From Halochromatium sp. (GTDB taxonomy: Bacteria; Pseudomonadota; Gammaproteobacteria; Chromatiales; Chromatiaceae): a DNA stretch of 64,000 bases. The DNA lies in assembly GCA_010912705.1 (NCBI GenBank), contig POWB01000019.1:1-64000 (forward strand). The letters run 5' to 3'. Shown piece by piece: positions 1 through 64,000 of the stretch (within the stretch, counting starts at the first letter, position 1; every line of letters begins with the position of its first letter). Made by a program: the position numbers and the translations under genes. The notes under the pieces are model-generated. The model saw only the letters and a list, made by a program, of their open reading frames with translations, was not told where the DNA came from and did no database searches.

Positions 1-83
1 CGTGTCCCGCAGAAATTGCTGGCGGAGTCATTCGCTCGATTAATCGGCGGACGGCTGCCGCAGCGTTCATCCTTGCAGAGGGT

Positions 84-449
84 TTAGCAACTGGCACGCA
101 TGATTGCCGGAAGTACACACTCATCGCGCAGCTTCACCTGGCCGTACTCCGAGCCCAAATGATCGCGCAGGATCTCATCGTGATTGCCCGGCACATAGAT
201 CACCTCAGTGCCGTCGTGCGCCTTATCGAGGATCTCCCGCACCACGTTATTGTGCGCTTGCGGCCAGAATAGACCGTTTTTCATCGCCCAAACATCGATG
301 ATGTCGCCGACCAGATAGAGCTGCTTACACTCGGTTGCTTGCAGAAAATCGAGTAGAAATTCGGCTTGGCAGCCGCGAAACCCGAGATGGACATCCGAGA
401 TCCAGATGCTCCGGTACTTCAACGGCCGTAGATGCGTCACCTGGCTCAT
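84..449 (-). pseudogene. Truncated UDP-2,3-diacylglucosamine diphosphatase-like metallophosphoesterase (COG2908)
   Basis: The 121-residue product carries the N-terminal half of a calcineurin-like metallophosphoesterase of the LpxH-like COG2908 group. ISDVHLG (Asp and His metal ligands) lies near residues 17-23, a VGDIID block near 47-52 and PGNHDE near 87-92. Complete relatives are roughly twice as long and carry further histidine ligands in the second half. Here similarity stops after RDECV (about residue 112), followed by nine unrelated residues and a stop. The missing half is not found in another frame in bases 1-83, so the gene looks cut by a deletion or insertion whose junction lies near base 110-120. 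The start ATG at 449 faces away from argG. It is probably non-functional unless the fragment has been co-opted. Confidence 0.7.
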
Positions 450-798
450 AATGCTCAGGTCCCTGTAAATTTAAGTGCTCCACATGGTCTCGCGCCTTTG
501 TTGCAAAAGGATGCACAAGCGATGAAGATCTGGTGAAAATGCCGCGCTCGCCGTCGAGCCGCCAAGATCCCCTGCCGCCCTCAACAACCCACCTTGCATG
601 CGTATACTGGCGCCCTGAGCAACGATCCACCCGACATCCCGATACGCGCCGATCGCCAGCGCTCAGATCGGGCAGTCGTGGTTGGGCAACGTCAAAGAAA
701 TGGTCCATCAACTACTTCCCGATTTGAGCAGCACTTTAAGGCGATCACCGGGAATTAGAAAATGGACGGCTACTCAGCTTGAGACTAGGAGTATTTCC
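450..798. other. Divergent intergenic region upstream of argG
   Basis: This 349-base stretch separates the leftward phosphoesterase fragment from argG. It holds no convincing gene; short overlapping ORFs on both strands show no family resemblance. TATACT at 603-608 could be a -10 element for argG, but no good -35 box lies at the right distance. The right half is occupied by a 72-bp repeat-like segment (704-775) that has a relative near 43.7 kb. A ribosome binding site (AGGAG) sits at 787-791 just before the argG ATG. Confidence 0.5.
704..775 (+). repeat. Dispersed ~72-bp repeat, copy 1
   Basis: Reading both copies by eye, this segment aligns end to end with 43696-43768. Both begin TCCATCAAC, share CTTCC.GATT.GAGC..CACT in the middle, and end in TAGAAAATGGACGGC.ACTCA. 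Identity looks about 70-75 percent with almost no gaps. The ends are short inverted repeats (TCCAT at the left, ATGGA at the right), as expected of a small non-coding mobile or structured element. It lies directly upstream of the argG ribosome binding site, so it would be transcribed as part of the argG leader. Confidence 0.5.
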
Positions 799-2022
799 AT
801 GGCATCTGATTCCGTGAACAAGGTCGTCCTCGCCTACTCCGGCGGGCTCGATACGTCGGTGATCCTGACCTGGCTGCAGGAGGAATACGGCTGCGAGGTG
901 GTCACCTTCACCGCCGACATCGGTCAGGGCGAGGAGGTCGAGCCAGCCCGCGCTAAAGCCGAGGCCGCTGGCATCAAAGAGATCTTCATCGAAGACCTGC
1001 GCGAGGAATTCGTGCGCGATTTCGTCTACCCGATGTTCCGCGCCAATGCCATCTACGAGGGCGAGTACCTGCTCGGCACCTCGATCGCCCGACCGCTGAT
1101 CGCCAAGCGCCTAGTCGAGATCGCCGCCGAGACCGGCGCCGATACCATCAGCCACGGCGCCACCGGCAAGGGCAACGATCAGGTCCGCTTCGAGATCAAT
1201 GCACTGGCGCTGAGACCCGACATCAAGATCATCGCCCCCTGGCGCGAATGGGATCTGCTCTCACGCGAGAAGCTGATGGCCTATGCTGCCGAGCACGGCG
1301 TCCCGGTCGAGCAGAAGCGCGACGGCACCAAATCGCCCTACTCGATGGACGCCAACCTGCTGCACATCTCCTACGAAGGCTATGACCTGGAAGACCCCTG
1401 GGTCGAGCCGGGCTCGGGCATGTGGCGCTGGACGCGCGACCCTGTCGATGCACCCAACACTCCACAAGAGATCGAGCTGACCTATCGCGCCGGCGACATC
1501 ACCGCCATCGATGGCAAGCCGATGTCTCCCGCTGAGATCCTCGCCGAACTCAATCGCATTGGCGGCGAGCACGGCATCGGCCGCGCCGACATCGTCGAAA
1601 ACCGCTACGTCGGCATGAAATCCCGCGGCTGCTACGAGACCCCCGGCGGCACCATCATGCTCAAGGCGCATCGGGCCATGGAATCTTTGACGCTCGACCG
1701 CGAGGCCGCGCACCTGAAAGACGAGTTGATGCCGCGCTATGCCACGCTGATCTACAACGGCTACTGGTTCAGCCCGGAGCGGATGATGCTGCAGGCCGCG
1801 ATCGATGAGAGCCAGCGCGTGGTCAATGGCCAGGTCCGGCTCAAGCTCTACAAGGGGAATGTGCTGGTGGTTGGACGCCAGTCAGAGACTGACAGCCTGT
1901 TCGATGAGTCGATCGCGACCTTCGAGGATGACGCCGGTGCCTACGATCAGAGCGACGCCACCGGCTTCATCAAGCTCAATGCGCTGCGTTTGCGCGTTGC
2001 CGGGCGTCGTCGCAGACGCTGA
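799..2022 (+). CDS. argG: Argininosuccinate synthase
   Basis: This cytoplasmic enzyme condenses citrulline and aspartate, with ATP going to AMP and PPi, in arginine synthesis. The 407-residue product matches the usual length of about 400. The N-terminal pyrophosphatase-type P-loop AYSGGLDTS is at residues 12-20. [15 protein letters not shown] (citrulline/ATP site) and the [11 protein letters not shown] segment follow in the expected order. The reading frame is open upstream to 682, but the start at 799 gives the canonical N-terminus and has AGGAG eight bases upstream. A perfect hairpin lies just past the stop and the next gene is convergent, so argG is probably transcribed alone. No feature suggests damage; the C-terminus ends in a run of arginines that is longer than I would expect. 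Confidence 0.97.
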
Positions 2023-2080
2023 GCCGTTGCACTCTCAACAAGTGCAGGTATGAGGGTGTGTAGCAGTAGAAGCCCTCGAG

Positions 2081-2107
2081 CCTGAAGCTGGCGTCTGCAG
2101 CTTCAGG
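2081..2107. terminator. Hairpin between convergent argG and DUF971 gene
   Basis: CCTGAAGCTG (2081-2090) pairs perfectly with CAGCTTCAGG (2098-2107) across a seven-base loop. It lies 58 bases after the argG stop and 21 bases before the stop of the convergent DUF971 gene. Neither strand has a clear T-tract after the stem, so it may be a bidirectional pause or an RNA 3'-end stabiliser rather than a classical intrinsic terminator. Confidence 0.45.
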
Positions 2108-2128
2108 GGGAGGGGGCGGCAGGGCGCA

Positions 2129-2563
2129 TCAAGCGCCCGCATTGGCACCTGGAAGCTCAGAGGGTGCCTCACCGCGGTCGCGCAACACCTCGAACGGGTC
2201 CGGCGCCGTGCGCTTGCGGCCAACATCCTTGAGTCGGCTGAGATAGTCCAACCATAACGGCTGCCAGCCGCGGCCGAGCTTATACAGGTACTGCCAGTCG
2301 TAAAGGCCAGAGCGGTGGCCGTCGTCGAAGACGATCTTCACCGCGTAGCTGCCGATCTGCTGCAGATCGGTGATATTAACCTCCTCTTTACCCACCTGCA
2401 GCTTCGCTTGGTCGGGCGTATGGCCTCGCACCTCGGCGGAGGGGGAATAGACACGCAGGTATTCGCAAGGCAACTGAAAGCGCACGCCATCATCGTAGGC
2501 GATCTCGAGGATGCGGGATTGTTGATGCAGGTTAATCTCGGTCGGCAGCGGATGCTGTTCCAT
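2129..2563 (-). CDS. DUF971 family protein (gamma-butyrobetaine hydroxylase N-terminal-like)
   Basis: The 144-residue protein matches the small DUF971 / GBBH-like N-terminal domain. It has LEIAYDDG near residues 19-26, LPCEYLRVYSPSAEVRGH near 31-48, and the closing IVFDDGHRSGLYDW block near 77-90. In eukaryotic gamma-butyrobetaine hydroxylases this fold binds zinc; the free-standing bacterial version has no settled function. The last 35 residues are a variable tail. It lies 66 bases downstream of hemH on the same strand, so the two may be co-transcribed. No catalytic role should be assumed. Confidence 0.88.
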   Translation of the reverse strand: MEQHPLPTEINLHQQSRILEIAYDDGVRFQLPCEYLRVYSPSAEVRGHTPDQAKLQVGKEEVNITDLQQIGSYAVKIVFDDGHRSGLYDWQYLYKLGRGWQPLWLDYLSRLKDVGRKRTAPDPFEVLRDRGEAPSELPGANAGA

Positions 2564-2629
2564 CGGTTGGCAACTCCGTCACGGTGTTCGTCGTTCGTCT
2601 GCCGACTCAGGTGCGGACGCCAACCAGGT

Positions 2630-3691
2630 TTACAATGCAACGGCCTCGGCCTGAGCAAGCCGTTCAACCTCCGGCCAACCGCCGCAATGGCGCTCGATCA
2701 GCCCTGCCAGCATCTCAAGATGCTTGGGATCATCATTTAGACAGGGGATATAATGATAGTCCTTGCCGCCAGCGTCGATGTAATAGCTGCGGTTCTCGAC
2801 GTTGATCTCCTCTAGGGTCTCGAGACAATCGGCTGAGAAACCAGGCGCGATCACATGCACGCTTTCCACGCCATCTGCACCCCACAACTTCAGCGTCTCG
2901 TCAGTATAAGGCTGCAGCCACTCATCGCGGCCGACCCGCGACTGGAACGAGACCATCCAACGATCCTCTTCCAGCGCTAGATGCTCAGCGACAAGGCGTG
3001 CCGTCTTATGACAATGGCAATGATAGGGATCACCTGCCATAAAGTAGCGCTTGGGGATGCCGTGGAACGAGAACAACAATCGCTCCGGCTCGCCTTTCTC
3101 AGCTCTAGCAGCCAGGATGCTGTCACAGAGGGCATCGATGTAACCCGGCTCGTCATGATAATGGTTGATAAAACGCAGCTCGGGCAGCCAACGCCAGGTG
3201 GTCAGCTCGTTGGTGACCGCATCGAAGGTCGAGGCCGTGGTGGTGGCCGAGTATTGCGGATAGAGCGGCAGCACCAGCAACCGGCGAACATTCAAGCTCT
3301 TCAGCCGATTGAGGGCTTCAGGGACTGATGGCTTGCCATAGCGCATGCCAAGCTCGACATGCACTCGCTTCCCCAGGCGCTCGCTGAGGAGCGGCTGCAG
3401 CCCAGCGGCTTGCCGACGTGCGACATCAAGCAGCGGTGAGCCCTTATCGGTCCAGACCGCCTGATAGGCCTTAGCCGAGCGGCTTGGCCGCACGCGTAGA
3501 ATGACCCCGTGCAGGATCAGCCACCAGATCGGCCGCGGTATCTCGACCACACGCGGATCTTTGAGAAATTCAGCCAAATAGCGACGAACAGCCGTCGGCG
3601 TCGGCGCCTCTGGCGTGCCAAGGTTCAACATCAGCACGCCCAGGTGCTCTGACATGTCGTGCTCAAAGCCAACGACGCTCTTATATTTCAT
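2630..3691 (-). CDS. hemH: Ferrochelatase (protoheme ferro-lyase)
   Basis: Ferrochelatase inserts Fe(II) into protoporphyrin IX at the last step of protoheme synthesis, at the cytoplasmic face of the inner membrane. The 353-residue product has the family hallmarks in order: GVLMLNLGTPEAPT near residue 18, LPLYPQYSATTTAST around 141-155, the active-site histidine in FSFHGIPKRY, and the late glutamate-containing PGFSADCLETLEEI. The start at 3691 is preferred because the leading residues up to HD before the GVLxxNLGTP motif resemble other gammaproteobacterial HemH; an internal ATG at 3655 is possible. The CHCHKTA segment is cysteine-rich, but there is no clear sign of a bound cluster. It lies upstream of the DUF971 gene. 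Confidence 0.96.
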   Translation of the reverse strand: MKYKSVVGFEHDMSEHLGVLMLNLGTPEAPTPTAVRRYLAEFLKDPRVVEIPRPIWWLILHGVILRVRPSRSAKAYQAVWTDKGSPLLDVARRQAAGLQPLLSERLGKRVHVELGMRYGKPSVPEALNRLKSLNVRRLLVLPLYPQYSATTTASTFDAVTNELTTWRWLPELRFINHYHDEPGYIDALCDSILAARAEKGEPERLLFSFHGIPKRYFMAGDPYHCHCHKTARLVAEHLALEEDRWMVSFQSRVGRDEWLQPYTDETLKLWGADGVESVHVIAPGFSADCLETLEEINVENRSYYIDAGGKDYHYIPCLNDDPKHLEMLAGLIERHCGGWPEVERLAQAEAVAL

Positions 3692-3838
3692 CGGAGTCCT
3701 ATGGGTTGCCCGGTTTTCCTGCTCGCCTTCACCAGCATCACAGATTGGCGCGCACCAAGCAGGGTTTCAACCGAATTGCGCAATTATTGTCAAGCTGCAC
3801 AGCGGATGCTCGAGAGACCATGAGTGCCTGCCTAGGGC

Positions 3839-4390
3839 TCAGGTCTCGCTCGAGCCCTTGAGTTGACGAAAGATCGCCCGAAATCGCAGCGGATCATCCT
3901 GCCCAAAGACCGGGTCCTGAACATCGGGTGCCGCCGCTAGCAATTCGGCCCAGGCGTCTTCTGATAAGCAGGCCTCGGCGAGCGGAAACGCCTGCTCGTC
4001 CTCCAGCCGCATGTGCTCACGCAGCTGCGCAATCAGTTCGCGCCCCCGACGCTCGACCTCATCTCGACGCAGCACCTCCTCATGGACAATGCCCTCCAGC
4101 GACTCTTTGAAACGCCGGTTGATCTGCGCCAGACTCTGATGCTGCTGCATCAATTGCTGCAAGATCGTATGCCCCGGCCCTGCCTGCGCCAACAGACGCT
4201 CAAAGACCAGGTCTTCACTCGGATGATGGACCTGATCCGCATAGTCGATCAGGTACTCCATCAGCTCACACATCAGCTCGTAATCCGGCTCGAGCCCATC
4301 GCGGAACTGATCGAGCAATCCTTCGAGCAGGCGAAGCATCTGCTTGAGCCGGCGGTGATCGCGCACGAGACGCTGCAGTAGATCGTTCAT
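3839..4390 (-). CDS. Hemerythrin-like (HHE) domain protein
   Basis: A 183-residue, mostly helical protein of the hemerythrin HHE cation-binding family. Candidate iron ligands are His11 (RDHRRL), HHPSEDLVFE with its His and Glu near 56-65, QHQSL near 84, and HMRLEDEQAFP near 126-136. Such proteins carry a non-heme di-iron site and have been linked to oxygen, NO or redox stress handling. Which applies here cannot be told from sequence. It lies between hemH and the potassium-channel unit on the same strand, with gaps of 147 and 87 bases, so it may have its own promoter. Confidence 0.85.
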   Translation of the reverse strand: MNDLLQRLVRDHRRLKQMLRLLEGLLDQFRDGLEPDYELMCELMEYLIDYADQVHHPSEDLVFERLLAQAGPGHTILQQLMQQHQSLAQINRRFKESLEGIVHEEVLRRDEVERRGRELIAQLREHMRLEDEQAFPLAEACLSEDAWAELLAAAPDVQDPVFGQDDPLRFRAIFRQLKGSSET

Positions 4391-4477
4391 TCAGGCCACC
4401 CCTTTGCGATGGTTGCGATGCCAAGTCTGGTGCCGCCTAGCCTAGCGACAAGCGCTCCCGACCGACAAGGCAGCGCT

Positions 4478-6247
4478 TCATCGGCGCACCCTAGACGCTG
4501 ATCGGCGCTGCTGCATTGCTGCGTCTGGCGACCTGAGCCGCCTCAGCCAGCGCCAAACGCTGCCCCGCGGTAGGTGCTCGCCGGTGACAATGTAAGTGAG
4601 CACATCCGGATTGTTGAGCGTCCACTGCATCCAATCCCGCGCCCCTGGTCGACCGCAGAGCAGCAGTTGATCGCCCAGGCCCAAGCGCTCTTCAAGCGCG
4701 GGCAGCGCCCGATGACGGGCACCACGTCGGTGCATCAGGATGACCGCAGCCAAGGGCTCATCCCGATTGCGCGGATCGCGCAAGAGGTCGCCTAAGGTCG
4801 GCTCATGGCCTTGGCGGCGCAGATCGCGCGCCGCCAAGTCAAAGGTTTCGCCAACCCTGAGCTCCCAGAGGATCGGCGGCCGTACATCGACCAGCGCGAT
4901 GATGCGACTAAGCAGCTCGCAAGACCAGCTATCAGGCTCCTTATCGGCCTGATACACGAACTCCGAGAGCAGCGGCGCACTGAGTAGGGTGCGGATGCGC
5001 TGCGCTACGATCAGGCTCGGATGCATCAGGATATCGGCAGCAACCGCCTTAAACAGCTCCTCATTCATGAGCTGATTCTCCCGCACCACCGTGAACAGGT
5101 CGGGGTTGAGCTGTTTGGCGGTCATGATGATCGACAGATTATTGGCATCGTTGTCGGTACCGGCAACGAGACCGACCGCACGATGGATATCGGCCTGCTC
5201 CAGCGTCACCGCCTCGGTGCCCCTGCCTTTGATGAGCGGTCCCGGCGGCAAGCCGGTGCGCTCCGGCTCCATCTCGACCACGATCAGCTCCACCGCTTGC
5301 TCGGCCAGCTTGGCGCAGAGCGCCTTGCCGAAACGCCCATAGCCGCAGATGATCCAGAGGCCCTCGGCCGGCGGGTAGACCGGCTCCGGCATCATCGCAC
5401 TGTGCAACTGACCAAGCCAGTCTTGCAGCGAAGTCAGGCAGGGCGAATCGATCGCGGTGCTGAGATAGCGAGCGAAGATATCGAAGGGGTCATAGATATG
5501 ATCGGTGCCAAAAGAGGCCATGTTGGCCTCGACATCGTGCGAATCTGCGCGACAGATCACCTTTGCATCGGGATGCATCAGCTTGGCCGCGAGCGCCACC
5601 TTTAGGTTCACCTCATTGGATGAGGTCAGCGCCAACACGCCAGCACAATAGGGGCTGCGCAGCCCTGCTAAGAGCAGGGAATCAGGGCGTCGAACATCGG
5701 CACGCAGCGCCGGTACAAACTCGTGCAAGGACTCCAGCTTGAGCAGGTCGATCCGCTCCGGGTTATTGTCGAGCACCACTGCGCGTTGCCCGCGATCGGT
5801 CAGCGCCCGCACCAGCCCACTGCCGGTCTGGCCATAGCCACAGACGAGATAAAAATCCTCTTTGATGCGCTGGACATGCCCAGCGAAGCGATGCTCCTCC
5901 ATGGTGCGACGCAATGCCTTATCCTGCAGCAGCGCGATCATCGAGCCCACCGAATACAGCCAACCGGTCACGGTGGCATAGATGCAGAGGGTCACCCAGA
6001 TCCGCTGGGCATCACTGAACTCCTGTGGCAGCTCGCCAAAGCCGATGGTCGTCGACATGTAGCTGACGAAGTAGAACGCATGAAAGATGCTCAGATGCCA
6101 GGCACTGCCATCCGGATTGCGCCCTGGGATCAGCACCAGACCAACAATCGCGATCGAATAGAGCACAATCAGCGTCAGCAAGGGCGCGCGCATGCGCCGC
6201 AAGACGAGAAAGATCACGCTGTCCACGGGATAGCCGAATTGCGCCAA
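4478..6247 (-). CDS. Potassium channel protein with two RCK (TrkA-N) domains
   Basis: The 589-residue protein starts with a short channel module: a membrane segment near 20-40, a pore loop with filter-like TTIGFGE at 66-72, and a second membrane segment near 85-108. Two Rossmann-type RCK domains follow, with glycine-rich CGYGQTGSG at 136-144 and CGYGRFGKA about 160 residues later. This is the layout of ligand-gated bacterial K+ channels, in which cytoplasmic RCK domains bind nucleotides or ions and open the pore. The filter reads TIGFGE, a YG-to-FG variant also seen in other channels. The gene starts 16 bases after the DUF6394 gene, so the pair is probably one transcript. A basic tail follows the second RCK domain. 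Confidence 0.9.
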   Translation of the reverse strand: MAQFGYPVDSVIFLVLRRMRAPLLTLIVLYSIAIVGLVLIPGRNPDGSAWHLSIFHAFYFVSYMSTTIGFGELPQEFSDAQRIWVTLCIYATVTGWLYSVGSMIALLQDKALRRTMEEHRFAGHVQRIKEDFYLVCGYGQTGSGLVRALTDRGQRAVVLDNNPERIDLLKLESLHEFVPALRADVRRPDSLLLAGLRSPYCAGVLALTSSNEVNLKVALAAKLMHPDAKVICRADSHDVEANMASFGTDHIYDPFDIFARYLSTAIDSPCLTSLQDWLGQLHSAMMPEPVYPPAEGLWIICGYGRFGKALCAKLAEQAVELIVVEMEPERTGLPPGPLIKGRGTEAVTLEQADIHRAVGLVAGTDNDANNLSIIMTAKQLNPDLFTVVRENQLMNEELFKAVAADILMHPSLIVAQRIRTLLSAPLLSEFVYQADKEPDSWSCELLSRIIALVDVRPPILWELRVGETFDLAARDLRRQGHEPTLGDLLRDPRNRDEPLAAVILMHRRGARHRALPALEERLGLGDQLLLCGRPGARDWMQWTLNNPDVLTYIVTGEHLPRGSVWRWLRRLRSPDAAMQQRRSASRVRR

Positions 6248-6263
6248 GACGGCAGCCTCGCCA

Positions 6264-6647
6264 TCAACGCCGTAGCATGGTCGTCTCGATGATGAGCAAG
6301 ATCACCGAGACGACATTGGCCACCATGGCACCAGCGGCGAGTGAGACGACACTGGAGAGATCAGCTCCGGTAAAGCCCTCGGCCGAGGCATGGGCGGCCA
6401 CCGTCCAGAGCACCGCACCCGCGACCAGCTGCAGCATCGCCACTAGACTCGTCGCCAACAGCACCGCGCCCATCTGGGAGCGGTCGCCGAGCTTGAGCAC
6501 GGTCGCGATCAGATTCACCACTAGCACCACCGCATATTCCCAAGGGTGATGATGGGCTAAATTGTCGATCTCACCGTAGACAAAGCCAAAGTTCAAGGTG
6601 AGCGCAAGCAGGATGAAGAATCCAAAGACCACCTTTTCAGGGTTCAT
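6264..6647 (-). CDS. DUF6394 small membrane protein
   Basis: A 127-residue integral membrane protein with four predicted hydrophobic segments: about 5-27, 38-55, 62-85 and 100-125. GEIDNLAHHHPWEY lies in the first loop and VLKLGDRSQ in the second. It matches what I know as the DUF6394 family, which has no assigned function. Its tight coupling to the downstream RCK-gated channel (16 bases) suggests an accessory or partner role in ion transport, but that is inference from context only. Confidence 0.75.
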   Translation of the reverse strand: MNPEKVVFGFFILLALTLNFGFVYGEIDNLAHHHPWEYAVVLVVNLIATVLKLGDRSQMGAVLLATSLVAMLQLVAGAVLWTVAAHASAEGFTGADLSSVVSLAAGAMVANVVSVILLIIETTMLRR

Positions 6648-6928
6648 CGCAGGAATCCTTGGTTGATGCTAAAGAACCGTTCAACACCCCGAACAGGCCG
6701 TTGGCCCGATTGTTGGAACCGCTGCGCTGATTCCACCCTAGCTGTACAGGTATTTGTTGCATCGTTAGGAAGAGGGTTGACGCGAGCCGGGTTGAAACGA
6801 ACAGTCGTGACGAGGCGATGTTAGGCCATCGCCTTAGCAGGCGTATCCTATACCCTTTAGATGGTCCATCAGGCTCCTTCTGATCAAGATCGAGCGCCTT
6901 GCCATCCACGAATAGACGTCATCCTGCC

Positions 6929-7834
6929 ATGAGTCAACAGTCCAACCTCTTGCCCTTGCCCGAGGCCTTGCCCTTGCCCGAGGCCGTCGATGCGACGCGC
7001 TCGCAGCTCCACACCACCCAGGCCGGGCGCATCGCCTACTACCACGACCAGCGCGGTGAGGGCCGGCCTTTGGTCCTGGTGCACAGCATCAATGCCGCAC
7101 CCAGCACCTACGAGGTCAAGCCGCTATTCGAGCAGTACGCCGGCAGCCGACCGATCTACAGCATCGAGTTGCCCGGGTTCGGCCATTCCGAGCGCGGCGA
7201 TCGTGCCTACAGCCCTGAACTCTATGCCAATGCGATCCGGGTCTTGCTAGAAGAGGTGGTGCAAGCCCCGGCCGACCTGCTCGCGCTCTCGTTGAGCGCC
7301 GAATTCGCCGCCCGCGCCGCACTCGGCTCACCGGCCAGTGTGGCCTCACTGGTGCTGATCTCGCCAACCGGCTTCTCGCGCCGCCCCCTGCCCCCGCTCA
7401 CCCTTGGTCGTGGTCTGCATGGCCTGCTCGGGGCTCGGCTCTGGAGCCAAGGCATCTATGACCTCGTCGCCTCTAAGCGCAGCATCCGCTACTACCTTGG
7501 CAAGTCATTCCGCGGCCAGCCACCACAGGCGTTCTTAGACTACGCCTATGCCACCTCCCACCAGCCGGGCGCTCGCTATGCGCCACTGATCTTCCTCTCG
7601 ACCCAGCTGTTCACGCGCAACGCCGTCGACAAGCTCTACGCCCGCCTGACCCAGCTACCGGTGTTAGCGATCGCTGACCGCGACCCCTATGTCACCTTTG
7701 AAGAACTCGACGACCTGATCTCGCGTCAGCCCAACTGGCGGCATGAAACACTGGCCCCGCATCTGGGGCTGCCGCAGTGGGAGCAGCCGGAGGCGCTGTT
7801 CGCGGCCTTGGATCGGTTTTGGGATACGGTCTGA
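6929..7834 (+). CDS. Alpha/beta hydrolase fold protein
   Basis: The 301-residue protein has the alpha/beta hydrolase plan: VLVHSINAAPSTYEVKPLF as the oxyanion region near residue 50, ELPGFGHSERG near 79, a LSLSAEFAAR nucleophile-elbow region near 120, the acid in LAIADRDPYV, and a late histidine in APHLGLPQWEQP. The elbow is not the canonical GxSxG, so serine assignment is uncertain. No substrate can be predicted. The ATG at 6929 is preferred over an in-frame TTG at 6899. Residues 8-19 are encoded by two perfect 18-bp tandem copies (6950-6985) giving LPLPEA twice. It is divergent from the DUF6394/channel pair. Confidence 0.85.
   Translation: MSQQSNLLPLPEALPLPEAVDATRSQLHTTQAGRIAYYHDQRGEGRPLVLVHSINAAPSTYEVKPLFEQYAGSRPIYSIELPGFGHSERGDRAYSPELYANAIRVLLEEVVQAPADLLALSLSAEFAARAALGSPASVASLVLISPTGFSRRPLPPLTLGRGLHGLLGARLWSQGIYDLVASKRSIRYYLGKSFRGQPPQAFLDYAYATSHQPGARYAPLIFLSTQLFTRNAVDKLYARLTQLPVLAIADRDPYVTFEELDDLISRQPNWRHETLAPHLGLPQWEQPEALFAALDRFWDTV
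6950..6985 (+). repeat. Two perfect 18-bp tandem repeats inside the hydrolase gene
   Basis: TTGCCCTTGCCCGAGGCC occurs twice back to back at 6950-6967 and 6968-6985, encoding LPLPEA-LPLPEA near the N-terminus. Each unit itself contains the shorter repeat TTGCCC twice. The copy number could vary by replication slippage without breaking the frame. Confidence 0.9.
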
Positions 7835-7863
7835 AACGGCGGTTCCACCGGATCGCCAACAAG

Positions 7864-7922
7864 TGTCAAGTCCCGGGGCTTGACATCTAACCCTGTAAAC
7901 CGTACTCCAGGTGGTGTAAACC
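7864..7922 (+). promoter_or_regulatory. Hairpin plus 8-bp direct repeats upstream of the three-gene unit
   Basis: TGTCAAG (7864-7870) is inverted against CTTGACA (7879-7885) around an eight-base CCGGGG-type loop. The right arm contains a perfect -35 hexamer TTGACA (7880-7885), though no good -10 follows at 16-18 bases. Two copies of TGTAAACC start at 7894 and 7915, exactly 21 bp (two helical turns) apart, ending eight bases before the first ATG of the unit. Phased repeats so near a start look like an operator for an unknown regulator; the hairpin may end the upstream hydrolase transcript. Confidence 0.4.
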
Positions 7923-7929
7923 TACCACT

Positions 7930-8634
7930 ATGCGCATACAACCAGAACTAGACAGAGCGAATATCGTTTTCGTCGGGGACTTCAACCCGAGGATTTTTCG
8001 TGTCGATTGGTTTGGAGCGCAAGGTTTGCTGCCGGACGAAGAAGTTGAGTCCGCTGAAATCGATATCCTGCATCCAGACCTCTCTCGCTTCTCTACGGAT
8101 TGGCTTGTTATTCAAGTTGAAAGACACAGGTTTCTCGCTGAAACATTTGCGCATCCGCAGGTTCGACTAGCAGACTTAGTTGTTCGGCTTTTCGGTGAAT
8201 TTTTGTCGCATACACCAGTCGGCCTTGTAGGCATCAATCGAATCCTGCACTTTGCTGTCCCAGACCTAGAGACGCTCGACCGAATCGGAGAACGACTTGC
8301 ACCCCAGAACGCATGGGGAGAGTGGTCAGATCAAATCAAGGGTACGCCTGAAAGACATGGCGGCATGCAGTCGATCACGATGCAACAAACGCTGCTTGAT
8401 GACCGAGAGAACGGATACATCAGAGCCAAGATAGAGCGTTCCACGAGTCTTAAATCGCCATTCGGCGTCCGCGCCGACATCAACGACCATTACGCGATCG
8501 ACGACCCATCCACAGCAACCGGTTGCGAGGAAGCAGTTTCCATCGTGAGCGACCGTTTTGAAGCCTCTCTGAAGCGCTCCGCCTGGATTATCGATCAAGT
8601 CATGGCACTCGCCCGGAGTAAGGCAAATGACTGA
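7930..8634 (+). CDS. Unrecognised protein, first gene of MBL-linked unit
   Basis: I do not recognise this 234-residue protein with confidence. It is soluble, without signal peptide or membrane segment. It opens with a beta-rich portion (NIVFVGDFNPRIF, then WLVIQVERHRFLAET near 59-73), which in overall flow recalls the loosely defined TIGR04255 type, and ends in a helical stretch (DRFEASLKRSAWIIDQVMAL). The coding region is visibly lower in GC than the flanking hydrolase, suggesting transfer. Its stop overlaps the start of the next gene (ATGACTGA at 8627-8634), so translation is probably coupled. Function unknown; context suggests an accessory, possibly defence-related module. Confidence 0.75.
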   Translation: MRIQPELDRANIVFVGDFNPRIFRVDWFGAQGLLPDEEVESAEIDILHPDLSRFSTDWLVIQVERHRFLAETFAHPQVRLADLVVRLFGEFLSHTPVGLVGINRILHFAVPDLETLDRIGERLAPQNAWGEWSDQIKGTPERHGGMQSITMQQTLLDDRENGYIRAKIERSTSLKSPFGVRADINDHYAIDDPSTATGCEEAVSIVSDRFEASLKRSAWIIDQVMALARSKAND

Positions 8635-9205
8635 CACGGCGTCACAGTCTATTGATGACAGCACAACATCGTCTAGTTCCTGTTCTGCGCCAACCAAAGA
8701 ATTGATCGAGCTTGCTATTGAGCGCCAACAGCGCAATGGATCTGATGCCGTTGAGGCTGACCTTGATCGAGAGTCTCGTCGTCAGACTACCGATTTCTCC
8801 GCCCTAAAGCAAAATTCGCAGGCGTCAGACCAAACGGTTCTGGTTTCCCCGCAAACGAAGTTGCGCCCAAGGTCCAGTTTTTTACCACTGCAAGAATGGG
8901 AAGGGCATGTCATCGACATCTCAGAGCGCGGATTCACAGCCCGACTGGTTGACATGACTCGCGAAGAACGCGTCGCATCAGAAGAAGCGGATTTCGATTT
9001 CGACGATGTCGCAGATCCCGATCGTAGCCTGCTGCGTGAAGGTGCCGTGTTCAGATGGACGATCGGTTACGAAACAGCGCCTGGTGGAAGCAAGAAACGC
9101 GTGTCCCAATTGGTCTTTCGCCGCCTTCCAAAGTGGACAAAAAAAGAAATCGCGCAAGCGGACCGCAACGCAGGCGATCTGCTAAGCGGCATCATCTGGG
9201 AATAG
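8627..9205 (+). CDS. Unrecognised protein, second gene of MBL-linked unit
   Basis: The 192-residue product has a Ser/Thr-rich, probably disordered N-terminus (residues 1-25) and a helix-prone acidic stretch. A compact C-terminal domain from about residue 78 follows, with the look of a small beta-barrel: WEGHVIDISERGFTARL, then an acidic linker DFDFDDVADPD, then GAVFRWTIGY and SQLVFRRLPKWTKKE. I cannot name the family. The barrel-like part could bind nucleic acid or a partner protein, but that is speculation. It overlaps the upstream gene by eight bases and ends ten bases before the MBL-fold gene, so the three almost certainly form one operon. Confidence 0.75.
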   Translation: MTDTASQSIDDSTTSSSSCSAPTKELIELAIERQQRNGSDAVEADLDRESRRQTTDFSALKQNSQASDQTVLVSPQTKLRPRSSFLPLQEWEGHVIDISERGFTARLVDMTREERVASEEADFDFDDVADPDRSLLREGAVFRWTIGYETAPGGSKKRVSQLVFRRLPKWTKKEIAQADRNAGDLLSGIIWE

Positions 9206-9215
9206 TCGAGAGCCT

Positions 9216-10334
9216 GTGTTTGGCTCCCCACCGAGCCCGGAGACGCTGGAACTAACGCTCTTTGGCCCCGGATACGGTGAAAGCCTGTTGGCGCACATTG
9301 GCTCAGGCCACTGGATACTTGTAGACTCGTGCATTGACTCAAAGTCCGGCCGACCTGCGGCCTTGGCATACCTAGATCAGCTGGGTTTAGACCCAGCCGA
9401 TGTTGTCGATATGATCGTCGCCTCGCATTGGCATGACGACCATGTCCGGGGGCTATCGACGATCCTCGAGGCATGCCCGAGGGCTTGCTTTTGCCTTTCC
9501 TCCGCGCTCACAGAGCGAGAATTCGCGGCAATGGTCTCGCGTTTCGACTTACGCAACCAGTTAGCCGGCGGAAGTGGAGTCAGCGAGTTGAATAGAGTCT
9601 ACTCGCTCCTCCAAGGCCGCGTCGCGAAGCGCGCGATTGCCGATCGACGCCTACTCACTTTGTCAGGTGGCGATCTCGCTCATGCAGGCCCTGTGGAACT
9701 CTGGGCTCTTTCTCCTTCTGACAGACAAGTCGAAAAGTTTCTGTTCGGACTGGCATCGATGATGCCAAATGTGGGCGAAACGAAGTACCGGGCGAGCGTC
9801 CGCAATCGCAATGATCTCTGCGTCGCGCTCTGGCTATCCGTCGGTGACAACCATATCCTGCTGGGTAGTGACCTAGAGCATGCGTGTGATGCTGATATAG
9901 GCTGGAAAGCCGTCTTGTCGTCAACTGCAAAGCCCCAGCAGCGAGCCAGCGTCTTCAAGGTTCCTCATCATGGATCGGTCACCGGACATTGCCCGGATGT
10001 TTGGGACGTCATGGTTACTGAAGAGTCGATGGCTCTAGTGACCCCATTTAGGAAGGGCCGAACGTCTTTGCCTGGTCGCGACGATACCGCTCGGATTCTC
10101 AGCTACACGGCGAATGCCTATATCACTGCGGCAGCACAAGCGAATACGCCTCGACACCGCCCACCCGCCGTTGAAAAGACCCTCCGGGAGATGGGCATGA
10201 AGTTGCGCCCTGCGTTGCCTGATACCGGGGCATTGAGGCTGCGCAAGAACCTCATCGATCACTGTAGCGAGTGGCAGATCGAGATGTTTCTCGGCGCCCA
10301 GCACCTTTCCGAATATCAAGATGGTACCGGATGA
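9216..10334 (+). CDS. MBL-fold metallo-hydrolase, third gene of the unit
   Basis: The 372-residue product has the metallo-beta-lactamase signature HxHxDH as HWHDDH at 71-76 (SHWHDDHVRG), a later aspartate in LLGSDLEHA, and KVPHHGS supplying a late histidine pair. This order resembles the ComEC-type and related MBL proteins that act on nucleic acids or nucleotides. No transmembrane ComEC part is present, so it is a soluble stand-alone hydrolase with a long C-terminal extension after about residue 300. The start is GTG at 9216. Several such MBL proteins occur in bacterial defence modules, and this one lies beside a type I restriction locus, but a defence role here is inference. Confidence 0.85.
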   Translation: MFGSPPSPETLELTLFGPGYGESLLAHIGSGHWILVDSCIDSKSGRPAALAYLDQLGLDPADVVDMIVASHWHDDHVRGLSTILEACPRACFCLSSALTEREFAAMVSRFDLRNQLAGGSGVSELNRVYSLLQGRVAKRAIADRRLLTLSGGDLAHAGPVELWALSPSDRQVEKFLFGLASMMPNVGETKYRASVRNRNDLCVALWLSVGDNHILLGSDLEHACDADIGWKAVLSSTAKPQQRASVFKVPHHGSVTGHCPDVWDVMVTEESMALVTPFRKGRTSLPGRDDTARILSYTANAYITAAAQANTPRHRPPAVEKTLREMGMKLRPALPDTGALRLRKNLIDHCSEWQIEMFLGAQHLSEYQDGTG

Positions 10335-10377
10335 TTGCTTCGCGCAACCTGCCATTAGGCTGTTAGGACAATCATGC

Positions 10378-11157
10378 CTATCCCACCCCGAGAATCCATC
10401 CTTCTATCTCGGCTTTGGTGCGGTCAGGAGGGGTCAGAGAGGGCGCGAGGAATCCCGCGAGGCGATCGTCGAGATCGGCTTGGCGCAGCCAGGCGGCGAC
10501 GGCATAGGCGTCGTGCTGATCCGGAGTGCGGCCCTCGGTGGGAAAGTCATGCTTCCAGAGGGCTGGGTAGACCTCGGCCACCGCCGAGTGACCTGCCGGG
10601 ATCTCCCAACCGTCGAAGGGCCAGCAGTGCAGTCGATCGCCGAGCTGCCGACGCAGAGACAGCAGCCAAGGCAAGCCAGCGTGCGTGGACTTGGCGACCT
10701 GCCCCTGGACGTCGAAGTGGAAGACCGACTTGGCCGTGCCGGCGCGCACCTCCGTCAGCCGTCGCCAACGGGGATTGCCGGTACGCAGCGCTCCTTGGCC
10801 GACGTCGCCGTAGCGGACGAAGTCGACATAGATGTCCTGATCGGTTGGCCAATGCCGTTGGAAGTCTTCGAGGAAGGTCGGCCAGTTGAGCGGCAGCTGG
10901 TGGGCCTCGAAATAGGCTAAGGGAAAGGAGAAGGCGTGATCGATGCCGACCAGTGTGGGTCGGTCTTCTGCCAGTCGCTCTGCCAGGTACTGCGCGAGGC
11001 CGCGGCGCGTCCAATACTTGCGCGGGCTCGGCGGCGGTGGAATCTCGATGGGTGGCTCCGTGCGCGTCGCTGCGTAGAAACGCAAGCCCTTGAGGCTGCT
11101 GGAGGGGGTCTGCGCGCCGGAATAGTCGATGCCGAGGTAGCGTTCAAATTGCGACAT
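10378..11157 (-). CDS. DUF429-like protein (predicted RNase H-fold)
   Basis: The 259-residue protein opens with LGIDYSGAQ (residues 8-16), has a second acidic block VGIDHAFSFP near 72-81, and ends with the acidic HDAYAVAAWLR near 220. This spacing of aspartates fits DUF429-type predicted nucleases with an RNase H-like fold. Its ATG at 11157 lies six bases after the hsdS stop, so it is read as the last gene of the leftward restriction-modification transcript. Function is not established; a nuclease role in the island is plausible because an acidic residue sits on each expected strand. Confidence 0.6.
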   Translation of the reverse strand: MSQFERYLGIDYSGAQTPSSSLKGLRFYAATRTEPPIEIPPPPSPRKYWTRRGLAQYLAERLAEDRPTLVGIDHAFSFPLAYFEAHQLPLNWPTFLEDFQRHWPTDQDIYVDFVRYGDVGQGALRTGNPRWRRLTEVRAGTAKSVFHFDVQGQVAKSTHAGLPWLLSLRRQLGDRLHCWPFDGWEIPAGHSAVAEVYPALWKHDFPTEGRTPDQHDAYAVAAWLRQADLDDRLAGFLAPSLTPPDRTKAEIEGWILGVG

Positions 11158-11163
11158 GGGCGG

Positions 11164-12822
11164 TCAGGCGGCGGTGAGTTCGGCGACGAGGGCGGAGAGA
11201 AGATTCGCGGCGCTGGTGCGGGAGGCGTCGAGTTGAGCCTCCAACTGGTCGACCAAGGCCATTAGCTGGTCCACTTTGGCGACGATGCGGCGTTGTTCGG
11301 TGAGGGGTGCGAGGGGGGCTGCAAAGTTGCGGAGAGCGCCCAGCGGAATCGTGGGCTGGGCAGTTCCAGTCGTGCTCGCCGTTGCTTGCTCGTAGGCGAG
11401 CGGTGAGCGCAGTATGGCCATCAAGAAGCCGACGTCGATGTTCTTGGGCAGTTTTAGAATGGCGATATGCCGCTGAACACAGAATTGCCGATCGGTTTCA
11501 ACTAGGGCAGGACGACCGTAGGTTGCACCGACCACGGTATAGAGAATGTCACCACGAATTGGACGCCTGAACTCTGCCAATCCTTGGTAGTAGGATTCAG
11601 GAACGAAGCGGCTTCCTTCAAACTCAAGTTTGCCAGTCGTGATGTTTCCTATGGTCAGAAAGGCAACTCCATAATCTGATTTTGGCGGCGGCAGGTGATC
11701 GCCGTCGGTGACTGCATTGACCATCGAACCTAGTCGGCACCACCTCCAAGACGCAGGAATCCCGAAAGGGACCGAAGAATGATCAACGGACTCCCCAGTG
11801 ATTGAGCGGAATTTGTATGCGTCAGCGAACTGAAGTCGTTCACGCTCCAGCTTTGAAAAGAGCTTCTCCGCCGGTTCATCGTTGGGATCTTGGGGTACGA
11901 GTTTGCCTTGGACGGCAAGGGTGAGGATGGACTTTCGTAGGTCTGAAGGTTGAATGCTGAAGGATGAATGGAAGAGGAAATCAAGGTTGGCCGGAGTCGG
12001 CGCGTCGGCAAAGCGGGCCAGCGACGCGCGGGCGAGCGCGGCGTGCTGCTTATCCCGCTCCTGCTGCTGCGCCTCCAGCCGATCACATAACGCCATCAAC
12101 TCATCCACCTTCGCCACGATCCGCTTCTGCTCAGCGAGGGGTGGGAGGGGGAATGGTGCGCTGCGGGCGTCAGCTGTGCTAAGCCGCGGTAAATTCATGC
12201 CGTAGCTCTTGGAATTCGCGTAAGCGATGAACTCTGGTCGTTTCAGAGCTTGGCAGAGATATGCGGGATCAATGAAACCGAAGGCCCGAATCGGGATGAT
12301 CTCAGTCGTGCAGTAGCCAGGCGCATCGGCGACGATGACCTTGTTCAGATACGGTCGTAGTTTTCCATAGAGTACATCACCAGCGGCAAAAGGCGTCTTA
12401 GTACTCTTTGACGGGCTTTCACGAAATGATTTTCGCTGGAGTAAACGCGAAGTGTTTTTCTCTATGTCTTCGAGATCGAGTAACCAAGCATCCTCTGGGA
12501 TTTCGGCAGATTCGGTCTTTTCGGGTGAACCGTAACCGACTACATTGCCGAGGCGTACCCATTCCCAACTCCATGGAATTTGAGGAAGATCCTGTCGATC
12601 CAAAGGCTTGATCGGTGAGCCACGGAATTCCTTTCGGCTGCGCAGTTCTTCAATGTGCTTGGCTATCCGCCCGACCAACGCAGACGCTGACTCCTCATCA
12701 CTGTTCTGTTCGACAAGTTTGCCGTGCGTGGCGAGTTGTAGGATTAGCTCCCGTGTCTTCGCCACCGCACCAGGCGCATCAGCAAACAGGTCAAACTTCT
12801 CGAAAAGCGTTTCCAACTTCAT
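11164..12822 (-). CDS. hsdS: Type I restriction-modification specificity subunit
   Basis: HsdS chooses the split DNA sequence that the HsdM methylase modifies. The 552-residue product has the expected two target-recognition domains, each followed by a conserved helical spacer. The spacers are IVAKVDELMALCDRLEAQ near residues 232-249 and RIVAKVDQLMALVDQLEAQ near 510-528. A helical N-terminal segment (MKLETLFEKFDLFADAPG) completes the pseudo-symmetric layout. No break is visible, in contrast to hsdR and hsdM upstream in the same locus. GC in the second recognition domain (11.4-11.9 kb) looks lower than in the spacers, as is common where these domains are exchanged by recombination. The recognised sequence cannot be predicted. 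Confidence 0.92.
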   Translation of the reverse strand: MKLETLFEKFDLFADAPGAVAKTRELILQLATHGKLVEQNSDEESASALVGRIAKHIEELRSRKEFRGSPIKPLDRQDLPQIPWSWEWVRLGNVVGYGSPEKTESAEIPEDAWLLDLEDIEKNTSRLLQRKSFRESPSKSTKTPFAAGDVLYGKLRPYLNKVIVADAPGYCTTEIIPIRAFGFIDPAYLCQALKRPEFIAYANSKSYGMNLPRLSTADARSAPFPLPPLAEQKRIVAKVDELMALCDRLEAQQQERDKQHAALARASLARFADAPTPANLDFLFHSSFSIQPSDLRKSILTLAVQGKLVPQDPNDEPAEKLFSKLERERLQFADAYKFRSITGESVDHSSVPFGIPASWRWCRLGSMVNAVTDGDHLPPPKSDYGVAFLTIGNITTGKLEFEGSRFVPESYYQGLAEFRRPIRGDILYTVVGATYGRPALVETDRQFCVQRHIAILKLPKNIDVGFLMAILRSPLAYEQATASTTGTAQPTIPLGALRNFAAPLAPLTEQRRIVAKVDQLMALVDQLEAQLDASRTSAANLLSALVAELTAA

Positions 12823-12833
12823 GAGGAACTGTT

Positions 12834-12912
12834 TCCCGCAGAGGCGCAGAGGCGCTGAGTTTTTTCTTCTTTTACTTTCATCTCTCTGCGTCTCCGTCTC
12901 TCAGCGGGATTT
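12834..12912. repeat. GC-rich inverted repeat, unit CCGC(A/T)GAGGCGCAGAGGCG, left pair
   Basis: CCCGCAGAGGCGCAGAGGCG (from 12836) is inverted against CTCTGCGTCTCCGTCTCTCAGCGGGA (12886 to 12911), with an AT-rich loop between. The right arm lies inside the 3' end of the GxxExxY gene and encodes its last residues. This is the CTCTGCG-type repeat I know from cyanobacteria and other bacteria as a companion of GxxExxY genes. Confidence 0.7.
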
Positions 12913-13294
12913 CCTCTTCCAGCCGATTTACACAGCGGGTGATGCCGTTCTTGAGCACAACTTCACCAAAGTTGAGCAGGTAGCCGAGCTTGAGGTCGGT
13001 GAGGCGGAGATAGATCTGCACCTGCTTCTTGTGCGCCGGTGTCACCCGTTCGACCGACTTCAGCTCCAGCAACACCTTGCCCGCCACAATGAGGTCGGCG
13101 CGGAACCCCTCTTCAAAGCGGAGTCCCTTGTAAACGATCGGCACGGGCACCTGGCGTTCGACGGTCAGCCCGCGCAATGCAAGTTCCTTGGCCAGGACAA
13201 CCTCATACACGGACTCCAGCAATCCGGGGCCGAGTTCGCGGTGAACCTGAATGGCGGCGGCGAGGATGAGGGTGCCGATTTCGTTTTCGGTCAT
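12878..13294 (-). CDS. GxxExxY family protein (PDDEXK_3-like nuclease fold)
   Basis: The 138-residue protein shows the family motif GLLESVY (GxxExxY) near residues 24-30 after HRELGP, and the PDDEXK-like core: FRADLIV with its aspartate, then VLLELKSVE with the E-x-K pair near 77-79. TPAHKKQVQIYLRLTDLKLGYLLNFG is the usual C-terminal block. The family is predicted to be a nuclease of the PDDEXK_3 group with no firm biological role. It is enclosed on both sides by GC-rich inverted repeats that are typical companions of this family, and its C-terminus is encoded by one repeat arm. The unit looks like an insertion between hsdS and hsdM. Confidence 0.85.
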   Translation of the reverse strand: MTENEIGTLILAAAIQVHRELGPGLLESVYEVVLAKELALRGLTVERQVPVPIVYKGLRFEEGFRADLIVAGKVLLELKSVERVTPAHKKQVQIYLRLTDLKLGYLLNFGEVVLKNGITRCVNRLEEEIPLRDGDAER

Positions 13295-13305
13295 CAGTCA
13301 ATTTT

Positions 13306-13395
13306 CCCGCTGAGGCGCAGAGGCGCAGAGGCGCGGAGGCGCAGAGAGCATTTTGATTGTTTTCAATTCTCAGCGCCTCTGCGCCTCAGCGGGAG
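13306..13395. repeat. GC-rich inverted repeat, right pair
   Basis: TCCCGCTGAGGCGCAGAGGCG (starting near 13306) is followed by two more tandem units with variants. It is inverted against GCGCCTCTGCGCCTCAGCGGGA (13373-13394) across an AT-rich loop of about 25 bases. The arms pair over about 20 bases. The right arm supplies the stop codon of the adjacent DUF1016-like gene. Confidence 0.85.
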
Positions 13396-13883
13396 TTGGT
13401 TTGGGTGAGCGCGTGGTGGAGTTCCTGTTTCAGCTTGACGCGAGTCTCGGCGATCTGGGCCAGCAGCCGTTCGTACTCCGGCAACTCCCGAATTGAGGAT
13501 GGTAGGAGATGAGCCAGTGGGAGCATGGCGGTGAACCCGGAGGCTTCGAGGGATTTGGGAGTCACTGACTGCCAAATCTGGGGATAAACTTGGTAGAGCT
13601 GCCGGTAGCGGCGAAGCTCACGGGGGGTGACCCGAGGCAATCTGTGAGCGGCAAGGCGTTGGGAGAGGGCATCCATGAGGCTTTCTCCATAAGCCGCGCG
13701 ATCTGCGCCGTTCTGCTCAAACTCGACGATGCGGTGTCCGATGAACCAGTTCCGCAGCGTGAGACCGACGTTGACGGCCTTGGTGGCGAAGTCATGGGCT
13801 TGCTGGTGGATCTGGACAATCGTCACCACCAGGGATTCGAAGTCGCTCCCTTCGGCGGGTTTTGGTGTTCCCTGCGTTTTCAT
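13386..13883 (-). pseudogene. Truncated DUF1016 (YhcG-like) N-terminal domain with HsdM-like tail
   Basis: Residues 10 to about 130 match the DUF1016 N-terminal domain (QIHQQAHDFATKAVNVGLTLRNWFIGHRIVEFEQ, then RYRQLYQVYPQIWQSV). Full-length YhcG-like proteins are about 340-380 residues and end in a PDDEXK nuclease domain, which is missing here. Instead, the last 35 residues (ELPEYERLLAQIAETR...) closely copy the tail expected of HsdM, which is also encoded about 500 bases upstream in the same locus. The DNA of the two tails is clearly related. The stop codon is supplied by the GC-rich repeat. It may be a recombinant remnant or a real small protein that interacts through the HsdM-like coiled tail. 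Confidence 0.65.
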
Positions 13884-13887
13884 CGGT

Positions 13888-15330
13888 TCAATGCCTCCAT
13901 GAGCTGGGTTTTGAGAGCGTTCCGCGTCTCGGCGATCTGGGCCAACAGCCGTTCATATTCGGGCAACAGATGCTCCAGGTCACCAGGGCCGTCATCAGCC
14001 TGGTGCGGGTTCTTGAGGTCGAGGTTGAAGCCACCGGCCTTGATCTGGTGGAGACACGCCAGGCCCGCTCGTTCTCAACGCGGGCGGCGAAGCCGTCCTG
14101 TTCCGATCCCCACCAGGCGCGCTCGGCCGCGAACTCTTCGATGCGGATCGGTTTGCCCTTGTTGTAGCTCTTGGCGCCCGGCGGATAGGGATGCTCGTAG
14201 TACCAGACCTGGGTGGTGGGCGCGCCCTTGGTAAAGAACAGCAGGTTGGTGCGGATGCTGGTGTAGGGATTGAAGACGCCGTTGGGCAGGCGAACGATGC
14301 TGTGCAGGTTGCAGTCGGTCAGCAGCGCTTCCTTGATGCGGGTCTTGACGCCCTCGCCGAACAGGGTGCCGTCGGGCAGCACCAGTCCGGCGCGGCCACC
14401 GGGCTTGAGGAGCTTCATCAGCAGCACGAGGAAGAGATCGGCGGTCTCGCGGGTGCGGAACTCAGCCGGAAAGTTGGCCTCGATGCCGTCCTCCTCCATG
14501 CCGCCGAAGGGTGGATTGGTGACGATGACATCGACCCGCTCCTTTGGACTCCAATCGCGCAAGGGACGGGCAAGCGTATTGTCGTGGCGGACGTTGGACG
14601 GCACCTCGATGCCGTGCAGAAGCATATTGGTCATGCAGAGCAGATGCGGCAGGTGCTTCTTCTCGATGCCGGCGAAGCTGTCCTGGATGGCGCGCTCGTC
14701 GGCCTCGGTCTTGGCCTGTTTGCGCAGGTGTTCGATGGCGCAGGTCAGAAAGCCGCCGGTGCCGCAAGCCGGGTCGAGGAGGGTCTCGCCGAGTTGGGGA
14801 TTGACCTGCTCAACGATGAATTGGGTGACGGCGCGCGGGGTGTAGAACTCGCCAGCGTTGCCCGCAGATTGCAGGTCCTTCAGCAGCTTCTCGTAGATGT
14901 CGCCGAACAGGTGGCGGTCATCGGAGGCGTTGAAGTCGATGCCGTTGATCTTGTTGATCACCTGCCGCATCAGGGTGCCGTTCTTCATGTAGTTGTTGGC
15001 ATCCTCGAAGCTCATGCGGATGAGCCCGCTGATCCGCCCGCCACCGGTCAGGGTCTTGAGCCTCGGCAGCAGCTCATTGTTGACGAAGTCGAGCAGGGCA
15101 TCGCCGGTGATGCCCTCGTCGTCCGCCGCCCAATTGGACCAGCGTAGCCGCTCGGGCAGTGGCGAGCGGTAGTCGTCGCGCAGCAACTCCAGCTCCTGCT
15201 CGCGGTCGTCGAAGATCTTGAGGAAGAACAGCCAGCCGAGTTGTTCGAGCCGCTGCGCATCGCCGTAGGTGCCGGCGTCCTTGCGCATGATGTCCTGGAT
15301 GGTCTTGACGAGATTGGAGACGTTCGGCAT
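13888..15330 (-). CDS. hsdM: Type I restriction-modification methyltransferase, frameshifted tail
   Basis: HsdM transfers a methyl group from S-adenosylmethionine to adenine in the HsdS-chosen sequence. The helical N-terminal domain spans about residues 1-150, SAM motif I DPACGTGGF is at 186-194, and the catalytic NPPF is at 272-275. All are intact. Near 14045-14060 the frame slips: the product reads AWRVSTRSRPVAS..., whereas another frame gives QIKAGGFNLDLKNP and continues to LPEYERLLAQIAETRNALKTQL, ending in TGA at 13882 that overlaps the next gene's ATG. A single-base deletion (or sequencing error) therefore replaces the last ~55 residues with nonsense. The catalytic core remains, so partial activity is possible. 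It starts four bases after the hsdR stop. Confidence 0.88.
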   Translation of the reverse strand: MPNVSNLVKTIQDIMRKDAGTYGDAQRLEQLGWLFFLKIFDDREQELELLRDDYRSPLPERLRWSNWAADDEGITGDALLDFVNNELLPRLKTLTGGGRISGLIRMSFEDANNYMKNGTLMRQVINKINGIDFNASDDRHLFGDIYEKLLKDLQSAGNAGEFYTPRAVTQFIVEQVNPQLGETLLDPACGTGGFLTCAIEHLRKQAKTEADERAIQDSFAGIEKKHLPHLLCMTNMLLHGIEVPSNVRHDNTLARPLRDWSPKERVDVIVTNPPFGGMEEDGIEANFPAEFRTRETADLFLVLLMKLLKPGGRAGLVLPDGTLFGEGVKTRIKEALLTDCNLHSIVRLPNGVFNPYTSIRTNLLFFTKGAPTTQVWYYEHPYPPGAKSYNKGKPIRIEEFAAERAWWGSEQDGFAARVENERAWRVSTRSRPVASTSTSRTRTRLMTALVTWSICCPNMNGCWPRSPRRGTLSKPSSWRH

Positions 15331-15333
15331 CGG

Positions 15334-17105
15334 CTAGGCGGCCTTCTGGTATAGGGCGGTTTCGAGTTCGTGCACGGCGGCGAGATAGTCGGCCTTGCCG
15401 CCAAAGAGTTTGATGATCTCGACCGGAGTGCCCAGGCTGGGCAGCGGGTCCACCTTGAGGATGTCCAGGGATTCGACGCTGCGGATGCCAGCATCGGCAT
15501 ATTTCTGGAGCAGGGCATCGAGCACGGCGCGGGCTTGGTCGCCATAGCGGCCAAAGAGGTTGCGCTTGCGCACCTGCTCGGCGCGTTCTTGCCGTGTCAG
15601 GGACGGTTGGTCGAAGGCGACGTGGCAGACCAGATCGAAGGCATCGTAGTCGCGACCGACCTGCTCGGCCAGTTCGTCCAGAAACACCCCTTGGGCGGCC
15701 AGCTCTTCCAAGATCACCTGCTTGCGGTCGGCCTCGTTCCAGGCGTTGAGGAAGGCGTCCAGCGAGCTGTAGGCCTTGCGCAGGGTCTTGCGGGAGTAGT
15801 CGCGCAAGGATTCGGTGATGAGCTTGCCGTCGGCGTCGAGATACTGGACGCGCTCGGTGACGACGCGGACCTCGACATCGTCGACGTAATAGCGCTGGAC
15901 GCCGGGGCCGGGCGGGTCTTGGGCGGCACGGAAGGGATCAGCGTCGCCTGCACCCTCGGCGCCTCCTTCCCCCACTTGCAGCTCGTCGTCCGGCGGGATG
16001 GGCGGCTGATCAGGGCCGGGCTCGAAGATCTGCACCGGATCACCATCGAAGTCCGGATCGGCGAAGAGGGCCGTGGCCCGCCTGAAATCCATGATGGTGA
16101 AGTAGAGCTTGCCGTAGTCCTCGTTGATGCGGGTGCCACGGCCGATGATCTGCTTGAACTCGGTCATCGAGCCGATGCGCTTGTCGAGCACGATCAGTCG
16201 GCAGGTCTGGGCATCGACGCCGGTGGACATGAGCTGGGAGGTCACGGCGATGACCGGAAAGGTGGATTCCGGGTCGATAAAGTTGTCGAGCTGCGCCTTG
16301 CCCTCGTCGTTGTCGCCGGTGATGCGCATGATGTACTTGCTGTTGGCGGCGGCCAGGTCCGGGTTGGCATTGACCAGGGCCTGACGCATGCGCTCGGCAT
16401 GGTCGATGTTCTGGCAGAAGACGATGGTCTTGGCGAAGCGATCGGTCGCCTTGAGGAACTCGGTGATCTTGGCGGCGACCAGTTGGGTGCGCCGTTCCAG
16501 CACCAAGGCGCGGTCGTAGTCGCTGTCGTTGTATTCGCGGTCCTCGATGGCATGACCGAACCGGTCGGTCTGTCCGGACTCCGGCCGCCAGCCGTCCAGA
16601 TCCCGATCCAGCCCAATCCGCACCACCTTGTAGGGCGCGAGAAAGCCGTCCGCGATGCCCTGCCGCAGCGAGTAGCTGTAGAGGGGCTCGCCGAAGTAGT
16701 CGATGTTGGAGACGTCCTTGGTCTCCTTGGGAGTGGCGGTCATGCCGATCTGGGTCGCCGTTGAGAAGTAGTCGAGCACCTTGCGCCAGGCCGCGTCGTC
16801 CGCCGCGCTGCCCCGGTGACACTCGTCGACGAAGACCAGATCGAAGAAGTCCGGGGAGAACTGCCGGTAGATGTTCTGCTCCTCCTCGGTGCCGGTCACC
16901 GCTTGATAGAGACAGAGATAGATCTCGAACGCCTTGTCTACCGTCCGATGGGTGATCTTGGTCATCGCCTGACCGAAGGGCTTGAAGTCGTTGGTCTTGG
17001 TCTGATCGGCGAGGATGTTGCGGTCGACCAGGAACAGGATGCGTTGCTTGGCGCCGGGATGAACTTAGTGCGGATGTCGGCTTCGGTCAGCGCCTGCTTG
17101 TGCAT
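15334..17105 (-). pseudogene. hsdR: Type I restriction endonuclease subunit with internal deletion
   Basis: From 16965 leftward the reading frame encodes helicase motifs of an EcoEI-like Hsd[11 protein letters not shown] (DECH box), GMTATPKET (motif III region), and [20 protein letters not shown] (motif VI region), then the C-terminal domain to the stop at 15334. Upstream, 17105-17060 encodes the normal start [16 protein letters not shown] in a different frame. It runs directly into [19 protein letters not shown], which normally lies well over a hundred residues further on. The PDDEXK nuclease domain and Walker A motif between them are gone, and the junction near 17055-17060 shifts the frame. 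The locus should therefore not cut DNA. It is read first in the hsdR-hsdM transcript. Confidence 0.85.
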
Positions 17106-17234
17106 GCCTGGATGAGCGTCCTTGTTGGATTCAGGTTGCCTTGGGCTGCGTCCCCGGCCGATTTTCCGAGTATGCGACCGGGCTTGTAACGGCCGCTCAA
17201 GCGGATCGCGCGAGCATTCACCACCCCCTGCGCA

Positions 17235-17471
17235 TCAACCGCGTCGCCTGGTACTCAGGATATAGACCAACGAGCCGATGAGCATCACCACCATTGAGAA
17301 GCCAAACCAGCCGAGAAAGAGGTACAGCACGCGCGACCAAACGATGCCGCCCGCGGCAGCCTCGGTGAGATCGACGGCCTCTTGGTGCAGGAAGCCAATC
17401 AAGGTCATGACCAAGGCTAGCACCAGCGACCAAAACGCTGAGAACAGGAGGAGATTCGGCTTCTTTTTCAT
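17235..17471 (-). CDS. Small two-helix membrane protein
   Basis: The 78-residue protein starts MKKKPNLLLF and has two hydrophobic segments near residues 8-27 and 47-70, ending in STRRRG. It starts 31 bases after the stop of the LeuA-like gene on the same strand, so it probably lies at the end of the thrC/LeuA-like transcript. The frame is open further upstream into the LeuA-like gene, but the MKKK start looks right for a membrane protein. I do not recognise the family; it has no catalytic motif. Confidence 0.65.
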   Translation of the reverse strand: MKKKPNLLLFSAFWSLVLALVMTLIGFLHQEAVDLTEAAAGGIVWSRVLYLFLGWFGFSMVVMLIGSLVYILSTRRRG

Positions 17472-17502
17472 CGGCAAAACGCTGGTGGAGATTAGTCCGC
17501 GC

Positions 17503-19134
17503 TCAGGCCGCGTCTGCGGCATCCGCTGTCGATACAGCATCAATGGCGGCATCGGTGGCGGCATCATTGGCAATCGCGGCATCAGCCAGATCCCGCTTAC
17601 GCTTGACCGACCAGTGGATCACTAGATTCAGCATGCGCATGGTCGCGCCAATCGCGGCGAAGACCTGATTCGCATGCACACCACGGGTCTTGAACTGACC
17701 GCGCTCATCGGCCCAGGTGATGGCGCACTCGGTCAGCGCATCAGAGCGCCCGCCCTTGGGTATCCGCACCTCATAGTCGACCAGCTCCGGCAGGCTCAGG
17801 CCTTGGGTCTTGACCACACGCGCCAGCGCCTTGTTGAAGGCATCGAAGCCACCGTTGCCGCTGCCCGTCGCGGTCAGATGCTCGCCTCGCAGACAGATCT
17901 TGATGCTCGCCGTCGACTCCAGTCCGTAGCTCGAGGAGACATTACAGGCGAGCAGCTCGGCGTGGCTGTAATCCTTGCTCTCGAGCACCTCGGCGATGAT
18001 GAAGGGGAGGTCGTCCGCGGTGATGGTCTTCTTCGAGTCACCCAGCTCGACCACCCGCTGTAGCACCTTGCGCTGATTCTCTTCTGAGAGCGTGATGCCG
18101 ATACGCTCGAGATTCTTCGCCAGCGACGCCTTGCCCGCGAGCTTTCCAAGCGCATAGACGCGCCGGCGCCCGAACCGCTCCGGCGACAGCTTGGTGAAAT
18201 ACAGATGGCCCTTGTTGTCGCCATCGGCATGGATGCCAGCGGTTTGTGTGAAGACATCGTCGCCCACGATCGGCGCGTTATCACCGATACGCTTGCCGGA
18301 GAAGTACTGCACCAGCTCGCTGACATGCCCCAGATGGCTCTCGTCGATGCCGATCTCCATACCGAGCTGATCGCGGAGATTGACCACCACTTCGGCCAGC
18401 GAGGCATTCCCGGCGCGCTCGCCTAGACAGTTCACCGTGCAGTGCACCGCCGCCGCGCCGGCCTGAGCCGCAGCGAAGACGTTGGCCGTGGCCAGGCCGT
18501 AGTCATTATGCGGATGGAAGTCGAAGCGGCTCTCCGGAAAGCGGCGGATCATATCCGACATGGCCGCGAAGACCCGTTCCGGTGTCATCACGCCGAGGGT
18601 GTCCGGCAGCATAAAATGGCCGACACCGCTCTCTGCAAGCGACTCGATCAGCGCGTAGACATAACCGGGATTGTCGACATAGCCGTTCGACCAATCCTCC
18701 AGGTACAGATTCACCTGTAGCCCGCGCTCCCGTGCGAGGGCGATGTTCGCTCGCACATCCGCGGCATGATGCTCAGGCGTCTTGCCTAGCTGCACGCGGC
18801 AATGCTTCTCGCTGCCCTTGGCCAGCAGGTTGATGACATGACCACCGGCGCGCCGAATCCAGTCGACGCTGCGGCCCCCATCGACGAAGCCGAGCACCTC
18901 GACACGCTCATCGAGCCCCTTCGTCCTCGCCCAGTCGATGATCTGCGCCACCGCTGCCAGCTCGCCTTCTGAGACCCGCGCCGAGGCGACCTCGATGCGG
19001 TCAACGCGCAGCAGCTCAAGCAGCGCCTTGGCGATGTTCACCTTCTCATCGGGTGAGAAGGACACCCCTTGCGTCTGCTCGCCGTCACGCAGCGTGGTAT
19101 CGAGGATCAGGATACGTTGGTCGTCTGGGGTCAC
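17503..19134 (-). CDS. LeuA/CimA family synthase (2-isopropylmalate or citramalate synthase type)
   Basis: The enzyme belongs to the HMG-CoA-lyase-like aldol condensation family: LDTTLRDGEQ near the N-terminus, FHPHNDYGLATAN (metal-binding His pair), and NCLGERAGNASL. A C-terminal domain resembling the LeuA allosteric fold starts near residue 400 (LLACNVSSSYGLESTASIKI). Family members join acetyl-CoA to a 2-oxo acid: 2-oxoisovalerate for leucine, or pyruvate to give citramalate and 2-oxobutyrate for isoleucine. Sequence by eye does not settle which. The start is most likely GTG at 19134, 37 bases after the thrC stop; the frame is open further. The alanine/aspartate-rich tail after residue 520 (DAAIANDAATDAAIDA) is low-complexity and unusual. 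Confidence 0.8.
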   Translation of the reverse strand: MTPDDQRILILDTTLRDGEQTQGVSFSPDEKVNIAKALLELLRVDRIEVASARVSEGELAAVAQIIDWARTKGLDERVEVLGFVDGGRSVDWIRRAGGHVINLLAKGSEKHCRVQLGKTPEHHAADVRANIALARERGLQVNLYLEDWSNGYVDNPGYVYALIESLAESGVGHFMLPDTLGVMTPERVFAAMSDMIRRFPESRFDFHPHNDYGLATANVFAAAQAGAAAVHCTVNCLGERAGNASLAEVVVNLRDQLGMEIGIDESHLGHVSELVQYFSGKRIGDNAPIVGDDVFTQTAGIHADGDNKGHLYFTKLSPERFGRRRVYALGKLAGKASLAKNLERIGITLSEENQRKVLQRVVELGDSKKTITADDLPFIIAEVLESKDYSHAELLACNVSSSYGLESTASIKICLRGEHLTATGSGNGGFDAFNKALARVVKTQGLSLPELVDYEVRIPKGGRSDALTECAITWADERGQFKTRGVHANQVFAAIGATMRMLNLVIHWSVKRKRDLADAAIANDAATDAAIDAVSTADAADAA

Positions 19135-19171
19135 AGGATCTCGGAGCTCGCAGCTCGGTTGTTCATTAAGA

Positions 19172-20569
19172 TTAGGCTTCGACAGCGTCCAACGTCTCGC
19201 GCATGAAAGCACTCACCGCATCGGCATCGGCCGGAAGCTCAGCGCAGCGAGTCTCGCGCTCTAGCAGTCCCTGCAACGCGCGCGGCGGTGCTGGCTCGAT
19301 ACCGATGGCCTCAACCACCGCGGCATCGAACTTGGCGGGGTGCGCAGTCGCCAGCACCACGACCTCGGCCTCGGCCTGATCCGCCGCAGCCCTCGCCCCC
19401 ACCGCGGTGTGCGGACAGAGGATATAACCGCTGATCTCATAGACACGGCGGATCTCAGCGAGGGTCTCGGCATCAGAGACTGCGCGCGCGTCAAAGTCTT
19501 CTGCAACCCGCCGCTGCCGCTCGCCATCGACCTGCAGCTGACCGGTCTGCTCCAGTTCCGCCAGTAACGCGCGGACCGCCGCCGGGTCTTCATCGAGCAG
19601 ATAGTAGAGATAGCGCTCGAAGTTCGAGGCCAGCTGGATATCCATCGCCGGGCTCAGCGTCTGGAACACCTCGCCGGCCTGATAGACACCCGAGGCGACG
19701 AAGCGGCTGAGGATGTCGTTGCGATTGGTGGCGATGATCAGACGATCGATCGGCAGCCCCATGCGCTTTGCGAGCCAGCCGGCGAAGACGTCGCCAAAGT
19801 TGCCCGTCGGGACCGAGAAACTGATGCGATGCTCAGGATCACCACCGCTGATCCGGCCCCAAGCGTAGAAGTAGTAAATGGTCTGCGCTAGGATGCGCGC
19901 CAGATTGATCGAATTGACCGCACCAAGCCGATAGCGCTGCTTGAACGGCAGATCATTGAACAGCGTCTTGACGATGCGCTGAGCGTCATCGAAGGTGCCC
20001 AGCACGGCGATATTGTGCACATTGGCATCGAGCACCGTGGTCATCTGCCGCTCTTGGATCGGCGAGACGCGACCCTTGGGGTGCAGGATGAAGATATCGA
20101 TGCCGGCCTTGCCGCGCACGCCGTAGATCGCCGCCGAGCCGGTGTCGCCCGAGGTGGCGCCAAGGATGCGCAGCACGCCACCCTCGCGAGCAATCAGATA
20201 CTCAAACAGGTTGCCGAGCAACTGTAGCGCAACGTCCTTGAACGCCGCTGTTGGACCGTGGAAGAGTTCGAGCCACTGCCGCCCGCCATGCTCCGCCAGC
20301 GGTGTGACCTCTGGATGCAGGAAGGTCGCGTAGGAGCGCTCGACCAGGTCAACCAGGTCAGCATGCGGGATGCTGTCGCCGACAAAGGGCGACAGAACCT
20401 CCACGGCCAACTCCTGGAAGCTGAGCTGAGACCATGCCTTTAAGGTATCCGCGGATAGGCTCGGGATGCGCTCAGGCACCAACAGCCCGCCGTCGGTCCC
20501 CAAACCCATCATCACCGCATCGGCAAAGTCGACCGGCTCAACGCCGCCGCGTGTACTCAGGTATCGCAT
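19172..20569 (-). CDS. thrC: Threonine synthase
   Basis: This PLP enzyme converts O-phosphohomoserine to threonine. The 465-residue product opens with the family start MRYLSTRGG. The PLP lysine is in FHGPTAAFKDVALQLL near residue 113, followed by LGATSGDTGSAAI (phosphate-binding loop region), VPTGNFGDVFAGW, and a late LATAHPAKF block. This layout fits the ThrC group typical of Gammaproteobacteria and fungi. It is followed on the same strand by the LeuA-like synthase 37 bases on. Together they bracket 2-oxobutyrate supply (threonine via deaminase, or citramalate), suggesting shared control of isoleucine or threonine synthesis. No damage seen. Confidence 0.96.
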   Translation of the reverse strand: MRYLSTRGGVEPVDFADAVMMGLGTDGGLLVPERIPSLSADTLKAWSQLSFQELAVEVLSPFVGDSIPHADLVDLVERSYATFLHPEVTPLAEHGGRQWLELFHGPTAAFKDVALQLLGNLFEYLIAREGGVLRILGATSGDTGSAAIYGVRGKAGIDIFILHPKGRVSPIQERQMTTVLDANVHNIAVLGTFDDAQRIVKTLFNDLPFKQRYRLGAVNSINLARILAQTIYYFYAWGRISGGDPEHRISFSVPTGNFGDVFAGWLAKRMGLPIDRLIIATNRNDILSRFVASGVYQAGEVFQTLSPAMDIQLASNFERYLYYLLDEDPAAVRALLAELEQTGQLQVDGERQRRVAEDFDARAVSDAETLAEIRRVYEISGYILCPHTAVGARAAADQAEAEVVVLATAHPAKFDAAVVEAIGIEPAPPRALQGLLERETRCAELPADADAVSAFMRETLDAVEA

Positions 20570-21068
20570 CGCATCTTAGATCGTCAGTTGAGATGAGTGC
20601 TGGGCAGATCGCCCGCCAGCCCGTCAAGGTAGTGAAAAGGCGCTCCAGTAGCAACAGGCGAGCCAAGGGAAAAGCATCATATCAACCGATAAGGCCATCA
20701 AAAACAATCTTTTAAAGTCATCCTGCCGCAAGCCCTGCCACAACTCCGACAACCCCCGCGCCAGTCACCGATCTGTCATCAAAACCCGCGATACAGCATA
20801 GAGCCCCACCCAAAATTGAGACTTTTTCTCGGATATTCAGACCCTTCAGCTCAGACGCCTTGTCGTTGACAGGGGATTGTACCGGGCAACACAATGCGCG
20901 ACCGCTTGCAAAGCTAGGGATGCCGCTTGGCAGCGCGGACGTCATGATGCCAAAAACAACGGCCGGGGCTTCGGCGGCAGCAGCCGCTCCGACGCAACGC
21001 TGGCACTAACCAAGTGCCGGCCCCGATCTTTTCACCTAATCTGATCTCTTGAGGGAGGGACATCAACG
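20570..21068. other. Divergent intergenic region between thrC and DUF4212
   Basis: This 499-base region must hold the promoters for leftward thrC and for rightward DUF4212-symporter. I see no gene in it; short ORFs on both strands show no family resemblance. A small hairpin GGCACT/AGTGCC (21002-21018) lies 50 bases before the DUF4212 GTG, and a strong ribosome binding site GAGGGAGGG follows at 21051-21059. No clear -10/-35 pair or sigma-54 element was found by eye. Confidence 0.5.
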
Positions 21069-21323
21069 GTGACACCCGAAAACCGTTCCGCCTATTGGAA
21101 GTCGAATATTCGACTTGTAACCATTCTACTGATCATCTGGTTTGCCGTGTCCTACGGGCTCGGCATCCTCTTGGTCGAGCCACTCAACCAATTCCACCTC
21201 GGTGGCTACCCGCTCGGATTCTGGTTCGCACAGCAGGGCTCGATCTATGCCTTTCTGGTGCTGATCTTTGCCTATGCATTCGGCATGAACCGGCTCGACA
21301 AGAAATTCGACGTGGAAGAATAA
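21069..21323 (+). CDS. DUF4212 protein, small subunit of sodium/substrate symporter
   Basis: The 84-residue protein has two transmembrane segments near residues 15-35 and 52-72. It begins MTPENRSAYWKSNIRL and carries the family-typical FHLGGYPLGFWFAQQGS between the segments. DUF4212 proteins are nearly always encoded directly before a VC_2705-type sodium:solute symporter and are presumed to be its small subunit. Here the gap is 16 bases. The start is GTG at 21069 with a strong GAGGGAGGG site, and an ATG start is not available. Confidence 0.93.
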   Translation: MTPENRSAYWKSNIRLVTILLIIWFAVSYGLGILLVEPLNQFHLGGYPLGFWFAQQGSIYAFLVLIFAYAFGMNRLDKKFDVEE

Positions 21324-21339
21324 TTAGGAGCCGCCACTC

Positions 21340-23190
21340 ATGAATAATCTCGATATCTGGACCTATTCGGTCGTCGGCTTCACCTTCGCCACCTACATCG
21401 GCATCGCCATCTGGGCGCGTGCCGGAACCACCGGCGAATTCTACGTCGCCGGCAAGGGCGTCCATCCCGTGCTCAACGGCATGGCCACCGGCGCCGACTG
21501 GATGTCCGCCGCATCCTTCATCTCGATGGCCGGCCTGATCGCCTTCAATGGCTATGGCGCATCAGTGTTCCTGATGGGCTGGACCGGCGGCTACGTGCTG
21601 CTCGCCCTGCTGCTCGCGCCCTACCTGCGTAAGTTTGGCAAGTTCACGGTGCCGGAGTTCATCGGCGACCGCTATTACTCGCAGGCCGCGCGCATCGTCG
21701 CCGTCATCTGTCTGATCCTGGCCTCGATTACCTACGTTATCGGCCAGATGAAGGGTATCGGTGTGGCCTTCTCGCGCTTCCTCGAGGTCTCCTACGACGT
21801 CGGCCTGTACATCGGTATGGGCATCGTCGCGGTCTACGCCGTGCTTGGCGGCATGAAGGGCATCACCTACACCCAGATCGCCCAATATGTCGTACTGATC
21901 ATGGCCTATACCATTCCGGCCATCTTCATCTCGTTGAACCTCACCGGCAATCCGTTCCCACAGCTTGGTCTTGGTAGCGAGTATGTCCCCGATGGCGTCG
22001 CTAGCGGCATGAGTCTGCTCGATAAGCTTGACCAGGTCGTCACCGATCTTGGCTTCAAGGAGTACACCACGCAGACCATGGGCAGCACGCTGAACATGTT
22101 TGCCTATACCCTGTCGCTAATGATCGGCACCGCCGGTCTGCCCCACGTCATCATTCGCTTCTTCACCGTACCCACCGTCAAGGACGCTCGCTTCTCGGCC
22201 GGTTGGGCGCTGGTCTTCATCGCCCTGCTCTACACCACAGCGCCAGCAGTCGGCGCCATGGCTCGACTGAACTTTACTGACACCCTGATGGTACAGAACA
22301 CCGAAAGTACCGAGCAGGGCCTTGCCTCCTTTGACCCTCTGCCCTACGCGGAGGTGCCGCAGTGGTTCAAGAACTGGCAAGAGACCGGTCTGCTGGTCTG
22401 GGAAGACCTGAACGAAGACGGCAAGATGCAGTATTACAATGACAAGAACGAGGCCACCGTGGCCGAGGCCGAGGCCTTAGGATACAAGGGTAGCGAGATC
22501 TTCCACGGCACCGGCGGCGCCCTGAAGCCGGGACCCGACCGTGACATCATGGTGTTGGCAAATCCAGAGATCGCGGGACTGCCAAACTGGGTCATCGCCT
22601 TGGTCGTCGCCGGTGGTCTGGCCGCAGCGCTCTCGACCGCAGCTGGGCTGTTGCTCGCCATCTCTTCGGCGATCTCTCATGACCTGCTCAAGAGCATCTT
22701 CATGAAAGACATCTCAGAGAAGGCCGAGCTCAATGCCGGACGTATCTCGATGATCGGTGCCATCCTCGTTGCCGGCTATCTGGGTCTCAATCCACCGGGC
22801 TTTGCGGCCGGCACCGTGGCCATCGCCTTTGGCCTCGCCGCCTCGTCGATCTTCCCGGCGCTGATGATGGGTATCTTCTACAAGCGGATGAATAATACGG
22901 GCGCGGTCGCTGGCATGATTGCCGGTATCACCGTCACCCTGCTCTACGTGTTCCAGCATAAGGGCATCTTCTTCATCCCGGGTACCGAGTTCCTGGCACC
23001 GCAGCTCGGCATGGGACCCGACTGGTTCCTTGGCATCTCGCCGAATGCCTTTGGCGCTGTGGGCGCGATCATCAACTTTGCCGTCGCCTTCATCGTCTCT
23101 GCGGTCACCGCTCCACCACCAGAGCATATCCAGCATCTAGTCGAGGATGTGCGCGTGCCACGTGGCGCCGGTGCGGCCACTGACCACTGA
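21340..23190 (+). CDS. Sodium:solute symporter, VC_2705 type (acetate or small carboxylate uptake)
   Basis: The 616-residue inner-membrane protein belongs to the SSS family, with around 13 membrane segments. FYVAGKGVHPVLNGMATGADWMSAASFISMAG lies near residues 30-62, and the characteristic gap region near 310-390 holds an insert with acidic LNEDGKM and YNDKNEAT. It resembles the VC_2705-type subgroup linked to acetate or other short carboxylates by genomic context; the substrate is not proven by sequence. It is encoded 16 bases after DUF4212. A classic rho-independent terminator follows 60 bases after the stop, so the two-gene unit ends there. Confidence 0.93.
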   Translation: MNNLDIWTYSVVGFTFATYIGIAIWARAGTTGEFYVAGKGVHPVLNGMATGADWMSAASFISMAGLIAFNGYGASVFLMGWTGGYVLLALLLAPYLRKFGKFTVPEFIGDRYYSQAARIVAVICLILASITYVIGQMKGIGVAFSRFLEVSYDVGLYIGMGIVAVYAVLGGMKGITYTQIAQYVVLIMAYTIPAIFISLNLTGNPFPQLGLGSEYVPDGVASGMSLLDKLDQVVTDLGFKEYTTQTMGSTLNMFAYTLSLMIGTAGLPHVIIRFFTVPTVKDARFSAGWALVFIALLYTTAPAVGAMARLNFTDTLMVQNTESTEQGLASFDPLPYAEVPQWFKNWQETGLLVWEDLNEDGKMQYYNDKNEATVAEAEALGYKGSEIFHGTGGALKPGPDRDIMVLANPEIAGLPNWVIALVVAGGLAAALSTAAGLLLAISSAISHDLLKSIFMKDISEKAELNAGRISMIGAILVAGYLGLNPPGFAAGTVAIAFGLAASSIFPALMMGIFYKRMNNTGAVAGMIAGITVTLLYVFQHKGIFFIPGTEFLAPQLGMGPDWFLGISPNAFGAVGAIINFAVAFIVSAVTAPPPEHIQHLVEDVRVPRGAGAATDH

Positions 23191-23251
23191 ACCAGAGCAA
23201 TCCGATGGGCAGGGCGCGTCTTGCTGACGCCTCCTGCTCTCAGTCGATATT

Positions 23252-23276
23252 GCCCCGCATCTGCGGGGCTTTTTTT
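23252..23276 (+). terminator. Rho-independent terminator of the symporter operon
   Basis: GCCCCGC (23252-23258) pairs with GCGGGGC (23263-23269) around an ATCT loop and is followed directly by a run of seven T (23270-23276). It lies about 60 bases downstream of the symporter stop and insulates it from the RiPP genes to the right. Confidence 0.93.
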
Positions 23277-23660
23277 ACACCACTCACCGTCACTTGCAGC
23301 CCACGCCTAGCCAGAACACCAGCGCATACGTCAATCAGACGCTCTATTTGAGAGACATGATGGTCAAGCGGTGGGAACATGGCCAAAAGCAGCCGCCAGC
23401 CGATGCTCAACATGATATGGGTGAACTGCGCGCGAGCGAGCATCTACATTGTTGACCCGCATCAATGCTTAGCGCCTTAGATCAGAACGCTGGCATTTTG
23501 TCGATTAGCCTCTCTATATACTGCCAACCACGCCTGAATCGGGACAGAGTCATTGGAGCTGGATCTTTGTTATAAGCACTGAGTGATGCTGCCAAAGACT
23601 CGATTTATCCTGTCTCCGTTTCGCTCGCGATGGCCTTTGTGTCATTGAGGTGACCATAGA
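23277..23660. other. Intergenic region upstream of the RiPP cluster
   Basis: This 384-base region separates the symporter terminator from the first epimerase gene and presumably holds the cluster promoter. TATACT occurs at about 23516-23521, but its nearest upstream TTGTCG is only 13 bases away, so I cannot assign a promoter. A 67-residue leftward ORF overlaps the terminator and resembles nothing I know. No regulator gene, repeat or RNA element is evident. GC drops around 23460-23600 relative to flanks. Confidence 0.5.
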
Positions 23661-25148
23661 ATGAACGATCTGGCGGCGGGTGTTTTCAAACCAGCGCTCT
23701 CCGAGCAGGATATCAACGCTGGCTTTGTACCGCTCCTTGGTGACTTGGCGACGGTTCCCGCGGATTATCTGAGCGAGGTTGCCCAGACCAAGCGTGGCCT
23801 AGAGCGCTGGGTGAGCGATGCCAACTTTCGCGCCGCCTATGAGGACGACCCGGTCGCAGCACTCGCTGGGGCTAAGATTGATCTGATCCCAGATCAGATG
23901 ACGCCACTGATCCAGCGTGAAGCCGCATTACGCTTAAATGAGGCGATAAACGCCGGCGAAACCGATACCTATCCAACCTCTGTCCTGCGCTATCGCGCCT
24001 TCATCCGCGAGAAGATTCGTCATCGCCGCGAGCATCGGCTCGATAACCAGCCACGCCATCCACGGATGGCGAAATGGTGGCGCCGACAGGTCTATCGACT
24101 GGCTGGTCAACTCGGCTCGCAGAAGGCCGACCGTATTGTGCATGCACCGGCCGCGTTCGAGCTCTCAAAAGGCTGCTCGGTGCACTGCTGGTTTTGCGCG
24201 CTCCGTGCCGAGCATCTTAAGGCGAATTGGGAATATGGCCCCGAGACCTCGCGTCAATGGCGCGAGATCTTGACGCTGATGCAGGAGCTACTCGGTCCGG
24301 CCTTGCGACAAGGCTTTTGTTACTGGGCGACCGAGCCCTTGGATAACCCTGATTACGAGCGGTTCCTTGGTGATTTTCATGCCGTGCTCGGCGGCTGCCC
24401 GCAAACCACCACGGCCCGCCCAACAGCCGATATCGAGCGAACCCGTCGCCTCCTGCGCTTGACCTATGGCTACGGCGTCAACATCGACCGTTTCTCGATC
24501 CTCTCGCTCGGCGTCTTCAACCGGGTCCATGAGGCCTTCAGCGCCGAGGAGCTCTTGCGCGTGGAGCTCCTGCCGCAGAATCCCGACGCCGATGAGCGTC
24601 ACAAGAAGGCACTGGTCGGTCGTGCACAAGACCATGCGCAGCAGCGCGCGCGCGAGCTGAATGCCGAGAGCGCCAGCTCAACCACTGCCTGTCTGTCAGG
24701 GTTTCTCCTCAACATGGTCGAGCACCGCGTCGAGCTGATCACGCCCTGTCCAGCCAGTGCACGCTGGCCGCTCGGCTTTTGGGTGATCGATGCGGCGACC
24801 TTCTCATCGCCTGCGGATCTCGATGCGATCATGCGGCGGATGATCGCCGAGCACATGCCGAGCGATCTTCCCCTGCTCGAGCCAGTGCGGCTGCGCCCCG
24901 ACCTCAGAGTGCGCGTCATCGACGATACCAGCCTCAAGCTCCAGTCGCGCCTGACATTGACGATCTCGAGTCAGCCTTGTGCGCGGCAGCTCGCGGATCT
25001 GCTCGCGAACGGCGACTGCTCGCCGGCGGAGATTGCCGAGCGTCGCGAGCAGGAGGCCGATGTGCCCCAGGCGGAGACCCTCTATCTGCTGCAGGACCTG
25101 TTCGACAAAGGCATCTTCGATGAAGAGCCACGCCCAGCCGCAGAATGA
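23661..25148 (+). CDS. Radical SAM RiPP-maturation amino acid epimerase (PoyD/OspD-like), copy 1
   Basis: Such enzymes invert selected residues of a ribosomal precursor from L to D. They generate a 5'-deoxyadenosyl radical and re-donate hydrogen, usually from a cysteine. The 495-residue product has the cluster motif CSVHCWFC (Cys172, Cys176, Cys179) followed by ALRAEHLK, the internal FCYWATEPLDNPDYE, and the family block ACLSGFLLNMVEHRVELITPCP with Cys344 and Cys363. Residues 41-75 resemble the helical part of the precursor's own leader. It is the first gene of a rightward series, 40 bases before copy 2. The start has no strong Shine-Dalgarno. Assignment to the epimerase group rests on the shared motif order and the precursor context. 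Confidence 0.9.
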   Translation: MNDLAAGVFKPALSEQDINAGFVPLLGDLATVPADYLSEVAQTKRGLERWVSDANFRAAYEDDPVAALAGAKIDLIPDQMTPLIQREAALRLNEAINAGETDTYPTSVLRYRAFIREKIRHRREHRLDNQPRHPRMAKWWRRQVYRLAGQLGSQKADRIVHAPAAFELSKGCSVHCWFCALRAEHLKANWEYGPETSRQWREILTLMQELLGPALRQGFCYWATEPLDNPDYERFLGDFHAVLGGCPQTTTARPTADIERTRRLLRLTYGYGVNIDRFSILSLGVFNRVHEAFSAEELLRVELLPQNPDADERHKKALVGRAQDHAQQRARELNAESASSTTACLSGFLLNMVEHRVELITPCPASARWPLGFWVIDAATFSSPADLDAIMRRMIAEHMPSDLPLLEPVRLRPDLRVRVIDDTSLKLQSRLTLTISSQPCARQLADLLANGDCSPAEIAERREQEADVPQAETLYLLQDLFDKGIFDEEPRPAAE

Positions 25149-25188
25149 GCGCAGAATGAGCGCTTAACTCAACAGCGAGGTCCGAGAC

Positions 25189-26718
25189 GTGGCCTATGAC
25201 GGAGGTTCCTCCTTCCCGGAGCACGAATGGTCAGCGGGTTTTGTGCCAGTGCTCAATGGCCTAGAGGGAGTCGACGGCGCTTATCTGGACGACGTTGCAG
25301 CGGTCAAACGCGCCCTCGAGCAGTGGAATCTACATGCCGCGCTGCGCGCCACCTGGCCAGCTGATCCAGCCGGCGCGCTCGCTCGCTACCAGATTCCGCT
25401 CCCGGCCGAGACCCTGACGCCCTTGTTCGATGCCGAGCAAGGCGATCGCCTGCGCCAGGCGGTGCTGAACGGGGAGGATCTCGTGGATCTCCCGCTCGCG
25501 CTGCGCCGCTATCTTGCCTTCATGCGCGAGCTGCTGCGGTGGCGCGATCACTATCGCCAAACCTGCGAGCCTGCGCATCCGCTGATGCGCGCTTGGTGGC
25601 ACCGGCAAGTGGCGCGGATTCGCTCTCAGCTTGGTCCGACCAAGGCCGATGCGATCGTCCATGCCCCCGTTGCCTTTGAGCTCAACAGCGGCTGCTCTGT
25701 CGGTTGCTGGTTCTGTGCCCTCAGCGCGCCAGCACTCCAAGCCGTGTGGCCGTATTCGCCAGCGCATCGCCAACAGTGGCAAGCTATCCTCAGGGTGACC
25801 CATGAGGTGATTGGCCCCGCCGCGGCCCAGGGCTTTTGCTACTGGGCGACGGAGCCATTCGACAATCCTGATTACGAGCGTTTCCTGTTGGATTTTCACG
25901 CCGTGCTGGGACGCTTCCCGATGACGACCACGGCCCTACCCATGCGTGATGCGAAGCGCACGCATGCCTTGATCGAGCAGCACCGGCGGCTCGATCCCGG
26001 GCTTGATCGCTTCTCGGTGCTCTCAACCGGGATCGCCGCTCGGATTCATGCCGAGTTCAGTCCGCGCCAGCTGCTGCTGACCGAGCTCTTGCCGCAGAAT
26101 AAAGGCGCCAATCCCAAGTTTCGCAAGGCACGCGCGGGCCGTGCACTCAGGGCGAAGACTGGCCCTAATCAGCTCGATCAGTTCAGCAAGGCACCGACGA
26201 CCATTGCCTGCGTCTCCGGTTTTCTGATCAATCCCTGCGAGCACCGCGTCCAGTTGATGACGCCCTATCCCGTCTCGCCGTCCTCGCCGCAGGGCTTCCA
26301 GGTCTTGGCAACAGGGCAGTTTTCGAGCGCTGAGCAGTTGCGTGACCTGCTGGAATCCATGATCGCATCGCAGATGCCGATGGACCTGTCCTGGCAGGCC
26401 GAGGTGAGACTGCGCTCGGATCTCGTCGTCAGCAGCCCGACAGCGAATCAGCTTCGATTCAAATCAGCCTTCACAAGCTTGAACTTTGGCGGGGTGACTG
26501 GTGCGACGCAATTCGCCGCACTGCTGAGCCAAGGCGCAATGACGGCGGCAGAGCTTGCAGAGGCGCGTGAGCAAGCGCTCGATATTCCGCCCGAGCAATC
26601 ATTTTTTATGATCGATCAACTTCGCCAGCATGGACTGCTAGACGAGACAGTGTTTGCGCGTTCGTCGTCGGCTTATCGCGATTCCGATGGGTCATGCAAC
26701 GAACGCGCGGGCGGGTGA
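25189..26718 (+). CDS. Radical SAM RiPP-maturation amino acid epimerase-like protein, copy 2
   Basis: This 509-residue paralog of the upstream gene keeps the same layout. It has a leader-like helical segment near 35-70, cluster motif CSVGCWFC (Cys169, Cys173, Cys176), FCYWATEPFDNPDYE, and a C-terminal block ACVSGFLINPCEHRVQLMTPYP. Compared with copy 1, the second cysteine of the block (Cys363 there) is tyrosine (Tyr360), while a new cysteine (Cys350) replaces the valine of NMV. Because hydrogen re-donation relies on a specific cysteine in PoyD-type enzymes, this copy could differ in target, direction or activity. GTG start at 25189, 41 bases before the precursor gene. Confidence 0.88.
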   Translation: MAYDGGSSFPEHEWSAGFVPVLNGLEGVDGAYLDDVAAVKRALEQWNLHAALRATWPADPAGALARYQIPLPAETLTPLFDAEQGDRLRQAVLNGEDLVDLPLALRRYLAFMRELLRWRDHYRQTCEPAHPLMRAWWHRQVARIRSQLGPTKADAIVHAPVAFELNSGCSVGCWFCALSAPALQAVWPYSPAHRQQWQAILRVTHEVIGPAAAQGFCYWATEPFDNPDYERFLLDFHAVLGRFPMTTTALPMRDAKRTHALIEQHRRLDPGLDRFSVLSTGIAARIHAEFSPRQLLLTELLPQNKGANPKFRKARAGRALRAKTGPNQLDQFSKAPTTIACVSGFLINPCEHRVQLMTPYPVSPSSPQGFQVLATGQFSSAEQLRDLLESMIASQMPMDLSWQAEVRLRSDLVVSSPTANQLRFKSAFTSLNFGGVTGATQFAALLSQGAMTAAELAEAREQALDIPPEQSFFMIDQLRQHGLLDETVFARSSSAYRDSDGSCNERAGG

Positions 26719-26759
26719 CACGTTCGTGTCGACATACATTTAAACAGAGGTAATGGGTC

Positions 26760-27302
26760 ATGGCAGCGAGCATCAAAGCAAAGACCGTTTATGGCGCGGC
26801 AATCGCCAAGAGCTGGAAGGACGCGAGCTATAAGCAGCGACTGATCGATGATCCCAAGGCCATGCTGAAGGAAGAGGGACTTGATGTCCCGGCTGACGTC
26901 AGCGTGAAGGTGCTGGAGGATAGCGATCAGATCAAGCACATCGCACTTCCGCCCGACATGCATCAGGATCATCCCGACAAGGATAAGCTCTATGCCTTTC
27001 TCGAGAAGAGCTTCCCGCTCGAGTCCGGACAAGAGATTCGTCTGGTACAGAATTCAGACAAGCTGCGATACCTGACGATCCCGGTCGCGGCCGTCGCTGG
27101 GGCGACGGTGATCAGCGACGACGACCTCGACCAGGTCGCCGGCGGTGATTCCGAATCCGTCAATACCAATACCACTGAAGAACTCGAGGCCGAGACAACC
27201 GAGGTCACGGTGACCGAAACGAGCGAGGTTCAGGATACTGAGACCTCAACCACGGCGGTAGCCGAGGCAGAGGTCGCAGTCGTGCCAGGGTTGATCACCT
27301 GA
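26760..27302 (+). CDS. NHLP-leader RiPP precursor peptide (proteusin type)
   Basis: The 180-residue precursor has a nitrile-hydratase-like leader: KSWKDASYKQRLIDDPKAML near residues 17-36 and VSVKVLEDSDQIKHIALPP at 47-65. The strand-turn-strand part then repeats as IRLVQNSDKLRYLTIPV (93-109). Cleavage is predicted after DLDQVAGG (Gly128-Gly129). The core, residues 130-180, has 51 residues with 13 Thr, 13 acidic and 8 Val, and no Lys, Arg, His, Cys, Trp, Tyr, Phe or Met. It ends VPGLIT. Its alternating Thr/Val/Glu pattern is what epimerases and C-methyltransferases of the polytheonamide kind act on. The neighbouring genes are its likely maturation and export machinery. ATG with AGAGGTAA upstream. 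Confidence 0.9.
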   Translation: MAASIKAKTVYGAAIAKSWKDASYKQRLIDDPKAMLKEEGLDVPADVSVKVLEDSDQIKHIALPPDMHQDHPDKDKLYAFLEKSFPLESGQEIRLVQNSDKLRYLTIPVAAVAGATVISDDDLDQVAGGDSESVNTNTTEELEAETTEVTVTETSEVQDTETSTTAVAEAEVAVVPGLIT

Positions 27303-27402
27303 TTCAGCGACGATCGCGGATCGCCATCAAGCGCCGGTACCCGGCTGGGTCTTGCACCTGCCTGCGCACCCGAGCGGGACATCGGCGTCTTGAAGCAGCG
27401 AG

Positions 27403-28656
27403 ATGACTGAGCTTTATCGATCGGAGGCCTTACAGCGGCTCCGGAATCCCGAGCAGCTCGACTCCCTGTTGCGCCTGGCGCATCCGTCTGCCTGGGCCAT
27501 TCTCGGCATTCTTGCGGTCCTGATCGGGCTCACCCTCACCTGGGGCTTTCTCGGCAAGATCCCGATCCGGGTCAACGGCCTCGGGGTCATCACCGCAGCT
27601 CAGGCCTCGATCTATCGACTGCAAGCCCAAGCGAATGGCATCATCCGCTCGCTGCCTGTCGCCGTCGGCGAGCCGGCCGAGGCCGGCGCGACCCTCGCCA
27701 CGCTCGCCTTGCCCGTTGATGAGGCCGAGCTGATGAGCGCTGAGCAAGCCCTTGAGCTTGCGCGTCAACAGTACGCCACGCAGCGCCGATTCTTGGATGA
27801 GGACACCGCTCTGCGTCAACAGACCACGCAGCAAGTCGAGCAGACGCTGCGCTCGGTGATCAAGGACAGTCAGGAGCAATTACAGTTCTTGCGCGAGCTG
27901 CTCGAGCTGCAATCGGCGGCCTTGGAGAAAGGCTATTACACGCGGCAGCAGGTTGAATCGACGCGCTCTGGCCTCTTCGAGACCCAGCAATCGATTGCCC
28001 AGGCACGCGATCAGATCGCACAAAACCGACTCGCATTGAGCGAGTCGGAGAACCAGAACCGACGCCAAGCGCTCGAGCTGCAAACCGCCGTGGCGCAGGC
28101 GGAAGCCCCGGTGAAACGGTTACGCGCCATGCTGGAGGAAGAGCAGGTGATCGTCAGCCCGGTTGCGGGTGTGGTGACCGAGCTCGACATCGCCCTGGGC
28201 GCACTGGTGGAGGCCGGGCAGGTCGTTGCCATCGTCGAGCAGCGTTCGGACACCTTGAGTGCGGTCGGCTACTTCGGCATCGGCCAAGGCAAGCAGATCG
28301 AGCCGACCATGGAGTCCGAGATCTCGCCACTGTCGGTCGAGCGAGATCGCTATGGCAGCATTCGCGCCAAGGTCGAGTCCGTCAGTCGCCTGCCGGTCAC
28401 CGAGGATGCGCTGGTCGCGCGCCTGGGCAATCCCACCCTGGCCTCGACCCTGCTGAGCGCCGGAGCACCGATCAGCGTCAACTTGACGCTCGAGACCGAC
28501 CCCAAGACCGCGAGCGGCTTGCGCTGGACCTCCTCGCAAGGTCCGCCCGTCGAGATCACGCCGGGCGATACCGCGGCCATGTCGGTGGTGGTGCGCGAGA
28601 TTCCGCCAATCCAGTATGTGATCCCGCTGTTCGAGGCCTGGACGCGTGGCAACTGA
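27403..28656 (+). CDS. HlyD-type membrane fusion protein of the NHLM exporter
   Basis: The 417-residue protein has a short cytoplasmic N-terminus, one membrane anchor near 29-50 (WAILGILAVLIGLTLTWGFL), and a lipoyl-like half near 63-110. Long coiled-coil helices rich in Gln/Glu/Arg span about 110-240. The second lipoyl half follows (VIVSPVAGVVTELDIALGALVEAGQVVAIV) near 245-280, with a C-terminal beta domain. This is the adaptor that joins an inner-membrane ABC exporter to an outer-membrane channel. In NHLP clusters it is the secretion-protein member. It ends inside the start of the next ABC gene (11-base overlap). Confidence 0.92.
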   Translation: MTELYRSEALQRLRNPEQLDSLLRLAHPSAWAILGILAVLIGLTLTWGFLGKIPIRVNGLGVITAAQASIYRLQAQANGIIRSLPVAVGEPAEAGATLATLALPVDEAELMSAEQALELARQQYATQRRFLDEDTALRQQTTQQVEQTLRSVIKDSQEQLQFLRELLELQSAALEKGYYTRQQVESTRSGLFETQQSIAQARDQIAQNRLALSESENQNRRQALELQTAVAQAEAPVKRLRAMLEEEQVIVSPVAGVVTELDIALGALVEAGQVVAIVEQRSDTLSAVGYFGIGQGKQIEPTMESEISPLSVERDRYGSIRAKVESVSRLPVTEDALVARLGNPTLASTLLSAGAPISVNLTLETDPKTASGLRWTSSQGPPVEITPGDTAAMSVVVREIPPIQYVIPLFEAWTRGN

Positions 28657-30835
28657 GCAGGGTACGAAAGGCGCGCCGAAACGTCGGGTTCGGACCCCGA
28701 GCCTCCTGCAGATGGAGGCCGTCGAGTGTGGCGCAGCAGCGCTCGGGATCATCCTTGCCTACTATGGCCGTTGGGTTCCGCTCGAGACACTGCGCGTCGA
28801 GACCGGTGTCTCTCGTGACGGCGCGAAGGCCAGTAACATCGTCAAGGCAGGGCGCCATTACGGGCTGCACAGCCAGGGCCTCAAGCTCAGCCTCGAGCAG
28901 GTCCTGGAACTACCGCCGCCGTTCATCGTCTTCTGGAATTTCAATCATTTCGTCGTCTACGAGGGGCGCGACCGCACCCAGGTCTTTCTCAATGATCCAG
29001 CGGTCGGGCCGCGTCGGGTCAGCCACGAGGAGTTTAGCGATGGCTTTACCGGTGTGGCGCTGCAGATGGAGCCAGGCCCGGGGTTCGAGACCGGCGGCGA
29101 GCGCACCAGCCTGTTTCAATCCTTGAGGACGCGTCTGCATGGCGCCGAAGGGGTCATGTCGATCGCCATTGTGGCCACCTTCATGCTGGTGGTGCCTGGG
29201 TTATTGATGCCGGCGCTGCTCAAGACCTTTATCGATGACGTTCTGGTGCGCGGTGCAAACACCTGGATTCTGCCACTCTTGGTCGGACTGGTCCTGGTGG
29301 CGATCTTCACGATCCTGATCACCTATCTGCAGCAGCGTTATCTCTTGATCTTGCGCACGCGGCTCGCAATCACCTCCGCGAGCCAGTTCTTTTGGCACGT
29401 GCTACGCGTGCCCCTTGTCTTCTATACGCAACGCTATGCCGGTGATGTCGCCTCTCGGGTGCAATCTTGCCACCGCTTGGCATCGCTCTTGTCTGGCCCC
29501 TTGTCGTCGACCTTGGTCGATCTGCTGACGATCGGTTTCTATCTGCTGGTCATGCTGATCTACAGTGTCGAGCTGACCCTCATCGTGCTCGGCTTCTCCC
29601 TACTCGGGCTCGCGATCGCGGCGCTCATGCGTGGGCAGCTCTCGGATATCAATAACCGACTGCTGAAGCAAAACGGCAAGCTGATGGGTGCCTCGATGGC
29701 CGGCCTACAGGCGATGGATACGCTGAAGGCCAGCGGTAGCGAGCGCGACTTCTTTGCCACCTGGGCTGGCCATCAAACGGTGATGACCAATTCCCAACAG
29801 CACCTTGGCATCAGCTCACGCCTGCTCTCGTCGGCGCCAAATCTGCTCAATCAAGGCCTCACCGCCTCAGTCCTCGGGCTCGGCGGACTCTTGATCATCC
29901 AAGGTCAGCTCACGGTCGGCGCCCTGATTGCATTTCAAAGCATGATGTCGCACGTCACCAGTCCCATTCGACACCTCATCGGCTTCACCGGGACCTTGCA
30001 GACCGCGAAGGGGGAGATCCAGCGCATCAACGACGTGCTCGATTATCCCGTCGATCCACTGCTGGCCACTGACAGCGACGCATCGCAGGCTCAGCCCGAG
30101 CGCCGACTGCAACGTTTATCCGGGCGCATCAGCATGCGTCATGTGACCTTTGGCTATAACCATCTCGAACCCCCACTCATCGAGGATTTTTGTCTCGAGG
30201 TCGAGCCAGGACAGCGCATCGCCTTGGTCGGCTCATCTGGGAGCGGAAAATCCACCATCGGTCGCCTGTTGCTCGGACTCTATGCACCCAGCTCCGGGAG
30301 CATTCTCTACGACGGGCAGCCGCTTGCAGCGATCCCGCGTGAGCGCTTCACGGCCTCGGTAGCCGCTGTGGATCAGGACATCAAGCTGTTCGATGGCAGT
30401 GTGCTCGAAAACCTGCGCCTCTGGAGTCCGAGCATCAGTGAGTCCGCCGTGGTGCGTGCCGCCGAGGACGCCTGCATCCATGAGACGATTGCGGCACGAC
30501 CCAATGGCTATGAGAGCGAGGTGGGTATCGCGGCGCCCAGCTTCAGCGGCGGGCAAGCTCAGCGGCTCGAGATCGCCCGCGCGCTCGTGCGCGACCCGCG
30601 CATCCTGATCATGGATGAGGCGACCTCGGCCCTAGAGCCGCTGACCGAGCAGACGATCGATGCGAACCTGCGTCGGCGCGGCTGTACCTGCATCATCATC
30701 GCCCACCGCCTGAGCACGATTCGCGACAGCGATGAGATCATCGTGCTCGATCATGGCAAGGTCGTTGAGCGTGGTGATCACGAGACGCTGCTCGCCCAGC
30801 GCGGCAGCTACTACGAGCTCGTGCGGGCGCAATGA
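28646..30835 (+). CDS. NHLM peptidase-containing ABC exporter
   Basis: The 729-residue protein combines three parts. The N-terminal C39 peptidase has catalytic Cys28 in LQMEAVECG, His101 in FNHFVVYEG and Asp117 in FLNDPAV. A transmembrane domain spans about residues 160-450, and an ATPase has Walker A GSSGSGKST near 529-537, signature FSGGQAQRLE and Walker B ILIMDEATSAL. The peptidase should cut the precursor after Gly128-Gly129 while exporting the core. The signature begins FSGGQ rather than LSGGQ, a mild deviation. GTG start at 28646, overlapping the HlyD gene. Its stop overlaps the next ATG (ATGA at 30832). Confidence 0.94.
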   Translation: MATEQGTKGAPKRRVRTPSLLQMEAVECGAAALGIILAYYGRWVPLETLRVETGVSRDGAKASNIVKAGRHYGLHSQGLKLSLEQVLELPPPFIVFWNFNHFVVYEGRDRTQVFLNDPAVGPRRVSHEEFSDGFTGVALQMEPGPGFETGGERTSLFQSLRTRLHGAEGVMSIAIVATFMLVVPGLLMPALLKTFIDDVLVRGANTWILPLLVGLVLVAIFTILITYLQQRYLLILRTRLAITSASQFFWHVLRVPLVFYTQRYAGDVASRVQSCHRLASLLSGPLSSTLVDLLTIGFYLLVMLIYSVELTLIVLGFSLLGLAIAALMRGQLSDINNRLLKQNGKLMGASMAGLQAMDTLKASGSERDFFATWAGHQTVMTNSQQHLGISSRLLSSAPNLLNQGLTASVLGLGGLLIIQGQLTVGALIAFQSMMSHVTSPIRHLIGFTGTLQTAKGEIQRINDVLDYPVDPLLATDSDASQAQPERRLQRLSGRISMRHVTFGYNHLEPPLIEDFCLEVEPGQRIALVGSSGSGKSTIGRLLLGLYAPSSGSILYDGQPLAAIPRERFTASVAAVDQDIKLFDGSVLENLRLWSPSISESAVVRAAEDACIHETIAARPNGYESEVGIAAPSFSGGQAQRLEIARALVRDPRILIMDEATSALEPLTEQTIDANLRRRGCTCIIIAHRLSTIRDSDEIIVLDHGKVVERGDHETLLAQRGSYYELVRAQ

Positions 30836-33800
30836 GCGAAGCGGAGCCGTCAGCGGTGGTCCCTAACGGCAGCGCTAAGGCTGCAGCAATGGATCACGAG
30901 GGCTTCAAAGGCTCCAAGGGCTCCGAGGCTGCAGCAACCTTGCTCGAGCTGCTCGGCGAGGAGCGCACACAGTTACCCAGCCGCGGCAGTCACCAGAGCT
31001 TTCGTACCAGCCGCGCCGACCGCTGTTGGCTCGTGGTCTCCGGGGCGCTCGATCTGTTCCTCTCGAGCACGAGCACAACAGCGCCGGGGAGCACAGGACC
31101 GCGCTACTACCTGGCAACCTTGCAGCCGGGCTGCTTGTGCTATGGAAACGACCAGCGCGCACTGCTGTTGGCGGTGCCACAGCAGGGAACGCAGCTGCTC
31201 GAGCTCGACACCGAGCGCCTGCAGGCTTTGTACGCTTCTGCCTCTGCCTCTGCACCCGCTGACACCTCAGCGACCGCTGCCCAGGCGCTGGTGGTAGCCG
31301 CCGAGCTCAGCGTCCGCGCCTTGGCGGCGACACCTCGCTTGCCGGCACCGACTCCGGCGCTGCGGGTGCTCACCGAGCCCGAGCCGGTCCAGCTCGCCGA
31401 CGGCGACAGCCTGCAGGCCGCTCAGCGTCAGCTGTTCTGGCTGCTGAGCGATCGCAACGCCCTTTGGCTGTGCAATGTCGAGGACAGCCAGAGCACCGAG
31501 CCGGCACCGCTGCCGACCAGCCGCGGCCTCTGGTATCAGGCCCAGGCCGAGCAACAGGTTAGGGTACAGACCACCGCAAGCCTGTTAGCGGCAGGTGGCT
31601 TGCACGCGGCGCTCGGGCACTTTCAGAACCGACTGCTGAGCGCCGCTGCGGCTGGTCTTGAGCAGCTGGAAGAGCAGGCCTCGGCGCAGCTCGAGCAAGC
31701 CGAACGAGCCGCCGACTCTCAGGTTGAATCCGCACTCTGGTCGCTCGCCGCGATCCTGCGGACGCGTCGACAGCGGGTGCCCACCCCCTCGCCGGAGCCC
31801 TTGATCAATGCCCTGTGGCTGGTCACTGATTTCTACGAAATCCCGCGGCCGAGCGAGGATGGGCTGGGTCCGGCCTTGAGCAGCGATGACCCCATGCTTG
31901 CGCTCGCCCAGCGCGCCGGCATGTTCGTCCGCTCGGTCGAGCTCAGCGGTGCCTGGTGGAAAGACGCGCAAGACCCGCTGCTCGCGCGGCAAGCGGTCGA
32001 TCAGCGGCCTGTGCTGCTGCTGCCTGGACGGCGTCGGCGCTACCGCTGCATCGATCCGGCAACCGGTAGCAGCCAGCTCGTCGATGCCAAGCTTGCTGAA
32101 ATGCTCGACAGCAGTGCGCGGACCTTCTATCGGCCCTTTCCCAACGAGCCGCTCGGCGCCAGCCGGATTCTATTCTTCGGCCTGCGGGGATCAGGTCGCG
32201 ATGCCCTTGTGGTCATCTTGCTGATCCTGCTGTCTGGCATCCTTTCGTTGGCGCTGCCAACCCTCACGGAGCGCGTTTTTGATCCGATCGTGCCGCTCGC
32301 CGAGCGCGGACAGCTCCTCGTCGTCTGTCTGGCCATCCTGGTCGCCGGTCTCGCCCAGCAGGGCTTTGGGCTGCTGCAAGGGCTTTCCCTGCTGCGCGTC
32401 GAGGGGCGCGTCACGATGTCGGTGCAGGCAGCGGTGTGGGATCGGCTACTGAAACTGCCGGCGAGCTTCTTTCAAGACTATTCCGCGGGCGATCTCGCCA
32501 ATCGCGCCATGAGTGTCGATGCCATGCGGCGCTTGCTCTCCAGCTCGGCGCTTGCCGGCATCTCCCACGGGGTGATCGCAAGCTTCAGCCTCGGCTTATT
32601 GCTCTATTACGATTGGCGAGTCACCTTGCTGGTGTTGGTCTCGGTGCTGCTCTACAGCGGCATCGCTCTGTACGCAGGGCGGCGGGTGATGAAGAAGAAT
32701 CGCATCATCCTCAAGCGTGAAGGTCAGCTGCAAGGGGTGGTGCTGCGCTTGTTGGATGGCTTGACGAAGCTGCGTGTCGCCGGCGCCGAGCGCAACGCCT
32801 TTGCGCGCTGGGGAAGGCTGTACGCGGAGCTGCAGCAGACCAGCTTTCGGCAACAGAGCCTCGAGAATACCCTCACCGTCTTCAAGGCCGGGTTTTCACA
32901 CTTCGCCCTGGTTGCGGTCATCGTTGCCATCAGCCTGCAAGGGCAGGAGCTGCTCGCCTTCTATCAAACGCCGCAGGATTGGGCACAGCTGGACAATCAG
33001 CGCCTACAGGAGATCATGCCAACAGGGCGCTTCGTGGCCTTTCATGTCGCGCTAGCCCAATTTCTCGGCGGCATCTTCGGGCTCATCAGCCTGCTGGTTC
33101 GCCTGAGCCTGCTTCCTGCCTACTACGAGCGTGTCGAGCCGATCCTGAAGACCGCGACCGAGAACGAGGCCGGCGCTGCCGACCCCGGCGAGGTCGAAGG
33201 CCGTGTCGACATCGAAAACGTCTTCTTCCGCTACGCACCGGATGCGCCCTTGATCCTGAAAGGCGTCAGCCTGCGAGCCGATCCGCATGAGATGATCGCC
33301 ATCGTCGGCCCCTCTGGCGCGGGGAAATCGTCGTTGATTCGCCTCATCCTTGGCTTCGAGAAGCCCGAAGGCGGCTCGATCTATCTGGACGGAAAAGACA
33401 TCAGCAACCTCGACAAGCATGCGATGCGTCGCCGCTTTGGCGTGGTGATGCAGAATGGCCGCCTGCTCGCCGGCTCGGTCTATCAAAATATCGCCGGGGG
33501 CGCGCAGTTGAGTCGCGAGCAGGTGATGGAGGCGGTCCAACTCGCCGGCTTCGATCGCGATCTGGCCGAGATGCCAATGGGCCTGGATACCCATCTGAGC
33601 GAGGGGGCGTCGACGCTGTCCGGTGGTCAGCGACAGCGCCTGATGATTGCCCGCGCGGTCGTGCATCGTCCGCGTGTGCTGATCTTTGATGAGGCGACCA
33701 GCGCCTTGGACAACCGCAGTCAGAAGGTGGTCACGGAAGGGCTAGAGCGTTTGAACAGCACGCGCATCCTGATCGCCCACCGGTTGAGCACCATCGTCCA

Positions 33801-33915
33801 TGCCGACCGCATCTACGTGATCGATCAAGGAACAGTGGTAGAAACCGGAACCTATGAAACGCTGCTTGCAGGCGATGGCTTGTTCGCCAAGCTAGCCCGG
33901 CGGCAGATGCTTTGA
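30832..33915 (+). CDS. NHLM second ABC transporter subunit with long N-terminal extension
   Basis: The 1027-residue protein has about 440 residues of N-terminal extension without membrane segments. In the NHLM family this part recalls cyclic-nucleotide-binding folds (FRTSRADRCWLVVSGALDLFL near 57-77), but no clear nucleotide pocket is visible here. The extension is followed by a transmembrane domain of about six helices (residues 455-745) and an ATPase with Walker A GPSGAGKSS near 826-834, signature LSGGQRQR, and DEATSAL. It is the partner of the upstream peptidase-ABC in NHLP systems; whether the two act as a heterodimer is not known. Overlaps its neighbours by four bases on each side. Unusually rich in Leu, Ala and Gln in the extension. 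Confidence 0.92.
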   Translation: MSEAEPSAVVPNGSAKAAAMDHEGFKGSKGSEAAATLLELLGEERTQLPSRGSHQSFRTSRADRCWLVVSGALDLFLSSTSTTAPGSTGPRYYLATLQPGCLCYGNDQRALLLAVPQQGTQLLELDTERLQALYASASASAPADTSATAAQALVVAAELSVRALAATPRLPAPTPALRVLTEPEPVQLADGDSLQAAQRQLFWLLSDRNALWLCNVEDSQSTEPAPLPTSRGLWYQAQAEQQVRVQTTASLLAAGGLHAALGHFQNRLLSAAAAGLEQLEEQASAQLEQAERAADSQVESALWSLAAILRTRRQRVPTPSPEPLINALWLVTDFYEIPRPSEDGLGPALSSDDPMLALAQRAGMFVRSVELSGAWWKDAQDPLLARQAVDQRPVLLLPGRRRRYRCIDPATGSSQLVDAKLAEMLDSSARTFYRPFPNEPLGASRILFFGLRGSGRDALVVILLILLSGILSLALPTLTERVFDPIVPLAERGQLLVVCLAILVAGLAQQGFGLLQGLSLLRVEGRVTMSVQAAVWDRLLKLPASFFQDYSAGDLANRAMSVDAMRRLLSSSALAGISHGVIASFSLGLLLYYDWRVTLLVLVSVLLYSGIALYAGRRVMKKNRIILKREGQLQGVVLRLLDGLTKLRVAGAERNAFARWGRLYAELQQTSFRQQSLENTLTVFKAGFSHFALVAVIVAISLQGQELLAFYQTPQDWAQLDNQRLQEIMPTGRFVAFHVALAQFLGGIFGLISLLVRLSLLPAYYERVEPILKTATENEAGAADPGEVEGRVDIENVFFRYAPDAPLILKGVSLRADPHEMIAIVGPSGAGKSSLIRLILGFEKPEGGSIYLDGKDISNLDKHAMRRRFGVVMQNGRLLAGSVYQNIAGGAQLSREQVMEAVQLAGFDRDLAEMPMGLDTHLSEGASTLSGGQRQRLMIARAVVHRPRVLIFDEATSALDNRSQKVVTEGLERLNSTRILIAHRLSTIVHADRIYVIDQGTVVETGTYETLLAGDGLFAKLARRQML

Positions 33916-35741
33916 GCGACCACCAGATGCAAACAGCCGATCCCGCCGCCCGCCGCTCTCCGATCACCTTCAAGTGCGCGCCCGCTGAAGAGACGGTCGC
34001 GCGTCTTCAGCGCGGCTTTGCCCAGCTTGGCCTGGAGCCCAGCCTGGAGCAAGGCCGCGCAGCCCCGGATCTCGACCTCTGGTGGGTGCGGGTGCGCTGC
34101 GCCGGCCTGGGGCTTGAAGCGGCAGGCAAAGGCGTCTCGCCGATCCTGGCGCAGGCTAGCGCACTCGCCGAGCTCGCTGAGCGCTTCTCGGCCGGTCTCT
34201 ACTGTCGGGCCTTACGCTTTCGCATGCCCATCCAACGCACCGATGATGCGCACGCCGAGGAGGATGCTGATCCCTTTCGCCGGCGCTATGAGCGATTTCG
34301 CTGTTTTGATGCGCTACCCGGCTATGTCGCCGCGCGCGCGTCGGAACTCGACGCGGCGCTGTCGCTGACTCGGCTGTTGGCCCCTAAGGTCATTGGTTCC
34401 GCCGAACAACAGACCTTGGCGTCACACTCGAGCACGGCGCATTGGATCGACGGCCTCGCCGTGGCTGACCGCCGTCCGGTCAAGGTTCCGTTGGCGTTGA
34501 TCGAGCTCACCTCGGGCACCAATGGCTTGGCTGCCGGCAACAGCCTTGACGAGGCCATCATTCAAGGCACCAGTGAGGTCCTAGAGCGCTATGCCGCGGT
34601 CAAGGTGATCACCGAACGGCTGCGAATCCCGACCATCGATCCGACGACCCTGCCGAAGATAGCGGCGATCGAGCAATTCTTGGCCTACTGCAAGGCGCAC
34701 GGGATCGAAGTGCTTATCAAGGATTTTTCATTGGGTCATGGTCTGCCCTGCATCGGCATGCTGATGATCGATCCGCGCATGCGGGATGCGGCCAATCCGC
34801 TGCAGACCGCCTATGCGTATCAGCGGTTTCGGGTCGCCGCATCGCCGAATCCGATCGAGGCCCTGACGCGCTGTATCACCGAAGAGGGACAAAGTCGCTG
34901 GCGCGTGCTCCAGAGCGGCGACGCCAATCCCTACCATCTGCTCTGGCATCGTCTACTGAAGCATCTGCCGACCACCGCCACCACCATCAACGACAACTAT
35001 CCGCTGTTACGCAGCTACGAATACCCTGGCGACCTGAGCTTCCTGCGCGAGGGTGAGCGGGTCGACTTTCCAAGCCCACCGCAAGGAGCTGATTGTCGCA
35101 GCGAGATCGCCGCCTTGAGCGCCGCCTGTGCGGCCCTCGGCAGCGAGCTGATCGTCGTCGATCACACCCATCCGGTGTTGCGCTTTCCGACTGTGCGGGT
35201 CGTCGTGCCTGGCGTGTCGACGATCCTCTGCCGGCTCGATCAGCAAGCCGGCTTGGATCTGGATCGTCTTGCGGCGATCACCGACGATTTCTGTGTTCAG
35301 GGTCGGCGATTCTATGAGACCGATGATTGGCTGGATGATCCCGCTGCCCGCGCTAAGCTTGCCGATCGTTTGCTCGATCATCTGCGTCAGCATCTGAGCC
35401 TGATCCTGCACGATAGCGGCTTGCCAAGACAGCCAATCAATAGCCTTGAGCTGCTCGCCCCCTTGCTGTTGGAGCAAGGGCAGGTGGCGGCGTTTGCCGC
35501 CTGCTGCGGGCTGCTGGCCGATCTGCCAGGACCTCATGGCGAGCACTATCGCGCGCTGGCCTCGCTCGCAACGACCGAAGACCAGGCACTCCTGCAAGCC
35601 AGGCTGCAGCAACCGCCCTATCGCCATCTGTTCCGGTTGCTCGCCCAGCCGCAGCGCAATCCGCTGCGTGCCGCCGATCGCGCATCCGCCAAGGCGCCCC
35701 TGCAACGACTGATCGAGGGCTTTTATGCTCGCTCCACCTGA
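33912..35741 (+). CDS. YcaO-domain protein of the RiPP cluster
   Basis: YcaO proteins use ATP to activate a peptide backbone amide for azoline, thioamide or amidine formation. The 609-residue product carries the paired nucleotide-binding signatures: GKGVSPILAQASALAELAERFS near residues 73-94 and GLAAGNSLDEAIIQGTSEVLERYAAVK near 205-231, plus a late helical C-terminal part from about 490. I see no TfuA, E1-like/ocin-ThiF or dehydrogenase partner in the window, so the reaction type is open. The first possible start is TTG at 33912, overlapping the ABC stop; ATG at 33927 is an alternative, with no clear Shine-Dalgarno for either. The cluster is otherwise tightly spaced. Confidence 0.82.
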   Translation: MSDHQMQTADPAARRSPITFKCAPAEETVARLQRGFAQLGLEPSLEQGRAAPDLDLWWVRVRCAGLGLEAAGKGVSPILAQASALAELAERFSAGLYCRALRFRMPIQRTDDAHAEEDADPFRRRYERFRCFDALPGYVAARASELDAALSLTRLLAPKVIGSAEQQTLASHSSTAHWIDGLAVADRRPVKVPLALIELTSGTNGLAAGNSLDEAIIQGTSEVLERYAAVKVITERLRIPTIDPTTLPKIAAIEQFLAYCKAHGIEVLIKDFSLGHGLPCIGMLMIDPRMRDAANPLQTAYAYQRFRVAASPNPIEALTRCITEEGQSRWRVLQSGDANPYHLLWHRLLKHLPTTATTINDNYPLLRSYEYPGDLSFLREGERVDFPSPPQGADCRSEIAALSAACAALGSELIVVDHTHPVLRFPTVRVVVPGVSTILCRLDQQAGLDLDRLAAITDDFCVQGRRFYETDDWLDDPAARAKLADRLLDHLRQHLSLILHDSGLPRQPINSLELLAPLLLEQGQVAAFAACCGLLADLPGPHGEHYRALASLATTEDQALLQARLQQPPYRHLFRLLAQPQRNPLRAADRASAKAPLQRLIEGFYARST

Positions 35742-35807
35742 CCTCCAAACGCAACAAGGCAGAGAGCCGAGCGTTGATGAGTCTGTCATCTTCGGTTGTC
35801 AGAGCGA

Positions 35808-37949
35808 ATGGGCATATCGATCATGAAGCAGGATCTTGAACGCGGATTGTCGATGCAGGCGCTTGGGATCGATGTCACCAGCCAGCAGAATGATTTGATC
35901 GGTCCGCTGCCGTCGTCGACCGATGTCTGCCTGGTCTCGATGCCCTTCGCGCCGCTGCCGCGGCCATTGCCTGCGCTCGGTCTGCTGGAGGCCGCGCTCA
36001 AGGCGGCGGGGATTCGGGTGACCGGCTGCTACTTCAACCTCTGGTTTGCCAGGCTGTACGGGAGCCGTTACCACGATTGGCCCTATAAGGCGCTGAAGTT
36101 CTACCTGGCCGATTGGCTGTTTGGTGCAGCGGCCTTTGGCCCGGCACCCGACAAAGACGAGACCTATTTACGGGCACTGACCCGTTATCTGCTCGGCGCG
36201 AGGGCAGAGGAGCCAGCACAGGCCGAGGCCTTTCACGCGCTCTGTGTGCAATATCGCCAACGCGCGACGGATTTTACCGAGCAGGCCGCGCGCTACCTGA
36301 TCGCCTCAGGCGCGCGCGTCATCGGTTGTAGCTCGAATTTCCAACAGCATGGCGCCTCGCTGGCCTTGCTGCGGGCGGTCAAACGTCTGGCGCCAGAGAG
36401 GATCACCCTGCTCGGCGGCGCGAATTGCGAGGGGCCGATGGGAGCGGCGACGCATCGCTGTTTTCCTTGGGTGGATTATGTGGTCTCTGGAGAAGGCGAA
36501 GAGGTGATTGCACCGCTGGTCAAGGTGATCACTGTGCATGGCCGGGATCTGCCGCTCACCGAGCTGCCAGCGGGTGTCTGGGCACCGGCGAATCGACAGG
36601 CCGGCAAGGCCGGCTACGAGCGGCCCCATCAGGAACGTTTTGCGTCCTGTACGCAACTCGATAAGGGTCCGATTGCCGATTATCAGAGCTACTTTGACTG
36701 GCTAGGGCACTTGGGCTTACGCCAGCACATCCGCATCGGGATACCCATCGAAGGCTCACGTGGCTGCTGGTGGGGGCGCTGTGCCTTTTGCGGCCTCAAC
36801 GGCGAGCGACTGCGTCAGCGGACCAAGCCACTGTCGCGCGTCCTCGAGGAGATGGATGCGTTCGAGCAGCGCCACCAGTGTCGAGATTTCGAGCTGCTCG
36901 ACAATGTGCCACCGCCGAGATTGCTGCGCGAGCTCACGCAGTATCTTGGCGAGCAGGTCGGCGAGCAGGCCACTAGGCGGCGACTCTTTTGTGAGGTGCG
37001 CGCCGGCATGAATCGCGAGCAGATTCGGGCACTGGCGCTGGCCGGCATCCATTATGTGCAAGCCGGGGTCGAGGGCCTGCACAGTGACCTGCTGGCGTTG
37101 ATGAACAAGGGCACCCAGGCTTGGCAGAACGTGCAGCTACTGAAATGGACCCGAGAGTTCGGAATCCTCTGTACCTACAATCTGCTCTGGGGTATGCCGG
37201 GGGCGCAGGATCGATGGTACGCGGAGACGGCCGCCTGGCTGCCGGCGATCGAGCATCTGGCTCCCGGCGTCCTGCTCGGTCTGCGCTTCGATCGCTTCAG
37301 CGACTACCACCGTAATCCGCAGGCCTATGGTCTGCGGCTGCAGCCACACCCATCGATGCCGCTGGTGTATCCGCTCGCCGACGACGACTTGGCCGAGCTG
37401 TCCTATTTCTTCGAAGATGCCCCGGTCCCGATCTCGGCCGATGGTCATTTCGACCTCAAAGGGGTTGGCGCGGAGAAGATCCCGCCCGAGGTGATGACAC
37501 TGCTGCAGGCGACCCAACACTGGGTCGAGCGTTTCTTTCGCTCGCGTCTGCAACCGATCCTCGCCCGCTCCGACAGCGAGCGCGGGCTGGAGCTGCTGGA
37601 TACGCGCCAGTGCGCTGTGCAGAGGCTGCATCTATTGCACGATCAGGAGGCGCAACTGTACCGCCTGATTGATGCGGCTCCACCAATCGAGCGGGTCCAG
37701 GCCAAGCTAGCTCAGAAGCAGGGTTTGATCCTCAAGGATGCGGAGTTCGATCGCATGCGTGCGGAGTTGATCGACGCCCGCCTCGCGATCGAGCTCGACG
37801 GTCGCCTCATCGGCCTGGCGATTCGCGGTGAGCAGCCGGCACTGCCAAGCCATAAGGACTTTCCAGGTGGTCGAGTCATCCGTCCATGGCGGGGTGTCAC
37901 CAATCCTGGTGTTGAGCGTTTAGCGGGGTATAACCAACCCTGGTGTTAA
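35808..37949 (+). CDS. B12-binding radical SAM RiPP-maturation protein (probable C-methyltransferase)
   Basis: The 713-residue protein has an N-terminal cobalamin-binding-like domain with SMPFAPLPRPLPALGLLEAALK near 44-65, CSSNFQQHG near 174-182 and GGANCEGPMGAA near 203-214. A radical SAM domain follows with SRGCWWGRCAFCGLNG; cysteines sit at 320, 325 and 328 (CX4CX2C). This motif and context fit the RiPP-maturation radical SAM group that transfers methyl groups to unactivated carbons. The spacing between the first two cysteines is shorter than the CX7C I recall for the family. ATG at 35808 is chosen; TTG 35796 and ATG 35823 are possible. The last 20 or so residues are encoded by an imperfect tandem repeat and look like an acquired tail. 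Confidence 0.88.
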   Translation: MGISIMKQDLERGLSMQALGIDVTSQQNDLIGPLPSSTDVCLVSMPFAPLPRPLPALGLLEAALKAAGIRVTGCYFNLWFARLYGSRYHDWPYKALKFYLADWLFGAAAFGPAPDKDETYLRALTRYLLGARAEEPAQAEAFHALCVQYRQRATDFTEQAARYLIASGARVIGCSSNFQQHGASLALLRAVKRLAPERITLLGGANCEGPMGAATHRCFPWVDYVVSGEGEEVIAPLVKVITVHGRDLPLTELPAGVWAPANRQAGKAGYERPHQERFASCTQLDKGPIADYQSYFDWLGHLGLRQHIRIGIPIEGSRGCWWGRCAFCGLNGERLRQRTKPLSRVLEEMDAFEQRHQCRDFELLDNVPPPRLLRELTQYLGEQVGEQATRRRLFCEVRAGMNREQIRALALAGIHYVQAGVEGLHSDLLALMNKGTQAWQNVQLLKWTREFGILCTYNLLWGMPGAQDRWYAETAAWLPAIEHLAPGVLLGLRFDRFSDYHRNPQAYGLRLQPHPSMPLVYPLADDDLAELSYFFEDAPVPISADGHFDLKGVGAEKIPPEVMTLLQATQHWVERFFRSRLQPILARSDSERGLELLDTRQCAVQRLHLLHDQEAQLYRLIDAAPPIERVQAKLAQKQGLILKDAEFDRMRAELIDARLAIELDGRLIGLAIRGEQPALPSHKDFPGGRVIRPWRGVTNPGVERLAGYNQPWC

Positions 37950-37951
37950 GC
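37895..37951 (+). repeat. Imperfect tandem repeat at the 3' end of the B12 radical SAM gene
   Basis: CACCAATCCTGGTGTTGAGCG (from 37899) and AACCAACCCTGGTGTTAAGCG (from 37931) are near-identical, spaced about 32 bp apart. The first copy lies wholly inside the gene; the second contains its TAA stop. They encode VTNPGVERLAGYNQPWC, a tail not expected in the family. Confidence 0.75.
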
Positions 37952-38042
37952 GTTCAACCTCACTCTCATGGCGCGGCGCCACCCCGAAAAATGAATCGCG
38001 TGAGATTCAGGTTAAAACGATTGCTCTCAAAGCGCCTATCGC

Positions 38043-39470
38043 CTAAGGCAGGCTGATCTCGAAGAGCTTGTGGCGGACCTGGTCGATATCGGCCCAGACA
38101 TTCAGCGTTGAGACCGGCAGATCCAATGCCTTCGGACTCAGTTGGCCCATCAGCGCCAGCAAGCTAGCCTGAGCAATATAGCGGTCATATTTAACCATCA
38201 CCTGATTTTCTAGCGCCGAGTCCAACTGGGTCCGCACATCGAGGACATCCTTGATGGTCGAGGTGCCGTCGCGGAGCTGGCGCTCGAAACCCTGCAGTGT
38301 TTCCTGATAGGCCGCGACCTCGTCCGCAACGCTCAGCTGCTCGGCCAGTGCCGACTGCCATTGCCCCCAGGTGGTTTCAATTGCTGAGGCTAGTTGCACC
38401 GAGGTACTGCGGGCTTGGCTCTTCGCGGCCGTGTAGACGGCTTCCGCCTCACGCACTTGTGAGCGCACGAGTCCGCCTTGGAAGAGTGGGATCTCCAGCT
38501 GCACGCCGACCGACCAGTCATCCTCGCGCTCCAGCTCGGTATAGTCCGCCGCGCTGGTAAATCGGGATTTATCCCAGCTGCGAGTGAGTTGCGAATAGGC
38601 AACGACGTTTGGCAGCAAGCCGCCGCGCTCGACGTCGATTTCGGCGCGTGCTGCCTCTGCGCTCAGCAAGGCCGAGCGCAACGAAGGATTCGCGGTTCGC
38701 GCCTTGACTTGGATTGCTTGCAGGGTCGCGGGCAAGGCCGGCAGCTCGGTCCCGCCCTGCTCGATCTGCTCGGGGACCATCCCGGAAACCGCGCGATACT
38801 GACTCAGGGCCTGGGCCAGCGAGCCTTGCAAGGCGGCCTTTTGCGAGCGCGTCTGGGCCAGGCTGGCCTTTGTTTGCGCCAAGTCGGTGAGCGTGATCAG
38901 TCGACTCGAGAACAGGTCCTCCGACTCGACCATGAGCTTGACCAGGAACCGCTCGATATCGGCATTGAGCGCAATGAGCTCATGGTAGAGCAACAGGCTT
39001 CCATAGGCCTGAATGGCTTGCAGCAGGGTCTGGGCGACCGTGGCATCGAGCTGGGCGACGGCGCTCGCGACCTGCGATTCCGCCGAGCGCTGATTCGCCG
39101 AGCGCGCACCGCCTTGATAGAGGTAAATCGACGCCTCGAGCTGTACCGAACGGTCCGTCGTGACCTCGTCGAGATCATTGATCGTCGTGCCAGCTTGACC
39201 ACGATCCCGAACGTCTTGCCGAATCCAGGATCGCCCCTCTTGGGCGACGAGATCGATGGTCGGAAAAAAGGCCGAATTGGCCTGAGGCAGCAGCTCGGCG
39301 GTTGCACGCACCTGCGCTAAGGCGGTCTGAATATCAGGATTGCTCTGGTAGGTCCGCGCCAGCATCAGGCTCAGTGATTCAGCGCGGAGGCCAGAACTGA
39401 TAAAGGCCGTGGCGAAAGCGATTGCCAGCAGTCGGTGTCTTCGTGGTTGCCTGAAGCTGGTCATCGTCAA
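38043..39470 (-). CDS. TolC-family outer membrane channel protein
   Basis: The 475-residue protein has an N-terminal signal sequence (basic MTMTSFRQPRRHRLL, hydrophobic core, AES cleavage region near residues 29-32). Two long TolC-type helical halves follow, each ending in a beta-barrel segment, with SVQLEASIYLYQGGARSANQRSAES near 107-131 and LEIPLFQGGLVRS near 320-332, the paired repeats of the family. It is convergent with the RiPP operon, 93 bases away. With the HlyD adaptor and ABC exporter it would complete a type I secretion route to the outside. A dedicated role is inferred from position only. Confidence 0.9.
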   Translation of the reverse strand: MTMTSFRQPRRHRLLAIAFATAFISSGLRAESLSLMLARTYQSNPDIQTALAQVRATAELLPQANSAFFPTIDLVAQEGRSWIRQDVRDRGQAGTTINDLDEVTTDRSVQLEASIYLYQGGARSANQRSAESQVASAVAQLDATVAQTLLQAIQAYGSLLLYHELIALNADIERFLVKLMVESEDLFSSRLITLTDLAQTKASLAQTRSQKAALQGSLAQALSQYRAVSGMVPEQIEQGGTELPALPATLQAIQVKARTANPSLRSALLSAEAARAEIDVERGGLLPNVVAYSQLTRSWDKSRFTSAADYTELEREDDWSVGVQLEIPLFQGGLVRSQVREAEAVYTAAKSQARSTSVQLASAIETTWGQWQSALAEQLSVADEVAAYQETLQGFERQLRDGTSTIKDVLDVRTQLDSALENQVMVKYDRYIAQASLLALMGQLSPKALDLPVSTLNVWADIDQVRHKLFEISLP

Positions 39471-39786
39471 AGCCCTGCCAAGTCGTCACTGTCACGCATT
39501 CTGTATTCAAACTGGCAGAACCTCAGGGTTGGCTAACCAGCTCGCGGCATCGCTGATCCTCCTCGGCGCGGTTCCCGATGTGCACAACTACGTGAACCTC
39601 ACCGCAGACTACCCGACGTCGGAGAAGGTTGGCGATCTCGAGCTACAGCCGTTCGGCGTGGGTGCTGGAGTTATTGGCCTGCCAGGCGACTTCACGCCGC
39701 CGTCGCGCTTCGTGCGTATGGTCTTCTTCACGCAAAACGTGCCTGAGATCACCCGGCAGTATAGCCGAGCCCAGTACGCTCCATAA
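39409..39786 (+). pseudogene. Fragment of a choloylglycine hydrolase / linear amide C-N hydrolase gene
   Basis: From about 39530 to the stop at 39786 the frame encodes HNYVNLTADYP, LELQPFGVGAGVIGLPGDFTPPSRFVRMVFFTQNVP, a block characteristic of the choloylglycine hydrolase (penicillin V acylase-like) family. Complete members are 300-370 residues and begin with a catalytic Cys exposed after Met removal. Here there is no such N-terminus, and the preceding sequence overlaps the tolC start on the other strand. The rest of the protein is also missing after the stop. It is therefore a remnant left at the right edge of the RiPP region. Confidence 0.65.
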
Positions 39787-39870
39787 CCCAAGCAGCATGC
39801 AGGCGACTTACGGCATACTTGGCGGAAAACAGAAAAGGCCGTCACTGCCTTGCCACCCGAGGATGCCCTG

Positions 39871-41826
39871 ATGGACGTCGAGCTGATTGAAATACACGAG
39901 TTTCTCGCCAAGCATCCACCGTTCGAGCAGTTGCCCGCCGAGGCGCTCGAACAGCTTCCGCGCCAGCTCACCCTGCGCTACCTGAAGCGCGGCTCTCACT
40001 TCCCGCCGGCAGACGATCAGGCGGCGCACCTCTACATTCTGCGTCGCGGCGCCATCGAGCTGCGCGATGGGCAGGGTGAACTCGTCGGCAAGCTCGCCGA
40101 GGGCGATCTGTTCAGCGATGTCTGCCTCAGCAGCAGCGAGCGCAAGCGAGGCAAGAGCAAGACTGCCGGCAGCAACAGCAACGACAATAGCGAAAACAAC
40201 GGCAGCGGCAGCAACGACAGCAGTAATAGCAAGCCCAGGCTTATCGGCGAAACGGTCGAAGACAGCCTGTTGTATTCGATGACCTGCACGCACTTCGAGC
40301 AGTTACGCGCCGCACATCCTGAGTTCGCCGAATACTTTGATGGCTCCACCACCAAGCGTCTACGCAAGGCCTTAGATGCTTTTACCGAAACCTCCGCCAC
40401 CACCGGCGGACTCATGACCGTGACCGCGGGTGATCTCTTACGCCGCAAGCCGATCATGGCTAGCCCTGGCCTTAGCATCCGCGAGGTCGCCAGCATCATG
40501 TCCGCCGAGCGCGTCTCAGCGCTGCTACTGATGGAGGATGAACGCCTCAGTGGCATCATCACCGATCGTGATCTGCGCAACCGCTGTGTTGCCACCGGCC
40601 TGTCGACTGAACAGCCGGTCCGCGAGATCATGACCGCCGACATATCCACCATCGACTCCGACGCACTCGGTTTCGAGGCACTGATACAGATGACTCGGCT
40701 CAATGTCCATCACCTGCCGGTGGTGGATGGCAAACGACTGCTCGGCATGCTCTCCACTAGCGACTTCACCCGCTTCCAAAGCACTAGTGGCGTCTACCTG
40801 GTCGGCGATATCCACAAGGCTGAATCCGTCGCCACACTCGAGGCGATCAGCGCCAAGGTGCCCGAGCTGCAGGTACAACTGATCAGCAGCGGCGCCACCG
40901 GCGGTCATGTCGGCCAGGCCGTGAGCGCCATCACCGACGCCATCACCAAACGCCTGCTCGAACTCGCCGAGGCCGAGCTAGGCCCGCCACCGGTGCCCTA
41001 TGCCTGGCTGGTTGGCGGCTCTCAGGCACGCCGTGAGCAATCCTCGCATTCCGATCAGGACAATGCCCTGCTCATCGCCGACAACATGAGCAAGGACGAC
41101 GACCACTACTTCCGTCAGCTTGCCGAGCGCGTCAACGATGGACTTAACGCCTGTGGCTATATCTATTGCCCCGGCGAGGTGATGGCCAAGACCGCCAACT
41201 GGCGCCAGCCGCTCAAGGCCTGGCAACAGTATTTCGAGAACTGGATCAAACGCCCCGATCCCAAGGCGCTGATGCTCGCCAGCGTCTTCTTCGATCTGCG
41301 CGCCCTACACGACCCCACTGGGCTGTTCGATGGACTGCATGAGCTGGTGCTCGAGCTCTCGCGCGACAATCGCATCTTCATTGCCTACATGGCGGCCAAT
41401 GCCATCAAGCACCGGCCGCCGTTGGGATTCTTCCGCAACTTCGTGCTCATTCATGGTGGCGATCACAACCATACCTTCGACATCAAGCACCGCGGCACCG
41501 TGCCGATCATCGATCTCGCCCGAGTCTATGCGCTCTCCAGCGGGCTGGCGCCGATCAACACCATCGAGCGACTCGAAGCCGCCTCCGAGACCGCCGCACT
41601 CAGCCACGACGGCGGCGCCAACCTGATCGACGCCTTCGAGTTGATCAATACCCTACGCATTCGCCACCAGGCCAACCAGCTGCGCAATGGTGAGAAGGCC
41701 GACAATTTCGTCGCCCCCGAACAGCTCTCACCGCTCGAGCGCGGCCATCTGAAGGATGCCTTCTTGCTCATCGACCGCATGCAAGAGACGCTCGGACAAC
41801 GCTATCAAGCTGGACGTTTTGGATGA
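39871..41826 (+). CDS. cNMP-binding / CBS / DUF294 nucleotidyltransferase-like signalling protein
   Basis: The 651-residue protein has a cyclic-nucleotide-binding-like N-terminal domain (about 10-140), a tandem CBS pair near 195-310 (ITDRDLRNRCVATG and LGMLSTSDFTRFQS), and the DUF294 nucleotidyltransferase-like domain (VGGSQARREQSSHSDQDNALL near 390-412, with the conserved G-S-x-x-R-x-E-x-x-x-x-x-D-x-D pattern). It ends in the DUF294-C domain. Its enzyme activity is unknown. The cNMP domain carries a low-complexity insert of about 32 residues (KRGKSKTAGSNSNDNSENNG...). ATG 39871 is preferred over TTG 39850. It is followed by the exonuclease gene, a recurrent pairing. Confidence 0.88.
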   Translation: MDVELIEIHEFLAKHPPFEQLPAEALEQLPRQLTLRYLKRGSHFPPADDQAAHLYILRRGAIELRDGQGELVGKLAEGDLFSDVCLSSSERKRGKSKTAGSNSNDNSENNGSGSNDSSNSKPRLIGETVEDSLLYSMTCTHFEQLRAAHPEFAEYFDGSTTKRLRKALDAFTETSATTGGLMTVTAGDLLRRKPIMASPGLSIREVASIMSAERVSALLLMEDERLSGIITDRDLRNRCVATGLSTEQPVREIMTADISTIDSDALGFEALIQMTRLNVHHLPVVDGKRLLGMLSTSDFTRFQSTSGVYLVGDIHKAESVATLEAISAKVPELQVQLISSGATGGHVGQAVSAITDAITKRLLELAEAELGPPPVPYAWLVGGSQARREQSSHSDQDNALLIADNMSKDDDHYFRQLAERVNDGLNACGYIYCPGEVMAKTANWRQPLKAWQQYFENWIKRPDPKALMLASVFFDLRALHDPTGLFDGLHELVLELSRDNRIFIAYMAANAIKHRPPLGFFRNFVLIHGGDHNHTFDIKHRGTVPIIDLARVYALSSGLAPINTIERLEAASETAALSHDGGANLIDAFELINTLRIRHQANQLRNGEKADNFVAPEQLSPLERGHLKDAFLLIDRMQETLGQRYQAGRFG

Positions 41827-41882
41827 GCGACCTTAGGGGCATTAGCATACTGCTTCTGAACCGCCAATAAGGATACCTCAGC

Positions 41883-42557
41883 ATGCGCGCGCCCTCGGAG
41901 GGACGTCGCCGCCATTGCTTGCGGCAGCTCGACCCCGGACCCTTGCGTGAGTATTTCGGGCGCCCGTTCCCATCGCCAGCGCTCGACTATCGCTGTGTCG
42001 ACTATATCGCCCTCGATCTCGAGACCACCGGCCTCGACCACCGGCACGATCAGATACTAAGTGTTGGCTGGGTGCTGGTGCGGGGCCAGCGCATCGATCT
42101 CGCCAGTGCCCGCCACCGGCTGCTGCGCTGCGAGGGTGAGATCCCAGCCGAGACCGCCGTCATTCACCAGATCACCGATGATGAGGCCGCCACTGGGCAG
42201 CGTCTGAGCTGGGTCATGCGCGAGCTGCTCGACGTGCTCGCTGGCCGCGTACTCATCGCTCACCACGCCAAGATCGAGCTCAGCTTCCTTGATGCGGCCT
42301 GCCGCGACCTCTACGGCGCCGGACTACTGGTGCGTTCCGTGGATACCGAGATCTTGGCACGGAGAACCTTCGAGCGCCGCAACATCCCCTTCCGACCTTC
42401 CGAGCTGCGCTTGCACAGTCTCTGCGAGCGCTACAATCTGCCGCGCTACCGTGCCCATAATGCCTTCTACGATGCGCTTGCGGCAGCTGAGCTATTCCTC
42501 GCCCAAGTCGCCTATCGCGACAACGGCAACGGCTTTCGGCTTAGGGATCTTCTCTAA
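41883..42557 (+). CDS. DEDD (DnaQ-like) 3'-5' exonuclease
   Basis: The 224-residue protein has the DEDDh exonuclease motifs: DLETTGLD near residue 45 (Exo I), HQITDDEAATG near 96 and AHHAKIELSFL near 125 (Exo II), then HNAFYDALAAAELF near 194-207 (Exo III, His and Asp). It resembles the DNA polymerase III epsilon-like proteins encoded beside DUF294 proteins in several Gammaproteobacteria. A stand-alone proofreading or RNA-processing role cannot be distinguished. It begins 56 bases after the DUF294 stop, on the same strand. Confidence 0.93.
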   Translation: MRAPSEGRRRHCLRQLDPGPLREYFGRPFPSPALDYRCVDYIALDLETTGLDHRHDQILSVGWVLVRGQRIDLASARHRLLRCEGEIPAETAVIHQITDDEAATGQRLSWVMRELLDVLAGRVLIAHHAKIELSFLDAACRDLYGAGLLVRSVDTEILARRTFERRNIPFRPSELRLHSLCERYNLPRYRAHNAFYDALAAAELFLAQVAYRDNGNGFRLRDLL

Positions 42558-42635
42558 CGCGCAGATTAAGATGCTCGGCCCATGAGCCACCATTCTCACC
42601 GCCATCCTAAAGCGCGGGCCAACCTTCGTGGCGGA

Positions 42636-43052
42636 CTAGGCCGGTGGCTTCCAGAGCATATTGACGGTCTTCAGGCCGCTCGCCGGCACTGAGACTTGCT
42701 CGGTCTTGGTCTCGCCATCAACCGTCGCTGCTACCTGATAGCTTCCAGCCGGAAGCTTCACCAGAAGCCAGGGGCCATCAGCATCAGTCGAAACCAGGGT
42801 ATTGCCAGCAGCATCACGGATCACAACCTTTACTTCGGCCAAAAAATCACCATTGGTGTAGGCGAATACGAGCTTGAGCGAGTACTGATCCTGCACGGCC
42901 TCGATCTCGGATCGGCCAGAGGCACCAACGCCTCCAGTGATAAAGGCAACCTCACCACCCGTATGATTGTCCGCACCAACAGATCCGGATAACACCAGGG
43001 TGATCCCTGCTGCGCTGGCTAGATCGAAAACGAGTCTCTGAAATCGGCTCAT
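42636..43052 (-). CDS. Secreted protein with carboxypeptidase-regulatory-like fold
   Basis: The 138-residue protein has a signal peptide-like start (RLVFDLASAAGITLVLSGSVGADN). A mature beta-sandwich-like part follows: VVIRDAAGNTLVSTDADGPWLLVKLPAGSYQVAATVDGETKTEQVSV, typical of small carboxypeptidase regulatory-like or SpaA-type domains. It is probably periplasmic. No active site or cysteine pair is seen. It is not near an enzyme it could obviously modify. Function unknown. Confidence 0.7.
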   Translation of the reverse strand: MSRFQRLVFDLASAAGITLVLSGSVGADNHTGGEVAFITGGVGASGRSEIEAVQDQYSLKLVFAYTNGDFLAEVKVVIRDAAGNTLVSTDADGPWLLVKLPAGSYQVAATVDGETKTEQVSVPASGLKTVNMLWKPPA

Positions 43053-43237
43053 CGGTTTTGCTCTCCAATTGATTCATCATGGGCACTGAAATAGTACCTC
43101 AGGGTGGAGCAAGTTGGGCGACTTGCCAAGCTTGATGCCTTACTCGAGCAGCAGCAGGCAACAAAACCCGTTGTTAGTTGACCGCTGACAGGACGCAGAA
43201 GGCGAGCAAAAGGACATGGGCTTTGCCGACTATCACC

Positions 43238-43660
43238 TCAGCGACCGCTGTGCTCGATCAACAAGCTGATGGGTAAACTGACGTGACTACCCTCAACGAC
43301 CGTTGGCGTCGCCAAACGCGCATAGAAATGCGCGGATTGATCCTGCCGATTGCGCCGCATTGGCTTGACCATGGCCTGCTCGAGCAGTTGACCATCGGCA
43401 TCGATCAACGAGATGCGCACCTTGCCCGGGATCATGCCACGTTGCGGAATCACGCGCGCGACCTCACCGCTGACACGGATCGACTCAAGATCATGCTTGA
43501 CCCGGACTCGGCTAACATCATAGCGGCTCGATGATAGATGCTCGACCCTGATGCCATCGGCGCGATCACTCGAAGGTGGCGACGCATAGGCTTGACTGGC
43601 GATCATACCCAATACGAGCATGAGGGCCATCTGATAAGACTGAGCTGGCGTGTTGAACAT
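43238..43660 (-). CDS. Small secreted protein of unknown function
   Basis: The 140-residue protein begins MFNTPAQSYQMALMLVLGMIASQAYA, a clear Sec signal peptide. The mature part of about 115 residues is beta-prone (YDVSRVRVKHDLESIRVSGEVARVI, then KVRISLIDADGQLLEQ and a closing SHVSLPISLLIEHSG). The pattern is reminiscent of an immunoglobulin-like beta sandwich, but no family is recognised. ATG at 43660 is preferred over an upstream in-frame ATG at 43696 that would displace the signal sequence. Confidence 0.65.
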   Translation of the reverse strand: MFNTPAQSYQMALMLVLGMIASQAYASPPSSDRADGIRVEHLSSSRYDVSRVRVKHDLESIRVSGEVARVIPQRGMIPGKVRISLIDADGQLLEQAMVKPMRRNRQDQSAHFYARLATPTVVEGSHVSLPISLLIEHSGR

Positions 43661-43695
43661 CGGGATATCCCCTGTGGTAAAACGCAAAGAAAGCA

Positions 43696-43768
43696 TCCAT
43701 CAACGGCTTCCTGATTCGAGCGTCACTGTCCGGCAAGCGTCGGAAAGTAGAAAATGGACGGCAACTCA
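43696..43768 (+). repeat. Dispersed ~72-bp repeat, copy 2
   Basis: This segment corresponds to 704-775 upstream of argG; both begin TCCATCAAC and end TAGAAAATGGACGGC.ACTCA. It lies between the small secreted protein (leftward) and a stretch without genes up to the DUF3240 gene. See copy 1 for the comparison. Confidence 0.5.
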
Positions 43769-43874
43769 TCATGAACGCGGCTATATAGCCGCGGACTCGA
43801 GCTCGAGGCCCAAGGAAACCTCACTGAGGCCAGTGCATGCACCGCTTGCGGATCAACGGATCAGCTGACCTGGA

Positions 43875-44177
43875 TCAGTCAAGATGACCAGCCGCAAGCA
43901 ACGGCAGCAGCCAGTAATGCAGCCCGCTGCCGCTGAAATCGGCGCGCACGGCCTCGAGCAATGCGCGCGCGGTCGGCTCCGGCAGCTCGAGCAGAAACAT
44001 CACCCGTCGGCTGCGTCCGGCCACCTGTTCGGCCAGGCTCATCGACTGCTCGGAAGAGCCATGACCGGCGATCGGCAGACTGGTAAAACCGGGCACCTCG
44101 GCGCGCTCGAGCAGCCATTCGGCTAGGCTGTCCTCGAGCTTCGGCGAGCAGATCAGATGCAGCAGACAATCAGTCAT
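43875..44177 (-). CDS. DUF3240 family protein
   Basis: The 100-residue protein (MTDCLLHLICSPKLEDSLAEWLLE...) matches the DUF3240 family of small soluble proteins found next to heavy-metal RND pumps. Residues 35-48 (IAGHGSSEQSMSLAEQVAG) and the RRVMFLLELPEP block near 57-68 are family-like, and the fold is probably ferredoxin-like. It is the last gene of the RND operon, 158 bases after the pump stop; the gap holds a 43-codon ORF whose stop overlaps this start (ATGA). Its role is unknown but likely regulates or buffers the pump. Confidence 0.82.
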   Translation of the reverse strand: MTDCLLHLICSPKLEDSLAEWLLERAEVPGFTSLPIAGHGSSEQSMSLAEQVAGRSRRVMFLLELPEPTARALLEAVRADFSGSGLHYWLLPLLAAGHLD

Positions 44178-44305
44178 TCGCGGTCTCCAGTCAGGCCTAT
44201 GATCAATTGGGCGATCACGTCGGTCAGCATCTTGACCGACGGGTTGCCGAGGCTCAGGTCAACAGTCATCGGATGAGTGGTGGTCGACTCCAGCATCGAT
44301 GTCAT
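44174..44305 (-). CDS. Possible small ORF (43 codons) between pump and DUF3240
   Basis: Below usual size limits, this frame reads MTSMLESTTT... with an alternative start giving MTVDLSLGNPSVKMLTDVI... . It ends EAQL-type helical residues and TGDRE, and its stop (44176-44174) overlaps the DUF3240 start codon, as is usual in this operon. The C-terminal half would form an amphipathic helix. It overlaps a 9-bp hairpin (44218-44241). It may instead be a chance ORF over an RNA element. Confidence 0.35.
   Translation of the reverse strand: MTSMLESTTTHPMTVDLSLGNPSVKMLTDVIAQLIIGLTGDRE
44218..44241. other. Hairpin between pump and DUF3240 genes
   Basis: CGTCGGTCA (44218-44226) pairs with TGACCGACG (44233-44241) around a six-base loop. 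There is no T-tract, so it may act as an mRNA stabilising or attenuating element between cusA-like and DUF3240 genes, or be a chance feature of the small ORF. Confidence 0.35.
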
Positions 44306-44335
44306 CCGTGGTCGCGGCCATCAGCATTGGCCCAC

Positions 44336-47300
44336 TCAACCGAAGCGCCGATACAGGATCGGCAGCAGCACCAGCGTCAGCAGCGTCGAGGAGACCAGCC
44401 CGCCGATGACGACGATCGCCAGCGGGCGCTGGATCTCGGAGCCGGGGCCGGTCGCGAACAGGAGCGGTGCCAAACCAAACGCGGCCGTGGTAGCCGTCAT
44501 CAACACCGGTCGCAGGCGGCGCTTGGCGCCCTCGACGACCACCTCCTGCATCGGCCGCCCAAGCGCGCGCAGCTGGTTGAACCAGGTCACCAACATGACC
44601 CCGTTGAGCACCGCGATGCCGAGCAGCGCGATGAAGCCAACCGAAGCCGGTACCGACAGGTACTCGCCGGTGACGGCCAAGGCCACCACGCCGCCGATCA
44701 GCGCAAAGGGGATATTCGAGAGCACCAGCAGCGACTGGCGCAGCGAGCCGAAGGTCGAGAACAGGACCAAGAAGATCAGCAACAGCGCCACCGGCACCAC
44801 CAGCGCTAAGCGCGCAGCGGCCCGCTGCTGGTTCTCGAACTCACCGCCCCATTCGATCCAATAGCCGACCGGCAGCTGGATCTGTTCGGCCACGGCCGCG
44901 CGCGCCTCTTCGACGAAGCCGACCAGATCACGCCCGCTGCCAACATTGGCGATCGCCGTCGACATGCGGTTGCCAAGCTCGCGCGAGAGCACCACCGGCC
45001 CCTCGACGCGCTCGATGCGGACCAGGTTCTCGACCGGCACCGAGCGCCCATCCGGCAACGCCAATTGCAGCCCACGGAAGCGCGCCGGCGAGGCTCGCAG
45101 CGCCTCGGAGGCACGGATCACCAGCGGCCGGCGCTTGCCCTCACGATAGATGGTGCCAACCTCAAGCCCCTCGATCTGGGCGCGCAGCATCGCCGCCAGG
45201 GCGTCGGCATCGACCCCAAGGCGGCCGGCCTCGAGCCGATCGACGACCAGGTTCAGGTACTGCGCACCCTCATTCTTCGGTGTGAAGACATCCTCGGCGC
45301 CGTCGAGCTGCTCAAGCACCGTGACGATCTCCTCGGTGATCCGATTCAGCTCATCCTGGTTGCCGCCGAAGACCTTGACCGCGAGATCGCCACGGACGCC
45401 GGTGAGCATCTCCGAGACGCGCATCTCAATCGGCTGGGTGAACGCGTAGTCGAGACCTGGGAAGCCCTCGAGCACCCTGCGGATCGCATCGACGAGCTCA
45501 TCCTTGGTCTCAAAGCGCCAGTCCTCGCGCGGCGCCAGGATCAGGAAGCTATCGGTCTGATTCAGCCCCATCGGGTCCAGGCCCAGCTCATCGGAGCCGG
45601 TGCGCGCTACGACCCCGCGGACCTCAGGCACCGCTTGCATGATTGCCTGCTGCACGCGCAGGTCGATGTCGAGCGATTGCTCTAGGTTGATCGACGGCAA
45701 CTTCTCCAGCTGCACAATCAGATCGCCCTCGTCCATGGTCGGCATGAAGGTCTTGCCGACGCGCAGATAGAGCGCGCCGGCACTGACCAGCAGTGCCACG
45801 GCCAGACCGACGATCAACCATTCGCGCTTGAGCGCCCAGGTCAGCGATGGGCCATAGACCTTGAGCAGCTGGCGTACGATCCAAGGCTCCTGGGCACCGC
45901 CCTTGCCGAGCAGATAGGAGGCCAGTACCGGGATCACCGTCAGCGACAGCAGCAGCGCACTCGCCAGCGCGAAGACGATGGTCAGCGCCACCGGTACGAA
46001 CAGCTTGCCTTCGAGCCCCTGCAGGGTCAGCAGCGGCAGGAACACGATGACGATGATCAGGGTGCCTGAGGCGACCGGGAGGGCCACCTCGCGCGTCGCC
46101 CGATAGATTAGATGCAGCCGCGGCAGCCTGCGTGCGCCGGTCTCGGAGGTATTAGTGCCGTGACGGGCAAGCTGAGTGACGACGTTCTCGACCACCACCA
46201 CGGCCGAATCGACCAGCATGCCGATCGCGATCGCCAAGCCGCCAAGCGACATCAGGTTGGCCGAAAGTCCGAACACCCGCATCAGCACGAAGGTCGCGAG
46301 CGCCGCCAGCGGCAGGATCAGGGCTACCGTCAACGCCGCACGCAGGTCACCAAGAAAGAGCACCAACAGCAGCACGACCAGCACCACCGCCTGCACCAAG
46401 GCCATGCTCACCGTCGACACCGCTCGATCGACCAGCACGCCGCGATCGTAGAAGACATCGATCTCGATGCCCTCAGGCAGGCCGGCCGCGAGCTCATCAA
46501 GCTTGGCTTGGACGCCCGCGACCAGCTTGCGCGCATTGGCGCCGCGCAGTCCGAGCACCAGCCCTTCGACAGCCTCGCCTTCGCCGTTGCGCGTCACCGC
46601 CCCATAGCGGGTCAGCGCGGCGCGGCGCACCTCCGCCACGTCAGCGACGCGCACCGGCTGGCCGGCATCGCCGCCGACCACGATCGCGGCCAGATCATCC
46701 AAGGTCTCGATCGCGCCCTCGCTGCGCACCAGCAGGACCTCCTCGCCATCATCGAGCCGCCCGGCGCCGTCGTTGCGGTTGTTGGCCTCGATCGTCGCGC
46801 GCAGCTGCCCCAGACTGATGCCATAGGCGCTCATCCTCGCGTTGTCGGGCTCGACCTCGAAGGTGGTCACGAAGCCGCCGAGGGAGTTGACATCGGCGAC
46901 GCCAGTCACCGAGCGCAGCGCTGGGCGGATGGTCCAGTCGAGCAGGTCGCGTTTCTCAGCCAGCGTCAGCGAGTCGCCTTCGATGCTGAACATGAACATC
47001 TCGCCCAGCGGCGTGGTCAGCGGCGCGAGTCCACCCTCGATGCCGGCCGGCAGGTCGCCACGGATCGACGCTAGCCGCTCCGAGACCTGCTGGCGCGCCC
47101 AGTAGATATCGGTGCCTTCTGCGAAGTCGACGGTGATGTCGGTGAGCCCGTACTTGGCGATCGATCGCAGCATGACCTGATTCGGGATACCGAGCATCTC
47201 GATCTCGATCAGGCTGGTGATCCGAGTCTCGATCTCTTCGGGCGTCATCCCCGGTGCCTTCATCACCACCTTGACCTGCGGCACCGAGACGTCCGGGAAG

Positions 47301-47413
47301 GCATCGATCGGGGTCTGCTGGAAGGCGCGCCAGCCGGCACCGACCAGGGCCAGGACCACCAGCAACATCAGCAGCCGCTGCGTGAGCGCGAATCCGATCA
47401 GACGAGCAAACAT
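44336..47413 (-). CDS. CzcA/CusA-type heavy-metal RND efflux pump
   Basis: The 1025-residue protein is a complete HME-RND inner-membrane pump: first membrane segment near residues 10-30, large periplasmic loop, and six membrane segments including the TM4 block IGMLVDSAVVVVENVV. A second periplasmic loop follows with TFMPTMDEGDLIVQLEK near 555, and the last six segments end FGLAPLLFATGPGSEIQRPLAIVVIGGLVS. The TM4 block has one aspartate and one glutamate; the extra leading aspartate of CzcA (DFG) is replaced, so the proton-relay layout differs from the Co/Zn/Cd pumps. Substrate metal cannot be told. Its ATG overlaps the adaptor stop. Confidence 0.93.
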   Translation of the reverse strand: MFARLIGFALTQRLLMLLVVLALVGAGWRAFQQTPIDAFPDVSVPQVKVVMKAPGMTPEEIETRITSLIEIEMLGIPNQVMLRSIAKYGLTDITVDFAEGTDIYWARQQVSERLASIRGDLPAGIEGGLAPLTTPLGEMFMFSIEGDSLTLAEKRDLLDWTIRPALRSVTGVADVNSLGGFVTTFEVEPDNARMSAYGISLGQLRATIEANNRNDGAGRLDDGEEVLLVRSEGAIETLDDLAAIVVGGDAGQPVRVADVAEVRRAALTRYGAVTRNGEGEAVEGLVLGLRGANARKLVAGVQAKLDELAAGLPEGIEIDVFYDRGVLVDRAVSTVSMALVQAVVLVVLLLVLFLGDLRAALTVALILPLAALATFVLMRVFGLSANLMSLGGLAIAIGMLVDSAVVVVENVVTQLARHGTNTSETGARRLPRLHLIYRATREVALPVASGTLIIVIVFLPLLTLQGLEGKLFVPVALTIVFALASALLLSLTVIPVLASYLLGKGGAQEPWIVRQLLKVYGPSLTWALKREWLIVGLAVALLVSAGALYLRVGKTFMPTMDEGDLIVQLEKLPSINLEQSLDIDLRVQQAIMQAVPEVRGVVARTGSDELGLDPMGLNQTDSFLILAPREDWRFETKDELVDAIRRVLEGFPGLDYAFTQPIEMRVSEMLTGVRGDLAVKVFGGNQDELNRITEEIVTVLEQLDGAEDVFTPKNEGAQYLNLVVDRLEAGRLGVDADALAAMLRAQIEGLEVGTIYREGKRRPLVIRASEALRASPARFRGLQLALPDGRSVPVENLVRIERVEGPVVLSRELGNRMSTAIANVGSGRDLVGFVEEARAAVAEQIQLPVGYWIEWGGEFENQQRAAARLALVVPVALLLIFLVLFSTFGSLRQSLLVLSNIPFALIGGVVALAVTGEYLSVPASVGFIALLGIAVLNGVMLVTWFNQLRALGRPMQEVVVEGAKRRLRPVLMTATTAAFGLAPLLFATGPGSEIQRPLAIVVIGGLVSSTLLTLVLLPILYRRFG

Positions 47414-48762
47414 CAGCCGGCGGCTCCTTGCTCGGAATCGGTACCGGCTTCAGGAGTAGGCTCGGTATCAGGTTCAGGAGCGACACCAATAGGGTCAGGA
47501 TCGGCACCAACATCGGCCCCGCCGCCAAGCCAGGCCGCCTTGAGCTCGACCACGCCCTTGACCACAACCCGATCCGATGCCGCGAGCGAGCCCGTGACCA
47601 CGGTCTCTCCCTCTTCCTCGGCGATCAGCCGCACCGAGATCGGCTCAAAACCGCCCTCGCGTGCGACGAACAGCATGGCCTCGCCGGCCTGGCGCACGAC
47701 CGCCGCGGCCGGCACCCGCCAGCGGCCGCCCGCCTCGGTGGTTGCGGCGAGCTGTACCTCGATGAACTGGCCTGGACGCAGCCGCTCGGCACCATCGGCC
47801 ACCTCGGCGCGCACCAGCACGCCCTGGTCCTGACTATGGACCAGGCGACCGATGGTGATGATGCGCCCCTCGATGCCAAGCGTCGGCAGCAGCGCCCGGT
47901 CACCCGGCGCGAGGCCCGCGACCCGGTCGACCGGCACATGCACCTCAATCCACAGAGGCTTGAGGTCGGCGATGCGATACAGCGGCGTCGCCGCAGTCAA
48001 TGATTCGCCGGTGCTGACCATCTGCTCCAGCACCACACCCGCGATCGGCGCACGCACGGGCAGACTGGTGGTCAGGGTGCGACTGCGGGCGAGGGTATCG
48101 AGGTCAGCCGCCGACATCCCAGCCAGCGCCAGCACCTGGCGGCGCTGCTCGACCATAGTGGCAAGCTCGTCGCGACGCGCCTGGCTCTCGAGCAGCCGCC
48201 GCTCGGCGATCACCCCTTCGCGCTGCAGCATGCGATCGCGCGTCACTTCGCTCTCGGCCAATGCCAAGCGGGTCAAAGATTCGAGATAGTCGCTCTGCGC
48301 CGAGACCAGGTCTGGGCTCTGCAGACGCGCCATGATCTGCCCTGCAGCCACGCGTTCGCCCTCGGCGACCAGCAGCGTCTCGACCACCCCGGCCTTGCGT
48401 GCCGCCACCACCCGCAGCTGCGGATTCGGCACCGCGACGCGCGCCGGATAGCGGCGGGTCAACGTGGTTTCAGCCGGTTGTGGGGCGGCCAGCTCGATGC
48501 CGAAGCGGTCCTGCTCGGCCGGCGATAGCGGGATTTGATCGACCGCTGTAGCGGTTGTGGCGCCCATTGCGATCAACACAATGAGGCTTACCATCAGGGC
48601 GGGGTTGCGCCTCGAGCTGAGCGGCCAAGCGAAGGTCCCACACTGCTGACGCTTGCCAACCAAGAAAGACGCCCAACTCCGCGCTAATGACAACGCATTG
48701 GTTGGCGTTTCCCGAGCAGCATTCGGCTGCTGCAAGCGAAGGTAAGGGTTAGAGCAGATCAT
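47413..48762 (-). CDS. RND periplasmic adaptor protein (CzcB/CusB type)
   Basis: The product of about 449 residues is the membrane fusion partner of the pump. It has a signal-like segment (VSLIVLIAMGATTATA near residue 58), lipoyl half KAGVVETLLVAEGERVAAGQIMARL, and a long coiled-coil. The second lipoyl half APIAGVVLEQMVSTGESLTAATPLYRIADL and a beta-barrel region with GRIITIGRLVHSQDQGVLVRAEV follow. The tail is unusually acidic and Pro-rich (DPDPIGVAPEPDTEPTPEAGTDSE). ATG 48762 overlaps the tolC-like stop (TAATG); signal position suggests the mature start lies further in. The frame opens further upstream. Confidence 0.9.
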   Translation of the reverse strand: MICSNPYLRLQQPNAARETPTNALSLARSWASFLVGKRQQCGTFAWPLSSRRNPALMVSLIVLIAMGATTATAVDQIPLSPAEQDRFGIELAAPQPAETTLTRRYPARVAVPNPQLRVVAARKAGVVETLLVAEGERVAAGQIMARLQSPDLVSAQSDYLESLTRLALAESEVTRDRMLQREGVIAERRLLESQARRDELATMVEQRRQVLALAGMSAADLDTLARSRTLTTSLPVRAPIAGVVLEQMVSTGESLTAATPLYRIADLKPLWIEVHVPVDRVAGLAPGDRALLPTLGIEGRIITIGRLVHSQDQGVLVRAEVADGAERLRPGQFIEVQLAATTEAGGRWRVPAAAVVRQAGEAMLFVAREGGFEPISVRLIAEEEGETVVTGSLAASDRVVVKGVVELKAAWLGGGADVGADPDPIGVAPEPDTEPTPEAGTDSEQGAAG

Positions 48763-50240
48763 TACGGGATCATCCCTAAGGCTTGATTGACCCGCGCCAG
48801 CGCCTGGCCTTGTTCGGCGCGGCGCAGGGCGAGATCGAGATTGGCTTCGCGGGCGCGTCGCTCGGCAAGCAGCCACTCGGCGAGATCGGTCTCGCCCAGA
48901 TCGAAGGCACGCTCGGCGACCGCCAGTGCATCAGCGGCCAAGCGCGCGCGGCGCTCGGCGACGTTTAGGGCCTCAGCGGCCCCGCGCCGGCCGAGCACCG
49001 CCGCCACCAGCTCGCGCTCGGCCTCGCGGCGCATCCGGTGCAGCTCAGCCAGGCGCTCGGTCACCTGCCGCTCGCTGGCGGCGATCTCTGGTGCCGATTG
49101 GCTCCCGAGGCCGAACGGGATCGACAGCTCGAGCTGCAGTGCATCGTCGTTAGGGAAACCACGCGCTTCCCGCGTCCGTTTGCCGCCAAGACTCAAAATC
49201 GGGTTGCCGCGACGGTCGCTTTCGACCTGCGCACGCTCGGCGCGCGCTTGCGCCAAGGCGGCACCGGCCTCGGCGAGGAGCGGGTGATCCTCGGGTAGAC
49301 CGCCAACAGCACCTTGCGAGCCTCCCTGGCTGGCAGCTGTCGGCGGCGCACTTGGCCAGTTCGGTGGCTCCGGTAGCCGCAGCCGGCCGGTGAGCTGCAC
49401 ATAGCCCGCTCTCGCCTGCTCCCAAGCCGCGCGTGCCGCGGTGAGCTCCGCCTGGCGGGCGAGTGTCTCCTGCTGCGCCGTCAGCAGGTCGAGCCGCGCC
49501 AGTTCGCCGGCGTTATGGCGCTTGGCGACCACCGCCTCGAGACCATCCGCGGCCTGGTAGGCGGCATTCGCCTGCCGCAGCTGGACCTCGGCAAGCTCAG
49601 CCGCCCAGACCGCATCACGTACCGCACCAGCAACCTCCCAGCGCAACAACCGCGCCAGCGCCTCAGCCCCCAGGCCGAGCGAGCTGGCCAGTTCCAGACG
49701 CGCACGGCGCTGACCCGGAAGCCATAGCGGAAGCTCGACCAGTGCCTCAAGCTCGTACCCACCCTCGTTGCCAGTGAAACGGTCCGAAACGCCTTTCAGG
49801 CGCAGGGCGGGATCATCCGCGGTCCAGGCACTGGCCTGACGACGCAACGCGTCGGCCTGACCGCGCAGCGCATCCGAGCGCATCATCTGCCCGGCCTGCT
49901 GCAACGCACCCGCAACGGCCTCGGCGAGGGTGGTGGGTGGTGCCGCAGATGCTGCTTCCCGATCAGGATCAAACCCGGGACCGGCGTCAGACGCCAGCGC
50001 GGTTGTCGCAGCCAGAGGCAGAACCAGCATCGGCAGCAACAGCCAAGCTGATGAGACGCCCGCGCCCAACCGGCCAGTGCGCCGGACTCGGGGCACCGCT
50101 GGTAGCGCCGGCGCTTGCGCGATCGGGACAGACGCCGACGCACCCTGCCCCCACGCCTGCACAGGGGTCATCGCAAGCGCCCCGAGGGGCCGCCGAGCAA
50201 GGCGGGCGACTCGGTGCCAACGAATGGACAACTGACTCAT
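48762..50240 (-). CDS. TolC-family outer membrane component of the RND pump
   Basis: The 492-residue protein has an extended N-terminus (about 85 residues before a cleavable-looking LLLPMLVLPLAATTALASDA). Two helical TolC repeats follow, with VELPLWLPGQRRARLELA near 167-185 and LSIPFGLGSQSAPEIAASERQV near 365-386. It forms the outer-membrane duct for the adaptor and pump. It is encoded first of the three efflux genes, and its ATG at 50240 overlaps the cytochrome b stop by four bases. Its long Ala/Pro-rich N-terminus is unusual and may mark a wrong start. Confidence 0.88.
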   Translation of the reverse strand: MSQLSIRWHRVARLARRPLGALAMTPVQAWGQGASASVPIAQAPALPAVPRVRRTGRLGAGVSSAWLLLPMLVLPLAATTALASDAGPGFDPDREAASAAPPTTLAEAVAGALQQAGQMMRSDALRGQADALRRQASAWTADDPALRLKGVSDRFTGNEGGYELEALVELPLWLPGQRRARLELASSLGLGAEALARLLRWEVAGAVRDAVWAAELAEVQLRQANAAYQAADGLEAVVAKRHNAGELARLDLLTAQQETLARQAELTAARAAWEQARAGYVQLTGRLRLPEPPNWPSAPPTAASQGGSQGAVGGLPEDHPLLAEAGAALAQARAERAQVESDRRGNPILSLGGKRTREARGFPNDDALQLELSIPFGLGSQSAPEIAASERQVTERLAELHRMRREAERELVAAVLGRRGAAEALNVAERRARLAADALAVAERAFDLGETDLAEWLLAERRAREANLDLALRRAEQGQALARVNQALGMIP

Positions 50241-50935
50241 TTGCCCAGCGGTCGCTTGCGCCCCGTCACCATGCTGCGCGGCAGGTTCTCGCGGGTGACG
50301 ATACTGGCGAAGACCACACCGGCGATGTGTAGGAAGACCAGCAGCAGGACCAGATTGGCGAGGACCTCATGCAGCTCCTCCCAGAATTCCTCGCCACCCG
50401 TGTGCTCGTCACGCTCGCCATACTCGCCACGCTCGCCATAACCTTCAGCGTCATCATCGGCCTGAGCCGGCGAGACCAGCGCAAAGGGCGCGGCTTCGCG
50501 GCTCAGCTCATCGGTGCTGACGAAACTGGCTAGCGGTCCGGCGTCTTCCTCGAGCGCGTAGACCACGAGTCCCGAGCCGACGATCGCGAGCACACCCGCC
50601 AGCAGGGCCCAGACCATAACCGCACCCGCTGGGCTATGGCCGATGTGGCGGATTGCCTTGAAGCGGACCAGATCGAACAGGTAGGCCAGCACCGCCTTGA
50701 ACGGAAAGACGAAATCGGAGAACCGCGCGTGCTGCGGACCCACAAAACCCCAGATGAGCCGCGCCAGGATCAAACCGCCGACGAGATAACCGGCCCAGAC
50801 GTGGAGCAGAAGCACGTCCTCACTGAGATAGGCGACGAAGAAACCGACCGCGAGGGTCCAGTGGAAGACTCGGACGAAGGGGTCCCAGACCTGAATCGAG
50901 TCCGGCTGAGGGGCTGCATCGCTTGGATCGGACAT
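50237..50935 (-). CDS. Cytochrome b561-type membrane protein
   Basis: The product of about 232 residues has four membrane helices and histidines placed for b-type heme: FHWTLAVGFF near residue 23, LHVWAGYLVGGLILARLIWGFVGP near 43-67, GHSPAGAVMVWALL near 97-110, and the last FLHIAGVVFASI near 205-216. An acidic, Gly/Glu-rich loop (DDDAEGYGERGEYGERDEHTGGEE) of about 25 residues lies before the last helix. Family members shuttle electrons between quinone and periplasmic partners. It opens the metal-efflux operon, ending four bases inside the TolC-like start. The start ATG at 50935 is chosen; 50965 is possible. Confidence 0.85.
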   Translation of the reverse strand: MSDPSDAAPQPDSIQVWDPFVRVFHWTLAVGFFVAYLSEDVLLLHVWAGYLVGGLILARLIWGFVGPQHARFSDFVFPFKAVLAYLFDLVRFKAIRHIGHSPAGAVMVWALLAGVLAIVGSGLVVYALEEDAGPLASFVSTDELSREAAPFALVSPAQADDDAEGYGERGEYGERDEHTGGEEFWEELHEVLANLVLLLVFLHIAGVVFASIVTRENLPRSMVTGRKRPLGK

Positions 50936-51038
50936 GGAGCTTCTCGCTTGGTCGCAGAGATTCACCCGTCTCCGGGCGGCCAGTGCACGGCCGCTCGCGG
51001 GTACAGGAGATTGAACGTGATAGCGAGAGCTTAATGGT

Positions 51039-51572
51039 CGAAGCTGAAACCAAGCTGAAAGGCGACCATGGCTGGGCTGCAGACCCCGCCGAAACCCTGG
51101 ACCTCAGGGGCAAGGGAGCCTCCAGGTTCTGGGTCCTCGGACGTTGCCACGCCTCGGAATCGGGTTGCAAGCACTATGGCAGTATCATGCCACCCATCCC
51201 GACAGAAGGCGGCGTTGACGCTGTTTTTCCTGGCAGCGGGCTGCATCAGTACCGTCGCGCTCGCTGCCAGCGGTGTGTTGACGCCATCCGTCTTCGCATT
51301 GCTGCTCTGGTGCCTGCCGGCGCTGTTGATCGGTTCGATGCTCGGTGTCGTGCTGTACCGGCGGCTCGGTGTGCATGACTATCGGCGACTGGTGTTCTCG
51401 CTGCTGCTGGCGATGGCACTGGTGTTAATCTGGCGCGCGCTCGCTGGACTCGGGCGATGACGCCTTCGATTCAGTTCGAGTCTCAAGCAACCGACGATTT
51501 GTCTTCATGATCTGGCCACGGCATCGACGCAAGGGATAATCGTAACAACCGAGGCTGAAACCAAGCTCAAAG
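51039..51572. repeat. 23-bp direct repeats flanking the TauE/SafE fragment
   Basis: CGAAGCTGAAACCAAGCTGAAAG (51039-51061) and CGAGGCTGAAACCAAGCTCAAAG (51550-51572) differ at two positions. The pair brackets the interval from just before the TauE/SafE fragment to just before rtcB, so it may mark a past recombination or insertion. Confidence 0.6.
51176..51460 (+). pseudogene. C-terminal fragment of a TauE/SafE-type transporter
   Basis: From about residue 1 of the chosen ATG the frame encodes three membrane helices ending in LLIGSMLGVVLYRRLGVHDYRRLVFSLLLAMALVLIWRA, characteristic of the second half of TauE/SafE sulfite-exporter-like transporters, which are about 250 residues with 7-8 helices. 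The first half is absent. The coding frame continues upstream without similarity. It is divergent from the cytochrome b operon and lies between two 23-bp direct repeats. Probably inactive. Confidence 0.6.
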
Positions 51573-51595
51573 CAGGCTCAATCGAGGAGTAGCCC

Positions 51596-52792
51596 ATGAC
51601 TATCAAACAAGTCATTACCGAAGGCGAGAAGCCGGTCAAGATCTGGACCGATGAGCTCGACCCGCGCTCGCGCGAGCAGCTGGTTAACATCTCCAAGCTG
51701 CCGTTCATCCATCACCATGTCGCCGCAATGCCCGATGTGCATGCCGGCATCGGCGCCACCATCGGCAGCGTCATCGCCACCGATCGCGCCATCATCCCGG
51801 CTGCGGTCGGCGTCGATATCGGCTGCGGCATGGCCGCGGCGCGCACCTCGCTCAGTGCCGACCAGCTCGATGAGAAGCTGCTGAAGAAGATCTTCGACCA
51901 GATCAGCCGCGATGTCCCCGTCGGACGTAATCAGCACAAGGACGAGCGCGCCCTCACCGAGGCGGCCCAGCCCTTCACCGCGCCGCTCGCGATCCTGACC
52001 GAGAAACACCCCAAACTGCTCAAGGCCTTCGGGCGCTTCTCCAACTGGGTCAATCAGCTCGGGACCTTGGGTGGCGGTAACCATTTCATCGAGGTCTGCC
52101 TGGATGAATCGAACCAAGTCTGGGTCATGTTGCATTCAGGCAGCCGTGGCATCGGCAATGCGATGGGGACCTACTTTATCGAGCTGGCCCGGCGCGACAT
52201 GGAGCGCTGGATGATCCAGCTCCCCGATCGCGACCTGGCCTATCTGCCCGAGGGCACCGAGCATTTCGATGACTACGTCGCTGCCGTTTCCTGGGCGCAG
52301 GCCTATGCACGCGAGAATCGCGATCAGATGATGCAGCTGGTGTTGGCTGCCCTCGCCCGCCATCTACCGGCATTCCGGGTTACCGAGGAGGCGGTCAACT
52401 GCCATCACAACTATGTCGAGCGCGAGCATCATTTGGGCGCCAACGTTTGGGTGACGCGCAAGGGCGCGATCCGCGCACGTGAGGGCGATCTTGGGATCAT
52501 CCCCGGTAGCATGGGCGCACGCAGCTACATCGTACGCGGCAAGGGCAACCCGGAGAGCTTTAACTCCTGCGCCCACGGCGCCGGTCGGCGCATGAGCCGC
52601 ACCGCGGCCGAGAAGCAGTTCACGCCGGCGGATTTGGCCGAGCAGACCCAAGGCGTGGTCTGCCGCAAGGACAAGGGCGTGCTCGATGAGATCCCCGGGG
52701 CCTACAAGGACATCGATCAGGTGATGGCCAATCAGACCGATCTCGTTGAGGTGGTGCATACCCTCAAGCAAGTGGTCTGCGTGAAGGGCTGA
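51596..52792 (+). CDS. rtcB: RtcB-family RNA ligase
   Basis: RtcB joins RNA 3'-phosphate or 2',3'-cyclic phosphate to 5'-OH ends using GTP and Mn2+. The 398-residue product has the metal site VGVDIGCGMAAA near 72-83 (Cys), GTLGGGNHFIEV near 156-167 and MLHSGSRGIG near 179-188. The late SCAHGAGRRMSR near 322-333 carries the histidine that receives GMP. There is no rtcA or archease gene beside it; gatB is downstream with 135 bases between. The length is near the shorter RtcB group. The start at 51596 is preceded by a weak GAGGAG (51580-51586). Confidence 0.93.
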   Translation: MTIKQVITEGEKPVKIWTDELDPRSREQLVNISKLPFIHHHVAAMPDVHAGIGATIGSVIATDRAIIPAAVGVDIGCGMAAARTSLSADQLDEKLLKKIFDQISRDVPVGRNQHKDERALTEAAQPFTAPLAILTEKHPKLLKAFGRFSNWVNQLGTLGGGNHFIEVCLDESNQVWVMLHSGSRGIGNAMGTYFIELARRDMERWMIQLPDRDLAYLPEGTEHFDDYVAAVSWAQAYARENRDQMMQLVLAALARHLPAFRVTEEAVNCHHNYVEREHHLGANVWVTRKGAIRAREGDLGIIPGSMGARSYIVRGKGNPESFNSCAHGAGRRMSRTAAEKQFTPADLAEQTQGVVCRKDKGVLDEIPGAYKDIDQVMANQTDLVEVVHTLKQVVCVKG

Positions 52793-52927
52793 GCTGGAAT
52801 GACTGAGAGCGCGGCTTCTAGCTTCGCGGTCGTCTTAGGCTAGAATGCACTGTCATCCGCAACCAGATGCCTGCCGACCCGTTCCCTGGTGCGAGTGCGG
52901 CAAGCCCCCAACGAGAACCGAATCCGC

Positions 52928-54370
52928 ATGCAATGGGAACCCGTGATCGGGCTGGAGATCCATACCCAGCTCGCGACTCAATCGAAGATCTTTTCCGGTG
53001 CCTCCACGGCCTTTGGCGCGGAGCCGAATACCCAGGCCTGCGCGATCGATCTCGGTCTGCCCGGCGTGCTGCCGGTGCTGAACCTGGGCGCGGTGCAGCG
53101 GGCGGTGCAGTTCGGGCGCGCGATCGGCGCCGAGATCGCGTCGCGCTCGGTCTTTGCGCGCAAGAACTACTTCTATCCGGATCTGCCCAAGGGCTACCAG
53201 ATCAGCCAGTACGAGCTGCCCATCATCGGCAAAGGCAAGCTCGAGATCGTTCTCGACGATGGTACGCAGCGGACCATCGGTGTCACCCGCGCGCATCTTG
53301 AAGAAGACGCCGGTAAGTCACTGCATGAAACCTTCTCGGGCGCCGGCGGCGGGCTCACGGGGATCGACCTCAATCGTGCCGGTACGCCGCTCTTGGAGAT
53401 CGTCTCCGAGCCTGACCTGCGCTCGGCCGAAGAGGCCGTGGCCTACGCGCGCAAGATCCATCAGCTGGTGCGCTGGATCGGCATCAGCGACGGCAACATG
53501 CAGGAGGGCTCGTTCCGGGTCGATGCCAATGTCTCGGTGCGTCGTCCTGGTGCCCCCTTCGGCACCCGTGCCGAGATCAAGAACATCAACTCTTTCCGCT
53601 TCCTGCAGCGGGCGATCCTATTCGAGATCGAGCGCCAGATCGAGCTGCTCGAGGACGGCGGCACGGTGGTTCAGGAGACCCGGCTCTATGATGCCGACAA
53701 GGATGAGACGCGCTCGATGCGAAGCAAGGAAGAGGCCAATGACTATCGCTATTTCCCCGATCCCGACCTATTGCCGGTCGAGCTTGATGCGGCTTTCATT
53801 GAAGCGGCGACCGCCGATCTGCCCGAGCTGCCCGATGCGATGCGGCAGCGCTTCCGCGACGCTTTCGGCGTCAACGACGCGGATGCCATTCAGCTCACCA
53901 GCAGCCGCGACACGGCGGCCTACTTCGAGACGGTGGTCGATCTGACCGGCGATGCCAAGCTGGCCGCGAACTGGATCAACGGCAGCCTGGCCGCAGCGCT
54001 GAACAAGGCCGGTCTCGAGATCAGCGACAGCCCCGTCAGTAGCGAGCAGCTCGCCGGGCTGATCAAGCGCATCCAAGACAATACCCTCTCCGGCAAGATC
54101 GCCAAGCAGGTGTTCGAGGCGATCTGGGCCGGCGAGGGCGATGCTGATCAGGTGATCCAGGCCAAGGGCCTAAAGCAGATCACCGACAGCGGCGCCATCG
54201 AGCAGATGATCGACGCCATCATCGCCGCCAACCCGCAGCAGGTAGAACAATATCGCGCCGGCAAAGAGAAGGTCTTTGGCTTCTTCGTCGGTCAGGTCAT
54301 GAAGCAGAGTCAGGGCAAGGCCAATCCGCAGCAGGTCAACAGCCTGCTCAAGGCCAAGCTCAGCGGCTAA
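52928..54370 (+). CDS. gatB: Aspartyl/glutamyl-tRNA amidotransferase subunit B
   Basis: GatB, with GatC and GatA, converts misacylated Glu-tRNA(Gln) or Asp-tRNA(Asn) to the amide. The 480-residue product starts [15 protein letters not shown], has the characteristic [39 protein letters not shown] and [12 protein letters not shown] blocks in order, and ends in the helical tail with [28 protein letters not shown] 52928 gives the canonical N-terminus; the frame is open upstream to 52889. gatC and gatA are not in this window; the position downstream of rtcB differs from the usual gatCAB order. A TAGAAT at 52841-52846 may be a -10 element. Confidence 0.96.
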
Positions 54371-54456
54371 GCCCGCTTGAGGATGTTACGACTAGATCAA
54401 TTTAATAAATAAATAAAAAAATTAACAAATCAATCGCGTGATCCTTGCCTGTCAGC
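54371..54456. other. AT-rich convergent gap after gatB
   Basis: This 86-base gap between gatB and the WecA-like stop holds an AT tract (about 54392-54430: runs of TAAATAAATAAAAAAATTAA), markedly unlike the high-GC surroundings. It could serve as a bidirectional termination region for the two convergent genes; no stable stem is visible. Confidence 0.55.
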
Positions 54457-55548
54457 TCATATCGATTCATTAACCGCGAGCCCCACTGCCGAACGCTGTC
54501 GCCGCTTCAACCACCGATAGAAGCCAGGGATACGGCTCTGCAGAAGTAAATAGGCTAGGAAGGTAAGCAGAGCTATAGCAAACAGCGCGGACTCACTCAT
54601 CTGCAGTTCGTTCGCCATCAAACCGAAGGCTGCGAGGAGCAGCGCGAGTGAGAGGATCATGACTAATGCGACCCTTGTGCTTCCAGTCATCCGAGTAAGG
54701 AGGTGGTGGAGGTGACCGCGATCAGCTTTAAATGGCGACGCGCGTCGAAGCATTCGCCGCCCCATCACACTTAGGGTGTCCATCAGTGGAATGGCGATCA
54801 GCCAAAGCGCGCCGACTGGCGTCAGTCCAGCAGGCGCCTGAGAAGAAGCGTCGATCAATGCCCAAGCAACAATATAACCGAGCAGCAAACTACCGGCATC
54901 GCCGAGGAAGACCTTACGACCGCGGAAGCCGGGTGCTTCAAGATTGCAGGCGAGATAAGGCAGCATTGCAGCAAACAAGATAGGCAGCAGCAATGCCAGG
55001 GTCTCAGACTGCGGAGGTAGTACCATTAACACACCGGCAATGTTGATAAGCACGAGTCCGCCCGCAAGTCCGTCGATACCATCGGTCATGTTGATAGCAT
55101 TGATCAAGCCAACAATCGCGAAGATCGTCAGTGGTGCGGCCAAATGGCCTAGCTCAAGCGGACCTATACCGATTAGATCACCAAGGGAGCTTAGTGTAAT
55201 GTCGCCACCAATCGTTAAGATTGATGCGGCGACAATCTGGGCGAAAAGCCGGATTCGATAACCCAGATTGAAGCGATCGTCGATGAGTCCAACGATGACG
55301 AGCACCGCTCCACCCAGCAGTCCGTAGCCAAACTCGATGCTCGGCTGTCCATAGAGCAGCACTGCGGTCAGAACCGCTGTAAAGATTGCGATGCCGCCAA
55401 CTGGGGCAACGGCATGACTGTGTATCTTTCGCCGCTCGCTCGGATGATCAAGCAGCCCAAGCCGTGGTGCAAGCTTGTGAAAAACAAAGTGTGCCGCCGT
55501 GCTGATGGCTGCTGTCGTGATCAGCGCTATGCCTAAATTCACGGCCAT
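54457..55548 (-). CDS. WecA-like polyprenyl-phosphate sugar-1-phosphate transferase
   Basis: The 363-residue integral membrane protein (about 11 helices) belongs to the MraY/WecA family, which transfers a sugar phosphate to undecaprenyl phosphate. Motifs present are DHPSERRKIHSHAVAPVGG near 37-55, LIDDRFNLGYR near 88-98, INAINMTDGIDGLAGG near 149-164 and FLGDAGSLLLGY near 212-223. RRASPFKADRGHLHHLL follows, which holds the HLHH magnesium-site histidines. The substrate (usually UDP-N-acetylhexosamine) is not told. Eight bases after an unknown gene on the same strand, it is the last gene of a polysaccharide unit. Lower GC than upstream genes. Confidence 0.92.
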   Translation of the reverse strand: MAVNLGIALITTAAISTAAHFVFHKLAPRLGLLDHPSERRKIHSHAVAPVGGIAIFTAVLTAVLLYGQPSIEFGYGLLGGAVLVIVGLIDDRFNLGYRIRLFAQIVAASILTIGGDITLSSLGDLIGIGPLELGHLAAPLTIFAIVGLINAINMTDGIDGLAGGLVLINIAGVLMVLPPQSETLALLLPILFAAMLPYLACNLEAPGFRGRKVFLGDAGSLLLGYIVAWALIDASSQAPAGLTPVGALWLIAIPLMDTLSVMGRRMLRRASPFKADRGHLHHLLTRMTGSTRVALVMILSLALLLAAFGLMANELQMSESALFAIALLTFLAYLLLQSRIPGFYRWLKRRQRSAVGLAVNESI

Positions 55549-55556
55549 GCCTCTCT

Positions 55557-56189
55557 CTAGATAACCCTTGAGATTTCATCATTTGCACCTGAATCGCTTT
55601 CCGGTGCTGATGGACTCGCTACCTTCCGGTTGCGAAGTTGGCTGAAGATTGGCCCTTGGATGTCGAGATAATCGATAGCGAGATAAGCCCCACGATTAAT
55701 GACTAAAGCATGGCCTTGAGGGTCGACAATCTTCTCGACTTGAGCATTAAGCTCGCCATTCCCTAGATATTTGCTGCTAATTTCAGCGATAATGTTATTC
55801 CTTTCTTGGTCGCTGGTATAACGGAAAGTACGCCTTGCGTAGAAGAGCCTACCCTCCCGAAAATGGAACTCGACGCGAGCCTTGTAGTTCGAAATAATTT
55901 TACGGTAAAAAAGCAGTTGCTCCGTCAGCGTATCCTGTAGTTTTAGTTTGTGATTAGGCTTGCCGAGCATTCGCGTCAGGTCGCGCGTTGAGCTATTAAA
56001 GGACAGGTTTTGGTATGGATATATCAAGATACTGCTGAGCTTCGCAGCACGCGCATCTGACTGCGCTATCAACTCGTGATAGACATCGATATAGAGATAA
56101 TATTCAAGCAACTCCACAGACACTGATGGCCGCACATGAGCCTTTTGGTGCTGTCTTACCCCAAAAACATTTGCAAATCCAGATAACAT
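55557..56189 (-). CDS. Unrecognised protein in polysaccharide unit
   Basis: The 210-residue protein has no signal peptide or membrane segment and shows no motif I recognise. A helical N-terminal half (LEYYLYIDVYHELIAQSDARAAKLSS, LTEQLLFYRKIISNYKARVEF) is followed by a beta-prone part (YLAIDYLDIQGPIF near 168-181). It lies 8 bases before the WecA-like gene and 83 after the sugar transferase, so it is likely co-transcribed with them. It might be a regulatory or scaffold partner, but nothing in the sequence states this. Confidence 0.7.
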   Translation of the reverse strand: MLSGFANVFGVRQHQKAHVRPSVSVELLEYYLYIDVYHELIAQSDARAAKLSSILIYPYQNLSFNSSTRDLTRMLGKPNHKLKLQDTLTEQLLFYRKIISNYKARVEFHFREGRLFYARRTFRYTSDQERNNIIAEISSKYLGNGELNAQVEKIVDPQGHALVINRGAYLAIDYLDIQGPIFSQLRNRKVASPSAPESDSGANDEISRVI

Positions 56190-56272
56190 CGAAAGTCACT
56201 CTCCCTATATCATTTTCAATGATTTAAGTTGTAATCCTGCCAACTATTCTGCTGAATCCTATATTGTTTCAG

Positions 56273-57373
56273 TCAAGAAATGCTAGACGCAAGAAAATAC
56301 TTTTGTAGCTTAAACGCATTCAGCGGTGTCAGCGGCTCAATCCGAATGACATACCCTAACTGCTGCTCATCGTCAAGAGGAGGCCGCATCATTAGGATCG
56401 TACCGAGACAGCGTACTGTCCGCTGCTTGCGGGGCCGGTTTTGTGCATTGGGCGCGAGTCGTGTCAAGCGCAGTCGAACATGAACCTCCGTAAGTGCATG
56501 CTCGCACTCAACAAGAATTGCCTCCTCGTTCAAATCAATGAGTCGACAGGGCAATTCCTCTCTATCATCAGGGGCAGCGGCGCAAAGATGAACAAGTGCG
56601 TCGGCACAGGCAGTGCGTCGCAGCCTTCGGCGCTCTTGACTCAGGCTACCTCCCAGTATCCGTCGCCCACTTGAAACCAGCAGAAGCCGAGTGGTCGCCA
56701 GACCTTTCACGACCAGCGCCATGATGGAATAGCCAAATAGGCTAATATCTTGAGTCACACTGCGCTGTCTTAGCGTGAAATGCGCATCGATCAAAGAGCG
56801 GAGCCGTTTTGGCGCACTATGCGGCGTAAAAATCTGAGCATAACCAAACACACCGGGCCGGACCTGAAATCGTAGGTCATAGCCCTCAAGATCTTTGCAA
56901 TAGCGTTCATAGATCTCAGGGCGTTCCGGCCGCGGACCGATGATATTCATCTCACCCTTCAAGACATTGATCAGCTGAGGCAGTTCATCGAGGCGCGTCT
57001 CACGCATGAATGATCCGATGGGTGTTTCGAGTTTTTGCTTTTGCGTGAGAAGCTCTGCGCCTACGATTTGATGAGCGTCGATTCGCAAAGTGCGAAACTT
57101 ATACATCCAATACGGTTTTTTATGGAGACCAAGCCGTTGGCCAGAATAGAGTACTGGCCCACTATCGCCTAGCTTGATCAGGACCGGAATGATGATAAAG
57201 AAGGGCAGGGTCAGGCAGAGCAAAAGCAGGGAGCCAGCGATATTAAAAACGCTGTTCACGTTCAATTGCAGCCTATCTTGGGGATGAAAATCGATACTAT
57301 TCAGCCGTAACCTACCACAACAGTCAGTCCGGCTGCAGCGATTCCCGATCAACGGTAAGCCTTTGAAAAACAT
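56273..57373 (-). CDS. Sugar transferase fused to a C-terminal PilZ-like domain
   Basis: Residues 30-235 are a bacterial sugar transferase (polyprenyl-phosphate glycosyl-1-phosphate transferase type): membrane segment 43-67, GPVLYSGQRLG near 72-82, YKFRTLRIDA near 91-100, RETRLDELPQLINVLKGEMNIIGPRPERPE near 124-153. From about residue 248 to 360 follows a PilZ-like domain: RRRLRR (248-253, like the RxxxR loop), IDLNEEAILVE (279-289, a degenerate DxSxxG strand), and a closing LGYVIRIEPL strand. PilZ domains bind c-di-GMP, so priming of polysaccharide synthesis may be controlled by this second messenger. The key D/NxSxxG is changed, so binding is not assured. First gene of the leftward unit. 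Confidence 0.8.
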   Translation of the reverse strand: MFFKGLPLIGNRCSRTDCCGRLRLNSIDFHPQDRLQLNVNSVFNIAGSLLLLCLTLPFFIIIPVLIKLGDSGPVLYSGQRLGLHKKPYWMYKFRTLRIDAHQIVGAELLTQKQKLETPIGSFMRETRLDELPQLINVLKGEMNIIGPRPERPEIYERYCKDLEGYDLRFQVRPGVFGYAQIFTPHSAPKRLRSLIDAHFTLRQRSVTQDISLFGYSIMALVVKGLATTRLLLVSSGRRILGGSLSQERRRLRRTACADALVHLCAAAPDDREELPCRLIDLNEEAILVECEHALTEVHVRLRLTRLAPNAQNRPRKQRTVRCLGTILMMRPPLDDEQQLGYVIRIEPLTPLNAFKLQKYFLASSIS

Positions 57374-57599
57374 AGTCGTATTTATGCAAATTTTTGCGCA
57401 AAAAATTATTATCTTTATTTTTTAAAGATTTGCGCGCAGCTGACCGGGAATCACTGGTCCGGCTGTTGATACTGGATCTTAGGTGTAAGGGTATCTGAAA
57501 TCAGTTATCAGCCACTATCCGAATTCGGCAAATCTTGGGTATCAGTTAGGCTCTGCACCTGCGCTCTAGGTGACATCCCCAGCGCAATCCCGGCGTTGC
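57374..57599. other. Promoter region of the sugar transferase unit
   Basis: An AT-rich block (about 57395-57425) lies directly before the sugar transferase start and is the likeliest promoter location for the leftward unit, though no exact boxes can be set. A 15-bp repeat word (57516-57530) is in the right part; the left flank of the decayed diguanylate cyclase follows. Confidence 0.4.
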
Positions 57600-59177
57600 G
57601 ATCAGCATCCCGGTCGTCAGCGGTGAGGGGCACGCTGCCCATGCTGCAGTGCACACGGATCGGCCGATCGTGCAACATCACCGGTGTTGTCCACTGCTGG
57701 TAAAGCCGCTGCGCAGTCGCCTATGGAGTCATACCCGGGGCGAGTAAGATCCCAAACTCATCACTGCCAAGCCGAGCGACCAGCGTCTGATCTGGCAGCG
57801 CGCTGACCAGCAATCGACTGATCTTCACCAGCAGTTGATCACCGAGATCATGGCCAAGGCTGTTGTTGATCGCCTTGAAATGATCCAGATCCAGGTGCAA
57901 AAGCGTGCCTTGGCTGCGCGGACCGAACTTCGTCGCATCGCCTCCGTGCCGATTGTGAGCGGCTGCAAGCCGGGTCTGAATGCCATCACGCATCTGCTGC
58001 CGGTTGGGGAGTCCAGTCAATAGATCATGCAGCGCCCTTGCAGCAGCCGTACCTAAAATGTACGACGCTCCTGACCAGCCTGGCTGACGATGGCGACGAG
58101 CCAAAGCACGGATTCGATCAGGGTTCCAAACGGGAAGGCAAAGGCCAGCGGCAGTGTCGGGGGCCTGTCCATGAACACGCTTGCCGCTTGCGCGGCGCCA
58201 CCGACGATGCTGGCGCCAAGTCCGAGCGCGAACCAGCGCCGGTAAGGCTTGCCGTCGCGCAGACTACGCAGCAGGATCATCAAGGTGACGACCGCCAAGA
58301 AGGCCACGCTGATGGCACCGAATCGATAGCTCGGCGGGTACCAGCCAGAAGCCAGGAACAGCAGCAGACTGGTGCCGATTCCAAGTACCAGGAGGTGCAG
58401 CAGGATGCCGCGCGGCGTCAGAAAGCTCACTCGTGCCAAGCCCGAGGGCCATGCCCGCCTTGCATGACCTGTAACGGAACCTGCTGCGGCCAAAATGGGA
58501 GCCACGCCGGGCCACTCTGAGTAGATCACCTGCTCTGGCCCTGCCGCCCGCGCCCGGAGGCGATACGCGTGCGTCGGCATCGACGGGTTGACCTCGGCAA
58601 GGCTCGCTACTGAACCTGGACAGACTAGGCTTGCGCCCTGCCTCGCCTGCTGCTGCCAGTTGTCAATCCACGCGCTCGCCTCTGGCGAGGCAGTGATCCC
58701 CTCAGGCGCGGACCACAGAGGCTGCAGTTCCAGATGAGTCTCCGCGGCCCAGGTTGCACTGCTGATCAAGATCATCCATAGCAGTAAGCCGGGCAGCATG
58801 AGCAGCCAGCTGAGCGATCTCCAGCATAACCGGCCCCTGATCCGGGCAGTTCGCTGCCGTATCAACACTCGAAAAGGCGCGGCAAGGCAAAGCAGAACAG
58901 CCAGCCTGGACATCATGACAACTAGGCACTAACGATGATCCTTCAGTTATCTCGTTAGCTCATGATAGCCACCGAGCCGGCGGGCGTTATCCAAATTCGG
59001 CATCAAAATAGCCCATTCGGCAACCCCTGGTCGCGGCAAATTCAAGCCTGCTAGGCGCCAGGGGCGGCGCCATGGCCAAGACCAGTGTCTTACCAACAAC
59101 TTGTTCTAGAAGCGGATTCGGGATCGACTCCACGTGGCTCAGAAGTATGCCTGGCAAATTCTTGCCGAATCTGGATA
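57516..59177. repeat. Three copies of a 15-bp word TATCCNNATTCGGCA
   Basis: TATCCGAATTCGGCA is at 57516-57530 (+), TATCCAAATTCGGCA at 58988-59002 (+) and TATCCAGATTCGGCA at 59163-59177 on the minus strand. They flank the decayed diguanylate cyclase (57.6-58.9 kb), one copy on its left and two on its right. They could be ends of a former element or a binding site. I did not find further copies by eye. Confidence 0.5.
57600..58916 (-). pseudogene. Decayed diguanylate cyclase with 7TM-type sensor (GGDEF)
   Basis: The 5' part (58916-58053) encodes a 287-residue membrane sensor region with a signal-like N-terminus, a periplasmic part and several helices, ending QAGQERRTF and a stop. In another frame, 58104-57721 continues LHDLLTGLPNR, LHLDLDHFKAINNSLGHDLGD and RLGSDEFGILLAPG: a GGDEF domain whose active-site motif reads GSDEF. 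A stop at 57723-57721 interrupts it, yet in the same frame beyond it ATAQRLYQQWTTPVMLHDRPIRV...SVPLTADDRDADR follows, the rest of a GGDEF domain. There is thus a frameshift near 58070 and a nonsense codon. It is probably inactive as c-di-GMP source. Confidence 0.8.
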
Positions 59178-59241
59178 GCAGCACATGACCTGTACCCTTA
59201 GTCTCTCATGACGTGATTGATTGGCGTAAGTACGAGACGCA
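58917..59241. other. Intergenic region between the decayed cyclase and CPBP gene
   Basis: This 325-base region carries the divergent starts of the cyclase remnant and the CPBP-like gene. Two copies of the 15-bp word described above lie in it (58988-59002 and 59163-59177). I see no gene; a 65-residue leftward ORF there has no family resemblance. No promoter could be set with confidence. Confidence 0.5.
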
Positions 59242-59952
59242 ATGGAATCGACCGCTCGCATCGGCAGCAATGATCTCAAAGCTGGATCTGCACTTAGCGC
59301 ACCTCGAGCAGCCTTTGTAATAAGCCCTTGGTGGGCGCTGGCACTACTCCTTGCTATCTTCATTCTATGCGAGCATCTGTGCACGCAACCCACGATGGCA
59401 CACAGTATCAGCCTGCAGCTCACGTTCCTTTGTTATCTGATCGCTGTCAAGATTAACGCTCACTGTACAACACCCATTAGCCTCCCAGAATTGTTCACGC
59501 ATCAGCTTACACCTGCATTGCGGGAGGCAATGTTAGCAACCATCATCATTTTCGGCCTCATTTTGCTCTTCAGGATGATCTATCTGCAATTGCATCCGGA
59601 TCAACCCTTTATTGAGCTCGATCGCCTAGACCCGACCTATCTCGCCTATCTCTGGGTGGCTCCGGTCCAGGAACTGACAGCTCGCGGCATCATTCAGACT
59701 CAGATCAGTCGCGGGATAAAACGCCATGGCGCAGAATACTACGCAATCCTTGGTTCCGCAGCGCTATTTGCTGCCTTGCATCTTTTTTACTCCATCGCAT
59801 TTGCCTTAGCATCATTCGCCTTTGCTGGACTTTGCGGTGTTCTATTTATGCGACACCGCAATATTATTGGCATCAGCATACTGCACGTCATGGTTGGAAA
59901 TTTTGCTGGAGTCACAGGCTTATGGGCGCAATTAGAGAAAAGCCCCTGGTAG
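59242..59952 (+). CDS. CPBP-like intramembrane protease family protein
   Basis: The 236-residue membrane protein shows the CPBP (Rce1-like) layout: VAPVQELTARGIIQTQI near 140-156 (normally EExxxR; here Gln-Glu precedes R), FAALHLFYSIAFAL near 176-189 (the HxxxS-type second motif), and HVMVGNF near 216-222. The first Glu of the catalytic pair is replaced by Gln while the second remains. CPBP proteins cut membrane peptides or prenylated proteins; loss of one acidic residue leaves activity uncertain. An isolated gene. Initiates at 59242 with no strong Shine-Dalgarno. Confidence 0.75.
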   Translation: MESTARIGSNDLKAGSALSAPRAAFVISPWWALALLLAIFILCEHLCTQPTMAHSISLQLTFLCYLIAVKINAHCTTPISLPELFTHQLTPALREAMLATIIIFGLILLFRMIYLQLHPDQPFIELDRLDPTYLAYLWVAPVQELTARGIIQTQISRGIKRHGAEYYAILGSAALFAALHLFYSIAFALASFAFAGLCGVLFMRHRNIIGISILHVMVGNFAGVTGLWAQLEKSPW

Positions 59953-59971
59953 CTGAAGACTCAGCGCATGG

Positions 59972-60427
59972 CTAAACCATCATTATGGATGGCAGATGGC
60001 GCGAGATGACCTCGCCAAGAAAATAGCCAATTGCGCTAAAGAGACTCGTCCAAATCAGTATGGCGGCAGCGCTGTAGGTAAGGAACCAGTGGGTCGGTAT
60101 CTGGCTATGGCCAAAGAGCACGAGTATAGCAGTGCGCGCTCCGTAGAAGTAACGGTAGCAAAAGATCAGCAGCAGACGCTTTTCATGCATCCAGCGCAAG
60201 GGGGTTTCAAGACGCTTGGCGCTTAGGCGTTGCAATGGTAGGTAGCACGACGTGGAAAATCTACCAATGAAAAAGCAGGTCCAGTCCGCGATCAACGTGC
60301 CCACCAATGCCGCGATAAAGACTTGACTTGGAGAGAATAGACCACGATTAGCTGCAAATGCAGCAGCAACAAGCGTTACCTCTCCTTCCAGGGCAACACC
60401 TAAAACGATGCTTAAGTAGATCAGCAT
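59972..60427 (-). CDS. DedA/VTT-family membrane protein, short form
   Basis: The 151-residue protein (MLIYLSIVLGVALEGEVTLVAAAFAANRGLF...) has the DedA/SNARE-associated (VTT) arrangement: VALEGE, the GTLIADWTCFFIGRF segment, and FCYRYFYGARTAILVLFG holding the family's conserved arginines. Full members are about 200 residues; this is a short form. DedA proteins flip or carry lipids and affect envelope stability. Convergent with the CPBP-like gene (19-base gap). Confidence 0.82.
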   Translation of the reverse strand: MLIYLSIVLGVALEGEVTLVAAAFAANRGLFSPSQVFIAALVGTLIADWTCFFIGRFSTSCYLPLQRLSAKRLETPLRWMHEKRLLLIFCYRYFYGARTAILVLFGHSQIPTHWFLTYSAAAILIWTSLFSAIGYFLGEVISRHLPSIMMV

Positions 60428-60567
60428 TGTGATAACAAGCCCCTAGTGGATTGGGTGACTGGAGCGGAACCGGAGCTTGACCAATTCAGTTCCGGTTAAC
60501 ATACAGAGCACTTCGCCATCTTAATCGATAACGTGCTTTTTTCACAGCAACTTAGAATGGAGCGAAA

Positions 60568-61128
60568 ATGAACGATACAAATAAGGCTGAACTCGCCTTG
60601 GAACAAGGCCATGTTATTTTGCCGCTACGGCAGTCACAGAGGAGCCTGGCTTACCTGGCCAAACGTGTCGCCTTCCTCATGCTTTACGCTGTGAATATGG
60701 CGACGCTTGGCTTGTTTGTCTACCTAGTGGCACCGGTTACCAGTTTTTTGGCCTTCAATGATATTCGCTTCTGGCGTCACATCCATCAGTTTCATAAACT
60801 GAGCTATCGGATGTTTACCCACACCATTGCCCTGATCACAAATCCTACTTATTCAAGGGCGTTTCGTTTGGCCTGGCTTGATGCCCCTCGGGATGCTCCA
60901 GATCGATCAGAAGTCGAGGTCAAACAGGCCTGGAAGCTTGAGCATGGGGAAAGCTGTGACGGCTGTGTCCACTGTTGTGAGCGAATCGGCTGCAACCTAA
61001 TCGATCATGAGCGTGGCGGCTGTATGCTCTATGGCTCGTTCTTCTGGCGCTATTTTACCTGCGGTCCGTTTCCGCAGAATCAGTTCCAGATCGATTACTA
61101 CCAATGCCCAAAGTGGAAAGCACGATGA
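60568..61128 (+). CDS. Membrane protein with cysteine-rich C-terminal motif
   Basis: The 186-residue protein has one or two hydrophobic segments near 32-60. Its C-terminal tail holds eight cysteines: C130, C133, C136-C137, C142, C152, C165 and C180. The pattern CDGCVHCC with a following RxGC resembles metal or Fe-S binding sites of YkgJ-type proteins, though the family is not certain. The mixture of a membrane anchor and a Cys-rich domain suggests a redox or metal-binding protein at the inner membrane. ATG 60568 with GGAGCG upstream. No clear operon partner. Confidence 0.65.
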   Translation: MNDTNKAELALEQGHVILPLRQSQRSLAYLAKRVAFLMLYAVNMATLGLFVYLVAPVTSFLAFNDIRFWRHIHQFHKLSYRMFTHTIALITNPTYSRAFRLAWLDAPRDAPDRSEVEVKQAWKLEHGESCDGCVHCCERIGCNLIDHERGGCMLYGSFFWRYFTCGPFPQNQFQIDYYQCPKWKAR

Positions 61129-61402
61129 TCACGGCCTGACTGCTTGACTGATCAGACACATGTGATTCAATGGCGCGATCAACATCGAACAACTCGAGCC
61201 AATCGCACGCTAAGACGACAGCTTTAATGGTAATCATTCAGAGACCAGCCATTGGAGCTGGCAATGCCAGTACCCCAGCAGGTAGTATTCTGGATCTGTA
61301 CAGCTTTAGCAGCCCCCAGGGCTCTAACTGCCTGAAAAATAATGGGGGCTAGAATTGAGTAGGCAGCAGATACAGATTGATAAAACTACCAGATAGCGAT
61401 CG

Positions 61403-62419
61403 TCAAGGAGATCTCTGAACGTTTACACCCAAGGCGCGAGCTAGGGTTGCCGAGGGCAGCTCCTTGAACAGGGAGCGGTAATCCTGCGCGAATCGGCCAA
61501 GCTGAACGAACCCCCAGCGCGTCGCGGCGGCCGTCACCGTCTGAGTCTGAAAGATGGGATTCAAGAGCTCGGCGCGCACGCCATTCAGGCGCATCAGACG
61601 CAAATAGACGCTCGGTGAACAGCCGAGCTGGTCGCGAAAGGCATACCGCAGGGTGCGCTCAGAAACGCGGGTCTGTGCACAGAGATCGTGCAAATCAGGC
61701 ACGATGCCTCGATACAGCTGGGCTTCCATGTGCTCACGGGCCGCGCGCACGATGCGCCAAGCACGGCGGCGTCCATGCAAACTCGGGGCGCAGCCAGAAC
61801 GTGGATCACCAGCGGCGGTGATGGCGATTAAAAGCTGCTCCATCAGGTTGCGTCGCAGTGCCAGCCGATCGACGCCGCTCTGGGCTGTCGACAGGTCTGC
61901 GCTGATTGCCAACAGCGCTGGAATCGACCGCTCAAGGTAGGCCTTACCCGCGAAGCCTAAGGATTGCAGACCACGGCAACTGAATAGCTGTTCGGCTAAA
62001 GGCGCGCTCAGCACGGCGAGCTTGTTGATGAGCTCGTCTTGATCGATGCGTGCATAGGTGGTTAGGCGCCCAGCCGGTACGACGATATCAAACTCATCGC
62101 ATTCAGGCTGAAAGAAAGCAACATCGGGGCCGTCGATGACGAATTGGGAGAAGCGGGCTCCGCTGTCGCCCCGATCGATAAAAGAGATCGTACACTGACC
62201 GCGCGGCAAGGCGCCGGATTTATTGACGTCTTGATCATGCTGCTCCTGAAAGAGACCGATCCCAGCGAGATCAACGGCCTCCATCCGCCCGGAGAAGTGC
62301 CCAGCGCTGAGCTGCCGGTAGGTGATCGCCACCCAGCGCTGGATCTCAGCCGCCTCTGAGGCGTCGACCAGTGCTTGCCGAGAACCTCCGGCGCCCTCCG
62401 GCAACTCAGTGCCCACCAC
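61403..62419 (-). CDS. AraC-family transcriptional regulator
   Basis: The 338-residue protein has an N-terminal sensor-like domain and a C-terminal AraC DNA-binding pair of helix-turn-helix motifs from about residue 235: LHDLCAQTRVSERTLRYAFRDQLGCSPSVYLRLMRLNGV, and ATRWGFVQLGRFAQDYRSLFKELPS. The EutR-like length and layout suggest control by a small metabolite, not told from sequence. Overlaps the pntB stop by 14 bases in the same direction, so it could be part of the pnt transcript. Confidence 0.9.
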   Translation of the reverse strand: MVGTELPEGAGGSRQALVDASEAAEIQRWVAITYRQLSAGHFSGRMEAVDLAGIGLFQEQHDQDVNKSGALPRGQCTISFIDRGDSGARFSQFVIDGPDVAFFQPECDEFDIVVPAGRLTTYARIDQDELINKLAVLSAPLAEQLFSCRGLQSLGFAGKAYLERSIPALLAISADLSTAQSGVDRLALRRNLMEQLLIAITAAGDPRSGCAPSLHGRRRAWRIVRAAREHMEAQLYRGIVPDLHDLCAQTRVSERTLRYAFRDQLGCSPSVYLRLMRLNGVRAELLNPIFQTQTVTAAATRWGFVQLGRFAQDYRSLFKELPSATLARALGVNVQRSP

Positions 62420-63812
62420 CCTTCAGCGCCGAGACCATGCCCTCGATCGTATCCTTGGCATCGCCAAAGATCAGTGAGGTGTTGTCCTTATAGAACAGCA
62501 GATTATCGACGCCTGAGTAGCCCGGACGCATCGAGCGCTTGAGGAAGTAGACTTGGTGCGCCTTGCCAGCATCGAGGATCGGCATGCCATAGATCGGGCT
62601 GGTCTTGTCCTCCTTCGCGGCTGGGTTGACGACATCGTTGGCGCCCACCACCAGCACCACATCGGTGCTGGGGAAGTCGGGGTTGATCTCATCCATCTCC
62701 AGGACCTGATCGTAGGGGATGTCAGCCTCGGCCAGCAGCACGTTCATGTGGCCAGGCATGCGGCCGGCGACCGGATGGATGGCGAACTTGACCTCGACAT
62801 CGCGCGCCTGCAGCAGCTCCATCATCTCCTTCAGCGCATGCTGGGCTTGAGCGACGGCCATGCCATAACCGGGCACCACGATGACACGGTTGGCATCCTC
62901 CATCCAATAGACCGCATCTTCAACCGAGGCCGATTTAACGCCCTTTTCGGCCGCCACCGCACCGGCACTATCACCGCCGCTGCTATCGCTGCCGAATCCG
63001 CCAAAGACCACATTGATGATGCTGCGGTTCATTGCCCGACACATGATGAACGAGAGGATGGCACCAGAGAAGCCAACCAGGGCACCGACGATGATCAGCA
63101 GATTGTTGTGCAGCGTGAAACCGGTCGCCGCCGCCGCCCAGCCCGAGTAGCTGTTCAGCATCGAGATGATCACCGGCATGTCGGCGCCGCCGATCGGGAT
63201 GATCAGAGTCCCGCCGAGGGCAAAGGCCAGCAGCGTCATCAGGACCAACGACACCCAGCTACCGGTACTGGCGAAATGCACCGCCAGCGCGATCGTGGTG
63301 AGGGCGATCAGCGCGTTCAGCCAATGCTGCCCGATGAACTTGATCGGCGCCCCGGACATGATCCCCTGCAGCTTGGCAAAGGCGATCACCGAGCCGGTGA
63401 AGGTAATCGCGCCGATCACGATGCCGGCCGATAGCTCCCCCATCAGCAGGGCGTTCAAGGTACCGGCCTGGGCGCGATTGATGAAGGTGCCGATCGCAAC
63501 CAGCACCGCGGCCAAACCGACAAAGCTATGCAGCGCGGCAACCAGCTGCGGCATTGCGGTCATCTGGATACGCAGCGCAACGACGATACCGATCACTGCG
63601 CCGATGGCGCCAGCGATGCCGATCAGCCAGTAGCCTTGCACCTCAGCGCCGCCGAGGGTCGCGCCAATAGCGATGGCCATGCCAAGCATGCCGAACAGGT
63701 TGCCGCGGCGCGCTGTGGACGGATGCGTCAGGCCCTTGAGGGCAAAGATGAAGAGGATCGCCGAGGCCAGATAGGCCAGCGCCTGGGCGGTGGGAGACAG
63801 GGTCAAGTCCAT
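62406..63812 (-). CDS. pntB: NAD(P) transhydrogenase subunit beta
   Basis: PntB forms the proton channel and NADP(H)-binding domain of the proton-translocating transhydrogenase, which uses the proton gradient to make NADPH. The 468-residue product has eight to nine membrane segments (about residues 5-260) and a C-terminal dIII domain from about 285 with PGYGMAVAQAQHALKEMMELL and GANDVVNPAAKEDKTSPIYGMPILDAGKAHQVYFLKRSM. It lies seven bases after the pntAB stop. Complete and without damage. Part of the pntAA-pntAB-pntB operon, which starts outside the window. Confidence 0.97.
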   Translation of the reverse strand: MDLTLSPTAQALAYLASAILFIFALKGLTHPSTARRGNLFGMLGMAIAIGATLGGAEVQGYWLIGIAGAIGAVIGIVVALRIQMTAMPQLVAALHSFVGLAAVLVAIGTFINRAQAGTLNALLMGELSAGIVIGAITFTGSVIAFAKLQGIMSGAPIKFIGQHWLNALIALTTIALAVHFASTGSWVSLVLMTLLAFALGGTLIIPIGGADMPVIISMLNSYSGWAAAATGFTLHNNLLIIVGALVGFSGAILSFIMCRAMNRSIINVVFGGFGSDSSGGDSAGAVAAEKGVKSASVEDAVYWMEDANRVIVVPGYGMAVAQAQHALKEMMELLQARDVEVKFAIHPVAGRMPGHMNVLLAEADIPYDQVLEMDEINPDFPSTDVVLVVGANDVVNPAAKEDKTSPIYGMPILDAGKAHQVYFLKRSMRPGYSGVDNLLFYKDNTSLIFGDAKDTIEGMVSALKGGGH

Positions 63813-63818
63813 CAGTGA

Positions 63819-64000
63819 TCAGCCCTTTTTCTGCTTCTTTTTGAACATCGACAGCATCCGATGGGTCACCAGAAAGCCACCGAAGACGTTGATGCTAGCC
63901 AGCAGCACCGCGATGAATCCGATCAAGGAGGCACCGATGCCGGCCTCCTCGAGCCCGGTCACCAGCAGCGCCCCGACCAGCACGATGCCAGAGATGGCGT
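63819..64000 (-). CDS. pntAB: NAD(P) transhydrogenase subunit alpha part 2 (partial, C-terminus)
   Basis: The window ends inside this gene. The last 60 codons read [15 protein letters not shown]..., [35 protein letters not shown], the characteristic C-terminal end of the PntA transmembrane part (alpha-2/PntAB) in split-subunit transhydrogenases. It precedes pntB by seven bases. The N-terminal part and pntAA are beyond 64000. Confidence 0.9.

What the first reader, a model, noticed from the sequence alone, without database searches (positions are those of the whole stretch)
23661..37949. Proteusin-type RiPP cluster with two epimerases, YcaO and a B12 radical SAM enzyme
In one rightward, mostly overlapping gene series lie two PoyD/OspD-like radical SAM epimerases, an NHLP-leader precursor, an HlyD adaptor, a C39-peptidase ABC exporter, a second ABC, a YcaO protein and a B12-binding radical SAM enzyme. 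The precursor and both exporters are of the NHLM/NHLP type. No dehydratase or lanthionine-forming enzyme is present. Established: epimerases plus cobalamin radical SAM enzymes make polytheonamide-like peptides. The combination with a YcaO lacking an obvious partner, and two non-identical epimerases for a single core, is one I do not know to be described. Inference: the product would be a D/L-alternating, C-methylated, possibly azoline or thioamide-containing secreted peptide.
Basis: partly seen in the sequence, partly recalled or inferred. Interest (0 to 1): 0.92.

Follow-up and report, generated by a model that had tools for sequence, protein, structure and literature searches.

The report
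Acidic proteusin peptide cluster, purple bacteria
A bacterium of the purple sulfur group carries genes that look set to make and export an unusually acidic, heavily modified peptide with mirror-image amino acids, using a conserved pair of flipping enzymes plus a YcaO enzyme without its usual partner; related machinery is known, but this combination and this peptide look new.

Summary
At 23661-37949 lie two full-length PoyD-type radical SAM epimerases, an NHLP (proteusin) precursor, HlyD, two NHLM exporters, a YcaO and a B12 radical SAM C-methyltransferase; TolC at 38043-39470 probably belongs too. The gene set recurs in two other genomes of the same family. One, inferred to be Rhabdochromatium marinum, keeps the epimerase pair on another contig yet has one NHLP precursor over the model's cut-off, so pair and core seem to go together. 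The 51-residue core is Glu/Thr/Val-rich, Cys-free, net -12 to -13, and constrained (dN 0.02-0.14, dS 0.96-1.27). Both epimerases keep the FeS motif and the putative H-donor Cys. The YcaO keeps the invariant Glu residues; no TfuA was found and no azoline-partner model passes its cut-off in the three genomes. Its best solved relative is E. coli YcaO, a TfuA-free thioamide synthetase, though it forms a separate lineage. Best reading: a new proteusin subfamily whose product carries D-residues, C-methyls and a YcaO modification, perhaps a thioamide. Epimerase, cyclodehydratase and B12 radical SAM enzyme together are already published (nostatin A); the epimerase pair, partnerless YcaO, acidic core and short CX4CX2C motif differ. 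The chemistry is untested.

The parts
23661..25148 (+). EpiA: PoyD-type radical SAM peptide epimerase, 495 aa; CSVHCWFC cluster motif, putative H-donor Cys344
   Evidence: TIGR04517 468.8 bits; Cys172/176/179 and Cys344 invariant in 11 of 11 epimerases aligned; ortholog group set apart with support 100
25189..26718 (+). EpiB: second, diverged PoyD-type epimerase (47% to EpiA), 509 aa, GTG start
   Evidence: TIGR04517 419.1 bits; 47% identity; same four Cys columns; own clade, support 96
26760..27302 (+). Precursor, 180 aa: NHLP leader with a repeated segment, GG at residues 128-129, 51-aa Cys-free acidic core
   Evidence: TIGR03793 77.1 bits; leader repeat reached by 2 of 1000 shuffles; core net charge -13; 79% and 78% identical orthologs
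27403..28656 (+). HlyD-type NHLP secretion adaptor
   Evidence: TIGR03794 241.8 bits; 70% and 71% identical in the two relatives
28646..30835 (+). C39-peptidase ABC exporter (NHLM ABC1), GTG start
   Evidence: TIGR03796 977.4 bits; Peptidase_C39 113.7 bits
30832..33915 (+). Second NHLM ABC exporter subunit (ABC2), 1027 aa
   Evidence: TIGR03797 786.1 bits over residues 322-1026
33912..35741 (+). YcaO enzyme, 609 aa, TTG start assumed; YcaO domain 71-435 plus 174-aa C-terminal extension
   Evidence: PF02624 175.5 bits; Glu87/90/222/225/324 invariant in 18 of 18 YcaOs; best solved relative E. coli YcaO 4q84, E 1.7e-21
35796..37949 (+). B12-binding radical SAM C-methyltransferase, 717 aa, TTG start assumed; CX4CX2C motif
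   Evidence: TIGR03975 531.2 bits; motif comparison
38043..39470 (-). TolC-type outer membrane channel, probable exit duct
   Evidence: PF02321 178.6 bits, under NCBIfam TIGR01844 cut-off (202.7 against 225.15); ortholog lies divergently beside the precursor in both relatives, 58% and 56% identity
27303..27402 (+). Possible hairpin between precursor and HlyD (attenuator-like; inference)
   Evidence: MFE -44.1 kcal/mol, z -2.12, 4 of 200 shuffles as stable

Best explanation
This is a proteusin-type RiPP cluster of a member of the Chromatiaceae (purple sulfur bacteria). Inferred steps: the ribosome makes a 180-residue precursor; enzymes recognise its NHLP leader; EpiA and EpiB flip core residues, probably different subsets, from L to D by radical alpha-H abstraction and Cys-mediated H return; the B12 radical SAM enzyme C-methylates core side chains (Val likely); the YcaO activates one or more backbone amides with ATP and, lacking TfuA and a recognised E1-like partner, most likely swaps in sulfur to give a thioamide (my weight, given that it is active: thioamide about 0.5, azoline about 0.25, amidine or other about 0.25). 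The C39 domain of ABC1 cuts after Gly-Gly, and ABC1/ABC2-HlyD-TolC export a 51-residue polyanionic peptide. Shown: gene content, recurrence, motifs, core constraint. Not shown: every chemical step, its timing and the peptide's function.
For: Seven of the eight genes pass NCBIfam cut-offs and the YcaO passes Pfam's and TIGR00702's. Same set in R. marinum and G081. Epimerase pair over cut-off in 3 of 194 family genomes, the same 3 in which the precursor search gave a full-length match (one search had 28 of 194 genomes with some match; those outside the three cover leader or short pieces). One NHLP precursor over cut-off in G000 and in G011. Core dN 0.018-0.135 against dS 0.96-1.27. Four catalytic-type Cys in both epimerases (PMC8326336 passages on PoyD Cys372). 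YcaO Glu residues kept (that they bind ATP is recalled); TfuA in 0 of 3 genomes, control positive in Methanosarcina acetivorans; no TIGR03882 match over cut-off in 3 genomes; relation to E. coli YcaO, which thioamidates uL16 with ATP, Mg and Na2S and without TfuA (PMC13063428); dsrA over cut-off in 3 of 3 genomes and in 0 of 14 controls. No Cys in core 1, 3 of 3.
Against: The YcaO tree puts the three in a long-branched lineage outside the E. coli YcaO clade, and the profile comparison stops before the C-terminal extension. E. coli YcaO needs a folded substrate (peptides from digested uL16 were not modified; PMC13063428), whereas a RiPP core is presumably unfolded. The in vitro work used a nonphysiological sulfide concentration (same paper). 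G081's second precursor has two Cys, where azolines are possible, and the epimerase pair stands next to it. Sub-cut-off TIGR03882 matches (17.6-32.2 bits) exist in all 3 genomes, as in 6 of 14 controls, so an unlinked partner is not excluded. The own genome is 89.8% complete, so absences are weak there. The YcaO model had pLDDT 42.6 and gave no structural support. The core is no more conserved than the leader (leader dN 0.069-0.153). A sulfide-rich habitat is inferred from dsrA. No product mass is known.
Confidence: 0.6

Rival explanations
1. The YcaO forms methyloxazolines or oxazolines from Thr/Ser, as in the azole proteusins, recognising the leader itself or through an unlinked partner.
For: 13 Thr and 4 Ser in the window core; NHLP plus cyclodehydratase is a classic pairing (PMC2887384, passages) and nostatin A carries azoles; G081's second core has two Cys; sub-cut-off TIGR03882 matches in all 3 genomes.
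Against: No E1-like part seen in the 609-aa YcaO by NCBIfam or Pfam (RRE domains were not searched for by a dedicated method); no TIGR03882 over cut-off; no dehydrogenase among the cluster proteins; the NPIP end that closes the 3 azoline-type references is absent; no Cys in core 1.
Confidence: 0.2
2. The epimerase pair serves another precursor; the Glu/Thr core is modified by the YcaO and the C-methyltransferase only.
For: In R. marinum the pair sits on another contig; in G081 the pair follows the second, Cys-bearing precursor.
Against: G000 and G011 have a single NHLP precursor over cut-off; the pair occurs only in the 3 of 194 family genomes with this core; in the window the pair directly precedes the precursor. 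Precursors with another leader type were not searched genome-wide.
Confidence: 0.12
3. The YcaO acts on a cellular protein such as ribosomal uL16, as in E. coli, and its place in the operon is incidental.
For: Best solved relative is E. coli YcaO; the own genome, 89.8% complete, gave no other YcaO match with this query.
Against: Its assumed start overlaps ABC2 by 4 bases; it is linked to the exporter and C-methyltransferase genes in 3 of 3 genomes; 7 of 7 same-genus genomes gave no match; it lies outside the E. coli YcaO clade.
Confidence: 0.04
4. An ordinary azole-type proteusin cluster with decayed or irrelevant extra genes.
For: Every gene belongs to a named family.
Against: The modifying enzymes keep the residues checked and the core is under constraint.
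Confidence: 0.04

Closest known systems
Nostatin A cluster (nst; PMC11583998, passages read)
   Same: NHLP-type leader, PoyD-like epimerase NstF, B12 radical SAM C-methyltransferase NstA, thiazoline/oxazoline-forming cyclodehydratase NstD
   Different: One epimerase named; has oxidase and LanM-like enzyme; azole-bearing core. Here a pair of epimerases, no oxidase or LanM found, Cys-free acidic core
Carnazolamide / dehydrazoles (cca; PMC10676384, passages read)
   Same: NHLP leader, YcaO, radical SAM epimerase
   Different: YcaO/dehydrogenase pair, LanMbC, S-methyltransferase, Cys-rich core, one epimerase acting on one Pro
Pythonamide (ere; PMC9259500, passages read)
   Same: 46-aa core, epimerase EreD making D-Val and D-Ala, B12 radical SAM EreB C-methylating Val
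   Different: N-methyltransferase and hydroxylase; the five genes named there include no YcaO and one epimerase
Polytheonamide (poy; PMC8326336, passages read)
   Same: PoyD-family epimerase, proteusin leader; B12 radical SAM C-methyltransferase PoyC (title in a reference list seen)
   Different: No YcaO, one epimerase, neutral core (these three points recalled)
E. coli YcaO (PMC13063428, abstract and passages read)
   Same: YcaO without TfuA or RRE; similar N-terminal region; a C-terminal extension
   Different: Acts on folded uL16; separate clade

Membership tests
Proteusins | NHLP (nitrile hydratase-like) leader followed by GG and a C-terminal core | tested here: met
   TIGR03793 77.1 bits, cut-off 50.9; GG at 128-129 then 51 residues
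Proteusins | Core actually post-translationally modified | not testable with these tools
   needs mass spectrometry
PoyD-type RiPP epimerases (TIGR04517) | Score over the curated cut-off | tested here: met
   468.8 and 419.1 bits against 325
PoyD-type RiPP epimerases (TIGR04517) | CX3CX2C motif and one further conserved Cys | tested here: met
   four Cys columns invariant in 11 of 11; equivalence of Cys344 to PoyD Cys372 is inferred, no PoyD sequence was aligned
RiPP B12 radical SAM C-methyltransferases (TIGR03975) | Score over the curated cut-off | tested here: met
   531.2 bits against 281.85; orthologs 543.8 and 506.8
RiPP B12 radical SAM C-methyltransferases (TIGR03975) | FeS motif spacing seen in the other members examined (not a published criterion that I read) | tested here: not met
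   the three: CX4CX2C; 8 others: CX7CX2C in 7, CX8CX2C in 1
Azol(in)e RiPPs (LAP/TOMM) | YcaO with an E1-like cyclodehydratase part | tested here: not met
   none in the protein or cluster by NCBIfam/Pfam; no TIGR03882 over cut-off in 3 genomes, weaker matches in all 3; TIGR03603 and TIGR03693 not searched genome-wide
Thioamidated RiPPs (YcaO-TfuA) | TfuA beside YcaO | tested here: not met
   PF07812 0 of 3 genomes; control M. acetivorans positive
uL16-modifying YcaO (E. coli type) | Passes NF040716 and groups with E. coli YcaO | tested here: not met
   86.9 bits against cut-off 700; separate lineage in a tree of 18

The most novel reading that the evidence does not exclude
A TfuA-free YcaO of E. 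coli-like build has been recruited into a proteusin pathway of sulfide-oxidising bacteria and places backbone thioamides, while two dedicated epimerases divide the core between them, giving a secreted polyanionic peptide that is D-residue-bearing, C-methylated and thioamidated: a kind of RiPP that my literature searches did not turn up.
Probability: 0.33. Interest if true: 0.8.

Novelty: new variant of a known kind. Interest (0 to 1): 0.58.

Why it matters
If the pair divides the labour on one core, the system lets one ask directly how radical SAM epimerases choose residues, using two paralogs and one natural substrate. If the YcaO is a thioamide synthetase, it would be a TfuA-free one acting on a peptide, testable next to E. 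coli YcaO. The constrained acidic core (40 of 51 residues shared with each relative, 50 of 51 between the relatives) suggests a fixed role rather than a diversifying toxin; that last point is inference.

Tried and rejected
AlphaFold2 of the YcaO (3 sequences, pLDDT 42.6) and of the precursor (2 sequences, pLDDT 44.2) were too poor; no fold search was run. A test for i,i+2 spacing of Glu in the core gave nothing (3 pairs; 1736 of 5000 shuffles at least as many). No Rfam match at gathering score in 17000-45000, so no riboswitch seen there. No epimerase relative in phage records. The single genome-contig scan with the three-sequence YcaO alignment gave 3 loci: the R. marinum cluster and two distant YcaOs in which I recognised no RiPP context. 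A C-terminal PxPxP pattern was a useless test: it matched none of 18 YcaOs, azoline-type references included; their shared end is NPIP, in 3 of 18 and not in the window's protein. Considered and dropped: YcaO as uL16 enzyme; epimerases as remnants; azole proteusin proper.

Rows left out of counts: for the epimerase set 4 plasmid records were fetched (H16, H17, H20 with 49 records; H36 with 70); the frame-broken epimerase pieces of G280 were compared by piece and not aligned. The YcaO tree used 5 of the 15 listed plasmid hits of 37 records. For the FeS motif I read 17 loci (173 of 369 genomes had a match, 7 over cut-off including the own; one of these, G752, is split over two ORFs); the ten below cut-off had CX3CX2C (7) or CX4CX2C (3). 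YcaO was searched in 142 relatives, epimerase and precursor in 194 family genomes; the sets overlap but differ. Core borders were cut by a crude pattern.
Full report
Observation. EpiA and EpiB pass TIGR04517, the precursor TIGR03793, HlyD, ABC1 and ABC2 TIGR03794, TIGR03796 and TIGR03797, the B12 enzyme TIGR03975; the YcaO passes PF02624 and TIGR00702. Three of seven junctions overlap; four have gaps of 40 to 100 bases. The convergent TolC gene at 38043-39470 was not in the finding but probably belongs: its ortholog lies divergently beside the precursor in both relatives. It passes Pfam's cut-off and misses NCBIfam's.

Conservation. A protein search with the YcaO over 142 related genomes matched 10, of which three score above 600 bits: the own genome, G011 and G081. 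G081 carries precursor 1, HlyD, ABC1, ABC2, YcaO, B12 enzyme, a second precursor with a Cys-bearing core, EpiA and EpiB in one row. R. marinum carries precursor, HlyD, ABC1, ABC2, YcaO and B12 enzyme on one contig and the EpiA-EpiB pair on another, in a draft of about 210 contigs. Over 194 family genomes TIGR04517 passes its cut-off in three, each time as a pair; one more genome has a single partial relative below cut-off. The precursor search over the same 194 matched 28 at E 0.1 or better, but the full length only in these three; the rest match leader or short pieces. In 398 genomes of the phylum only the own genome passes the epimerase cut-off; one other has a frame-broken relative and one a 26-position match. 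G000 and G011 each have one NHLP precursor over cut-off; G000 is 89.8% complete. The pair thus follows this core even where it is not adjacent, the strongest evidence that two epimerases serve one core. Against it, in G081 the pair stands next to the second precursor.

Epimerases. EpiA and EpiB are 47% identical and form separate ortholog groups with support of 100 and 96, so the duplication appears older than the split of the three. In 11 epimerases aligned, the three FeS cysteines and one more, Cys344 of EpiA, are invariant. A review reports a single strictly conserved Cys372 in PoyD as proposed H-donor (PMC8326336, passages); that Cys344 is its equivalent is an inference.

Precursor. Leader to GG, then 51 residues. 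A stretch of the leader is repeated once (local score 41, reached by 2 of 1000 shuffles), and the NHLP model matches each of these precursors twice. The window core holds 13 Thr, 11 Glu and 8 Val, no Cys, Lys, Arg or aromatic residue, net -13; the orthologs have one Phe and net -12. It shares 40 of 51 residues with each relative, and the relatives share 50 of 51. Core dS is 0.96 to 1.27 and dN 0.018 to 0.135; leader dN is similar, 0.069 to 0.153. None of the other family precursors printed has such a core.

YcaO. Glu87, 90, 222, 225 and 324 are invariant in 18 of 18 YcaOs and Gln327 in 17; that they form the ATP site is recalled. The protein has 174 residues after the YcaO domain and lacks the NPIP end of the three azoline-type references. 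TfuA was not found in the three genomes while one of 14 controls rings; the fused-cyclodehydratase model finds nothing over cut-off, with weaker matches in all three as in 6 of 14 controls. The nearest solved structure by sequence is E. coli YcaO (E 1.7e-21; hhalign E 6.4e-18 over its residues 9-394), but a tree of 18 puts the three in a lineage of their own. E. coli YcaO was shown in 2026 to thioamidate uL16 with ATP, Mg and sulfide; E. coli has no TfuA and the enzyme no RRE. The authors write that thioamide-forming YcaOs of organisms outside high-sulfide habitats tend to use TfuA and a sulfur carrier; they also found that digested uL16 is not modified (PMC13063428, abstract and passages). 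All three genomes have dsrA over cut-off. From this I favour a thioamide at about even odds.

B12 enzyme. The three orthologs share GCWWGRC(A/S)FC, CX4CX2C. Six other class members over the cut-off and two rhizobial ones have CX7CX2C (seven) or CX8CX2C (one). EreB, a characterised B12 radical SAM enzyme, C-methylates Val in a proteusin core (PMC9259500, passages).

Known or new. Searches of the open-access library: proteusin+YcaO+epimerase 6 papers; three of PoyD/epimerase/proteusin/cluster 38, 30 listed; Chromatiaceae+proteusin 0; 'two epimerases'+RiPP 0; three of YcaO/TfuA/thioamid/standalone 26, 15 listed; proteusin+thioamide 8, seen as a listing apart from passages of PMC10676384; three of radical SAM epimerase/YcaO/C-methyltransferase/precursor 11; phrases for paired epimerases 3, none on RiPPs by title; two of Rhabdochromatium/Thiorhodovibrio/RiPP/bacteriocin/natural product 1,992, of which the 12 listed name neither genus. 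PMC8120280 has no occurrence of NHLP or proteusin in its main text. Within these I saw no pair of epimerases in a RiPP cluster and no thioamidated proteusin; most subscription papers and all supplements were out of reach. Nostatin A and carnazolamide take away the claim that epimerase plus YcaO-type enzyme is unheard of. I file it as a new variant of a known kind.

Noticed in passing
L014 9730-10368: G081 has a second NHLP precursor with the same leader type but a core with two Cys, between the C-methyltransferase and EpiA.
   Followed up: partly
L057 8431-13310; L058 7126-10956: The two rhizobial plasmids looked at carry a compact set: Nif11-type precursor, PoyD-type epimerase, B12 radical SAM C-methyltransferase (L057 also a GNAT gene). 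Of 49 plasmids with an epimerase match 39 are typed conjugative.
   Followed up: partly
27303-27402: Predicted RNA hairpin between precursor and HlyD (z -2.12, 4 of 200 shuffles as stable), perhaps setting the precursor-to-exporter ratio.
   Followed up: no
11164-16965, minus strand: Type I restriction-modification genes (HsdS, DUF1016_N protein, HsdM, HsdR); the HsdR ORF matches only profile positions 245-803 of its best model, so the front part is not in this ORF.
   Followed up: no
9216-10334: Metallo-beta-lactamase-fold protein with a weak match to the defence effector model LmuA (26.7 bits).
   Followed up: no
L032 9992-14812: A Thermoplasmata YcaO of the nearest outside lineage lies beside a C25-family peptidase and a B12-binding radical SAM enzyme.
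   Followed up: partly
23661-25148: The N-terminal part of EpiA (residues 47-84) resembles an NHLP-clan leader model (NF038399, 27 bits, cut-off 40), also in both EpiA orthologs (23.6 and 21.3 bits).
   Followed up: no
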